64,000 nt of DNA from Branchiostoma floridae. Taxonomy: Eukaryota; Chordata; Leptocardii; Amphioxiformes; Branchiostomatidae. Position numbers and translations under genes: made by a program. Of the stretch, positions 1 through 64,000 are shown piece after piece. The notes under the pieces are model-generated. The model was not told where the DNA came from, did not search any database, and was given only the letters and a program-made list of their open reading frames with translations. The stretch is taken from positions 4,535,638 to 4,599,637 of the forward strand of contig NC_049983.1 of the NCBI RefSeq assembly GCF_000003815.2. The letters run 5' to 3'. Numbering within the stretch: position 1 is the stretch's first letter; every line of letters begins with the position of its first letter.

Positions 1-19
1 TTTTTGTCGCCAACATTAG

Positions 20-3000
20 AATTACCTGCCTGCGAATGTTGAGAGGCGGTGTATGATGTTGGAGAGGAAACGGGAGGAGTACTTCAGGTTTGTTAAACAG
101 TACTATCCCAGCAGGACACAGGACAATCATGTGGAAACGTGGAGACAGGTGAGCAAGTCTGTGTGTTCGTATGAGTGTGGGTTTGTGTCTGTGCTTATGT
201 AACATTGTGTAATTTGTACATAGGTCAGGGTTGTAGCCAGCACCTCTCCTTGTCCTTGTGTCCTTTCACGGAATTTTGCAGCAGGGGACGGAAAAAAATT
301 TTAGCCCATTCCGTCCGCAGTGGCAGACAAAAATCGATATGTAAAGATATAATAGAACTGTCTCCCTTGTGTAATTTTTCACCAAAACAGATGCCGTTGA
401 ACAGCTTAGTCTACCAGCAAAATTTACACCTCAAAATGCAGAAAATAGCATTTCAGAGAATCTGGATTTCAAAATTTTCATGGGGAGCATGCCCCGGGAC
501 CCCCCTAGGAACATTGCGCCTTCGACACAAAGTCTTACACCTTCAGCGGTCAATAGGATTCAAACTTGAGGGGGACGGAAAACGATTTCAGGCTGGCTAC
601 AACCCTGACATAGATGTTTGTATTTGCATCATTCTGTGTCTGTTACACTACATAATGATGTGTGGATGTATCTGTGTTTCTATATGTAACTGTGTGTCTG
701 CGTTTGTACATTTTGTATAATTTAAGACGTCAGACGTAGGGACCACTCAGCGCTCTCGTCCAAGTATCAAATATTCCAGGTATTAGAGATGTCGAAGTTC
801 CCAGATGGAATAGCAAAGAAGTGACTGTATATAGCTATAGGGTATGATAAACGTTGGAGCAAACTACAACCCTGATTAGGAGTGGGTTCCGATACCTTTT
901 TTTCTTGTTGGACTGGTCCCAAAAAAACAGACCTGAAACAAGTTCTCCTGGACCAATTGGCAATGAACAGATTATTACAATATTGGCAGGCATTCACACA
1001 TTTTGGTTCTTATTAGTTCAAGAAAATAACAAGAGGGAAATAGAGTAGGGTTTATATTTCTACAGTCAAACTAAGCGTTGTTTACATGAAGATAGGATTG
1101 TAAAATGCCAGTGGGTGTTGGATACTCCACCAAACAGATGCCTTTGTAGCAACAGACCATTATTTTTTTTAGTATCGCCTTCCAGTTTTTACAATTTTTC
1201 TTAGACAGTAAGGTTCAGGTTCAGGTCTGGACCTGTACTGGACCTGGACCTGAATTTTCTGTACCAGTACCCACCCCTAACCATAATAGTACCAAGCTGA
1301 TGTGATCACTGAATGAATGTTTTTGACTGCTTCTTCATGTGTAATGTTCCATGTTTTCTCTGTTTTCCTGGTCCGACACTGACCAGATCCAGGTAGACAT
1401 ACCTAGGATGAATTCCCAGCTTCCATTTTTCCGTCAAAGTTCAATTCAAGAGGTGAGACCTGATAAAAGGGTGCCCATGTGAGGTCCATGGACTGTTGGA
1501 ACTTAGACTAAGTGTGGAAAATGTAGAAGTGACAGTCTGCGCCCTGATGCGAAAACCAAAATTTTGCCTTTGGTTTCATGAGATAGTAAGCGGTCCCCAG
1601 ACTGACGAGAAAGCATGATGCTTTTTCATTAGCTAGTACTAGTAGTGCCATGCATGATTTTGCCAAGCACAACGGGTCACCCCTACTCCCCTCATATGTG
1701 TATTTGTTTATTTTACGACAGGCTTTTAGCCAGACACTTTTCTTAGGATACCAAGAAATTTGACGCACTAGACGCCCTTACACTGGGCAGCAGATCCTTT
1801 GGCAAGCATGAAATTCTGATTGACCAGGGATGCTATCAGGTTATTTGTGGTTACAGTCTTCTACTGTGACCTCTGTAACAGTATTTTTGCCTCTAATAGG
1901 ATACCTTAGAATGCACTATTTTGACTTTGCACTCTGCATCCTGGAAGGTGGATGCCCTTGGACAATATTCACTTAACGCGACTCACCAATAGATTTGGAC
2001 TCCCTTTAATAAAATCCTAGCTAAAAGCCTGTTTTACGAAGTTTGACGTTTAAGGCTTATGTGCCTGAAGCTCCCTCGTTCACAGGGCTGCCGGCTTTGT
2101 GTCACCATCCAAAATGCATTGCGTTACCCCTAACAACATGTCCGAGCTGATGCCACAGAATTCAGCCCACAGATACACAGCATTTGATCAATATGGCCAA
2201 GCAGCGGGGTTGTGTTACCTCGAATTTGTGCCACAGAGACATGCCTAAAACTAGAGCACCAGAAACAAAGGAAATAGTAGTAGATTTTTGACAAAAATTT
2301 TGTCTCTTTAAGTTCAACAGTGCCTGGACCTCACATGGAAGTTAGGCATGAGCTGACTCGAGCTCACAATCATTAATTCTTCAATCCAATGTTGTTTGAT
2401 TGTCTGTATTATTAATTTTTCAGATCCATATAGATATCCCAAGGACAAATCCTCTCATACCTTTATTTCAACAGAAGGTTATCCAAGAGGTAGGAATTAC
2501 ACTAGGCTGCCTCTTTGACTTAAGTCATGCTTCTTTTGCAAAAATATTGATAACATGTAGTTCATCATCTTGAAGTTCTTTAATTTACGTTTTAGTTCAG
2601 TAAATTAGTAAATGTAGAGTTGAAATAACGTAATTGTATGTATGTGTAGAGAAAATGCAATTCCTGTGCCCCTAAAACTGATTGATGTTGGTTAATTGTA
2701 TAGTTTTTACACGTTTAGGAGAAAGGTAGGCTTGTTGGAAGGTTTGAGATGTTTAAGTTAACCTTTCTTCATGTTGATACTAGTACATAGATGACGATCC
2801 CATCCCAAAGAAAAAATTTCGACCACACGGCAAATGGTATCAAGCAGCTGCAAATGAGCAATAATATGCATATGTTTGTTCAACCTTCCAGACCACTAAG
2901 ATTTCATGATAAAGTTCACTGCTGTACATCACTCTATTACAGTATTAGCTATTATGTACCCTATTACTAACAGTTACAAGATAATTCTGTTTCCATTGTC

Positions 3001-6000
3001 TGTTTCAGATCTATGAGAGAGTACTGTTCATCTGGGCTATCAGACATCCAGCTAGTGGCTATGTGCAAGGCATCAACGACCTGGTCACACCCTTCTTTGT
3101 GGTGTTTCTATCCGAATATACAGGTAAAATTCATCCGAATATACAGTCAGGTAAAATTCATGTAATGAGTGAGTGACCATGTCGTATGCTGATGAAGCTT
3201 AGACATCCGGGCAGGGCTCTAGCCAGCGTCCGTTTTTCCTTCAATTGACGGAAATTTGCTGCTTGTGACAGAAATTTTTTTAAACCAATCCGTCAACCTT
3301 GACGGACAAAAATTCTTGGTGGAAGCTACAGGCGGCTTGGGGACGCCGTCCACGGTCGGAAAGCCACACACTGTTTGTCTTGCCATTGTTATGATTGTTG
3401 ACTTAGTGTGTCGGCGCCCTTTTGCATACGATAATCTCATTAAAAACCTGTTTTTCAAGGTCTCTGTTCCGTCTTTCTAACTTGATTTTCGCAGTTTTCG
3501 CGACAATGGAAACCGGCTGACGGAAAAAAATTTCAAGCTTGCTAGAGCCCTGCATCCGGACAACAAGATATACCAAGTGGCAGTTACTGACCAACATGAC
3601 ATGATTTTGGACCATTATTGTCAGTGATTGTATTAATCTATTGAGAACTAAAACAGATGAAATGTTCTGTTAGATCTAGATGTGATAACAGAGGACTTTG
3701 ATGCTTCACAAAACCTGGAGGAGAAGGCCCTGAACAGCATCGAGGCCGACTGCTTCTGGTGCTTGAGTAAACTCCTGGATGGGATTCAGGTCAGTTCACT
3801 CTTCCGATTTAAAACTTTTCGATCAGTACTCTGTCACCAACATCAATATCACGACAGGGCAAAAGGAACTCTAAGTAAAACAGAGGAGGTACTGTTATCA
3901 TTTTATTTTACAACATGTTGCAAAGCAATCAGACATCACCCCTTCACGGTAAGTCAGAAACTTACAGTCACACACACACGCACACACGTACATGTACATT
4001 TGTATCTTTACATACACTCAGCCATATAGTAGTGATACATTTGCACACATTCACAGACAGACGTACTGTACACACATCTCTATGAAACTCACTGGACACA
4101 GCTTACAGGTCTTTTTCTTATTTTTTGCCTTGATGCTTTAAATTGTTATCGTAAGGAAACCATATAATTTTCTTCTGCATCAGTATACAGTCAAATCTGT
4201 CCCAGCATCCACCTCGACAATCTACCCAGTGGCCATAGTGACCGCTTGTTTTCAGCCCAAAACATTTCTGTTCAAAATGGAGTCATTATGTTAGTCCATT
4301 TTACCCCCTTTCCACTAGCTAAGAGCATTGACCTTGCTGAGATCACACTGCAACCTAGTCTCCAAAATACTTTACAAATGTTTCTGTATACCAGGTAAAC
4401 CTGGGACCTGCAACTTTTAAAAGGGATAGATTAACAGCCCTTGTACATGTATTTAATAGTTGAGGACAGCCAATGTCAACCGGATATATCCGGCACACAT
4501 ACATGTATACATGCCCTGTGTGCCATGCCCGGTTATAACTGGGATAGCGTATTCCCCCGAAGTAGCAGCTTTGTGCGCGTGTAGCGCACGAACCCCGGAA
4601 GTTAGGGACTTCAGCCTTGTTCGGGGTTTCTTTTGGGGGGTCAGCGGCCAACCCTGGCACTGATAGCATTTTATAGTGCTGAAGCTCTGGCAGTTTAAGG
4701 GTTAACACTTTGGTAGTGACTGTTCCTTAACTTACATATACATTGTATCAGCTGCATTGTATGCTCAATACCAACTGTGTTGTTGCAGGATAACTACACA
4801 TTTGCCCAGCCTGGTATCCAGCTGAAGGTGAACGCTCTTCGAGAGCTGGTCAAGAGAATAGACGGTGAGATACTTTCTGTTAGGGTACATTAGTGTGTAA
4901 ACTCACATACATATTGACATGTTTTGTCTTACGTAAAGTTTGTAAAATATTGTGCCATCTTTGTGAGGCGTAAACACATACCTCCAAAGTTTAGATGTCT
5001 TCGCAGTACATAATTGTTTACAGAGTGACCTAGCCTTACAAGAACATGACACTATAGCTCTAAGACTTGCATGGATCTTACATGTAATTATGCAAATTAC
5101 GTCCTTATTTCAATTTGCATCTCATTGTGTACATCTCTGCCTGAGGTATTTCTGCATACTGTATATCATGGACATCAGTCATTCCTTTGTTCAGTTACCC
5201 TACTTGAAATAGTTAACCAAAATAGCCCGTAGTTTCAGAGCAAGCTGCTATATACTAAAGGGGTGCAAACTTACATCTGTCCACTTCTTCCCTATGTCAA
5301 CACCTGTCTGTCACCAAACATCAAGACATCAGTATGTAGTGTTAAGTGGCACAGTGAAACCTGTCCGAGCAGCCACCTGGTGCAGGCAACCACCTGCCGT
5401 CAGAGGACACATTGAAACAGTCCCGTCCATTTTTACATAGTTAAGACCCTTTCCCAAGCACCTTTGCCAACCAGCAACCACTTTTTACAGTCCCAAAGGG
5501 GCATTCAACCTGCCCTCACCAACCAAAATTGATTGACTTGCAGCAGCTATATAGCAGCCATTTTATATACAGAATTATGCGGGCACAGTTACCCTAGTTA
5601 ACTTTAAGACTTCTTTTCCTTAGGTTTGTTATTTGTTACGTCTTGTTAATGTTAGGTAGTATCACATGTATTTACATAAGCCAGGATTACCATACATGCA
5701 TCAATCATCCGACCATCGCTCATCCAACCATCAACCAACTTGTTGTCAGCAACCATCTGCCCTCAGCAACCATTATTGCTCCGTCCCTTGAGTGGTTCGT
5801 TGCTTGACTGTATTACTGACATTGTCATTGAAGAAGATTCACTCTTTACTTCTGGATACTTTAAAAATTTTAATAGACGTTTCGAAAGGAGTCCACCTTT
5901 CTTCATCAGTGAAATGAATATGAAGTTGTACAATTTCTCGGAACAAGGAATAATTCTTATGTAAGAATTATTCCTTGAATTATTCCTTACATAAGAATTA

Positions 6001-9000
6001 TTCCTTGAATTATTCCTTACATAAGAATTATTCCTTGAATTATTCCTTACATAAGACTTATTCCTTGTTCCAAGAAATTGTACAGCTTCATTTTCATTTC
6101 ACTGATGAAGAAAGGTGGACTCCTTTCGAAACGTCTATTAAAATTTTTTTAAAGTATCCAGAAGTAAAGAGTGAATCTAATTCGATTTTAATGTTTCCTG
6201 GATGAGTAACCTTCACAGGCGTACTGACATTGTCCTGCTGTGTCTCCCCAGCTCCCCTCCATGCCCATCTAGAAGCACACATGGTGGAGTATCTACAGTT
6301 CGCCTTCCGCTGGATGAACAACCTCCTGATGAGAGAGTTGCCGCTGAGATGCACAATCCGTCTATGGGACACATACCTGGTACGGTCTCACTAGGAAACT
6401 GTTACAAGTAGGGGTGGGTACTGGTACAGCGTACTGGTACAAAACCATTTTTCCTTATTGGACCAGTCCACAAAAAAACATTCTGAAAAAAATTCGGTAG
6501 AACGGATGTTAACTTGGACCTATTAGAAAATAAACAGATTATATAATCAGGAATTCACACGTTTTTGGTTTACCCGCAAATTTTCGTCGAAAATAACAAG
6601 AGCAAAGCATAGTTCATTTCTACAAGGTTTTACAGGCAATCATACAGAGGCAGTTAGTCTTGCAGGCAGCGTTCCCGCCAGGCATACGTCTTTACGTCTT
6701 TGGACGCATCTTTTTCTGGAAAGACGCACTCGGCTCAGCTGAATGCGTCCATAAAAAATTCTGAAAGAAAGGCTGACCTGTACCACCAGTGTACAAAATG
6801 TATCTGGAATCTTTTTAAACAAGAAATCTTTTTAAAAAAGCTGTGCCTTGCCGCGTGGTAGGAATATCGTCAGGAAAAGGTAGGTCGGCACTTCAAGCCC
6901 GGCCAGGCAAAATGCTGTGCCTTGGCGTGCAGTAAGGATAATTTGCTTGTCTGCTAAATACGTATTATTAAAATTTTGACACTAGAAACCACGAAAATGA
7001 GAAAATCTTACGATTATATTTGAAAGGCAACACTCTGAAAATACAAATGGCATTCTGTGCCCATCATCAACCCAAAATACGATCTTTTTCACGTGTTTAC
7101 GGTATAGGCCGCATGTAGCCAGTCACAAGTATGCAAATGAGCTAACTATATTTAGTACCATGCAAACACCGCATGTGACCATGTTGGAACACGTTTTCAG
7201 CTGTGTTTGCCGACGAATTCCTGCCGTTAGGGAGAATTTGCGGCCTCAAAACTGATATCACAAGTGAAGCGAAGTTATAGTTGTTGTTTTACTTTCATTA
7301 TTTTGAAAGAACTTTGTAGCGTCATAGCGAGATCAACCGATATGTTTGGATGACATAGCGGCGCGGAAATATATGCTTCGACGGCGTGAATTTTGAGCAA
7401 AAATACCGCAGAATTATGGTTAGAAAACCCAAGGAGCTTTTATCCTTGGAAAACCCCACATTTTATTATTTCAGGGGTCCCTGGTCCAATTTAAAAGAAA
7501 TAATAAGTGTACCGTCCAAAATAAGAACGTAGCGGGTGGATTCTGCGGCTGAAAAAAATAAACGTAACTGTTACCTAAACATGCACTCTTGAAAATGCAG
7601 ACCAAAAAGTCCCAAAGGTGGGTTTTCATGGTTCTGGTCGCATGACGAAAATATTCTTATATCAAATGGATGTTATAAAAAGGTAAAAGGACAATTGAAA
7701 AAAAAACAACTTTCACTAGGCGGGTTCGAACCGGGGTCGGCAGTGTGGCGACTAATCACGCTAACCACTACGCCATGCTAACATTCACAGTACCAACTCG
7801 TATTAACAGGTATCCAAATCTAAGGCATAACTTGAATACGTCCGTTCATTCCAAGATTCAAAGATTCTAATGTCTAATCCTCCGAAAAATGTCTAAACAA
7901 CTGTTACTTATGTGAAAAGTTTGTAATGAGACGAGAGCCTGGCAAAATAATGTCGGGAAAGGCATGTTACAAGCTCTGATTGGCTGGCTGGAATCTCGGT
8001 GTGTCAATAGCCTGTTTAGGCTATAGGCACACTCAGTGTGTCAATAGCCACAGCGATATAACAAAATGATCCTAAATATTATCTATTGCGACTTCTCGTG
8101 TGACGTTTTGAGCTGGCGCTCTCCTAAACTCACGTTAGCGTTTTGCTGCGGTCTCGGAAGGCCTCTCCAACGTTTTGATGACGTCATGGCTACTTATATA
8201 TTCACATACAATTTATTAGCCTGATTTGGAAATTGTTTCATCTTTATGAATAGCTAATGCAATTCTTGTTGCGAGATAATGCACTTGATTTTATGTCACT
8301 CCAAATGAATTTGGAATTTTACCATACAAACGCTTCATTTATTCAATGTAACCAAATATTAAATGCTTTTAGAACCGACCGCAAACAGAAACAAATACGT
8401 AAAATGGACGGTTTAAAATTCAACAGGGATGTACCATTGTCTGCCTGAGCCGTCAAACTTGTCCATGAGAAAGGCGATTTGGAAGGGCCTTTGGAAGGGG
8501 CTTTGGAAGGGCTGGGTTAAAAGGTCCGTCCATTGATCCATGGAAAAAAGCTGGCGTAAAGCCTTGCCTGGCGGCAAGGCAAAAATCTGTCTTTATAAGA
8601 AGGAATCCTACCTTTACAATTTATACTTCAAATTCTTCACTTTCCGGTCATCCCAGTAGTCTGAGCATGGGGCGGAGGGCGGCACGTTTTACAACTAGCG
8701 AATCCATGTGCAACACACCCTGCCACGCGCCAGTCTGAGCCGTCCGTTGCGCAATGTAATTTTTTGTAGTCCGTGAAATACATCTGACAGTCAGCATTCT
8801 TTAACACTCGAAGAAATCTTATGCAGATTTTATATTCTGATATTAACATAATACTAACTTGTCCTCATTCTCACGTATTTGTTAAAGATTTGTGGGCAAT
8901 ACAAGTATTGAACGAACAAACTGTTCTGCGCGAGTGCTGCACATCTCAACAAAAGTTCTCACGCTGTGGGCAGATGATTGGCAGTCGGTATTTTTGACAA

Positions 9001-12000
9001 CAGGCCGCCGGCGCCATGCAGTCCAGATTGGCCACCAGGTCCAAATCCAATCATCTTAATAACCAATCAGCATTCGATAAATGTAATGTTACACTCTGTC
9101 ATTGGTCACCGGGAAAAAAAGTTGCCGACTATTAGCGCACGTGATGTTGGTAGCCGCCCGTGTCGTCTGGCAACTTGTGTTTCTTCCCTAGCTGCTAACA
9201 ATTTACTATTAAAGTTTCCCCATTTATCCAAGTTAAAAAACGTGCGCGGTAAATAAGTGAAGAATTCAAAACTATACACTTTATTTATTATTTACAAAAT
9301 TCCTTTTGTTTCAAAAAGACAAAATTTGCGGCAGAAAAGGGGCCGCAATATTGTTGTCAGGCGTCGATCGAGTCGGTTGTGCACTAGCATTGGCCTCCGT
9401 GGCACATGGCGCGGCACGCCCCCCTCCCCAGATGGATCGTCGATCGCAGCGCCCAGCACGCTGGGACGTCTTTCTGGCTACTCCTTCAAGGCTACACCGG
9501 CACTGATCACTGCCAAAGAGGCAGCAGATCGTCCTCCTTCGAGTAATGTATAACGTCCTTGGTCTATTTAAAAAGAAATCCAACCAAAGATTTCACTCCG
9601 AAAACGGGGTTACCTGAGGTCGCAGGAAACAAACGCACGCTCGTAGAAAATGACGGCGCGGCCTTGTAAAACCCCACCGATTCGAAAAATTTGAGTAAAA
9701 TCATCGGGCAAAATAGAAAAAAACACAAAGTGTGATGGCGCCGTTATTTTATCGTCTCGGAAAACTACTGTATTTGATGCGGGAGGGCGCAACATCGATC
9801 CCAGAAGGTAGACATTTTTTTATTCAATGACGGAAAAAAATTGGCAGAGGGTGGTCGTCGATAACTGAAAATGGGAGTAAAAGAGGCAACCGACGTCCAA
9901 TTTCAAGTGCATGATTATCCTCTCAAATTGCAGGAAATTGTGTTCTAGGGGGTTTGAAAATCAATTTTTCCCGGTGGAGCATGCCCCCGGACCCCCCTAG
10001 AATGCGAGCGCGTGCGGCGCTCGTCTCGCGCCTCCGGCGCTCATTACGCCCTCCCAACTATTTGGACGCATACTTTCAAGAACCTGGCGGGAACGCTGCT
10101 TGCAGGATTTTAGAATGCCAGTGCAGTGGGAGTCAAATAGTCCACGAAACATACTTCTTTGAAGCAAAATAGACCACTGTTTTGAGTATCATCCATTTAC
10201 ATGTTTTCTCATACTGAATCAGGTTCAGGTTCGGACTGGGATCTGATCCTCTGGACCTGAACCAGACCTGGACCTGAGTTTTCTGTACCGGTACCAACCC
10301 CTAGTTACTAGCAACAAAAAGGAATGGGAAGGGGATAGTTTTACAAAGAACAAGAAAGAACATTAGATTAATCAAGTCTCTAGGACATAAACCTCCATGA
10401 AGTAATCAATATGGTGTTTCGTTTCCTTTTGTTTTTGTTGAAACTTTACTACAATATGGTGTTTGTTGTGTGAGCTATGGTACTGTAAATGTATTTTAGT
10501 TCGTGGGGATTCAATTTCGTGGTGGTTTTAAGTTCGCGGTAGCACCATGCACTGAAGTCTCTCACTGCTATGGAAAATTGTTAACGGTGGTTTTAAGTTC
10601 GCAGTGAAGCGGCCAAAGCGAACCACCATGAAAGTTTCTGCATGTACAGTATTTTGTACCCCATTTACCAGAAATAACATGCCTGCCCTAGTACTTTGAG
10701 ACATTTCATATGCTAATCTAAGGCCTTTGGAAGAAATGCTGTGTTTCTAGTTTGCTGACTTACCCTAGCAAAAATCTGCCGACCTCAAACTTGCTTTTAG
10801 TTGACTACTGGCAAGGGACATTAAATTCAATTGTCAATCTGATATTTGTCTGATGTTATTCAAAACAGACTTCCTTCATTTCATACATAAAACAGATTGG
10901 AGCTTTGAACTGTTGTCATGTTAATGTGAGAATGCATAGTTAACAGTTCCTTGTGCATCAATACTAGTGTTGGACTTGTCCAAGGTATCTGTATGATGGC
11001 AAAAATACCAGTGTTTCAGTTTCATATTGCTAAAATATGATACAAGATAAGGAACTTATTAGAATAAGAGAGGACATAAAAAGAGATGATTCCACCTACC
11101 AACTCTAAGTTAGGTATTTTATTTCACAAGGCCTGATCTGTATAGATGTGAATGTTTGTAGGGAAATTATATGTTAAAAAGATTTCAGAACAAGTGACCT
11201 GTGTTACAGGCTGAGCCACAGGGATTCTCCACGTTCCACCTGTATGTGTGTGCTGCCTTCCTCATCAAGTGGAGAAAAGACCTACTCAGGGAGAGGGACT
11301 TCCAGGTCAGTGCTTACTGTTGTTCAGGGCAAGAAATACCACCTGCATATGCAGGTTAGTGCAGGTAAAATTGGAGCTGTGCAGGTATTTCTGATGTCTA
11401 CCTGCACCTAACCTGCACTGGTCTATGTACTACTCGGTTTTATACATAGCCTGATATCTAGCCGTGTTATAGCTCCCGAGTCTCTTCTGTCCTCATTTGA
11501 GAAGAGAAGAGACTCGGGAGCTATAATATGATCTTTATTTGCATGTTCCTGCCCATGTGGGCTAAATGCAGCAAATCCCATGATGGGATACTAAAGACTA
11601 AGTACTATTACATGTAGTATTACAATTGAATAAACAATACATCTGCAGCTATGCTATAAATACATGAATTGTCCTAAAATGTGGGTTATCAGCTGCATTG
11701 ATTTGTACCACCTACATGACCAAAAAAAATAGCAATGTTTCCTGAACAACTTCCTAAATTCTGAGTGGTGCAGGTAAAATTTGTCTGGTGCAGGTAAAAT
11801 TTGTCTGGTGCAGGTAATTTTCAATGTTACCTGTACCAGTGCAGGTATGCAGAAAAAGTATTTTGAGCCCTGTTGTTGAATGCATGATTTAAGAAAGTTT
11901 GTGGTGATAGCACTATACATGTATAGCCTGATACTGCTGCAGTTATGGAATCATAGTCCAATGTCTACTGTCTGTCCAAAATTCACAATTCTTTGAATCT

Positions 12001-12315
12001 AGTTTGAAAGTTATAAAAATGTTTTCTTTTAATATATAGCTCCTGGAACGCATTGAGTACCCCTTTGCAATGTAAGATAATTAGAAGCAGTTCATTTACA
12101 AGGATTGTTGATAGGAAAAAAGTCTGCTTGGATATTGTAAGTAATGATAATTGTTTTTATCTGCTCTGTTTCAGGGTCTTATGCTACATCTACAAAACCT
12201 TCCCACGATACACTGGGGTGATGACGAGATCGGCCTGATTCTTGCGGAAGCGTACAGACTGAAGTACATGTTCGCTGACGCACCAAACCATCTCAACCAG
12301 AAAAAACCTACATAG
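20..12315 (+). CDS. TBC1D22: TBC1 domain family member 22 (Rab GTPase-activating protein), 3' part
   Basis: Exons by translation and splice sites: 20-148, 1387-1452 or 2424-2489 (alternatives), 3009-3123, 3674-3789, 4789-4864, 6252-6379, 11210-11305, 12175-12315 (stop TAG). All phases agree; with one alternative exon the window encodes 288 residues. The protein follows vertebrate TBC1D22B closely: YLPANVERR, an IxxDxxR arginine finger, then SGYVQGINDLVTPFF with the YxQ glutamine finger, FAFRWMNNLLMRELPLR, and the C-terminal end AEAYRLKYMFADAPNH. TBC proteins speed GTP hydrolysis on Rab GTPases using the Arg and Gln fingers; vertebrate TBC1D22 is linked to the Golgi. The N-terminal region and the start of the TBC domain lie upstream of the window. 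The gene is convergent with the repeat-protein gene at 18.7-33.1 kb. Amphioxus would be expected to have one gene for vertebrate 22A and 22B (inference). Confidence 0.95.
226..607. mobile_element. hAT-like MITE (TIR CAGGGTTGTAGCCAGC)
   Basis: The terminal inverted repeats CAGGGTTGTAGCCAGC and GCTGGCTACAACCCTG bound 382 bp. The flanks ACATAGGT and ACATAGAT make an 8-bp target duplication with one mismatch, and the CAGxG-like ends fit the hAT superfamily. No transposase is present. It belongs to the same family as 3212-3552. Confidence 0.8.
876..1280. mobile_element. MITE with TIR of type AGGGGTGGGTACTGGTAC
   Basis: The left end is AGGAGTGGGTTCCGATACC and the right end is GGTACCAGTACCCACCCCT, with about 400 bp between. 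Internal runs of AGGTTCAGGTCTGGACC character recur in the copies at 6411-10301 and 46148-46480 and, partly, at 63400-63610. It is a dispersed non-autonomous family with at least four copies in this window. Confidence 0.7.
1387..1452 (+). CDS. TBC1D22: TBC1D22 alternative arginine-finger exon, version 1
   Basis: This is a 66-bp, phase 0-0 exon with acceptor CAG at 1384-1386 and donor GTGAGA. It reads IQVDIPRMNSQLPFF and then RQSSIQE. It has the same length, phase and reading as the exon at 2424-2489 and keeps the IxxDxxR arginine-finger motif (I-Q-V-D-I-P-R). It is less like vertebrate TBC1D22B than the second version. Inclusion of both would insert a second finger segment, so mutually exclusive use is the likely arrangement. 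Confidence 0.8.
1453..3008 (+). other. TBC1D22 introns around the alternative exon
   Basis: This covers 1453-2423, the intron between the paired exons, and 2490-3008, the next intron. I see no coding or repeat structure here apart from the exon at 2424-2489. Splicing control sites for the pair would be expected here (inference). Confidence 0.5.
2424..2489 (+). CDS. TBC1D22: TBC1D22 alternative arginine-finger exon, version 2
   Basis: This is a 66-bp, phase 0-0 exon with a good pyrimidine tract and CAG acceptor at 2421-2423 and donor GTAGGA. It reads IHIDIPRTNPLIPLF and then QQKVIQE, almost the same as vertebrate TBC1D22B, and holds the catalytic arginine motif I-H-I-D-I-P-R. It is the canonical version. 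Confidence 0.92.
3212..3552. mobile_element. hAT-like MITE (TIR CAGGGCTCTAGCCAGC)
   Basis: The ends CAGGGCTCTAGCCAGC and GCTTGCTAGAGCCCTG bound 341 bp, flanked by CATCCGGG and CATCCGGA as an 8-bp target duplication. The sub-terminal CCGTCxxxGACGGA motifs are shared with the element at 226-607. It sits in the intron between the TBC1D22 exons 3009-3123 and 3674-3789. Confidence 0.85.
3790..6251 (+). other. TBC1D22 introns, dispersed repeats
   Basis: Apart from the exon at 4789-4864 there is no coding. About 4195-4350 and 5345-5560 resemble old dispersed repeats that begin with ACAGTCAAATCTGTCC-like sequence. A single end of the CCCCTTTCCACTAG type lies near 4306, and the foldback element is at 5834-6178. 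Confidence 0.5.
5834..6178. mobile_element. Foldback element with hammerhead-like cores
   Basis: Two arms of about 130 bp are near-perfect inverted copies (5834-5960 and 6055-6178) around a core of 30-bp direct repeats (TAAGAATTATTCCTTGAATT type, about 5961-6060). Each arm contains CTGATGA, then GAAAGG-TGGACT-CCTTTC, which can pair as a stem-loop, then GAAACGTC: at 6100-6135 on plus and 5876-5911 on minus. CTGATGA...GAAA is the conserved core of hammerhead ribozymes, which are known in Penelope-like and other retroelements. One extra A between core and stem makes activity doubtful. Confidence 0.6.
6667..10098. mobile_element. hAT-like non-autonomous element, 3.4 kb, nested
   Basis: The TIRs CAGCGTTCCCGCCAGG and CCTGGCGGGAACGCTG are flanked on both sides by the perfect 8-bp target duplication CTTGCAGG (6659-6666 and 10099-10106). 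CAGCG ends with an 8-bp duplication are typical of hAT. I see no transposase frame; internal open frames are short and overlap on both strands. The interior includes GC-rich stretches (9340-9600, 9970-10050) and a tRNA-like segment at about 7716-7785. It lies in the TBC1D22 intron 6380-11209. Confidence 0.85.
7716..7785 (-). other. tRNA-like segment (A box and B box)
   Basis: The minus strand reads TGGCGTAGTGGTTAGCG (A-box-like) followed by GGTTCGAACCC (perfect B box) about 35 bp on. Acceptor and anticodon stems do not pair well, so it is more likely a tRNA pseudogene or SINE head carried by the hAT-like element than a working tRNA. Confidence 0.4.
10481..10651. mobile_element. Small MITE (TIR TACTGTAAATG / CATGTACAGTA)
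   Basis: It is 171 bp with short inverted ends and internal repeats of GTGGTTTTAAGTTCGC. TA at both ends fits a Tc1/mariner-type target. It lies in the long TBC1D22 intron. Confidence 0.65.
11325..11872. mobile_element. hAT-like MITE (TIR CAGGGCAAGAAATACC)
   Basis: The ends CAGGGCAAGAAATACC and GTATTTTGAGCCCTG are flanked by TGTTGTT on both sides. Many internal copies of GGTGCAGGTAAAATT are present. A 21-bp perfect hairpin lies at 11468-11488 and 11505-11525. Related ends occur near 26198 and 55078 in the duplicated arms. Confidence 0.7.
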
Positions 12316-14691
12316 CATTTCTACAGACTAACATATTGTGAACTAGATGGTAAGAGCTGTCATGTGCAGCAATCAACGTGTCATGTCCTGTACATGTCTT
12401 AGTCTTCAATTTCTAACATTGTCATAGCTTGGAATTACTTATTAGATGAATGTCCAGAGCTAATTAATTTGGCCCATTGCTCCCTTGCTTACATGTAGCT
12501 TGTTTTACACAAGCTGTTGCTGCTGGGGGCTTTTTGAGCCTTCTCCCCAAGCACTTATTGCCATACACTTAGTCTACTAAATGGAAAGAATTGTTGCCTT
12601 TCTGAGAGTTTATTGCAATGAAAACCTATCCAATAGGAGCTCATTCTCTGTCACCATGGATACAAGCCATTACACCTCAGTCTAACACTATGGTAAGACT
12701 ACACTGACTTGATTTCATAGATGACATCTGTGGGCACATTGATTTTCGTCTTCTTTTTTTTTTTCAATGTGGCCACATGTGACATGTGATTTTGGCAGAT
12801 TTTTTTGCCCTTATGCATTTAGTAAGTTCTGGGTCTCCAGAGGATGTCATTCATAAAACTAAACCAGTGTTGCCAAACAGACAGTTCCCAGTACAGTCTG
12901 ACATAAGTTAGTACATGTTAGCACATTTGCATAAATCAACACATTTCTCATGTTCTCAACTGGTGTTGGTCATCAAGCTTCTAGGACATGACCAATGAAA
13001 GGACTGCTTAGCCAAGAAGGTTTAGTCAGGTTACTTACTTGCTTTTAGTCATAAATTGTGTGTTGACTCACAATCAACCAAAATGTACACCTTTTATGAC
13101 ATGCATAAATTGCACATATTATATAGTTATCCATTGTAGCTGCAATACAAGATGAACCTGAGTCTATACCTGAACCTGAGTTTATGTATCAGCACTAGAA
13201 ATTGGTAGGTGAAGTTTGGGGTGTTTCGCTTGTTTGTCAGTGCTAACGAAACAACAGTACGGCATATGGCTGGGTAGACAAGGTTTGTCAACAACCTTCC
13301 TTTTTTGGTCTCTTTCTGTGGAAAATTTCTTGTTGTACAAGAAATGGCTTAAGGTACTGACCACTAGGAAGAAGAGGACCGTAGCCTGGCTACTTGACAG
13401 TTCATTTGTGTTAAAAAATCAAACAATTTGAAGGTCTAGAGCCTGATGTTGACATGATCATGATCATACAAATGAAAGGGCCCTCATACATTTGTGTAGG
13501 GGGCCTATATACTCATATTTTGCTAATTGAGGTTTATTTAAAATAGTTGTCACCCACAAGCTAATATAACTCCACACACCCCACTATATGGTTTCACAGC
13601 CACAGTTTATTTAGACAGTATATGTGTTGTCGTGTACTCACGAATATTAACGGTAACCATACAAAATGTACATTTTACTTAATAATAGGCCATGATTCAA
13701 TTATATGGAATACATCCTGTGGGAATGCCAAAACCAATGCCACTGTGCATAAAACAAAAATGTTGGTAAAAAAAAGTTGCTTTCATTATGAAATCTTAGT
13801 GGTCAGAAAGGTGAAACAAGTGGTATACCCAACAATAAATCGTTCACTTTTGCTTCTTTCACAATCTTTGGAATTGACTTTGGCAATCTAGTGCATTATT
13901 ATCCATACTCCAATATGTTTTTGAAACTTACAGCATATACATTTACTCATTTGGCATTATACCTTTGTATAATTTACAGTATTGTCAAAAACTTGTTTGG
14001 GGGGATATTGACAAAATGTTGACAGGTGCATGGCTGTTATCCATATAATCAAATCTTGCCTTATTGCATTTAGTATGACTTGAGGTTACAACATACTTGT
14101 ACCTTGTTTCAACATATTTTATACAGTGCATCAATCCCGTCTCTTTTCCACAAGATATGCAGCTTTTCATGTTTGTTAATGACTAGGAACATGCAACACT
14201 TTCTGTATATATGTATTATACAATTGCTCTCGAATAACACATAGTTCACACATCTTTCAAACAAATTTAGAGGCAGTGGTAATGTTGCTTATACGCTGGG
14301 TACAAGACTCAGTGTTGGGGTCCATGTGGGTAGACATATGCATTGTACAGAATAACAATACAGGTTTTGCTATCGCAAACCTGTAATAAGTCTGGCAAGG
14401 ATTCATCATTAAGTTATGAGACCAAGAAATAAGGTGCACAACTCAAAATCATACCTACATGTATAAAGTATGAAATAAGTATCTTAGCAGTTTCCACCAA
14501 ATTTCCAGTCATTAATTGTGGTCCTTTCTGGTCCACGTCCCTTTGAAAATCAGTTAAGAACGAGGGGTGATCAATAAGTCCTCAGCCTCACCCAGAAATA
14601 ATAAGCACAACTCAGATTTCGAAGCATAGATGTCAAGTACAAAGTCTTTTCTGAATGTGTACCAAAGTTCATATTATTGTGATCGTTACTT
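12316..14691 (+). other. TBC1D22 3' UTR and downstream flank
   Basis: This AT-rich stretch has only short, unsupported frames. An AATAAA at 13834-13839 on plus could be the poly(A) signal. I see no other gene here. Confidence 0.4.
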
Positions 14692-14862
14692 TGCAGGCGA
14701 CACCCAGTAACGTTAGGTGTCATAAAAAAATCTTCAAAATGTTTCATAAGGAATCTCTTCGTATTTCAACTTGTAAGAAGTTTATATCTGACTTTCAGCA
14801 GAGCAAGTTGACCACCACACCTCGCTCTAACCTGGTGTTACTGGGTGTTGCCTGCGAAGTAA
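14692..14862. mobile_element. MITE with TIR GCAGGCGACACCCAGTAACG
   Basis: The left end GCAGGCGACACCCAGTAACG and the right end TGTTACTGGGTGTTGCCTGC are inverted copies over about 28 bp and bound 171 bp. There is no coding. Confidence 0.75.
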
Positions 14863-16830
14863 TGACCATAATGATTTGAATGTTTGTAGACATTCATAAA
14901 AGATGTCGACTTTATAATTATGCCTAATTTGAGTCTTCATTTATTCTACCATGAACTCTACTCAATATGGATGTGGAAATTATTTTATTTCACAATGTGC
15001 AAAATGTTACAAGCTTATTTCTCTTTGCAAATTTGAATTAGGAGAAAACAAACATTGTGATAAAAGTATTTGATCATTTATAATGTAAGTGACATATACT
15101 AAAACAACATTCATCACTTCAAATGAGTTCCTGACTTGGTTAAGAAGAGAGATGGGCCCCGCCCTCCAATACCGCGCCAGACATATTGAGTAACAACCAA
15201 CTGTACAAGACATTTCATCATATTTTGATATTATGTAAAATAGTGGCATAGTAGAATCGATAATTTGTGCATTTTGTATCCTTGATGGTATATAGAGCCT
15301 TTATGTTGGTCAGTCATACTTGTATTTTTCTGGTGAAAGGGAATATTGTAAAATTGTGCAAATGCATGTATTAAATGATCCCAGATCGGAATTTCAAACT
15401 TGCACGGTATGTGATCTTTAATTTCTGTGAGAACTCCCATGACATGTAGATTATGGTCTCGTATTTCCAAGGTAAAAATAGATATTGTTCTTAACACATC
15501 CGTGGATATTCGTGTGTGGAAAATAGTCCCCTTTGCTGGTTGCTTGTCGATTGTTGTATATATATATACACCTGTAACATTGACAGTTACAATTTTGTAG
15601 ACCTATAGGAAGAATATTGTTTTTCCGGTTACACACATTACAAAATAAGGTTTGTAGGAAGGATCCCCTCATTATTATAGATTTTTCGGCCGAAGTTTAG
15701 CAATGTAAAACTTAAATGCATCAGGCACAGGTATGGGTATCATCTTATACAGAGAGACAATTATATTAATAAACTGGAGGAAAAGGTGGAATGTTCACTA
15801 TATGTACATATTTTTACATACGTATCTGCTATCTGATATTCATTAACAAGTGCAGAATGCAGGAAGTCTGTTTGAAATTTCACTACTTAGATGCAAGATA
15901 CAAAAGTTTATCTTCCTTACCAGTGGCCGAACAAAATAACAAAAAATATGGCTGGCACCTGCAGGTTCATGCTAATGTCATTTGGGTAACCGGAAGTACA
16001 GCATTTCTTTGTAGGCCTTAGAATACCTTTGACTAAAAAGGATATTATACATACAAAACACATGTAAAATAGTGTATGCACATGTACACTTAAAGTGCCT
16101 CTTCTTCCCTTTCCTCTTTGTATTTTCTCCTGCTACTTGCAACACTAAAATGACGTAACGTCCTTTTGTAAACTAATTTTCTTTATCACGTGTGGGTCTG
16201 GGTCTGTTATAAGCCATGTCATTTACTCCTTCAAGTCAAATGAACTAAAATACTGAATATGATATTCCTAGATTATTGTTGCCATGTATTAAAGTACATT
16301 TTGCAAACTGAAGTTTTCCTATCAACAACTTGTAAGAGTCTTTTTTGTGTCGCACCCCTGCTTCTGTTTAATCCATTCTAACTAAGCGATGTTGAGTCGA
16401 TTATGCATGTATCAATGACATCTAGGCACGCATCACTTTTCGTCTGTTTCCAAAAAACAAATGAACTCTGCAACCATACTGTAAATCGTACAAAGAAGCT
16501 TCAATATGAAAAAGTCATGCTGTATACTGCAAATATTGGAAAATCGGCATTTGTCACAGAATGCTGCTTTTCCTATCGTCGCATGAACTGATGCCATGAC
16601 CTTAATTCTTGCAAACTGAACATGTTTTAATATTCGTTGCAAGTGAAAATTTGCACGCTTATGATATGTTAAAGATATTGGCTCCCGTGGTATAGATTTG
16701 AATCACTGCAACCAGTTGGTAACATCTGTTTAACGCCCCGGCCGCCAAAGTCCCACCATCGTACTGTGAACAGGCGCCGTGGCCCGCGCCGGCAACAGGC
16801 GACAATGCGCCAATTGCTCATGTATTGATA
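14863..16830. other. Intergenic, no gene seen
   Basis: It is AT-rich with short overlapping frames on both strands only. From 16735 the sequence becomes GC-rich (about 60 bp) just before the RE1-like array. Confidence 0.4.
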
Positions 16831-17203
16831 GTGTTCAGCACCAAGGACAGACTTAGTTGCTCATGTATTGATAGTGTTCAGCACCAAGGACAGGCTTAGT
16901 TGCTCATGTATTGTCGGTGTTCAGCACCAAGGACAGACTTACCTGCTCATGTCTTGATAGTGTTCAGCACCATGGACAGTTTTAGTTGCTCGTGTATTGA
17001 TAGTGTTCAGCACCAAAGACAGACTTAGTTGTTCATGTATTGTCGGTGTTCAGCACCAAGGACAGACTTACTTGCTCATGTCTTGATAGTGTTCAGCACC
17101 AAAAACAGACTTACTTGCTCGTGTCTTGATGGTGTTCAGCACCAAGGACAGACTTAGTTGCTCATGTATTGATGATGTTCAGCACCAAGGACAGAGTTGC
17201 CAA
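16815..17203 (+). promoter_or_regulatory. Tandem array of nine RE1/NRSE-like elements, 43-bp period
   Basis: The unit is TTGCTCATGTATTGATAGTG followed by TTCAGCACCAAGGACAGACT and TAG. The RE1-like core begins at 16834, 16877, 16920, 16963, 17006, 17049, 17092, 17135 and 17178, exactly 43 bp apart with no indel. The vertebrate RE1 consensus (REST/NRSF site) is TTCAGCACCACGGACAG followed by CGCC. The array keeps the left half TTCAGCACC in nine of nine and the right half GGACAG in seven of nine (the cores at 17006 and 17092 differ), with the canonical 2-bp gap. The copy at 16963 has ATGGACAG. The array lies between two convergent genes. Whether a REST-like protein binds it here is unknown. Confidence 0.7.
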
Positions 17204-18694
17204 TGCACCGGTTGAAATGGTGATGTTGCAAAATGGTACGTGTCCCTTTGTTTGAATCATTTTATGTTTGTTACAATTTTAAATAAGCTATACCAATGTG
17301 CCGCAAATCAGTAAGACCGGTGATAGAAGCACAAACGTGCCGCCCTATGATACCGTCAACGTAGTAACTTCCTTAGCATACCTGTCAAATGCTCATATCA
17401 ATTTGACGTACCCTGGATGTGTCACCGATATTACATAACTTAATTTAGCCTAAGATTGAGCGGAAAGGGGGATAATTTGGTGGCAACCTTCCACTTTTGA
17501 TTGTAAGTCTGATTATAACTTTAAGTCCTGTTGCTATCGCAGCTTGCCTTGCAAGGTTAACTTAGTCATGTACTCATTGCATAGTTTAAAGAAATTGCCT
17601 TTACATTACGTACCGGTAAGAAACAGAGGCAAATGATATGATATATTCGTCGCGTTTAGATGTATTTGTAGCACTGACTTGGATACACTGCTGCAACCAA
17701 AGCTTACTAAACGGTTTCAGATGAAAAAAAAACATAACTCCGATGTATGACGTTATTTTCTCATCAAGTATAAATTCTTCATTTTGTGGATCCAAAGTGG
17801 CAAAATCATAATTTGCTGAAACACGTCGGAACAGTGTTGTAAGTACACATTCAACCCACGCTAATCTAGTTAACTTTTTACATAAACGATCTGAAAAGCA
17901 TTTGCTTCGTCTGAAATTCCCTCTATTACATATACACGTAGAACCACTCACAACACTATCAAAGAAACACACCACAGCCCTCTTAGCGCTTCAGAAGTCA
18001 CATATATTATATTGCATTTCATATATTTACAAAGCCACAACAACAGGCAGTGTTATCTGAATTGCAGTACAAAATGTCCCTGGTTAAAATCTTGCGATTC
18101 TGCATTGATATTATATATAAGTTGAGGTTACGTCATAAAATACATCTCTTGTTAAAATTTGTGTTGAAAATATATTTCAGGTGCATTGTATACGTGTCAC
18201 TTTGTACATCATGTTTATACTGATTGCAAATGTATCAAAGATAATTCAAACGTATGTACCGTTTAGTTACAATATAATGTATGTACCATTTTGTAAGACA
18301 AGTATTGCAATCAGTAGCGATATTCTGCGTATTTTTCTTTACATGCATTTTTGTGGTTTTGGAACATACAAAAATCAAATCAGTATCAAATCAACTCATC
18401 TGACAATGCATGATAAAATCATATATAAATAAATGAATAATAAGATAAATCAAATTATTTTCAAGCAGTGCTTACACCTTTTGTGAATAAGGCTTAAGTT
18501 CAATTTTCTGGTATATACGTTTATAACTGTAGCCAAATCGTAGAACTTGACTTCCTTTGTGAGCGCATCAATGATGACACATTCGTACGTATGAGCATGA
18601 AATAACCACCTTGTTGAACATACAGTCTAGCGTCCACTATTGTGACACAAAATCCCCACAAAGTCTTCCGCAATCCTTTTCTGCAACAGTTCTG
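17204..18694 (-). other. 3' flank of repeat-protein gene copy A; outer edge of the left arm
   Basis: No gene is seen. From about 17.9 kb rightwards the minus strand aligns with 60192-60870 on plus (for example TTTTAACCAGGGACAT against TTTTAACCAGAGACAT), so this is where the inverted arm begins. It is probably the 3' UTR of copy A. Confidence 0.55.
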
Positions 18695-21600
18695 TCAGTA
18701 GAATCCAGTGGTCAGTCTGTAGCCCTTCTTAATCCTGGAAGTCAGCAGTGCCAGAGGGAAAGAAGCAGGGTTGTGAGGAACAGTGACGTCATCTCCCTCA
18801 GCTGCAGGTGACTTGTAGCTCTTTCCCTGACAAGGCGCAGCGGCCATGTTGCTGATTAATGCCTTGCCAAACATGCCATTGAGTTCACATCTCTGCAGTA
18901 CATTATTCTGTATGGAGTGGAAGTGTTCTTTTGCAGCTGATTCTTCAAGCGCAATTTCCAGTCCGCGTGGCCCATCTCTCACAACATCTGGTGCAGTCCA
19001 GACCTGCTGTGGTACTTTCCTCTCGATCAGTACTTCCAGTCCACGAGGCTCGTCAAGTGCAGTAAAGTCAAGGTGGCTCATATTCTGCTGAAACTCTCGG
19101 TAGTTGTGAGGCTTCTCCTGTTCCCTACATGGTGCTACTGTAGGAGCAGGCTTCATGTCTCCACCACCGACGTCGACAGTTGACAGGGACTCCAAAGACG
19201 CCCTTAGCCTGATGGAGGGACTCTGCCTCAAGACCATTGCATCATGATTCAGCTTGGAATGTGCTCCACGTGGTGAGCTGGCCTGTTCTGGAGTTGATGC
19301 TGACTGCGAAGTCTCATGGTAGAAATCTCCTAGTCCACGCTCCTTTACTTCCGTTGGAGAAGCTGATCTGCGTTGAGACAGAAGGAACTGTTCTATGAAG
19401 GAGTTAAGCGGTATTGGGTGCATCAGGAAGTGTGCCGGGTCAACAGAGGAGTGTTGATGATCTCCGTGCTCCACAGGACTCCGTAGAAAGCTCTGTACAC
19501 CGCAAAAGCGTGGTACCTCTATATCAGGAAGAAGTGGTGGTTCTTTTATGTTTGAATCCCCTGACGCCTGGCTGGGATTGTAGAAACCCCGTGAGATGCA
19601 GAGGGTAGGCCATTCTTCCAATGTTTCCTTGAGTTGGTCAGCATCTTGCGGAATGCAACCGTTAAAGACAAGCGTAGGCGCAACAGCCACAGGTCCATTC
19701 TTTGCTCCATTGTGCTGGTCAGCGTCTAGCAGAGGGCAGCCATTACGGTTAAGCTTGGGCAGAGCGGCTGCAGACTTCTTTTTCTTTGCTCCGTTGTGCT
19801 GGTCATCGTCTAGCAAAGGGCAACCATTGAGCAGCAGTGTGGGCAGAGCGGCTGCAGGTTCCTCCTTCGCTTGGTTGTGCTGGTCATCGTCTAGCAGCAG
19901 AGGGCAACCATTGAGCAGCAGTGTGGGCAGAGCGGGTGCAGGTTCCTCCTTCGCTTGGTTGTCCTGGTCATCGTCTAGCAGCAGAGGGCAACCATTGAGC
20001 AGCAGTGTGGGGAGAGCGGCTGCATGTTCCTCCTTCGCTTGGTTGTGCTGGTCATCGTCTAGCAGCAGAGGGCAACCATTTAGCAGCGGCGTGGGCAGAG
20101 CGGCTGCAGGTTCCTTCTTCTCTGCTTGGTTGTGCTGGTCATCGTCTAGCAACAGAGGACAACCATTGAGCAGCAGTGTGGGTAGAGCGGATGCAGGTTC
20201 CTTCTTCTCTGCTTGGTTGTGCTGGTCATCGTCTAGCAGAGGGCAACCATTGAGCAGCAGCGTGGGCAGAGCGGCTGCAGGTTCCTTCTTTTCTTGGTTG
20301 TGCTGGTCATCATCTAGCAGAGGGCAACCATTGAGCAGCAGCGTGGGTAGAGTGGCTTCAGGTTCCTTCTTTTCCTGGTTGTGCTGGTCATCATCTAGCA
20401 GAGGGCAACCATTGACGAGCAGCGTGGGTAGAGTGGCTGCAGGTTCCTTCTTTTCCTGGTTGTGCTGGTCATCATCTAGCAGAGGGCAACCATTGAGCAG
20501 CAGCGTGGGTAGAGTGGCTGCAGGTTCCTTCTTTTCTTGGTTGTGCTGGTCATCATCTAGCAGAGAGCAACCATTGAGCAGCAGCGTGGGTAGAGTGGCT
20601 GCAGGTGCCTTCTTTTCTTGGTTGTGCTGGTCATCATCTAGCTGAGGGCAATCATTGACGAGCAGCGTGGGTAGAGTTGCTGCAGGTTCCTTCTTTTCTT
20701 GGTTGTGCTGGTCATCATCTAGCTGAGGGCAACCATTGAGCAGCAGCGTGGGCAGAGCGGCTGCAGGTTCCTTCTTTTCTTGGTTGTGCTGGTCATCATC
20801 TAGCAGAGGGCAACCATTGAGCAGCAGCGTGGGTAGAGTGGCTGCAGGTTCCTTCTTTTCTTGGTTGTGCTGGTCATCATCTAGCTGAGGGCAACCATTG
20901 AGCAGCAGCGTGGGTAGAGTGGCTTCAGGTTCCTTCTTTTCCTGGTTGTGCTGGTCATCATCTAGCAGAGGGCAACCATTGACGAGCAGCGTGGGTAGAG
21001 TGGCTGCAGGTTCCTTCTCTTCTTGGTTGTGCTGGTCAGCGTCTAGCAGAGGGCAACCATTGACGAGCAGCGTGGACACATTTCTATTTGTTACCTGCTC
21101 GACAGCTGTCTCGTTTGCACACTGTGGTGAAGGGTTGTATTCTGATGACTTCACTTTGATGTCTTTGAGTACTTTTCCCTAAAAAAGCGATCACAGCGCG
21201 ATCGTCAGCACCATAGATAGGGAAAGTTTAAAAAGTATTTATTTGTTAACGTTATTAACACTTCTTTGTTAATATCATTTGCACTCCCTATTGATACTTG
21301 TGCTATTGTTATTGTAATGTTTTGTTAAGAATTGATTCAAAATAGATAAGAGTTAAATTCAGGACAATTTAAACATTGAGGGTCTTAAAACCCATTGTAC
21401 AATAAACTTGTTTTAGTGTAGAGTGCATAAAATTGTAACTTACATTTACCTGCGGCCCAATCTGCTGAGTTAGGTCCTGTAATGATGTAAAACAGAAAGA
21501 TGTATTTATTGTACAGAACCGTGCATCTTAGCAAGTATGGTAGTAGTGTCATATTGAATTTATGCACAGAATCCGGTATAATAGCATAAAACAGACAATT

Positions 21601-24600
21601 TTAACTTTTTTTCTTTTCATTCTCAATATAACAGAGTAAGATATTTCATTGCATAACATGACTTATATTTTCAACAGGAAAATCCCAAACAAAATCTGTA
21701 CCCACCTGTTTCAGCTGTTTTACGAACCCCTTGTTTACCTCCATCTACGAATAGATGACAAAATACTTGTAGTTTGTATTGTATTAATCTGAATTAATAA
21801 AGAGTGTCTGATTGTGTTTACTTTTTCTACTGCATATGGAATATATTCCAAAACCAGGATTATAAACCAACATTAGCATCTACTAGTATTTTCATTACTA
21901 TTGTTCCTAATTTGGTGTGCCGACTCTGCAACCAGGGGCGTAAATGCTGGGAGGTTACAGGTGGCATCACAAGGATGTGCAATGGTAGCGAGGACAGCAG
22001 GCCCTAGTGAACTTTATTTTTTTTCTTGTTTTTTTCTTTCTTTCTTTTTGCTTTTGGACAGACGATGACAATGCGGCACTGCAAGATTTTTTAAACTTAT
22101 ATCAACAGTGCCACATACAGTCTTTTACCTCCCCGACCAAAGTCAGGTACCCATTTTTACACCTGGGTGAAGTGAGGAAGGTTGTGTAAAGTGCCTCCCA
22201 GGGGCACAACGTCAAGCACGTGTCCTGATTGACCCAACATCAATTATGCAGGACAAACAGCCGCTCTGACCACGCTGCTGCTCAATGGTTGCCCTCTGCT
22301 GCTAGACGATGACCAGGACAACCAAGCAGGGCAATGACCCTAATTGACGCAGGCGCAGAAGGCCCAAAACGAGTCCATACAGTATTTTAGCCTATTTTCG
22401 ACTTTTAGCAGGAAAATGTAAGTACATTTCATATTGGTGAGACAGTGTAGGTTGCAGATGTTCAGATTCGGCCAAAAAAACTAGGTTTTAGTCCATCTTT
22501 TCGGCCTGTGCTGACCCCTAATTTGAAGTGCTGAGTCCCAAAAATGACGTCATGAAAAAGCAAGATGGCGGCAGGTTTGACCGGTGGAATAGTTGCACTG
22601 GTCAGAAAGTTTAAATATTAGACTTTTGGACACTTGAGGTAGCGGGCTGCTGTGTGGGGTGAGTTCTTATGACCTGGAATGTTCACGGATGAGATTATGA
22701 CACCCTGAACTTGCTAACTTTTACATTATCGCCTATGTAGATTTGTATTAGTGGTAACTGCTCAGCAAAGAAGAAGGAACCTGCAGCCGTTCCGCCCACA
22801 CTGCTGCTCAATGGTTGCCCTCTGCTGCTAGACGATGACCAGGACAACCAAGCAAAGAAGAAGGAACCTGCAGCCGCTCTACCCACACTGCTGCTCAATG
22901 GTTGCCCTCTGCTGCTAGACGATGACCAGCCCAACCAAGCAAAGAAGAAGGAACCTGCAGCCGCTCCGCCCACACTGCTGCTCAATGGTTGCCCTCTGCT
23001 GCTAGACGGTGACCAGGACAACCAAGCAAAGAAGAAGGAACCTGCAGCCGCTCTACCCACACTGCTGCTCAATGGTTGCCCTCTGCTGCTAGAAGATGAC
23101 CAGGACAACCAAGCAAAGAAGAACTCAAGGAACCTGCAGCCGCTCTACCCACACTGCTGCTCAATGGTTGCCCTCTGCTGCTAGAAGATGACCAGGACAA
23201 CCAAGCAAAGAAGAACTCAAGGAACCTGCAGCCGCTCCGCCCACACTGCTGCTCAATGGTTGCCCTCTACTGCTAGACGATGACCAGCACAACCAAGCAA
23301 AGAAGAACTCAAGGAACCTGCAGCCGCTCCGCCCACACTGTTGCTCAATGGTTGCCCTCTACTGCTAGACGATGACCAGGACAACCAAGCAAAGAAGAAG
23401 GAACCTGCAGCCGCTCCGCCCACGTCCATTTGAACTCAGGACCTATATTCCGAGCCGAACGCTCTACCATTTACGACGAACTTAAGTTGCGACTATTGAA
23501 CTGTAAGGATGCGAACCGCTCACAACAGAAAGCACCCCTACTCTCTTAATAATTTGGATTCTCAAACATGCTTGATTCTATTATGATGTTCCTGTCTATA
23601 TTAGCCTGTAACGTTGTGACTTTTTGCTCAAACATGGGACCGCCATTGAACATTTTATGATTTTATCTGAGGAACTAGAAAGGCCGACATTTGCTTGAGA
23701 GCAAATACAGCATATTTCAGCCATCTCCCTCATGAAACAATAGGCCTTGAGGTCGTTGACCCCTTTGGCCATTGGAAAATGACCAAAAAAATCCCAAATA
23801 TATCATTTTAAAGTGTTCCGTGCCAAAAATTATACATGGGTTATTTGAATAGATATCTAGAGCACCCCTTTACCAATTTACGGGTCATTAGGTTGTAAAT
23901 CGAGGGAACAGGAGCCAAAAATGTCCAAATTTTGTCAAAAAATGGCCATAAAATCGCAAAATTAAGCATTTTGTTGTACCGTATGGGAAAACTTTTATTG
24001 AATTTATGTGCACATAATTGAAGGGCACTTTTATACCAAATTTCAGATCATTTGGTTGTAAAACGAGGCTACAGGAGCCAAAAATGTCCTTTTTTGGTAA
24101 AAAAAATGGCCAAAAATCGCAAAATTAAGTATTTTGTTGTACTGTATGGGAAAACTTTTATTGAATTTATGTGCATATAATTGAAGGGCACTTTTATACC
24201 AAATTTCAGATTATTTGGTTGTAAAACGAGGCTACAGGAGCCAAAAATGTCCTTTTTTTGTAAAAAAAAATGGCCCAAAATCGCAATATTAAGCATTTTG
24301 TTGTACCGTATGCCAAAACTGTTATTGAATTTATGTGCACATAATTGAAGGGCACTTTTATACCAAATTTCACATCATTTGGTTGTAAAACGAGGCTACA
24401 GGAGCCAAAAATGTCCTTTTTTGGTCAAAAAATGGCCAAAATTAAGCATTTTATTGTACCGTATGCCAAAACTGTTATTGAATCTAGGTGAGCATATGAT
24501 CAAGGCACCTCTGTACCAAATTTCATGTCATTCGGCTGTAATACCAGGGTACAGGAGCCCGAAATATACATAAAAAATGACAAAAACCTCAATAAAATCA

Positions 24601-27600
24601 TTTTAAAGGCAGATATGAAAAAAATGAAAAAAACACCTGAGGGTACTGGCTTACTCTACCTTTGTGCCAAATTTCAAGTCAATCGGTTAAAAAATGGCGG
24701 AGTTGATTCGATTTGAAGATTTGACAGGAGAAAGAAAGAAAGAAAGAAACATTACGAATACAATATATTTCACCATACCTATGGTATGGCTGAAATATAA
24801 TAACTCTAACTGGAGCTACATAGTATTACTAGTATACTCATCTTTGCATGAGTACTTGAGGCAAGTGACACCTGTCTCAATGGCACACCGTCGGAGCATA
24901 CAAGGGGACAAATGACATTGAGGCAAATACCCTACAGTTATACTAAGCCATTTTATTATCATACTGTATGACAATTGGTTAGAGTTGATAGAAATATGAA
25001 TCATAAGGAAATGGACAAACAAAATCAGTTTTTGATTCTTACCTGCTGGCGCATTTTTCTGATCACTTCCTGTTGACGGGCAGTCCTCTTTTCATTCTCT
25101 TCTCTGATCTATTGATAATAAAAGGATAGAGAATATTTTTTTTTTCTTTTACAAATCATGAAACTATCATATTGTCTATTTGCAAAAGAATGCAACACAG
25201 TTAATAGTATGAGAAAATTTAGATGTAAAGTTTGGGATATTGACCATGGAAAGTTATTAGATTGAAACTTGGAGCAAAATCCCCGATTTTTTAATGATTG
25301 GTATCTTTGAAGCATAATTATGTGAACCTTGTATAGTTTCCGAAATCCAAGTGTCATCCTAATTGCTGCCAATGTACGTTACGTTTCTTGATGGAAAATG
25401 GCTTATGACGGTGACATTGTATCATTTGATTCATTGTACGCCGCATTGTATACTTATTTTCATAATTTTTCACAGTATAAAATACTTTACTCTTACCATT
25501 CTTAGTCTAATGAACCCAAATCAAACTTTGGAATGTTAGATACCTTCTGTATGTCCTGCATAATCGATGTTGGGTCAATCAGGACATTTTTCCCTTGTAG
25601 GGTTTGACTGCGCACAGGTGTTTTAGTCTCGTCAAATCTGTAAAAGATAAAGATAACATAATGATGATTTACGTCAAACCTCTGCACGATAACATTCTAT
25701 ACCTACTAGTATGTCTGGAATTTCAGAACCGAATTTAGTCGTTGACAAAGAAATTGCTGTTATTGATTTTGTTTTGTTCCAGGCCAACAAATTTTCTCAT
25801 TTCCTGGCGCATCCTGCTTGAAACAGAAGTCTGTGTTTTCTTGCATGGGTGGTGGTGGCATATCAACTAAAACTTGGTGATCACTTAGCTCAGTTCAAAT
25901 GCTGTTCAATGACAATTACTAATTCTGTCGAGTACACATTGTGTAATACACCTATCAATGATATAACTGGGATCAGAGCAGGGCAGAGACTTTTTAAAAC
26001 TTCCAATCCTAACTTTTCATGCAGATATAAGCGGTCAAAAATAACTCACCCTTTCTTTTCAAATTCCAAGACACGAGCCTTTAGCGCCAGGACTTCCTCG
26101 TCTTTTAGGGAGATCCTGTTGTGGTGCACAATATGGACAACATTACATGCAAAATTGGTTCTTACAATAGTAATAAAATTTTAGCTTCAAGTAGCAGGGC
26201 TCGAAATACATATTTGTGTCAACTTGCACTGGTGCAAGTTAAGCCAAAACTTTTTTGCACCCAAAGAAATTTGCTTGCACAACCTAAAGTAGTGGATCAT
26301 TAACCCTTACATATCTCCTCTTCTGGAAATTTACAGATGTACGTGAGTAAAAGCGGATACATGAAGACCACATGTTTGGATATATGTTTTCCCGGAGTAC
26401 ATTACTGAGTGGTGGCGAGATAGGGAGAGCGTGCATGGGAGCTTGTGAGTGAATGAGTGTTTAAATGTGTGTGACTGATTGTGTGTGTGGATGTAGTGTG
26501 AGTGCATGAGTGAGTTAGTAAGTCATTGAATGAGTGTGTTTGAGCGTGCAAGTTGACTGAGTATGTGAGCGGGATTGAATAAGTGTGAGTAAATTAAAGA
26601 GTTTTGTTGAGAGTTAACGAGTGAGGAAGTGTGTGATTGTGACTATGAGTGAATGCGTTTTGGTGAGAATGAATGTAAATGCGAATGTTTGAGTGAATGT
26701 GAGTATCTGTGTGGGTGAATGAGGGAGTGAATGTAATCCATTGACCCGTACACACCTGTGCCGTGTGTTTGCTGCCTGATTGGCTAGACGTTTCTCAAGC
26801 TCGCTGATCTTTGACTCTGCCTCTGTTTTCTCCCTGAGTGAGAGAAATATAAGGAACAGGGAATATTGTAACAGATATTTCTACTACACTACTTGGTCCT
26901 ATATCATAAATAACTGATAATAACAATACCTTTGTTTGCTAATAATCAAAGATAACTCACCATTCCTTATCTGATTTAAGAAGAGTCACACGAGCCTTAA
27001 GATGCCAAATGGTCTGATCTTTCTGGGCGAGCCTGTGGTGGACAGAATGCAAAATGTAAGACCGAATGTGTTGTAATACAAATGTGTTGATTTAGTCAAA
27101 ACAACAGTGCCCTTTCTACAGCTACTATGATAATCAATTGCCTGTTATTCTCAATAACATTTCCCAAGTGGGAACACCACAGGACAAAATGTATGTGAGT
27201 GAGGTGAGCGAGGGAGTGTATGTGTGAGTGCGGTTGAGTGAGAGTTCATGAGTAACTAAATAAATAACAGTGAATGTGTGTGTGATTCGGTGGATTAGTG
27301 AGAGTGTGAGTGGGTGACGGAGCAAGTGGGTGGTTGAGTGAGTGATTGAGTAATAGAACAAGTGAATGAGTAGGTGGTTGAGTGAGTGATTTAGTAATAG
27401 AACAAGTGAATGAGTAGGTTGTTGAGTGAGTGATTGAGTAATAGAACAAGTGAATGAGTGGGTGGTTGAGTGAGTGATTGAGTAATAGGACAAGTGAATG
27501 AGTAGGTGGTTGAGTGAGCAAGCAAGTTGGTTTGAGTAAGTAAAGTTGGTGGAAGGAGTAGGTGAGAGAGTGAACATTTGTGGTTTGACAAATGAGCGAG

Positions 27601-30600
27601 GGTTACGTTTGTGTGAGTGGAAGAGTGAGTGTGTGAGTCAGGTTATGAGTGTGAGCATGTGAGGGAGTGGGTGTGTGATTGTGTGAATGAATGAATGAGT
27701 GAGTGTGTTACTGAGTGTGTGATTGGGTTATTTTTTGTAATGAGTGAAAGTATGGGGGTACGTAGGTGAGTATGACTAAGGGATGGGAGTGTGTGAGAAT
27801 GAGTGAGTGAGCAAGTCATTGAGTTAGTGAGTGTGTGAATGAAAGATGTCAGTAAATGATTTTGTGGTTATATAAATGACCATGATTTCTTTAATACAAC
27901 TCACCTGTTTTGTGTGTTTTCTTCTAGTTGTCGAATCATGCTAAGGAATGATATAAAGAAAATTTTAAGAAATCTAATTACTTACTTGGACCCTGTCAAA
28001 TTCAAATGTGTCTCAACTGTTTTTCTTCACTCATTACTTTGTAATTACGATGTAATATATTTTTTTTTTCATTTCAATTCACAAATTGAAGCAAAGCTAT
28101 TCAGATTGTCTGACGTCATCCAAAATGAGCATCATTTTACACACAAGGATTTAAACGCCTCATTGTTTTTCATATGTTACACAGATACAGTCAAACTTTG
28201 CTCCTGACATAAGAGTTTAACTAATACCATATGAATTTTGTGTCTGGGGGCACCAGGTGGTTGACCAGCCAGGTTTGAGTGTACAATGTTTTATGTGCCG
28301 GTTAGTTTTGTCCAATTTCAAGACATGACAAGAGCTCTTAGTTCTCTGTAAGCTGATATGATTTTCTATATAATGATTTATAAACTTACATGCTGGTAAC
28401 CTCTAGCCGTCCGGCGAAGTCACTGGAAGCAACCCATAACAACATATAAAAGAAATGACAATAATCATAGTCTATTATCATGGAATAAGTTGATGATATA
28501 AGTTCTAAACTTATCATACATCAATACCTGTTAACATGTAACTGGTATAAAATAAGAAAAAAATCAAAGGTTTGAATAGCATTTAACTGTATAGATTTAT
28601 TTATTTATTTATTTATTTATTTATTGGTTTGGCTGCAACGAACACACAGCCAGGGCTGCCCAACTAGCCTATGGCTATTACAAAGGGCTAGCCTGAAGTA
28701 ATGTTTGCTTTTCAGCACCAAGGACAGAGCAGATGTCAGTAGAATACGGTTGTTCTTACCTCAGAACTTCATTCTCCTGTCTGTGGTTTTCTTCAGTTTG
28801 ATCTTGTAGCCTCCTGTAGAAATAAAAAAACAAGGTTTACTATACTAAGTCTAAGGAACTGTAGCATTTTCCTCTCCACATTAAGTCATTACTTTTATTA
28901 CAGAATTTGACAATGATATCAAAGATTAAAGCTTATTTAAATTGACTGATGGCTGACACAGCACCCAAAAATTAATAATTTGTGTTAGTAAACTAGAACC
29001 ATCTTTCATATGTATTGATGATTGACACAACATCAAGAAATGGTATAAAAATAGTATAATTCTTATATATATATTATATATGCCATAAACCACATGATTG
29101 TGTATCATTAATCACTTATGCAGTTCGTATTGGTAATAGTTAGCAGTTTGATTTCTAAGTGGTATATCTGTGTTACAATAAATCAAGAAGAAGGAACATT
29201 ACATATCTGAAGTGTTCAAAAGATTTGAGTTCATTGAAACTTACCTCAGACCTCAGTGTTATCTTTTTATTGAACCTGGTTATCACAGACTTAAAGTTAA
29301 TTCTATGAACATATTGGACAAAAAGAAGAGAATACCAGAAGAAATCCTAAGTAACTGTTACCTGACAAACAGGGATGTGTACTTTTGTTTCTTCTGAAAC
29401 AAGCTGAAACAACAAAGTAAAAAAAAAAATTGCCATCTCTTTGAAGACTGATAATACTGAAAATTGCCAACAACAATTGTTGACTATTATTTCTAAACAT
29501 ACAGGAGAAATGACATTCAAGATAATCTATTTTCAAATTATTTTGCCTTCTCTACAACTGTTACTTACTCCTGGAGGTCTTGTAGGTTTTCCCTGAGAGC
29601 ACCAGTGTACTCCATCAGCCTGAAAGATAGACAAAAGAAGAAAATAGTAAATGTAATATTATATTTAGAAAATAGTCTGCCATAAGAACCGCTACTATTC
29701 AATTTGTACTTCAATAGTCTCTATATAAAAATCTTCGTCCTAAGTGAAACTGTCCATTAAAGTGTACTGACACATTTACTTTTCTCGATGAAATTATTCA
29801 TCTCGCCAAAATCTAGGTATACCTAAATGCATATGACATACATATGCGACTGCGGTAACGGTATCTTTTGTTCCATTTTTTGTAATCGCTGCAAATTCTG
29901 ACTACTTCTGACTCCGGTGTCTACTACTAGCTAAAGCTGACTAAAACTGATTCTTACTCTCTTATCGAGGGCTCTGTGCTGCCTCTCTGACTTGGCTGAG
30001 TAAGAAAAGGAACATGCTGTAATAAGAACAACATGCAAACAAACAAACAAACATAAATATGACAAAACAAAGAAACTTTGATTGGTAAACAATTCAAATC
30101 ATGATCGTTATAAATTATATAATTGGTTAAAGTATACTCAAGTCTACTTGGGCCTCCTTATGCAATTTCTATGGATGATATTTTCTCAACATCTTGTGAT
30201 ATACTGTACCGTTGTACAGCTTGTTTACAACAACCTTTGCATACTATTTTACATAACCGTCCACAAATTTCAATATGCACCAGTGCACAGCACCATTTAA
30301 GGGCATATCATAATATACCGTGTATTTCAAGTTCTGTTTTCTTACTTCATATACATGTATATGGAACTTTTTCTACACCAAGCGAAAAATCCACAGAACT
30401 TACATTATCAAAGGACATTTTAACAAAAAAGGAGGAAAAAAATTGTCCGGTAAAATGACATTTCCACCCTGCTAAACAAGAACATGACATATTGCCACTC
30501 CTTAAGAAACCAGAACTTACCTTCAGGTTGGTCTCAGACCCATCATCCAAGTCGTCTTCTGCTGTCCCCTTCTTCAGTTTGTTGATCATCCTTCTGAACA

Positions 30601-33104
30601 TGGTTCTCTTCTCAACGCTAATGTTAGGATATAAGGAGTGGTAGTCAGTTATCATTACAAATTCTTCTTACTTTTGGTTCATTCAAGGACAGGTTCTTTA
30701 GAAAAAAGATTGGCTGACAATATTGTGGCAGCTGTTGGATTAGGTGAAAAGAACTTTATTTTTTTTTCAAAATTTGTTTTCCCAATATTTTTACTTTAAA
30801 TCTCAAAATGCTTGCAGTGGTTTTTGTTTTAAAGTTTGTACGGTTCCTCTCCTGCAAATCTGTGTTATTGTCTCAGGTAGTATTGTTTTGATGACATTCA
30901 TAAAACATTGCATATTTTTAGATGATAGATATTATTTACAGTAGCGACTGTACTTACTTCTGGAGGTCCTGGAGGTCTTCCTGGAGAGCACCGGTAGTGC
31001 ACTCTTTAACACTGAGGAGTAGAGTTCACAAAAGAAGAAGTAAATAATCGTGTTACTCTCACTCACTATCCATGGTTAGATGATATATTTAGGAGACAAT
31101 GATATATTTAGGAGACAAGTTTGTTTGTTCATTTGCAAAATCATGCCCGAAGGCTAATTGCATATACAGTCTCAAGGACTAAGAGAAGTAGATAGTGAGA
31201 TACATAAATTAAACTAGTGTGTACTCAGCTTATGATATGATACAATATATACTACTACTTTTAAAGTGTCCCACGTTCTGTATGATGGTTGGATTTTGTG
31301 TTTTTAGTAGGAATATGGTCATTTGGTGATCTCTCAGATGGTAGAAGCTTGGTGAAATTGTATCAACTGTTTGTAATAATCTGTTTCTTTCGATTCCACA
31401 GTGGGTACATTGACTGATGAAATGTGCTTCATTTTCCACTGCATTCATTTAGCAACAAGAGTCCGACCCATAGTCAGGCGTTGTATGATACTACATCATT
31501 ATTTTATACTTTTTTATTCTAGATATTAAACTTCAGAATGGCTATGCCATCATACTTATGCAATGCTACAGAAATGATTTCAAATCACCACTATGTTGCA
31601 GTGCTATGCTGTAATACAAAGTTGCAAGACATAGTTACTCGTGACTTCAGTGTTACCGAAATCATGTAACTTTCAAAGCAAGGCATCGTTCACATTTGGC
31701 AAAATTTATATGCAAATTTATCCTCATCAATTTGAGAAGTTACCAATTTGGTTGCGGTCACATGAACGGTAATTAAATTGGTAACTACTTCAGTACTTGA
31801 TCCATAAAATTTCTTTCCAATTATTCGATAACTCTTCTGACAGCAAGAAAAATGTTCTTATGACTAAAATTACTCTCTTCCCCCCACTAAATTATCAAAC
31901 ACAATATTACTATCAATTTTCTTCAAACAATGACTGTTTATTAAAGGTAGAGAACAATAATAAACAGTCATTGTTCGAAGAAAATTGATAGTAACTTTTA
32001 AACATAAGTGACTGATGAACCTCTTCAACAAACACAATATGAAATGAATAGTACTTACTCTCTTAGCGAGGGCTCTGTGCTGACTCTCTCAGTAGGCTGA
32101 ATGCAAAAATAAAACAATGATAAGAACACAAGAAACAAAACATAAGAAAAGAAAACAAATGCATAAAACCAAAACAATCAGCTTCCTCGATTCTGTGATG
32201 TTGATTTTTTCCTTACTAAATTTCTGTGTGTTCATTCAGACTTCCCCTTACTTTCAAATTAATATTCAACTTCAGCATTATTTTTGAAATCCGAGAACAA
32301 AAAAATCACCGCATTGGCATGGTCCAAGTAAACAGATTCATCTGTTAGATAAACCACTAATGTCATGAAGACAAGACAATTTTTGACTCTACATATGCCA
32401 CATGATATACTAACTGCAAAATGCATTTTCCTAACGTCTTAAAATGAACAGCAAAAGTACAGTCTGAACTAGAAGATAATAACTAAATAGTTTATTTACG
32501 TTTGTATCCCTTCTCTCGCACACACATATCCGGTATCAAACATGTCTTTTATACAGACTTTGTTTCTTTAGTGAAGCATTCACAGGATTTACATAAAGTG
32601 GTCTTATGAGAAATAATTTACCTAATAAAAAACGTCATATTGGTTATACCCCCTTTCCACTAGGACGGCAGTCTCGCCGCGCTCTCTGCGACATAGAATT
32701 TGACAGATCGCTCAACGAATTGTATGGGGAAAAAAAAAATCTTTTTACACCCTGTGTGTTTTGTTGTCCTCTCGGTCTCACTTTTACATGCTGTATGATA
32801 TCAAAGGTTACACATATCCTATTTAGGTCGCAGTGAGACCATATCGCGATCGCCGTCTAGTGGAAAGGAGGCCTTACGTAATGTTGCTCACTTCAAATTA
32901 CGTAAACAAAAAAAAACAAAAATCGCTACAGCGGTGATTCAAATACGGAATAAGAATAAAAAAGGAACCTACCTTGATCTTATTTACAACCTCCAAGTCG
33001 TCTTCTGCCGGCACGTTCTTCAATTTTGTGATCATTCTCCGAAACATCGACGTCTTCTCACCGTGGATGTCCTCAGATCGTTGAGTTGACTTTGTAGTCG
33101 CCAT
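18695..33104 (-). CDS. Unrecognised coiled-coil and NGCP-repeat protein, copy A
   Basis: Eighteen exons in order on minus: 32973-33104 (ATG), 32059-32096, 30958-31011, 30521-30617, 29958-29995, 29569-29619, 29362-29403, 28760-28813, 28390-28422, 27905-27940, 26961-27032, 26756-26833, 26050-26115, 25544-25637, 25043-25108, 21706-21744, 21450-21476, 18695-21178. All phases agree and give 1166 residues. Order: Lys-rich start (MFRRMITKLK, AEDDLE); short helical, Glu/Gln/Lys-rich coiled-coil exons such as EKTEAESKISELEKRL; IDPTSIMQDIQK; then the last exon with 18 units of about 27 residues built on LLLNGCPLLDDDQHNQ; then a unique tail of about 290 residues ending RIKKGYRLTTGFY. There is no signal peptide or membrane segment. 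I do not recognise the family; the function is unknown. A cytoplasmic scaffold is a guess. Confidence 0.85.
19610..21080 (-). repeat. Coding minisatellite of copy A, 18 units of 78-84 bp
   Basis: Tandem units inside the last exon encode TLLLNGCPLLDDDQHNQ plus EKKEPAATLP or variants. The first units carry QEKKEPA and the later ones QAKEEPA; the last two are diverged (NGAKNGPVAVAP, LKETLEEWP). Length changes are always in multiples of three, so the frame stays open. The Cys and the DDDQ stretch are nearly invariant. Confidence 0.9.
22220..23430 (+). pseudogene. Ectopic inverted fragment of the repeat-protein gene in copy A intron 15
   Basis: On plus, opposite to the host gene, 35 bp matching exon 14 (TGTCCTGATTGACCCAACAT onward, about 22220-22254) are fused to one unit of the exon-18 repeat. 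About 440 bp of unrelated sequence follows, then about eight more units (22771-23430), several with a 5-bp insert that breaks the frame. Copy B lacks the whole block. It interrupts a tRNA-derived SINE that is continuous in copy B (56945-57180). It looks like a rearranged or retro-copied and re-amplified piece, not a working gene. Confidence 0.75.
23790..24560 (-). repeat. Tandem repeat of about 155-164 bp, 4-5 units
   Basis: The phrase TTGTTGTACCGTATGGGAAA recurs near 23972, 24136, 24299 and 24451. Units share ACGAGGCTACAGGAGCCAAA. It lies in intron 15 of copy A only. Confidence 0.8.
24640..24770 (+). mobile_element. Probable 3' end of a non-LTR-type repeat
   Basis: The sequence reads CCAAATTTCAAGTCAATCGG, then ATGGCGGAGTTGATT and a short GAAA tail (24729-24748). 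Such ends are common in invertebrate non-LTR elements. No coding part is seen; the family is not assigned. Confidence 0.35.
26400..27870 (-). repeat. Degenerate TGAG/44-bp minisatellites in copy A introns
   Basis: GTGAGTGAATGAG-like sequence fills 26400-26740 and 27180-27870. Within it, five units of 44 bp (GAGTAGGTGGTTGAGTGAGT type) lie at about 27310-27530. The open frames here are just translations of the repeat. Confidence 0.8.
28570..28710 (+). mobile_element. AAAT-tailed insert specific to copy A intron 8
   Basis: On minus the insert reads GGCTAGTTGGGCAGCCCTGG and ends in an (AAAT)n tail. The matching site in copy B lacks it, so it came after the duplication. Its form fits a short SINE or non-LTR 3' end. 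Confidence 0.55.
28711..28731 (+). promoter_or_regulatory. Single RE1/NRSE-like site in intron 8 of copy A
   Basis: TTCAGCACCAAGGACAGAGC lies about 30 bp inside the donor of exon 8. It has the same core as the array at 16.8-17.2 kb and is conserved in copy B (51982-51998, minus). Confidence 0.55.
32646..32873. mobile_element. MITE (CCCCTTTCCACTAGGACGGC) specific to copy A
   Basis: The left end CCCCTTTCCACTAGGACGGC and the right end GCCGTCTAGTGGAAAGGAGG are inverted. Copy B has an empty site near 47790, with a TA target. It inserted into intron 1 after the arm duplication. Confidence 0.75.
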
Positions 33105-35670
33105 TGTTTGACTTCTCAATATAGATGACTGTAACGCCTACAAATGTCATCAAAAATTAGTAAAAGCTACCTTTAGTATGTAAAATTAGTTTATGAATCT
33201 CTCAATGTTTTAGAAAGAACTACATGGTTATATTTCATAGCTGTCAAACTTTCTGGTTTTGTCCTTATATGTACGTTATAACCTTGGTGACTTTGACCTT
33301 GTTCTACCCAGCCTTGACCTTGTTCTATCCGGCCTTCGTAAAACCGACACTTTTTTTCGGTGCAAATCATGCCCAAACTCCCGTTTTTTTGTTGCCCTAG
33401 TGCCTTCTCTCTGTAAACAAAAGTCACAAGTATCATATGACTTTGATTTTTCATTTATCGTCGGAAATGTGCCCGATTTGTAGCCAACAAACTGGAAGAG
33501 AAAAAAATCCCACCTGCTTCTATCGCTGGCAAGTTCATCTGTGTAAATAGAACACCGCGTCCATGGCAACAGGAGTAAACATGGTGAATCGAACACGTGG
33601 GAGGAATGATCTTGAAAATCTTGCGTTGAACCTGCTAAAATAATGTTTTAAAGTATCGATTCTTGACGCTTTGATGATTTTTTAAGTCTTCATATAGGAT
33701 GTTATTATATCTACTTATAAAACCTATTACAGTTGATGATTAGGGTATAACTTTGGAGAGTATTGATGTATTTTAATGTCCTTATCTCAGGGACATTCCT
33801 GTATGACGTAAGGCGTTCATGAGCACAACTGTAGCAACCAGGTTGCGGACGGAACTAACTAGTGAAGCGGATCGTGAAGCCTTTCTTCGCCCCTAGTCAT
33901 ACTCTAACAAATGTCTGTGTTCTAATTAGATGTTGTACGGACTAGTTTACTGTCATAACAGACGCTATCATTTCCCTGTAGTGATATTATCATCTTGGTA
34001 CTATTTTTAGTCGCGGATGAATGTATCAAACCTGTACGATATTCCAATCTCGAGCCCAGGGTTATTTGGCGGTAGACCCTGGGTACGACATTTTTGACAT
34101 TCAGGTTTCATGATAAATGCCACAGTATTTATACCACCTACAATTTTCTTACGTACGCAAAGAATGTTATGTTTTCGGCTGCGTGTGTTTGTTAGTTTTT
34201 CTGTCTGTGTAGTTTAAGTTGAGAAGTCGTGGGTGGTCATTGTGATATTTGGTATTTTGTCATGTGCTTTGCAAAATTTAAGAGATATGGACCACTAACA
34301 ACTGTGTATGGTACTGATTTGCATAATCATTGAAGAAAAAACTTACATTAAAATTTTGATACCTATAGAAAGACAGTTGTAACCGCGATCATGAAACCAC
34401 CGTAGAGATTTGAAAGTTTTACACTAGTTAACCACGATCGATTCGTCTGCTTGAAAATTTCCGCAGTCTCAGACTTTGAAGCACTTCCGGAGCATTTTAT
34501 GAGCTGGTTATTCTGTATCCACATTCACATTAATTGTATCCTTATCTACTGCAAAACCTCCATTCGGCGCAATACAGTAGCTTCGTGGGCACGTGGCGCG
34601 TCTGCAGCTAGTTTTACAACATGTATTACATTAAACAATCTGTCACACCTTAGCTTTAAGAGTTCTTTTAAGCTAGTGAGGATGCCTTTACAGTAGTTGG
34701 TGGCAACGAGCTCTACTCTACAAGTACGACAGTTCAACAGGGCAAAGCAGATTTTTGACTACATTAATACGTATACACTATACAGGGTTGAATGAATGGC
34801 TGAAAGAACAATTTGAACTGAGATCTTAGCTTGTGTACCGAGTGGAGTACCGAGGATAGCAATATGGGTGTAGAATAGGAAAGAGAATAAATAATTTCTT
34901 CCCTAGTCAATCATCTACACGTCAGGTGTTGATAATTTTTTAGTATAACATATCTTACAAATGTAAATTGTGTATTTTTTCTTTACCATGGCCATGTTTG
35001 TTTTGATCAGGTTTTCTTTCTACAATGAGCTATATGGCTGATGACGTAATCCCAAAACAAAGCCGAAATTTCCCTACCAACGTTAGGCTAGGCAGTACGT
35101 TAGTACTAAAGAAAATTTCCGCATTTTTATCTTGACACTCATGCGCATACGCTATAGTTAGCTCTGACCACAAAAATATGGCATCATTGTAAACAGTATA
35201 AAATAAGTTATCCAATGATGGTCAGAGGCAATACTATGCATTTAATAAAGTTTTTATTGATATTAAGCTTTTTACGATAAAAACATTTTATGTGCTAAGG
35301 CGTAGGAAAAATGTGTTTCCAGGAACGGGGCTGAAATAATAGGGTCGGTAGGTGGGGATTTTCAAATCTTATTTTCAAGATCTTGGACGATTCAATCCAA
35401 CAGATACAGTTAAACTGTTGTATTAGATATTATATTGTACTTATGCAGATAATGCATCGTACATGCACAAGTGTATCAACAAAGTGGACGAAAAAGTAGT
35501 TACATGTTAACTACACATCCTTACATCAGTTCCAAGCATTAAACTGTTAACAGAGTGGGAAAAACAGAAATCTGTTCTGATTTTCACTACCTCATCGTGC
35601 ATGATGCGTACGAGATGGACAACTACGTCACAACATTCACGGAATAGTACACGTGGTAATGTTTACACAA
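33105..35670. other. 5' flank of copy A and 3' flank of the FG-GAP gene
   Basis: 33105-34120 mirrors 46560-47562 and should hold the copy A promoter. The frame at 33276-33596 is conserved in both arms but has no ATG start or splice signal, so I do not call it a gene. On minus, AATAAA (TTTATT at 35253-35258 on plus), about 410 bp after the FG-GAP stop, is a likely poly(A) signal. I see nothing else. Confidence 0.5.
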
Positions 35671-38600
35671 CTACCCATAGTGCACCAGCCAGGCTACAAT
35701 GACCGATACTGGCGATAGCAGGCCCACAGTCCCAGAGTTCACCATTCTCACGTCACTTCCGTTTGCAGCATCAGCGAACCGGAAGACGTGAACCTTGTCC
35801 TCACCATACGCAGGAATGAAGGCCTCGATATTGCCATCACCGTCTATGTCTGCAGCCGAGACGCCGCCTACAATTCCCGTACTCGCCAACAGGGGGCGTT
35901 TGTCGTAGGACCAGTCTGCAGGGTCGTCAGTACTGGGAACGAGAAGGTACGCATGCCTGTCGTCGTCCCCAGACAGCAGGATGGTCGGCTTATTCGAATC
36001 ACTGTAGTGGGAAATGGTTTTCAAACCTCACTAGCAAACAAAGATCTCTTTCTGTCGCACCTCATAACTTCAGATAACTGAGATTGGTTACGCATAGAAA
36101 CATTAATTAGGCTTTTTCGATGACAAGAAGGATCTGCAAATCTAGTTTGCATAAAGAGAATAACTTGGTTGCAAATTCTTACACGATAGCAATAAACTTG
36201 AAAACGACGATCAAATAACAAAGTATATCATGTGTCTACTCTAAGACTAGTAAAAATTTGTCTAAATTGGAACTTATACAATTCGACCTAAATTTATTTC
36301 ATATGAAAACGAAGGATTCCAATTTTTCTGTAATGTTTGGGTTTCGTATTGTTTCATGTCTGTTAACGTAGAGAAATGACGGAATGTGGTTGCCTCTTTA
36401 ATGAGCTCTTTTCCGTCGTGACTGTAGAAGGAACAATTTGAAATGAAATGTATTTCGCCTTCCAACATGTTTGATATGCAGTATTTGCAGGTACTTTCGA
36501 ACACATGTAACTTCTTTTACCACCCTTAGTTATAAACTTAAAAGGGTGGTCACTGAATTTGCTGATTGCAAATATTTTCGAACAGTATATGCTGTTCTGC
36601 ATCTCTTATAGATTATCTATTATTTCCTCTTCGAGAATTGACCGGAAAACGCATGCATGATCGAGAACATTACAGTACAGTACAGTATAGTACGACAGCA
36701 TCAACTTTTTTGCGGCCTTTTGACTTGTTCTGATTTGTTCAACAATATCTTGAATTCTTTGCGGTCATCATTGCACTTACATTGCATCGACAATGTAGGA
36801 GCAATGTTTAGGCTTGAATAATTCCTGCTCATTATCATGGTTTATGGAAAAATACACGTCTTTAAGTACAACGTGGTACTAATGTCACGTTACATGTATG
36901 ATAATGACGAGCTACATTATATTGCAGTAATTATGCTTGCAGGGAGCGTATTGAGAACGACAACCAAATTTTATGTTTTTAAAACTGCACATTTTGCCGG
37001 TGTGACAGCGTTCTCGCCCCCCCGTGATCTCGCCCCCCCGGGGGCGAAATCACTAGCGATCTCGCCCCCCCGGGGCGAAATCACTAGCGATCTCGCCCTC
37101 CCCGGCTAGTGATCTCGCCCCCCTACCTCGCCCCCCTTTAGTGATTTCGCCCCCCCCCAAAAAAACGGGTTTACGTGACATTTTGGTAGTTGATTGGTAT
37201 AAATCACAAAATGTAGTTTCAGAATGATATAAGTACACGAGTTTGATACTTAACTCCATTCATAGTATCAATATTAACGTAATTACATGGTAATAAGATA
37301 GTTGAACTTGTTTCAGACAAGGAGGGTTTGGTCCCTTGTATTTCCATTATTGCATATACCTGAGTCTTGACATAAGATGTATTTCATTGTATTCACCTGT
37401 CCTCAAGCAACCTATATATCTCCAATATGAAGTCTCTACAATGAAGTGACCACAAAAGAACTATGTAATGTCTTTATTAATTATGCAAATATTAGGTATT
37501 AATTAGAATAACGCACATTTTGGTATATGCACCTGGCCAAGGGATATCTTCACCTCCAACATGACTGTCTTTTCTAGTATTTAGGAACTGATGCATTTAC
37601 CCGTGTTTCTTAAGACTGGTACTTTACCAGTGTTTGTGTAGCATTTAGCAACAGCTATATCAACTTGCGCATAGATAGTGTTTATAATGAGAAACTATTA
37701 TTCACGTGTGTTTTTGTTAGTGCTTTAAATGTTTCCAGCACAAGAAAGAAAACACTGTGACAAATTGAAAACATATAGCTGACGTATTCCGTACCATAGA
37801 CGGTGTTGATTTATACGTTCGCAGTAGCACTGTTTTTATGCCAACTCAGCTGCAAAAAAATTGTCTTTTTTCATTTCAATGTCATGTTTGCACCGAACAA
37901 TATAATATCGACTTTCGAGGTATGACATCTTACGGTACGGTAATAAGGTTCCATATAGGTACCAGGTAACACACCATATACGTTACTCCCCAGGTGCAGT
38001 ATAGTACCAGGTAGCGCACCTGTAATATGTAGTAGCCAGCTGCTCGGGGGGGGGGGGGCGAAACGCTAGTGATTTCGCCCCCCGGGGGGGCGAGATCGCC
38101 GGGGGGGCGAGATCGCTGTCACACCGGGTCCAAATGAATCCCACCCAAACTTGGCACAGACTTTGCTCTATAAATTCCGAAGTATTTCAATAAAACAGAA
38201 CATTTTATATTAATTGGTGAAGTTTATCATGGAATTTTTCCAAACCAAAAATATTCAAATATTCTCTATGAGTCCAAACGAACCCTGTTGGGGTGTTTGG
38301 GGGTGTAAATGTGTAGTAAGGTTCTTAAGGTTCTTAACCATCATTAGGGTAGAATGACTGGAAACTACTTCGTCGTGAACAGAGACGAAAGTGGGATACA
38401 AGTTGAGCCACGTTTGGGACGGCATTATTGCTGTTGCAGCGCCACCTACATCGGCTATAAGTAGCAGCAAGTAGTTTCCAGTCATTCTACCCTTATGATG
38501 GTGTCTGATAGACATCGAAACGTTGTAAGTAAGTACTCCCTGGTTGTGCCAAATAACCTTACTATATGAAAAATTGCCAACCCGATAAAGTTATTTACGG

Positions 38601-41600
38601 GTTCTGTTCTTACCGCTTGAGCAGTACGGCCGACCCTGGCGTTCCTTTACCCATCGTCATACTTCCTGGGACAGAGAACCCACTGGCGATTACGTGTCGT
38701 TCCCAGGTGCCACTGCGGAAATCCTCGGGGATTTCGTACACTCGGACGGTTCCGTTTGGTTTCCCTGTCGGAGGAGTCTTGGATCCACCAGACCAAAACA
38801 AGAGGAAGTGAGTAGAAGATTAAACTTAACCCAACCAACCCTTAGGAAACATTGGGACTTTAATACCCAAATTTTTGGCCGACTTTGTCGGCCTTGTTCT
38901 TGGAAAGGACTAAATGAATGAGTTCATATTCGTCTTCACCGTCCAAGCATTCAACTCAGACGGGGGCTGACACAGGTTATCTTGCACTTACGACCCATTG
39001 CTGAAGTCAGCTGGCTTTAACGTCACGTCCAGGAAATATCAGTGAACGGGTTCATTTCGTGAACAACTTGGTAAGTCCCAATTAATTATATAAAGTTTTG
39101 ACTGCATTCATTATGTCAACTTTCCAACACGTTTAGGTTAAATGTGTTAATTTTCACAAGAAAACGTATTTAATCAAAGCCCAATTGCAAGATGTTAATT
39201 ACAGAAGTTGGTATCTCACTGGCTTCCGCCTGTTTTCGAAAGATATCCGCCGATTGGCGCCAACAAGTCGTCAATTGCAGTGTGCCACGTGCCAAGGGAA
39301 AATCGCAAAGTTGTCGCAATTTGTAGTCGCAACAAACAGTGGCATTTGCTTAATTAAACAATAGCCAATGTTGTGAACCAACGACCGTATATGACCAGGG
39401 CCGGGATGTCCCTTACCTACTTGTCACCACCAGCAAGTCGTCTTTTCCATCCCCGTTCACATCAGTCAACTGTCAGGACGACAAAAATACAACGTCAACT
39501 ACCAAGGACAAAGAAATGCTTTGTACACAACCACGTGTTTTATTCAAATCAGATGATTCATGACCGCCTGTTGCCTTCCATGGGACGATTCTGACTCAGG
39601 GTGCAGTTACGCACTGCAGTTAGCTAGCTGTCGTTGCTAACAGATCGATGCGCTCCCAAACGTAAAATACTTACACTTATGTTGGAGACTATCTTACTGA
39701 AATTATTCCTACTTACGTAATAAGTTTGCCTACCTGGACGTCGAAGTACCGCTCGATATCGTCATCAATGGTCGCAGTCCTGATCAGGGTCGGGTCTGTC
39801 CAGATGTCACCGGAGTCTGTCAGGAAACATGGGACGATGTTATTCATTCACTTGGCGTTATAATTAGTTTGTACCTACAACTTAAGGAAACATGCTACTT
39901 TTTATCCGAGAGGTACGGAATGAAATAGTATAGGTAAAAATAGTCACATAGCCTTTTAAGACACCAGGGGCAGTTTGTTGTTGTCCACTGCATCTGGGAC
40001 ACGGTATTGGAAGGTGGAGCGCAATCCTCTTCCTCCTTTTTTGTACATTCTCATGCGTTGTACAACAGTGGGTTTTCTTGCGATTGGCCATTGGGCATGA
40101 GTTTGCCATTTTCATTGAATAAGTTATAAAAAAATCACACAGAAAAGAGGGAAAGCGTGGAAATCTATTCCTTTTAAAGTTTTACCTTCTGTCCAGACGA
40201 TACGAAATCTCCTGCCAAAATACTCCGGACAGAGGAACGCCTGCTTCTCGTCACCTCCTGTGATGGTCAGTCGGACAGCCAAGGACCCGAATTCCGGACC
40301 CTGGATGACCACATGGGATGCCCAGTTTGGAGTCTGCAGCCCACTGGACACTGGTTGCTCAAACCAAACTAGCTCACCCTGTGTTGTCGGAGGAACTGGT
40401 AAAAAAATAAAATATGAACTAGAGTTCGGCGACCTCATACCTCCATGAAATATTCAAGCTTTTGTAAATTCTATGCAACAGACTTGCACATTTTCATGAT
40501 TCTTGCACGGTGACGTTCATCATTGACTAACATACACGTCAAGTATGAAATTCCTATCATTAATCATTGGGCAAATATCATTGCAATTTTCGCATATGTT
40601 ATGCAAATCAGTTCCTAATTAGCACATTTGGCATCTGCTTATGTTCCATCTATCATAATGTACATTTGTTACATTTATTGAAGTCAAGTTATTGAAATAA
40701 TGGAATTATAAAAATTCCTCATTAATCATGCAAATAATGTCCTCATTTGCATAACATGTATTTCCCATGTTTATGTTTATTTGTTTGAATCAGGTCCATG
40801 GCCCATAAAAAACGGTCACAGTACAGACTACAGAGGTTAAAAGACTACACTTACAACTAATTAACTATTATTTACAAAGTGTCGCCAGAATGTGCTGAAG
40901 CGAAAGCCGTCCGAGTGGACAAGCAATCGGATGATGTCATTGTCAGACGACAGCAAGCGCATAGCAAATGCATGGGTGACCTTGCGGCGCCTTGCGTCAA
41001 ACATGTCGGTCCGATTACTAACAAACAAGCAACTTGTGCTTGTGTGCCTGCCGACCGAAAAGAGGAGTTTAAATGCTCTGTGGTAAGCCACACGCAGTTT
41101 CGACACACACACAAACGCAGGGTAAAATACATGTATAACCTCCATAACATTTCATGGAGGTAATGAATGTAAGTTCATCTGTGACGGTACGCGGTAGTAA
41201 ACATTATGTTACAATTTCAAGAACCACATATCCGTTCACAAAATGACACCGATTGCCAAGCACCTTTGACCCTTTGCTGACGTCACACTTCCACATATCC
41301 GTTCACAAAATGATACCGACTGCCAAGCACCTTTGACCCTTTGCTGACGTCACACTTCCACATATCCGTTCACAAAATGATACCGACTGCCAAGCACCTT
41401 TGACCCTTTGCTGACGTCACACTTCCGTTCCGGATGTGTGACTTAGGCTTTGGGTCATTTCAGGGGTGACGTAAGCATTAGCGCAGGCGCCTAGAGCCCA
41501 CGGTGAGAGATCTCAAATAAAAACAAGGCTTTATGTGAAATCTGGGCATTTGGGGAGTGGCTGCAGTAGGAAAGACCCTACACTGGTAGAATTAGTTGTA

Positions 41601-44600
41601 AAAAATGACCTTTCTCCATCGAGGGGATTTCCGCACCCCCCTGAAATAGTGGTATCATCGCCAGAATGCTGTTTTCAGCCAAATGGGCCAATCCAAGGGC
41701 TCTAATCAGGGGGTGTATCAAAAGATTAGCCGTATAGAAATTCTTGCCAAGGAATTTGCCGAGACTGGACATAGTAGGCTATCATTTGAAGGTAAGTTTG
41801 NNNNNNNNNNNNNNNNNNNNNNNNNNNNNNNNNNNNNNNNNNNNNNNNNNNNNNNNNNNNNNNNNNNNNNNNNNNNNNNNNNNNNNNNNNNNNNNNNNNN
41901 TAGCGCTTTATTTTGTGAACGGATATATGGTTCGTAATATTGTAACATAAAAATGAATGAAGTTTCAATTGGGGGGTCTGCGTTTTTTCCTTCTGCCTCC
42001 ACATTTGCAGAGAGAGGCAGACGGAAAAATGCGGTTACTTCTAGACCCCCCCTCAAACGAAACCTCCGCTTATAGACAAGACACCAAATAACAGAATAAA
42101 GAAACTCTTGTCACACAACCATGCTTTGTTCACTCCGACGTTTCGGTGACTGTCAACTTTCTCAAGGTTCGCTTGTACTGCAGCGCCAGTTTTTTTTATA
42201 CTTACAATAGAAATATACTTATTATTCCTCCCTGCGGAGACATTTAAGTAAATATAATAATTCTAGTATATATTACACTACTGTGTGTTTGGGATCGCAT
42301 ATATGACAATACAATACGCATGTGTGACAATGCAGTACATTTGGGGCCGCATACTAGTAGTTAGCAGCGATACCCAGCTGCACTGTGGAATAGCGCTGAG
42401 GAAGATCAACATGATGAGGACAGATGCTCACCGAAACGGCAGCTGTGATTTCATGTCTTGGTTCGGAACAAAGAACTATCTTATCCAGTAATCCTAGGCC
42501 CCAGCCTGATGAAATTATTCAGGAGTATTTCGTATCAGAAAGAAAAGGGTAAAAAGTAGCTAGTCAGGCAACATTTTCCAGAAAACGCAGTATGTTAGTA
42601 CAGTAATTTGCCTTTTGTCAAGATACTCGCACACAATACTATACCATTAGGCTCGCCCTTGAGGCGTTGCCTACAAAAGAAAGAAGAAACCTTAGTCACA
42701 TTCACTCCCTAATGAAAAATAAGTCGAACTCTTAGTTGTATAACTATAAGGAGTGAAAACTGTTGTCAAAGCTTTCGTTCTCCAGCCTACCAGCGCCTCC
42801 TAGCAGTCATGAAATGAACTCCATGACAGAAGAGGAAGAAGAAGAAACAAAGAAGGAGATTGTCGAAAAGAAGGAGAACACACCATCAAAAACAATATGT
42901 TTTCTCCATCGGGAAATATAGATATAAATCTTTTCATACTTGGAGGAGGACTTAGAACAAACGACAATCTCGCCAGCACGGCGTCCAGTCGGCCATCGCC
43001 ATTCATGTCAACCCACTGTGGCGCTCGGGTGTAGGACCACGGCTGTCCCTGGGGGGTGCCTGAGATCAGCACGGCATCGCCTGTTATAAGAACATGCCAG
43101 GAAAGGAAATATGCCATTCATCATAGATCATCATATATATAATGATATGCCATTAATGTGTAATATATCAACATGCATATCATTTGAAACACTTAAATGA
43201 TCGATACGCTTCACGAACCTTGGTAGTTTCTAAGTCTTTTCTTTGTTACCTCCGGGAAAGAACTAGATATACGACTATACATGTAGTAATACAGGGTGAC
43301 CGATTTAACGATGCCAGGGATGGGTGCATTTGATAAAGACGTTTTTTCTTCTTCTTTTCCTATCATAAAATTAGACCAAAGCCTGTTGAGGTTGTGTTTA
43401 CCTGACAGTGTATAAAGTAGCATACCTATATAGGCTGTCAATGTTTAACCTTGGAGCCCTTGAAAGTCAATAACAGAATGGAGCGGACGTGTTTGAAGAC
43501 ACGCAGCCATGTACATTTCATACAGTCTGGTTTCCGTCTCGTAATACCTATGTCAAATTATTCACGATCTTCGGGCGCATAGCAGGAAGATCAGCCATAT
43601 TTAAGATCGACAGAGGGTTGCGCGTATTTTTCACCTGAAAACCGTCGCTATACGTTGTACCTTGTACAATTGTTGTGCAATAAAGTTATCATTATAAGCG
43701 AGACTCGGGCGAATGCCACAGAATCGTCGTCCGATCGATTTTCGCCAAATGTGACAGGGGTATAAAGGATCGTCACCGTTTGAAACGGTCGTCGCCTTTT
43801 TACATGTATTAGCACGCTTTACCCGCACCGTGCACGTGGTCTTTCGTGGCGTGGTTAAAAGGGTTTAAGGTCAGACTAGTATGTTTGACTCGGTTTCCTC
43901 TTTTCGATGATATTTTTCATCATTCATGACCCTACTGTCGTACATTTGTAATCGAAATGTTGCTTTCTATACGTTTATGTTTTCATTCACCCCCTCCCCC
44001 CAAAAAGTTTTAAAAGGCTCGGTTTAAATGGTACCAACGTTGAGGTTCCTAGACGGAGGTAGTTATCAGAACAAACTATAGGCTCCTGGTCAGGCCCACC
44101 TACCTACATTACCCGGCCAGCCTGCTATCAGCGCCACGGAACCATTGTTCTTGGGCGGGAGGCGGCCGGAACAGACGCAAACCACTCCTGATTCAGCAAA
44201 CACTGTCTCTGTGCAGGTACAAGGGTTAGATGTGAGGATCTGTGTAAAGCACTCTCCATATATTAATTTAAGGGTTAATGACCCGCCCCGAGGTGTATAT
44301 GGTGTCATAACGCCTGGTCCTTTGCTACAACCACCGAATAAAACCACCGAGTGAGCGAAGCGAACGAGGTGGTTTTATGAGGTGGCAAAGGACCAGGTGT
44401 TATGACACCATGTACACCGAGGAACAGGTGGGTCATTAACGTTATTATCATATAGCCTACCCAAACTTGCAAACTCCTGTATGACGCATAGATCCCTTGG
44501 TACTATACGTGTGAATTCCTTTGTCGAATTTCTGAAAATTCACATTTGCTCTTTGGTACATACATTTGTAAGGAGATTACAGATTGCATTTTGAAACCAA

Positions 44601-45783
44601 AATTTCCACAGAAAATATTCGAAACATTGTAGTCTTTGGATCTTTAGAACATCAATGTTAACAGAAGGAGCCATTCCCCCCTTCTTGCAGTCTGTACTTA
44701 CTCCCTCTGCTCTGGCATATGTTTCGCTCCTTTTAATTGGCCAATGCCTTCATATCTTGTGTGTATTGCTCCTTCTGATTAGTCAGAATGCACCGGTGTC
44801 GATTTGCATCGACACTGGTGCCGGTGTCGATTCATTCTGACCAATCAGAAGGGCGATACACGCCGGGCTGGCGGGAATCTTTGTGTTACGGCGTCATAAC
44901 CAACGTGGAATGGGGCCTTCTGATTGGTCCGCGGCGCTTGGCTATATGATAATACTGTAGAGAAACCCACATAAAAACATGACTTCTAAAGTTGTCACCC
45001 GTTAACCAATATAGATAATGAATTGTACAAAAAAAGCAAGGACACCATGCAAAACTCAGAGCATGTGTATAATTCAATGACATGCATCTGTTGAGCAAAA
45101 CAAGTAAAATCATACAGTACGGGCAAAGCTTATATCAAGTACAAAGACCGTACGTGACCATGCTGTACAGTGTTGTGCATGTATGATGTTCCGCCCTCTC
45201 CCGACATTAGACAACACGGTAACGTTAGACGTATCTATTTTTGTTAAAACTCCCACCATGCAAAACTCCCTCCAAATGAGATAGATTACTCCAGAGGCAA
45301 AAAAGATTTTCCTGTCCCGAAGAGAGCCTGGCCAATCCACAGTTGACTGGATACCAGGTTTGGCAAGTTTGTGAACCTTAGACCATGTTGAAAATGGCGA
45401 ACCAACGCTCTCGTAAGTATGCCCTCGCTGCTAGAAGCCTGCGAAAGAGACTACAACTTACCCGGTACTATGCTGACTTCGTTTGGCCAGGCAAAAACGT
45501 CACTGATCAGAGTAGGCTGTATCTCCCCTGGCTCGTTGATCGTCCTCCCCACATCTTGAACCCCCCACACATGGTCAGTCGCGTCCGGCGCAACGCTAAA
45601 CGACGACAGAAACAGATCGTACACATGGTCAGACGGAAGCGGTCTTCCCTCGGCCCGCACCAGGGTAGAGAAAGCCGGGAAAGCCACGGGGAAGGCTCCC
45701 AGCTCCTGGTAGTCTACACAGGACGTGTGGAGGGGCAAGGAGAGGGCGATAAAGGGGAGCAAGTAAAGTAATGCTCGGACCAT
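35671..45783 (-). CDS. Secreted FG-GAP/VCBS-type beta-propeller-like protein
   Basis: Exons on minus: 45462-45783, 44113-44187, 42940-43080, 40186-40395, 39734-39816, 39417-39469, about 38614-38793, 35671-36001. Phases agree and give 464 residues. The start MVRALLYLLPFIALSLPLHT is a clear signal peptide. FG-GAP blades with calcium-binding-like DxDGDG loops follow: VDMNGDGRLDAVLAR, LTDVNGDGKDDLLVVTS, AADIDGDGNIEAF, plus blade edges such as LVWFEQP and TWERHVIASGF. Such repeats form beta-propellers in extracellular proteins; the ligand here is unknown. The ends of exons 3 and 7 are less certain. The acceptor of exon 7 reads TG rather than AG if the phase-consistent start at 38793 is used. The gene spans the assembly gap at 41801-41900 with exons in order. 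Confidence 0.75.
36997..38127. mobile_element. TIR element with GATCTCGCCCCCC arrays
   Basis: The ends CCGGTGTGACAGCG and CGCTGTCACACCGG are inverted. Beside each end lie repeats of GATCTCGCCCCCC / GTGATTTCGCCCCCC (37011-37160 and 38045-38115). The middle is ordinary AT-rich DNA with no coding. It is 1131 bp long and lies in the last intron of the FG-GAP gene. Confidence 0.65.
38338..38501. repeat. Foldback: 32-bp arms, 100-bp loop
   Basis: 38338-38369 and 38470-38501 are inverted copies with one mismatch (core GTAGAATGACTGGAAACTAC). On plus, the right arm is followed by a GTGTCT-GAT-AGACAT hairpin and CGAAACGTTG, again a loose hammerhead-like layout. Confidence 0.7.
41222..41424 (+). promoter_or_regulatory. 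Three 67-bp tandem units, each with a CRE palindrome
   Basis: TGACGTCA, the full CREB/ATF site, stands at 41278-41285, 41345-41352 and 41412-41419, exactly 67 bp apart. A variant TGACGTAA follows at about 41467. Units start ACATATCCGTTCACAAAATG. Function is not shown; the palindrome may be carried by chance. Confidence 0.65.
41801..41900. other. Assembly gap, 100 N
   Basis: Run of N of a fixed size, so its true length is unknown. Confidence 0.99.
41964..42063. repeat. Small foldback element
   Basis: GTTTCAATTGGGGGGTCTGC and the inverse of TAGACCCCCCCTCAAACGAA pair as imperfect arms around CTTCTGCCTC...GAGGCAGACG. Confidence 0.6.
44273..44440. repeat. Foldback element, arms about 75 bp
   Basis: Arms run from GGGTTAATGACCCGCC and to GGTGGGTCATTAACG, with CATAACGCCTGGTCCTTTGC against GCAAAGGACCAGGTGTTATG. 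The loop is GAGTGAGCGAAGCGAACG. It is non-coding and lies in FG-GAP intron 1. Confidence 0.75.
44759..44861. repeat. Foldback repeat with CCAAT-type motifs
   Basis: CCTTCTGATTAGTCAGAATG and CATTCTGACCAATCAGAAGG pair around an inner palindrome GGTGTCGATTTGCATCGACA. Confidence 0.7.
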
Positions 45784-47562
45784 GGTGAACACTACTGGCC
45801 AATCCACGCAATGTCCTTGGCTAGAGTAATAAGTGACAAAGTAATGAGCAAGACAAAGTCCACTATCGTCTGGATTGGTTTATATAGTGAGTAACAAAGA
45901 GCAAATCAAACAGTACACAAGGTTACTGAGTAATGTACTCTTAGGCCACAGCAAGTAAATTTTATGGATGCCATCAGCGCGTTCACTAATTTTCGCCTGA
46001 TTTCAGAATTAAAAAAAAAAAATTTCTTCTTCTTTGGGATGGTCAACATGAGTGCTGTAGACTAATAATTATAGGTAGCTATGACTAGTTGCAGAAGGGA
46101 AACATGGATAGTTGTAAAATAGGCACCAATGAAAGCCATGAGTATAGTTGGTACGTACCAGGGCTGTGCTGGTACAGAAAATTCAGGTCCAGGTCCGGTC
46201 CAGGGAATCAGGTCCAGGTCCGTACCTGAACCTGAACCTGATTCAGTATGTGGAAACTTGTGAATGGACAATACTCAAAACAATTGTCCATTTCACTACA
46301 AAGAAATCTGTTTGGTTGAGTATTCGACTCACACTGGCGTGCTTAAGCCCTACACGGCTAACTGCCTCTGTGCACTTGACTGTAGAACTTGGTAGAAATG
46401 ATTATAAACTCAACTCTACTTCGCTTTTGTTATTTTCTTCGACCTACAAGTGCCAAAACCGGTGAAAGCCTTATAGAGCATCCACGATTTCTCAAATCAC
46501 AGACAAACTAACGTAACATTCTTTGCGAACTCAAGGAAATAACCACCTAAAAACTAACTTAAAGGCATTTATCATGAAACCTGGACGTAAAAAAATGTCG
46601 TACCCAGGGTTTACGGCCCAATAAACCTGGGATCGAGATTGGGATATCAGGTTTGATACATATTCATCCGCGACTAAAAATAGTACCAAAATGATAATAT
46701 CACTACAGGGAAATGACAGCGTCTGTTATGACTGAGTAAACTAGTCCGTAAAACATCTAATTAGAACACAGACACTTGTTAGAGTATGACTAGGGGCGAA
46801 GAAAGGCTTCACGATCCGCTTCACTAGTTAGTTCCGTCCGCAACTTGGTTGCTACAGTTGTGCTCATGAACGCCTTACGTCATACAGGAATGTCCCTGAG
46901 ATAAGGACAACAAAATACATCAATACTCTCCAAAGTTATACCATAATCATCAACTGTAATAGGTTTTTATAAGTAGATATAATAACATCCTATATGAAGA
47001 CTTAAAAAATCATCAAAGCGTCAAGAATCGATACTTTGAAACATTATTTTAGCAGGTTCAACGCAAGATTTTGAAGATCATTCCTCCCACGTGTTCGATT
47101 CACCATGTTTACTCCTGTTGCCATGGACGCGGTGTTCTATTTACACAGATGAACTTGCCAGCGATAGAAGCAGGTGGGATTTTTGTCTCTTCCAGTTTGT
47201 TGGCTACAAATCGGGCACATTTCCGATGATAAATGAAAAATCAAAGTCATATGATACTTGTAACTTTTGTTTACAGAGAGAAGGCACTAGGGCAACAAAA
47301 AAACGGGAGTTTTGGCATGATTTTGCACCGAAAAAAAGTGTCGGTTTTACGGAGGCTGGATAGAACAAGGTCAAAGTCACCAAGGTTATAACGTACATAT
47401 AAGGACAAAACCAGAATGTTTGACAGCTATGAAATATAACCATGTAGTTCTTTCTAAACCATTGAAAGATTCATAAACTAATTTTACATCCTATAGGTAG
47501 CTTTTACTAATTTTTGATGACATTTGTAGGCGTTACAGTCATCTATATTGAGAAGTCAAACA
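45784..47562. other. Region between the FG-GAP start and copy B start
   Basis: It should hold the promoter of the FG-GAP gene (minus) and of copy B (plus). It contains a MITE copy at 46148-46480 and, from about 46560, the inner edge of the right inverted arm. The frame at 47091-47363 mirrors 33276-33596 and is not called. Confidence 0.5.
46148..46480. mobile_element. MITE copy, AGGGGTGGGTACTGGTAC family, partial
   Basis: GCTGGTACAGAAAATTCAGG and then CCTGAACCTGATTCAGTATG match, inverted, the internal parts of 876-1280 and 10107-10301. The left TIR is worn. Confidence 0.65.
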
Positions 47563-50500
47563 ATGGCGACTACAAAGTCAACTAAACGATCTGAGGACAA
47601 CGTTCACGGTGAGAAGACCTCGATGTTTCGGAGAATGATCACAAAATTGAAGAACGTGCCGGCAGAAGACGACTTGGAGGTTGTAAATAAGATCAAGGTA
47701 GGTTCCTTTTTTATTCTTATTCCGTTTATGAATCACCGCTGTAGCGAGGTTTTTTGTTTACGTAATTTGAAGTGAGCATTACGTAGCCAACATGAAGTTT
47801 ATCATTAGGTAAATTGTTTCTCATAAGATCACTTTATTCAAATCCGGCGGAAACTTCACTAAAGAAACAAAGTGTGTATAAACGACATGCTTGACACAGG
47901 ACATTTTATGTGAGAAAACGAACATTCAAATTGTAGAACGGATACAAAACGTAAATTTGGTTCGTCTTCTAGATAACTCTTCTAGTTAACACGGTCTATA
48001 TTTTTGCGATCCATTTTAAAGAGAACGTTGATAGGATAGGTAGGTAGATTGGTTTATTTGATTCAGTCGGTGAACATTAAAATACATCGCAGTGTCTTCT
48101 GCACAACAAACATGCATCGCGCATTTTAGACATATTTCATACATGTGTAAAATCTAGCTTAAAACAAGAAACTACGAGAAGTCTTATCATATCAGTTATT
48201 ACAGTCTTATGGTAAGAGAATTCTATATATATCAGGTGGCATATGTAGAGTTAAATATTGTCTTGTCTTCATAACGTTAGTGGTTTATTAATCAGAGGGA
48301 TCTGTTTACTTGGACCATGCTAATGCAGTCCTTTTTTGTTCTCGGATTTCAAAAATAATGCTGAAGTTGAATATTAATTTGAAAGTAGACTCTGAGGGAA
48401 AGTCTGAGGGTACACACAGGAATATAGTAATAAAAAAATGAATGTTTTCATCGTGACCTCTTGATACATTTGAACCCAAAACACATCAAAGAATCAAGGA
48501 GGAAGCTGATTGTTTTGGTTTTATGCATTTGTTTTCTTATGTTTTTATTTTTTGTGTTCTTATCATTCTTTTATTTTTGTATTCAGCCTACTGAGAGAGT
48601 CAGCACAGAGCCCTCGCTAAGAGAGTAAGTAATATTCATTTCATATTGTGTTTGTTGAAGAGGTTCATCAGTCACTTATGTTTAAGTTACTATCAATTTT
48701 CTTCGAACAATGACTGTTTATTATTGTTCTCTACCTTTAATAAGCAGTCATTGTTTGAAGAAAATTGATAGTAATGTTGTGTTTGATAATTTAGTGGGGG
48801 GGGAAGAGAGTAATTTCAGTCATAAGAACAGTTTTTCTTGCTGTCAGAAGAGTTATCGAATAATTGAAAAGAAATTTTATGGATCAAGTACTGAAGTAGT
48901 TACCAATTTAATTACCGTTCATGTGACCGCAATCAAATTGGTAACTACTCAAATTGATGAGGACAAAATTGCATATAGATTTTGCCAAATGTGAACGATG
49001 CCTTGTTTTGAAAGTTACATGATTTAGGTAACACTGAAGTCACGAGTAACTATGTATTGCAACTATGTATTACAGCATAGCACTGTAACATAGTGGTGAT
49101 TTGAAATCATCTCTGTAGCATTGCATATGTATGATGGCATAGCCATTCTGAAGTTTAATATCTAGAATAAAAAAGTATAAAATAATGATGTACTATCATA
49201 CAACGCCTGACTATGGGTCGGATTCTTGTTGCTTAATGAATGCAGTGGAAAATGAAGCACATTTCATCAGTCAATGTACCAACTATGGAATCGAAAGAAA
49301 CAGATTTATTATTACAAACAGTTGATACAATTTCACCAAGCTTCTACCATCTGAGAGATCACCAAATGACCATATTCCTACTACAAGCACAAAATACAAC
49401 CATCATACAGAACGTGGGACACTTTAAAAGTAGTAGTATACATTGTATCATATAGCTGAGTAGACACTAGTTTAATTTATGTACCTCACTATCTACTTCT
49501 CTTAGTCCTTGAGACTGTATGCAATTAGCCTTCGGGCATGATTTTGCACATAAACAAACAGAATTGTCTCTTAAATATATCATCTAACCATGGATAGTGA
49601 GTGAGGTTAACACGATTAGTTACTTCTTCTTTTGTGAACTGTACTCCTCAGGGTTAAAGAGTGCACTACTGGTGCTCTCCAGGAAGACAACCAGGACCTC
49701 CAGAAGTAAGTACAGTCGCTACTGTAAATAATATCTATCATCTAAAAAATATGCAGTGTTTTATGAATCTCATCAAAACAATAAATGAATAAACAATACA
49801 ATAAATGAATAAATCAATACCTGAGACAAAAACACAGATTTGCAGGAGAGGAACCGTACAAACTTTAATACAAAAACCACTGGAAGCATTTTGAGATTTA
49901 AAGTAAAAATATTGGGAAAATAATTTTTGAAAAAATCCACCTAATCCAACAGCTGCCACAATATTGTCACCCAATCTTTTTTTTTTCTAGAAGAACCTGT
50001 CCTTGAATGAACCAAAAGTAAGAAGAATTTGTTATGATAACTGACTACCACTCCTTATATCCTAACATTAGCGTTGAGAAGAGATCCATGTTCAGAAGGA
50101 TGATCAACAAACTGAAGAAGGGGACAGCAGAAGACGACTTGGAGGATGGGTCTGAGGCCAACCTGAAGGTAAGTTCTGGTTTCTTAAGGAGAGGCAATAT
50201 GTCATGTCCTTGTTTAGCAGGGTGGAAATGTCATTTTACCTGACTTTTTTTCCTTCTTTCTTGTTAAAATGTCACTTGATAATAAAGTTCTGTGGATTTT
50301 TCGCTTGATGTAGAAAAAGTTCCATATACATGTATATGAAGTAAGAAATCAGAACTTGAAATGCAGGGTATATTATGATATGCCCTTAAATGGTGCTGTG
50401 CACTGGTGCATATTGAAATTTGTGGACGGTTATGTAAAATAGTATGCAAAGGTTGTTGTAAACAAGCTGTACAACGGTACAGCATATCAGGATGTTGAGA

Positions 50501-51598
50501 AAATATCGTCCATAGAAATTGTATGATAAGGAGGCCCAAGTAGACTTGAGTATACTTAAACCAATTATATGATTTATAACGATCATGATTTGAATTGTTT
50601 ACCAATCCAAGTTTCTTTTGTTTTGTCATATTTATGTTTGTTTGTATGCATGTTGTTCTTATTACAGCATGTTCCTTTTCTTACTCAGCCAAGTCAGAGA
50701 GGCAGCACAGAGCCCTCGATAAGAGAGTAAGAATCAGTTTTAGTCAGCTTTAGCTAGTAGTAGACACTGGAGTCAGAAGTAGTCAGAATTTGCAGCGATT
50801 ACAAACCAAGGGAACAAAAGATACCGTTACCGCAGTCGTATATCTATGTCATATACATGTAGGTATACCTAGATTTTGGGGGGAGGAAGAAAAATGGAGT
50901 TCATCGAGAAAAGTGAATGTGTCAGTACACTTTGATAAACATTTTCACTTAGGACGAAGATTTTTATATAGAGACTATTGAATAGTAGTGGTTCTTATGA
51001 CAGACTATTTTCTAAATATAATATTACATTTACTATTTTCTTCTTTTGTCTATCTTTCAGGCTGATGGAGTACACTGGTGCTCTCAGGGAAAACCTACAA
51101 GACCTCCAGGAGTAAGTAACAGTTGTAGAGAAGACAAAATAATTTGAAAATAGATTATCTTGAATGTCATTTCTCCTGTATGTTTAGAAATAATAGTCAA
51201 CATTGTTGTTGGCCATTTTCAGTATTATCAGTCTTCAAAGAGATTTATTTTTTAGGCAATTTATTTTTTTACTTTGTTGTTTCAGCTTGTTTCAGAAGAA
51301 ACAAAAGTACACCTCCCTGTTTGTCAGGTAACAGTTACTTAAGATTTATTTTGGTATTCTCTTCTTTTGTCCAATATGTTCATAAAATTAAGTTTGAGTC
51401 TGTGATAACCAGGTTCAATAAAAAGATTGAGGTCTTGGGTAAGTTTCGATGAGCCCAAATCTTTTGAACACTTCAGATATGTAATGTTCCTTCTTCTTAA
51501 TTTATTGTAACAACAGATATACCACTTAGAAATCATTTGCTAATTATTACCAATACGAACTGCATAAGTGATTAATGATACACAATCATGTGGTTTAT

Positions 51599-51654
<56 letters not shown>

Positions 51655-54600
51655 ATTTATACTATTTTCATACCATTTCTGGATGTTCTGTCAATCATCA
51701 ATACGTATGAAAGAAAGTTCTAGTTACTAACACAAATTATTGTTTTTTGGGTGGTGTTTCAGCCATCAGTGAATTTAGCTTTAAGCTTTGATATCATTGT
51801 CACCTTCTGTAATAAAAGTAATGACTAATGTGGAGAAGAAAATGCTACAGTTCCTTAGACTTAGTATAGTAAACCTTGGTTTTTGATTTCTACAGGAGGC
51901 TACAACAACAAACTGAAGAGAACCACAGACAGGAGAATGAAGTTCTGAGGTAAGAACAACCGTATTCTACTGACATCTGCTCTGTCCTTGGTGCTGAACA
52001 AATATGTCCTGATATGAAATGTCCATTTCCTGAAAAGCAAGCATTAATTCTATATAGTAAAATGCTATGCAAACCTTTGATTTTTTTTCTTATTTCATAC
52101 CAGTGACATGTTAACAGGTATAAATGCATGATAAGTTTAGAAATTTGCCATATCATCAACTTATTCCATGATAATAGACTATGATTGTTGTCATTTCTTT
52201 CATATGTTTTTATGGGTTGTTTCCAGTGACTTCGCCGAACGGCTAGAGGTTACCAGCATGTAAGTTCATCATATAGAAAATCATATCAGCTTATAGAGAA
52301 CTAAGACCTCTTGTCATTTCTTGTAATTGGACAAAACTAACCGGCACATGAAACATTGCACACTCAAACCTGGCTGGTCAACCACCTGGTGACCCCAGAC
52401 ACAAAATTCATATGGTATTAGTTAAACTCTTGTGTCAGGAGCAAAGTTCGACTGTATCTGTGTAACATGTGAAAAACAATGAGGCGTTTAAATCCTTGTA
52501 TGTAAAATGATGCTCATTTTGGATGACGTCAGACAATCTGAATAGCCTTGCTTCAATTTGTGAATTGAAATGAAAAAAAAATAAATAGTACTTCGTAATT
52601 ACAACGTAATGAGTGAAGAAAACAGTTGAGACACATTTAAATTTGACAGGGACCAAGTTAGTAATTAGATTCTTAACATTTTCTTTATATCATTCCTTAG
52701 GATGATCCGACAGCTAGAAGAAAACACACAAAACAGGTGAGTTGAATTCAAGAAATCATGGTCATTTATGTAACCACAAAATCATTTACTGACATATTCA
52801 TTCACACACTCACTAACTCAATGACTTGCTCACTCACTCATTCTCACACACTCCCATCCCTTAGTCATACTCACCCACTTACCCCCATACTTTCACTCAT
52901 TAACCCAATCAAACACTAATCCCTACACTCAATCACACATTCACTCAATCACACATTTACCCAGTCACACAGACTCTGAACACTCAGTAACACACTCACT
53001 CATTCATTTACACAATCACACACCCACTCCCTCACATGCTCACTCACTCATAATCTGACTCACACACTCACTCTTCCACTCACACAAACGTAACCCTCGC
53101 TCATTTGTCAAACCACAAATGTTCACTCTCTCACCTACTCCTTCCACCACCTTCATTTACTCAAACCAACTTGCTTGCTCACTCAACCACCTACTCATTC
53201 ACTTGTTCTCTTACTCAATCACTCACTCAACCACCTACTCATTCACTTGTTCTCTTACTCAATCACTCACTCAACCACCTACTCATTCACTTGTTCTATT
53301 ACTCAATCACTCACTTAACCACCTTCTCATTCACTTGTTCTATTACTCAATCACTCACTCAACCACCTACTCATTCACTTGTTCTATTACTCAATCACTC
53401 ACTCAACCACCTACTCATTCACTTGTTCTATTACTCAATCACTCACTCAACCACCTTCTCATTCACTTGTTCTATTACTCAATCACTCACTCAACCACCT
53501 TCTCATTCACTTGTTCTATTACTCAATCACTCACGCAACCACCTACTCAATTTCACTTGTTCTATTACTCAATCACTCACTCAACCACCTACTCATTCAC
53601 TTGTTCTATTACTCAATCACTCACTCAACCACCTACTCATTCACTTGTTCTATTACTCAATCACTCACTCAACCACCTACTCATTCACTTGTTCTATTAC
53701 TCAATCACTCACTCAACCACCTACTCATTCACTTGTTCTATTACTCAACTCACTCACGTACATTTTGTCCTGTGGTGTTCCCACTTGGGAAATGTTATTG
53801 AGAATAACAGGCAATTGATTATCATAGTAGCTGTAGGAAGGGCACTGTTGTTTTGACTAAATCAACACATTTGTATTACAACACATTCGGTCTTATGTTT
53901 TGCATTCTGCCCACCACAGGCTCGCCCAGAAAGATCAGACCATTTGGCAGCTTAAGGCTCGTGTGACTCTTCTTAAATCAGATAAGGAATGGTGAGTTAT
54001 CTTTGATTATTGGCAAACAAAGGTATTGTTATTATCAATTATTTAGGACCAAGTCATGTAGTACAAATATCTGTTACAAGATTTCATTTTTCCTCATATT
54101 TCTGTCTCTCAGGGAGAAAACAGAGGCAGAGTCAAAGATCAGCGAGCTGGAGAAACGTCTGTCGGAGCAGGCAGCAAACACACGACACAGGTGAGGACGA
54201 TTCAATGATCACTCAATCACCCATTCACTCACTCACGCAGTTACATTCTCCCACACATTCACACTTACATTCATTCATTTACTCACCAAAGCCCATTCAC
54301 TCATACTAGTTCACTTACAATCACACACTCCTGCACTCATTCACTCTTAACAAGTTTTTACCTATATTCAATCCCGCTTACATTAAGTCACCTCGCCCGC
54401 TTAACACACTCATTCACTCACTCACTCACCAACTCATTCCCTCTCACCAACTCATTCCCTCTCACCCACTTCAATCACTCACTCAACAATTGAATTATGC
54501 AGTCACTTACATACATACTCAGAGTCGCTCATCCACACACACAGTCACACGCATTCACACACACATACACTCACAAGCCACCATGCATACCCTCGCTGTC

Positions 54601-57600
54601 TCTCACCATGTCTCAATTAATTCACTCACATATTCACTGCAACTCATCATCACTAATTTACTGACTCAATTACTGACTACAATGTCATTTTACACACCGT
54701 ACACACACCCATTTACTCATTTAATCAGTAACGTGCTCAATCGCTTTCACTTATGAACACTCGTGTTCCAGCGCAAATTTCACAATTTTGGAGGCTTCAA
54801 GATGGTTTAGAACAGTCCGGAAAAAAATTCCAAATCTTATCCAGTTATACGATTGAATCGTCTTTAATTAAGCCAAAATTACCTCCTTATGAAACTGTTC
54901 GTACAATATAATGTACTCTGGAAAAACATACATCCAAACATGAGTTGCGGTCTTCATGTATCTGCTTTTACTCACATACATCTGTAAATTTCCAGAAGAG
55001 GAGATATATAAGGGTTAATGATCCACTACTTTAGGTTGTGCAAGCAATTTTTTTGCATGCTAAATGATTTCGAGCCCTGCTACTTGAAGCTAAAATTTTA
55101 TTACCATTGTAATAAACAATTTTGCATGTAATGTTGTCCATATTGTGCACCACAACAGGATCTCCCTGAAAGACGAGGAAATCCTGGCGCTAAAGGCTCG
55201 TGTCTTGGAATTTGAAAAGAAAGGGTGAGTTATTTTTGACACGCTTATGTCTGCATGGAAAGTTAGGATTGGAAGTTTTAAAAAGTCTCTGCCCTACTCT
55301 GATCCTTGTCATGTCATTGATAGGTGTATTACACAATGTGTACTCGACAGAATTAGTAATTGTCATTGAACAGCATTTGAACTGAGCTATTAGTGATCAC
55401 CAAGTTTTAGTTGATAAAACTCGTAATCCCCACCCATGCAAGAAAACACAGACTTCTGTTTGAAGCAGGATGCGCCAGGATATGAGAAAATTTGTTGGCC
55501 TGGAACAAAACAAAATCAATAACAGCAATTTCTTTGTCAACGACTAAACTCACTTTGAAATTCCAGACATACTCAGTCTAGTAGGTATAGAATGTTATCG
55601 TGTCAGAGGTTTGACGTAAATCATCATTATGTTATCTTTATCTTTTACAGATTTGACGAGATTAAAACACCTGTGCGCAGTCAAACCCTACAAGGGAAAA
55701 ATGTCCTGATTGACCCAACATCAATTATGCAGGACATACAGAAGGTATCTAACATTCCAAAGTTTGGTTTGGGTTCAGTAGACTAAGAATGGTAAGAGTA
55801 GAATAATTAATACTGGTAAAAGTTATGAAAATCAGTATGCGATTCAGTGTGCAATGAATTAAATGACATTGTTATAACTACTGCCATTAACGGTAATAAA
55901 CCTATTTTTCGACCAAGAAATGTACTTGGCAGCCGTTAGGATCTCCCTTGGATTTCGGAAACTATACAAGGTTCAAACCATTATGCTTAAAAGATATCAA
56001 TCATCAAAATAAGGAGATTTTGAAATTTGCTCCGAGTTTCGATCTAACAACTTTCCTTGGTAAATATTCCAAACTTTACACCTAAAATTTTCTCAAACTG
56101 TAAAACTGCATTTTTTTGTGAATAGACAGTACTTTCATGATTTTTAAAGGAAAAAAACGATATATTCTCTATCCTTTTGTCCTCAATAGATCAGAGAAGA
56201 GAATGAAAAGAGGACTGCCCGTCAGCAGGAAGTGATCAGAAAAATGCGTCAGCAGGTAAGAATCAGAAAACTGTTAGACTGCATTTCCTTCTGTTTCATA
56301 TTTCTATCACATCTAACCAATTGTCATACAGCATGGTTACCGTAATAAAATGATTTAGTATAACGGTAGGGTATTTGCCTTAAGCTCCAGTTTGTTCCCT
56401 TGTATGCTCCAACGTTGTGCCCTTGAGAAAGGTGTAATGTTCCTCACTTAGCTCATATAAAGAGGAGTGTACTTTGTCTAGTAATACTATGTAACGTTAG
56501 TTCACCTTAATCCATGCGGTAACCTAGATTCATTGTTTTAAAAAACATTGGGTATTTATAGAGTTCAATGACATGTGTTTCAAATGTCAACATTTTCAAA
56601 CTATTTCAATGTGAAACTACCTTCCGTCGACTTAATGATCCCCAAATACCCCCATTTGCATATAGAACGGATATAGGTTACCCTACGGATAAACGCGAAC
56701 TAACGTTAGCTCTAACGTTAGAGTTATTCCTTGGATGAAATTCATAAAATGTTCAATGGCAGTCCCATGTTTGAGCAAAAAAGTCACAACGTTACAGGCT
56801 AATATAGACAGGAACATCATAATAGAATGAAGAGCCACACCTTAAGCATGTTTGAGAACCCAAATTATCTAAGAGAGTAGGGAGTTCTGTTTCTCTTGTG
56901 AGTGGTTCGCATCCTTACAGTTCAATAGTCGCAACTTAAGATCGTCGTAAATGGTAGAGCGTTCGGCTCGGAATATAATGGTCCTGAGTTCAATCCCACC
57001 GTGCTTGACATTGTGCTCTTGATAGAGGCACTTTACACAACCTTCCTCACTTCACCCAGGTGTAAAAATGGGTACCTGACTTTGGTCGGGGAGGTAAAAG
57101 ACTGTATATGGCACTGTTAATATAAGTTACTTGCAGTGCCGCATTGTCATCGTCTGTCCAAAAGCAAATAGAAAGAAAAAAACAAGAAAAAAATAAAGTT
57201 CACTAGGTCCTGATGTCCTCGCTACCATTGCACACCCCTGTGATGCCACCTGTAACCTCCCAGCATTCACGCCCCTGGTTGCAGAGTCAGCGCACCAAAT
57301 TAGGAACAATAATAATGACAATACTAGTAGATGTTAATGTTGGTTTACAATCCTGGTTTTGGAAAATATTCCATAAGAAGTACTAGAAAGTAAACACAAT
57401 CTTTACACTCTTTATTGATTCAGATTAATACAATACAAACTACCAGTATTTTGTCATCTATTCGTAGATGGAGATAAACAAGGGGTTCGTAAAACAGCTG
57501 AAACAGGTGGGTACAGATTTTGTTTGGGATTTTCCTGATAAAAATATAAGTCTACTGTTCTACAATGAAATATCGTACTCTGTTTTATTGAGAAACAAAA

Positions 57601-60191
57601 GAAAAAAGTTAAACTTATCTGTTTTCTGTTATTATACCGGATTCTGTGCATAAATTCCATATGACACTACTACCACGCTTGCTAAGATGCACGATTCTTT
57701 ACAATAAATATATCTTTCTGTTTTGCATCATTACAGGACCTAACTCAGCAGATTGGGCCGCAGGTAAATGTAAGTTACAATTTTATGCACTCTACACTAA
57801 AACATGTTTAAAGTGTCCTGAATTTGACTCTTATGTATTTTGAATCATTCAGTCAGTTCTTAACAAGCAATTACAATAACAATAGCAAAAGTAACAATAG
57901 GGAAGTGTAAATGATATCAACAAAGGAGTGTTAATGACATTAACAAGTAAATTCTTTTTAGACTTTACCTGTCTATGGTGCTGACGGTCGTGCTGTGATC
58001 GCTTTTTTAGGAAAAAGTACTCAAAGACATCAAAGTGAAGTCATCAGAATACAACCCTTCACCACAGTGTGCAAACGAGAGAGCTGTCGAGAAGGTAACA
58101 AATAGAAGTGTGTCCACGCTGCTCGTCAATGGTTGCCCTCAGCTAGATGCTGACCAGGACAACCAAGCAAAGAAGAAGGAACCTGCAGCCACTCTGCCCA
58201 CACTGCTGCTCAATGGTTGCCCTCTGCAGCTAGACGATGACCAGCACAACCAAGCGAAGCAGGAACCTGCAGCCGCTCTGCCCAGACTGCTGCTCAATGG
58301 TTGCCCTCTGCAGCTAGACGATGACCAGCACAACCAAGCGAAGGAGGAACCTGCATCCGCTCTGCCCACACTGCTGCTCAATGGTTGCCCTCTGCAGCTA
58401 GACGATGACCAGCACAACCAAGCGAAGCAGGAACCTGCAGCCGCTCTGCCCACACTGCTGCTCAATGGTTGCCCTCTGCTGCTAGACGATGACCAGGACA
58501 ACCAAGCAGAGAAGAAGGAACCTGCAGCCGCTCTGCCCACACTGCTGCTCAATGGTTGCCCTCTGCTGCTAGACAATGACCAGAACAACCAAGCAAAGGA
58601 GGAACCTGCAGCCGCTCTCCCCACACTGCTGCTCAATGGTTGCCCTTTGCTAGACGATGACCAGCACAACCAAGCAAAGAAGAAGGCACCTGCAGCCGCT
58701 CTGCCCACACTGCTGCTCAATGGTTGCCCTCTGCTGCTAGACGATGACCAGCACAACCAAGCGAAGGAGGAACCTGCAGCCGCTCTCCCCACACTGCTGC
58801 CCAATGGTTGCCCTCTGCTAGACGATGACCAGCACAACCAAGCGAAGGAGGAACCTGCAACTGCCCTCCCCACACTGCTGCTCAATGGTTGCCCTTTGCT
58901 AGACGATGACCAGCACAACCAAGCGAAGGAGGAACCTGCAGCCGCTCTCCCCACACTGCTGCCCAACGGTTGCCCTCTGCTGCTAGACGATGACCAGCAC
59001 AACCAAGCGAAGGAGGAACCTGCACCCGCTCTGCCCACACTGCTGCTCAATGGTTGCCCTTTGCTAGACGCTGACCAGCACAACGGAGCAAAGAAAAAGA
59101 AATCTGCAGCCGCTCTGCCCAAGCTTTACCGTAATGGCTGCCCTCTGTTAGACACTGACCAGCACAATGGAGCAATGAATGGACCTCTGGCTGTTGCGCC
59201 TACGCTTGTCTTTAACGGTTGCATTCTGCAAGATGCTGACCAACTCAAGGAAACATTGGAAGAATGGCCTACCCTCTGCATCTCACGGAGTTTCTACAAT
59301 CCCAGCCAGGCGTCAGGGGATTCAAACATAAAAGAACCACCACTTCTTCCTGACATAGAGCTACCACGCTTTCCAGGGTTTTGCGGTGTACAGAGCTTTC
59401 CACGCAGTCCTGTGGAGCACGGAGATAATCAACACTCTTCTGTTGACCCGGCACACTTCCTGTTGCACCCAATACCGCTTAACTTCTTCTTAGAACAGTA
59501 CCTTCTGTCTCAGCGCAGATCAGCTTCTCCAACGGAAGTAAAGGAGTGTGGACTAGGCGATTTCTACCATGAGACCTCGCAGTCAGCATCAACTCCAGAA
59601 CAGGCCAGTTCACCACAAGGAGCACATTCCAAGCTGAATCATGATGCAATGGTCTTGAGACAGAGTCCCTCCATCAGGCTAAGGGCGTCTTTGGAGTCCC
59701 TGCCAACTGTCGACGTCGGTGGTGGAGACATGAAGCCTGCTCCTACAGTAGCACCATGTAGGAAACAGGAGAAGCCTCACAAGTACCGAGAGTTTCAGCA
59801 GAATATGAGCCACCTTGACTTTACTGCACTTGACGAGCCTCGTGGATTGGAAGTCCTGATCGAGAGGAGAGTACCACAGCAGGTCTGGACTGCACCAGAT
59901 GTTGTGAGAGATGGGCCACGCGGAACGGAAATTGCGCTTGAAGAATCAGCTATAAAAGAACACTTCCACTCCGCACAGTATAATGTACTGCAGAGATGTC
60001 AACTCAATGGCATGTTTGGCAAGGCATCAAACAGCAACATGGCCGCTGCGTCTTGTCAGGGAAAGAGCCACAAGTCGCCTGCAGCTGAGGGAGATGACGT
60101 CACTGTTCCTCACAACCCTGCTTCTTTCCCTCTGGCACTGCTGACTTCCAGGATTAAGAAGGGCTACAGACTGACCACTGGATTCTGCTGA
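47563..60191 (+). CDS. Unrecognised coiled-coil and NGCP-repeat protein, copy B
   Basis: Eighteen exons: 47563-47697 (ATG, context CAAACAATGGCG), 48587-48624, 49652-49705, 50072-50168, 50689-50726, 51061-51111, 51286-51327, 51896-51949, 52227-52259, 52701-52736, 53920-53991, 54113-54190, 55159-55224, 55651-55744, 56190-56255, 57468-57506, 57737-57763, 58011-60191 (TGA). Every junction has GT and AG and the phases agree, giving 1066 residues. Exons 1-3 and 4-6 are an internal duplication. Exons 2 to 13 mostly end in phase 2. Coiled-coil parts include RLQQQTEENHRQENEVLR and IREENEKRTARQQEVIRKMR. The last exon has 14 NGCP units, then a tail with PRGLEVLIERK and PRGTEIALEES as a small internal repeat. 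Compared with copy A it differs by repeat number, an extra PGF and scattered substitutions, with no break, so both copies look usable. Family and function are unknown to me. Confidence 0.87.
50034..50168 (+). CDS. Possible alternative first exon of copy B
   Basis: An ATG at 50034 is in frame with exon 4 and adds MITDYHSLYPNIS before VEKRSMFRRMINKL. The same residues stay open in copy A (ATG at 30655 on minus). Conservation of this upstream piece suggests an internal promoter that skips exons 1-3. It is the same exon as 50072-50168 when spliced from upstream. Confidence 0.4.
51603..51652. repeat. (TA)n microsatellite
   Basis: About 50 bp of TA in intron 7 of copy B; copy A has a much shorter run near 29065. 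Confidence 0.95.
51982..51998 (-). promoter_or_regulatory. Single RE1/NRSE-like site in intron 8 of copy B
   Basis: The minus strand reads TTCAGCACCAAGGACAG, 33 bp past the exon 8 donor. It is the mirror of 28711-28731. Confidence 0.55.
52780..53760 (+). repeat. 44-bp minisatellite in intron 10 of copy B
   Basis: About 13 units of CACTCAACCACCTACTCATT plus CACTTGTTCTATTACTCAAT-type sequence lie at about 53170-53750, with degenerate CACTCA repeats before. All three forward frames are open through it, which explains the long unreal frames. Confidence 0.9.
54200..54750 (+). repeat. Degenerate CACTCA-rich stretch, intron 12 of copy B
   Basis: Simple TCACTCA/CACACA-like sequence, the mirror of 26400-26740 in copy A. 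Not coding. Confidence 0.75.
56945..57180 (+). mobile_element. tRNA-derived SINE in intron 15 of copy B
   Basis: The head GGTAGAGCGTTCGGCTCGGA with B-box-like GAGTTCAATCC is followed by the body CACTTTACACAACCTTCCTC, CACCCAGGTGTAAAAATGGG. In copy A the same SINE is split by the ectopic block at 22220-23430. Confidence 0.75.
58113..59270 (+). repeat. Coding minisatellite of copy B, 14 units
   Basis: Units encode TLLLNGCPLLLDDDQHNQ plus AKEEPAAALP variants. The early CPLQLDDDQ units and the QAKQEPA units are specific to copy B, and copy A has its own QEKKEPA block, so the arrays have been reshaped separately. Confidence 0.9.
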
Positions 60192-61438
60192 CAGAACTGT
60201 TGCAGAAACAGATTGCAGAAGACTTGACAGGATTTTGTGTCACAATAGTAGACACTGGACTGTATGTTCAACAAGGTGATTATTTAGGACTTAATACACA
60301 TAGTTGTGGTACACATACAGTGGAAGTCATACCCTACCAGTTGTCTACGGCTAGTTTCCTCTTTTATCAGAATATTGAACTGAAGTCTCATCTACAAAAC
60401 GTACGTGTAAACATTGCTTCAACATTTATTTATTTTACTGTGTTAATTATTCATTACTCTATATATCTTATTGCACCACCTGATGTTAGCATATGAGCCA
60501 ACGATTTAACCAATTGTCTATACACGTCTTTGTACATTTGTAATGACATGGTACATATTCAGCATGTCATCTCAATGTTCTTTTCAAAGAGGTACTAAAA
60601 GTATACAACAGAAATAGATTTGCAAAAAAATATATAGATTTTAACCACAGATGTATTTTACGATCTTTCTGTATCCATGTTTATGTGTGTGTAAAAGCTG
60701 ATAATTTTAACCAGAGACATATTTTGTAATGCGATTCAGAACTATTTACACACATAACAGCTTGTTGTTGTTTGGGCTTTGTATATATGTAAAATGCAAT
60801 ATATGACTTTTGAAGCGCAATGGCTGTGTTGTATTTCTTTGATGGTTGTGTGAATAGGTGTATATGAAATTAGTTGAATTTTTTTCAAAAGGTGTAGACA
60901 CATACTTTGAAGTTTTTATGTCTGTTCAGTACATCCTGTTCATGGAGTGACCTATGGTGTTAGTAGTCTCACAATATTTCCCCTATTTTTATTTTATTTT
61001 ATGCAAGAATGTATTCTTCTGCAGCTCAATGGCCTTTAGTTCTTGTCATATAATTACCTACAATTTGTACAATTACAAAAAATCCAAGCCAAAATATAAA
61101 CCCCAAGACAGAAGCCCAAGTTCTAAACAAATCCAAAAAAAATCCTATTTAAACAGACCCCAGGGGTTTAAACCCCACGTTTTAAACTGTTCTTCTTACG
61201 TAACAGATTAAGGCCTAATTTACAACTGCTATTTGGCTGGAGAAGATTACTATATAACTTATGCAAATGGAAACCTTCCATACATAATGAATGAGAAACA
61301 CTCTAACCATCAGCCTTAAGGTTGGCGGAGGTATGAAGTTGTGGAACCCATTTCAAACCTCAACCTTTATGTTTGGCACAAAGGTACACATCCTCTTGAG
61401 GATTTGAAATAATTTGTTTTTAATCACCATCATCAAAA
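60192..61438 (+). other. Copy B 3' UTR and flank
   Basis: It matches the copy A flank to about 60870. The small frame at 60200-60496 begins just after the stop and is not conserved in copy A. I see no further gene. Confidence 0.5.
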
Positions 61439-61725
61439 CCAGTGCAATGGCTGACTGGGTAGAGTGTTTGCCTTGAATTTGGTAGGTCATGAGTTCGATC
61501 CCCGGCCGAGTCATACCAAAGACTTTAAAAATGGCACATGCTGCTTTCTCTGGTTAGCACTCAGCACTAATGAGGAAGAGTATGGTAGTTCAACACACAT
61601 CACTACCAGCGGAGCGGACCAGCCCTCTGCAGTAGTGGCACAAATGTGTGGCCCAAGGGCTACTCGAAATGGAGATGGGCGCCACCCAAGTATCTGCACA
61701 GATGTATGAGCAACTTTAACTTTAA
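61439..61725 (+). mobile_element. tRNA-derived SINE with 11-bp target duplication
   Basis: CATCATCAAAA flanks both sides (61428-61438 and 61726-61736). The head has A box TGACTGGGTAGAG and B box GAGTTCGATCC; the tail is AACTTTAACTTTAA. The intact duplication means a fairly recent insertion. Confidence 0.85.
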
Positions 61726-61841
61726 CATCATCAAAATAGTACAACAACCTAATGTGACCATGTCCTAGGATACATGTAGCTTCTACAAAAACAAATCCAG
61801 GACTGTCCACAAGATGCTGGTAAACTGGTCAATCAGATAAC

Positions 61842-61847
61842 TTTATT
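61842..61847 (-). terminator. Likely poly(A) signal of HDHD3
   Basis: AATAAA on minus, about 370 bp past the HDHD3 stop. Confidence 0.45.
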
Positions 61848-62215
61848 AGTTCTGAAACAAACCTGCAACAATATCATGTAATGGCAGAAATTATACAAGC
61901 ACACATGCCTCACGTGTATAGCAGTAGTATCCAGTAACATAACAATACAGACTGATGAATAACAGTAAACAATGGCACGTTGGAAAACCGTTAGAGGCTA
62001 TACCTATCTTGCTATTTTCAAAATATATGTAGGATTGTTACTCTCCAAGCAGAGGTTTGGTTCCGACTGTTTTTTCTATGTGTTTTAGGCATTTTTGTCA
62101 GGCCTTCTATTTTGTACCATTTTCTATATGTGCTGTACATAATAGATAGCCCAACAAAATTTCTGCTCTAAGTTCAACTTTGGAGTGGAATGTATTCAGA
62201 TGTAGATCTTACTGC

Positions 62216-62953
62216 TCAGCTGCTGCTTTTCTTAATGCATTTCACCACTTCCTCTATATTGGACACCGCGTGGAATTTATCGCATTCTAACAATTCTGGC
62301 GGGACGTCTACGTTATTCCGGTTGATCCAGATGGCGTGCATTCCCACGCGCAGTGCGGGTTCGACATCCAGCCTGAGGTTGTCGCCAAGGTGAACAGCGT
62401 GAGATGGTTGAACATTTCCAGCCAACTGTAAGGCTAGTTGGAAAATCTGACAGTCTGGTTTTGCCACCTGAGCGTCCACTGATGTCAGGACAAAGTCGAA
62501 GAGGTGGCATAAGTCCAGCTCCGACAGAACCTTGGGTAGCCGTTCATCGAAGTTGGAGATGACGCCCAGCTTCACACCTTTGTCACGAATGGCTTCCAGC
62601 GCCTCTTTAGTCTGGGGATAGACCTCCCAGTGCTTTCCTCCATTGAACTCTTCAAACAGCTGCTTTGCCACAGTATCTAATGCCGGGGATTTGGGGACTC
62701 CTGAATCCAGAAATGTCTTCTTAACAAGATCGGTCCACCACACCTTAGTGGAGATGCCGCTCATGCAGCCAAAGTTACTGTAGCTTTGACTCTGTTCCTT
62801 GTAGTTCTTCAGAAAGGCACTGTCCAGTTTAGTGGAGTCTACTTTGATGCCATGGCTGTCCGCCACTGCGGCATAGATGGTGCCGGAGGTACTCTTTAGT
62901 TTAAACAGGGTGTTTGTACAGTCTAAAGTAAGCAACTTTGGTCTTATTGCCAT
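62216..62953 (-). CDS. HDHD3: Haloacid dehalogenase-like hydrolase domain-containing protein 3
   Basis: One open exon of 245 residues from MAIRPKLLTLDCTNTL, the same length class as vertebrate HDHD3 (about 250). HAD motifs: LLTLDCTNTL (I, nucleophile D11), VISNFDERL (II, Ser), VAKPDCQIF (III, Lys) and HLGDNLRLD (IV, paired acids). The cap region has SQSYSNFGCMSG and WWTDLV, as in HDHD3. In most HAD phosphatases motif I is DxDxT; here, as in vertebrate HDHD3 (DVKDTL), the +2 Asp is missing (DCTNTL), so ordinary phosphatase action is doubtful. There is no targeting signal that I can see. An intronless gene among intron-rich neighbours could be an old retrocopy, but it is intact. Confidence 0.93.
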   Translation of the reverse strand: MAIRPKLLTLDCTNTLFKLKSTSGTIYAAVADSHGIKVDSTKLDSAFLKNYKEQSQSYSNFGCMSGISTKVWWTDLVKKTFLDSGVPKSPALDTVAKQLFEEFNGGKHWEVYPQTKEALEAIRDKGVKLGVISNFDERLPKVLSELDLCHLFDFVLTSVDAQVAKPDCQIFQLALQLAGNVQPSHAVHLGDNLRLDVEPALRVGMHAIWINRNNVDVPPELLECDKFHAVSNIEEVVKCIKKSSS

Positions 62954-63215
62954 GGTTCTCTTGCCAATATTGCCAATATTCTTTAAGTAGAGTAGAAACT
63001 TTGAGTATTGGCTAATTTTTGTTATACTCTAAGAACTACATAGAGAGTAAATCATCAAAGGCATACAGAACTTCACATCACATTTCACAACTCCAAAGCA
63101 CTCTTCTATTTACAACTTACAAGTGCATTAATCTAGACTTTAAATTTGATAGCTTTCTAAAGTGTTTGCCTGGAGACACATCAGCACAATTCCTCCTAGG
63201 CGTCCTTGTCGTCTG
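62954..63215. other. HDHD3 5' flank
   Basis: Probable promoter region of HDHD3; nothing specific is seen up to the gap. Confidence 0.4.
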
Positions 63216-63315
63216 NNNNNNNNNNNNNNNNNNNNNNNNNNNNNNNNNNNNNNNNNNNNNNNNNNNNNNNNNNNNNNNNNNNNNNNNNNNNNNNNNNNNN
63301 NNNNNNNNNNNNNNN
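63216..63315. other. Assembly gap, 100 N
   Basis: Run of N of a fixed size. Confidence 0.99.
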
Positions 63316-63399
63316 ATTTTTTAACTTGCTTAGAATTTGAAACAGATAATTGAGGACCTGTTGAAAACAAAAACAGAAAGTTCAGAAATTTCATTATCA

Positions 63400-63610
63400 A
63401 TATTTAGGGGTGAGAACATTGTACCAACACAAAGAAACGTCTTTTTTCACCTGTTCGACAAAAAAGGACTTGAGTAGCCCGATTTTGGACCAATTAGAAA
63501 ATGAAAAGTCACATTATCAACAGGCATTCACAAGTTTGGGGGCTTACTAGTCTCAGAAAAGGAACAAGATTCAAATAGTTAATATCTATTTCTACCAAGT
63601 TTCTTCAGTC
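63400..63610. mobile_element. Partial MITE, AGGGGTGGGTACTGGTAC family
   Basis: TAGGGGTGAGAACATTGTAC, then TTTTGGACCAATTAGAAAAT and CAGGCATTCACAAGTTT parallel 876-1040. The far end is replaced by the minisatellite. Confidence 0.55.
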
Positions 63611-63649
63611 AAACCATGCTGATTATGCTGAACCTTTTGTAAAGGACAA

Positions 63650-64000
63650 TTCCTGGGAGTACAGACACTAAAAAGAGTACAGACAATACCGGGGCCAGAC
63701 AATACAGGGGGAATGGATACCAACTAAGGTAAGGATACTACTGTGGTTACAGAAACTACAGGGGTACGGACACTACCGAAGGTATGGACACAACCTAGGA
63801 TACATACACTATAAGAAGTATGGACACTAGGACAATACTGACTCTACAGGGGTACAGACACTACAGGGGTACAGACACTACAGGGGTACAGACACTATAA
63901 AAGGTTCAGACACCACTACGGTTAGGGATACTGACAGGGGTACAGAAATTTTATGATACTTCAGGTGATACGGACAATACACTGGAGATAGGGACACTAC
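63650..64000 (+). repeat. Degenerate 19-bp minisatellite
   Basis: Units of ACACTACAGGGGTACAGAC, clean at 63845-63900 and worn elsewhere. It runs off the window. Confidence 0.85.

Follow-up and report, generated by a model that had tools for sequence, protein, structure and literature searches.

On the + strand of the stretch of DNA analysed here (64 000 nucleotides, ‘the window’) we pieced together the 3′ portion of a TBC1D22 gene down to its stop codon (Table 1); the start of the gene lies outside the window. The 5′ edge of the first exon was set at position 20 by an AG and an in-frame stop codon located just upstream. Two of the exons, designated A and B, encode versions of the same segment, the one that carries the catalytic arginine. 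When the protein spliced with B was compared with solved chains, the best match was human TBC1D22B (6d0s_A, 496.9 bits), followed by TBC1D22A (2qfz_A, 434.9 bits) and yeast Gyp1 (283.5 bits); the next chain was shark TBC1D15 with 64.9 bits. With A in place of B the order among solved chains was unchanged (TBC1D22B 477.6, TBC1D22A 429.6 and Gyp1 274.7 bits, next chain 66.1). The Pfam TBC profile (PF00566, cut-off 25.2) gave 149.9 bits for the protein with B, 147.0 with A, 144.7 with both exons and 126.9 with neither.

Table 1. Coordinates in the window of the TBC1D22 exons and of the intronic elements that separate A from B
Feature	Position	Strand	Evidence or remark
Constitutive exon 5′ of the pair (NYLPANVERR...ETWRQ)	20..148	+	ends in phase 0; aligns to residues 67-108 of 6d0s_A (human TBC1D22B)
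Putative alternative exon A, IQVDIPRMNSQLPFFRQSSIQE, probable derived copy of the arginine-finger exon	1387..1452	+	exon-pair comparison, simulations
Inverted repeat, left arm, 24 nt, 92% complementary to right arm	1475..1498	+	
Presumed hAT-like non-autonomous DNA transposon, A-B intron	1719..2031	+	inverted ends CAGGCTTTTAG...; flanked by a perfect 8-bp target duplication, TTTTACGA
Inverted repeat, right arm	2315..2338	+	
Putative alternative exon B, IHIDIPRTNPLIPLFQQKVIQE, arginine-finger exon of ancestral type	2424..2489	+	comparison with TBC1D22B and Gyp1
Constitutive exon with glutamine finger GYVQG	3009..3123	+	
Constitutive TBC exon	3674..3789	+	
Constitutive TBC exon	4789..4864	+	
Constitutive TBC exon	6252..6379	+	
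Constitutive TBC exon	11210..11305	+	
Final coding exon, NHLNQKKPT followed by stop	12175..12315	+	

The two catalytic fingers of the TBC domain have been assigned to R343 (IxxDxxR, motif A) and Q378 (YxQ) in Gyp1 (PMC3676764) and to R274 and Q309 in human TBC1D22B (PMC12631847); TBC1D23 is described as a protein without GAP activity, which was explained by loss of both finger residues (PMC7274447). Both fingers are present in the amphioxus protein, with IxxDIPR in either of the two exons and YVQ in exon 3009-3123. Arginine and glutamine lie 35 residues apart whichever of A and B is used, as they do in human TBC1D22B and Gyp1; in human TBC1D22A the spacing is 34 residues. Thus, we found a PF00566 score above the cut-off, both finger motifs and a TBC1D22 protein as the best solved-chain match, the features by which we recognize a RabGAP of the TBC1D22/Gyp1 type, and we characterized the gene product, from its sequence, as such a protein with putative GAP activity.

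Other parts of the window contained a large inverted duplication (18421-34121 and 46564-60466, main pieces 83-93% identical) that does not reach TBC1D22. Open reading frames of the duplicated gene (18695-21178 on the - strand, 58011-60191 on the + strand) have many repeats of ∼27 residues with LLLNGCPLLDDDQHNQ; for the frame at 18695-21178 the only Pfam match was below threshold. An open frame of 270 codons at 62216-63028 (- strand) matched the haloacid-dehalogenase-like hydrolase profile PF00702 with 81.1 bits; its product presumably resembles HDHD3. Two runs of N, at 41801-41900 and 63216-63315, have exactly 100 bases each and are probably scaffold gaps.

A preliminary description of this DNA had claimed two 66-nt exons of phase 0-0, each encoding 22 residues with the IxxDxxR motif, both without stops and with good splice sites. 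Our analysis bore out these claims: each exon is an open 66-nt stretch in phase 0-0 with AG before it and GT after it, and both translations contain IxxDIPR. The donors scored 9.85 (A) and 7.41 (B) in comparison with 5.88-11.23 for six other donors of the gene, on a mammalian matrix. Pyrimidines occupied 9 of 16 acceptor positions in A, where the tract is interrupted, and 11 of 16 in B; the range for six other acceptors of the gene was 7-13. The A donor ranks with the stronger donors of the gene; the A acceptor tract is middling.

The translations of A and B are identical at 12/22 residues, DIPR included, and the exons at 41/66 bases. With exon B as reference we scored 40,738 open 66-mers from both strands of the window by BLOSUM62; exon A was the best by far with a score of 64, the runner-up having 27, and in the subset flanked by AG and GT (n = 180) the runner-up to A scored only 4. 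No third copy of the exon was detected in 149-13000 on the + strand, even with stops allowed (next score 16). Prediction of mutually exclusive exons has relied on homology, comparable length, and preservation of both the splice sites and the reading frame (PMC3228551). Similar length, the same phase, compatible splice sites and homologous translations were all observed here, and the earlier suggestion of paired homologous exons over the arginine-finger segment of a TBC1D22 Rab-GAP is supported by sequence. The flanks of A and B failed to align (2 to 10 matches per 20-base block in six blocks), which indicates that the duplication is old. The Nei-Gojobori pS between A and B was 0.85, with dS undefined.

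One could suspect that the second copy is an assembly artefact or a misplaced allele, given the two 100-N gaps and the inverted duplication elsewhere in the window. However, positions 1-41800 contain no N, and a difference at 25/66 bases between exons with unalignable flanks goes far beyond allelic difference; such an origin is hardly credible.

To human TBC1D22B exon B is identical at 19/22 residues, in agreement with the earlier remark that the second exon is close to the vertebrate TBC1D22B sequence, and to Gyp1 at 15/22; the values for exon A were 11/22 and 9/22. Judged by these identities, B is the ancestral form and A the derived copy. The two differ at exon positions 2, 3, 8, 10, 11, 12, 14, 16, 18 and 19, the arginine being at position 7. 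Thus, the preliminary description was right that the first exon differs just after the arginine, where eight of the differences are situated, but it missed two more before the arginine. Its statement that the exons swap the catalytic arginine finger was too strong: since the arginine and the DIPR core are identical in A and B, the finger itself is unswapped, while its surroundings and the following segment change by ten residues. We also considered exon A as a counterpart of vertebrate TBC1D22A, with which it shares a Met after the arginine, and rejected this idea; at the ten A/B differences TBC1D22A matches A at one position, B at four and neither at five (by one gap placement).

Does exon A encode protein, or does it only look intact? 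The numbers of identities between A and B at codon positions 1, 2 and 3 were 18/22, 17/22 and 6/22, respectively (Fisher p 5.5e-5). Neutral evolution was simulated over 22 codons with exon B as the ancestor, A drifting beside a constrained B, for nine ages; we counted outcomes in which positions 1 and 2 held 35 or more of 44 matches and position 3 no more than 6 of 22. Under a neutral A the joint probability did not exceed 0.0007 over the nine ages with equal branch lengths, or 0.0005 if A also had to stay open. A second run gave, at the best age, 0.00044-0.00050 across kappa values of 1, 2 and 4; under the lenient setting with the synonymous rate of B doubled the joint probability was 0.0016-0.0024. 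Neutral drift would erode positions 1 and 2 of A along with position 3 and seldom fits the data, which argues that A was kept as coding sequence. Most likely, exon A was preserved as protein-coding sequence during the greater part of the time since the old duplication. Such a test reports past constraint on A and not its present use; a recent loss of use is compatible with it.

These results bear directly on the possibility that exon A, intact-looking but skipped, is a duplicate in decay or one that never came into use. Such a history would agree with the greater distance of A than of B from the ancestral sequence (9 versus 15 of 22 identities to Gyp1) and with the interrupted acceptor tract of A. 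Still, 6/22 identities put position 3 close to saturation, and positions 1 and 2 have 35/44, a pattern that neutral decay produced in <0.3% of simulations under every setting tried. Exon A has no stop, and its motif and both of its splice sites are intact. A recent loss of use is the one form of this history that would still fit. We regard decay as unlikely.

The reading that we favor, with a probability of about 0.77, is that A and B arose by an old tandem duplication of the single motif A exon and that both were retained in the coding sequence for alternative, most probably mutually exclusive, use. Either exon would join position 148 to the glutamine-finger exon at 3009 in frame, giving a complete TBC domain. 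Ten residues around and beyond the arginine would distinguish the two products; the chemistry would be the same and the surface near the finger altered. We infer that A is expressed and that the exons are used one at a time, the latter from their equal length, phase and finger spacing. Exclusive use is best supported, since inclusion of a single exon keeps the spacing of 35, while skipping loses the arginine and inclusion of both amounts to a 22-residue insertion.

In many cases adjacent exons that resemble each other are reported to lack exclusive splicing (PMC5740500), and the reading frame would not enforce exclusion at this locus: 66 is a multiple of three, so that both double inclusion and skipping are in frame. 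The Pfam profile, too, scarcely penalizes double inclusion, with nearly equal scores for both exons and for A alone. Among frame, the exon distance of 971 bp, splice-site type and RNA pairing we found no intrinsic device that would enforce exclusion. Steric exclusion was rejected as the intron that separates A and B has 971 bp, and U12/U2 incompatibility as the sites of A and B are all GT-AG and neither donor resembles the U12 consensus. A docking/selector arrangement is a known RNA device for such exons (PMC6071210); in the single sequence available, scanned in 40-nt windows over at most 500 nt per selector intron, the best joint pairing was no better than in shuffled sequences (35/60 and 34/60 shuffles were as good in the two arrangements), and this candidate was rejected as well. 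Trans-acting factors, together with selection against proteins with no exon or two exons of the pair, would be the likeliest enforcer.

The intron between A and B harbors a 24-nt inverted repeat; its duplex has a computed energy of -38.4 kcal/mol and is formed in the predicted fold of 1380-2500. The repeat could represent transposon ends or an RNA stem that shortens the distance between A and B. The element at 1719-2031 we call hAT-like by features typical of that family. Other introns of the gene contain further elements. A palindromic element at 5819-6194, in the intron before exon 6252-6379, is 87% self-complementary over 381 aligned positions and has central 30-bp tandem repeats. Another element, at 221-612, has 21-nt inverted ends (221-241 and 592-612, 95%); GGACGGAAAAAAAT and CTAGCC motifs at ∼3210-3560 resemble it by eye, which suggests a repeated family. 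Searches with Rfam at gathering scores gave no matches and a tRNA scan found no genes. We saw no similar DNA in phages for 1387-2500, and no relatives among viral and prokaryote contigs, where 4, 25, 23 and 46 stretches matched by pattern and none was confirmed by tblastn, an unsurprising outcome for such collections.

If the inverted repeat acts as a stem, ∼107 nt between the A donor and the B acceptor would be left outside the loop, a geometry that would suit a cassette exon A, added beside B in some mRNAs to give a TBC domain with a second motif A segment. Joint inclusion is in frame, the arginine of B keeps its spacing of 35 residues, and the Pfam score of such a protein is 144.7 bits. Against this, the 22 residues would be inserted inside the domain, at a place where no insertion is present in any of the four TBC1D22/Gyp1 chains matched in the PDB, and a plain insertion requires neither equal length nor a retained motif in A. 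Use of A as a cassette is thus, in our estimation, quite unlikely.

Regulated skipping of both exons, with the pair serving as an activity switch, deserves consideration because critical catalytic residues are reported to be missing from about one third of TBC proteins, for which a role as effectors is considered possible (PMC12631847). Skipping is in frame and removes the motif A segment; the resulting TBC protein without the arginine could bind Rabs without inactivating them. However, it would make the domain 22 residues shorter (Pfam 126.9 bits), and the retention of two intact exons would stay unexplained; we find a switch of this kind very improbable.

Turning back to the reading of A and B as exons used one at a time, we ask what an exchange of the segment could change. 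Rab choice by TBC domains is poorly defined. We compared human TBC1D22A and TBC1D22B exon by exon and found identities of 32/42, 13/22 (the A/B segment), 35/38, 19/37, 23/25, 36/43, 27/32 and 30/40; the A/B segment is the least alike apart from the exon-4 linker. In a sliding comparison 28 of 265 windows of 22 residues were less alike than the A/B segment; among the windows listed, the twelve least alike all share residues with the exon-4 linker. RAB1B loaded with GTP-gamma-S was reported to bind TBC1D22B, its binding to TBC1D22A being negligible (PMC12631847). TBC1D22A, a canonical two-finger TBC protein, is reported to inhibit receptor transport from ER to Golgi, probably not via Rab33 (PMC6639060). 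As the segment is divergent between the two human proteins and their RAB1B binding differs, an altered Rab preference of the A product relative to the B product is plausible; we infer that the binding differences may be tied to this 22-residue segment. The exchange would probably give the A and B products unequal Rab affinity, preference or rate; by this analogy, a difference in preference or rate is plausible. Residues altered by mutually exclusive exons are reported to cluster at or near functional sites, with the fold likely kept (PMC7954323). The dimer interface of TBC1D17 adjoins the two motifs (PMC13090580), thus an effect of the A/B exchange on self-association is, by analogy, another possibility.

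If the favored reading is true, the locus offers a natural swap of 22 residues around the catalytic arginine in an otherwise identical protein, a clean test of whether these residues govern Rab choice or rate. One could speculate further that in an invertebrate TBC1D22 an either/or exon switches the surroundings of the arginine, and hence the Rab preference, of a Golgi RabGAP, and that in vertebrates the same 22 residues underwent an independent diversification after duplication of the gene (TBC1D22A versus TBC1D22B), which would make the segment a natural specificity module. We put this wider proposal forward as possible but doubtful; should it hold, one lineage would have diversified by duplicating an exon the same segment of an enzyme that another lineage diversified by duplicating the gene.

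To our knowledge, no twin exon is known in the TBC1D22A, TBC1D22B or Gyp1 genes. In the open full-text literature, as judged by title or the start of the abstract, searches on TBC1D22 and on amphioxus gave no account of these twin arginine-finger exons; public annotation may list both isoforms. The main text of a human survey of mutually exclusive exons has no occurrence of ‘TBC1D’ or ‘GTPase’ (PMC5740500). In that human set 60% of clusters are given as holding exons with length not divisible by three, unlike A and B, which are divisible. Homologous mutually exclusive exon pairs are a well-known kind, for which we found no description in TBC1D22. The solved relatives TBC1D22B, TBC1D22A and Gyp1 (PDB 6d0s, 2qfz, 1fkm and 2g77) share with the amphioxus protein a homologous TBC domain, both fingers and the same spacing, with one residue less in TBC1D22A. 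With the class of homologous mutually exclusive exons the A/B pair shares tandem homology, equal length and phase, compatible splice sites and variation next to a functional site.
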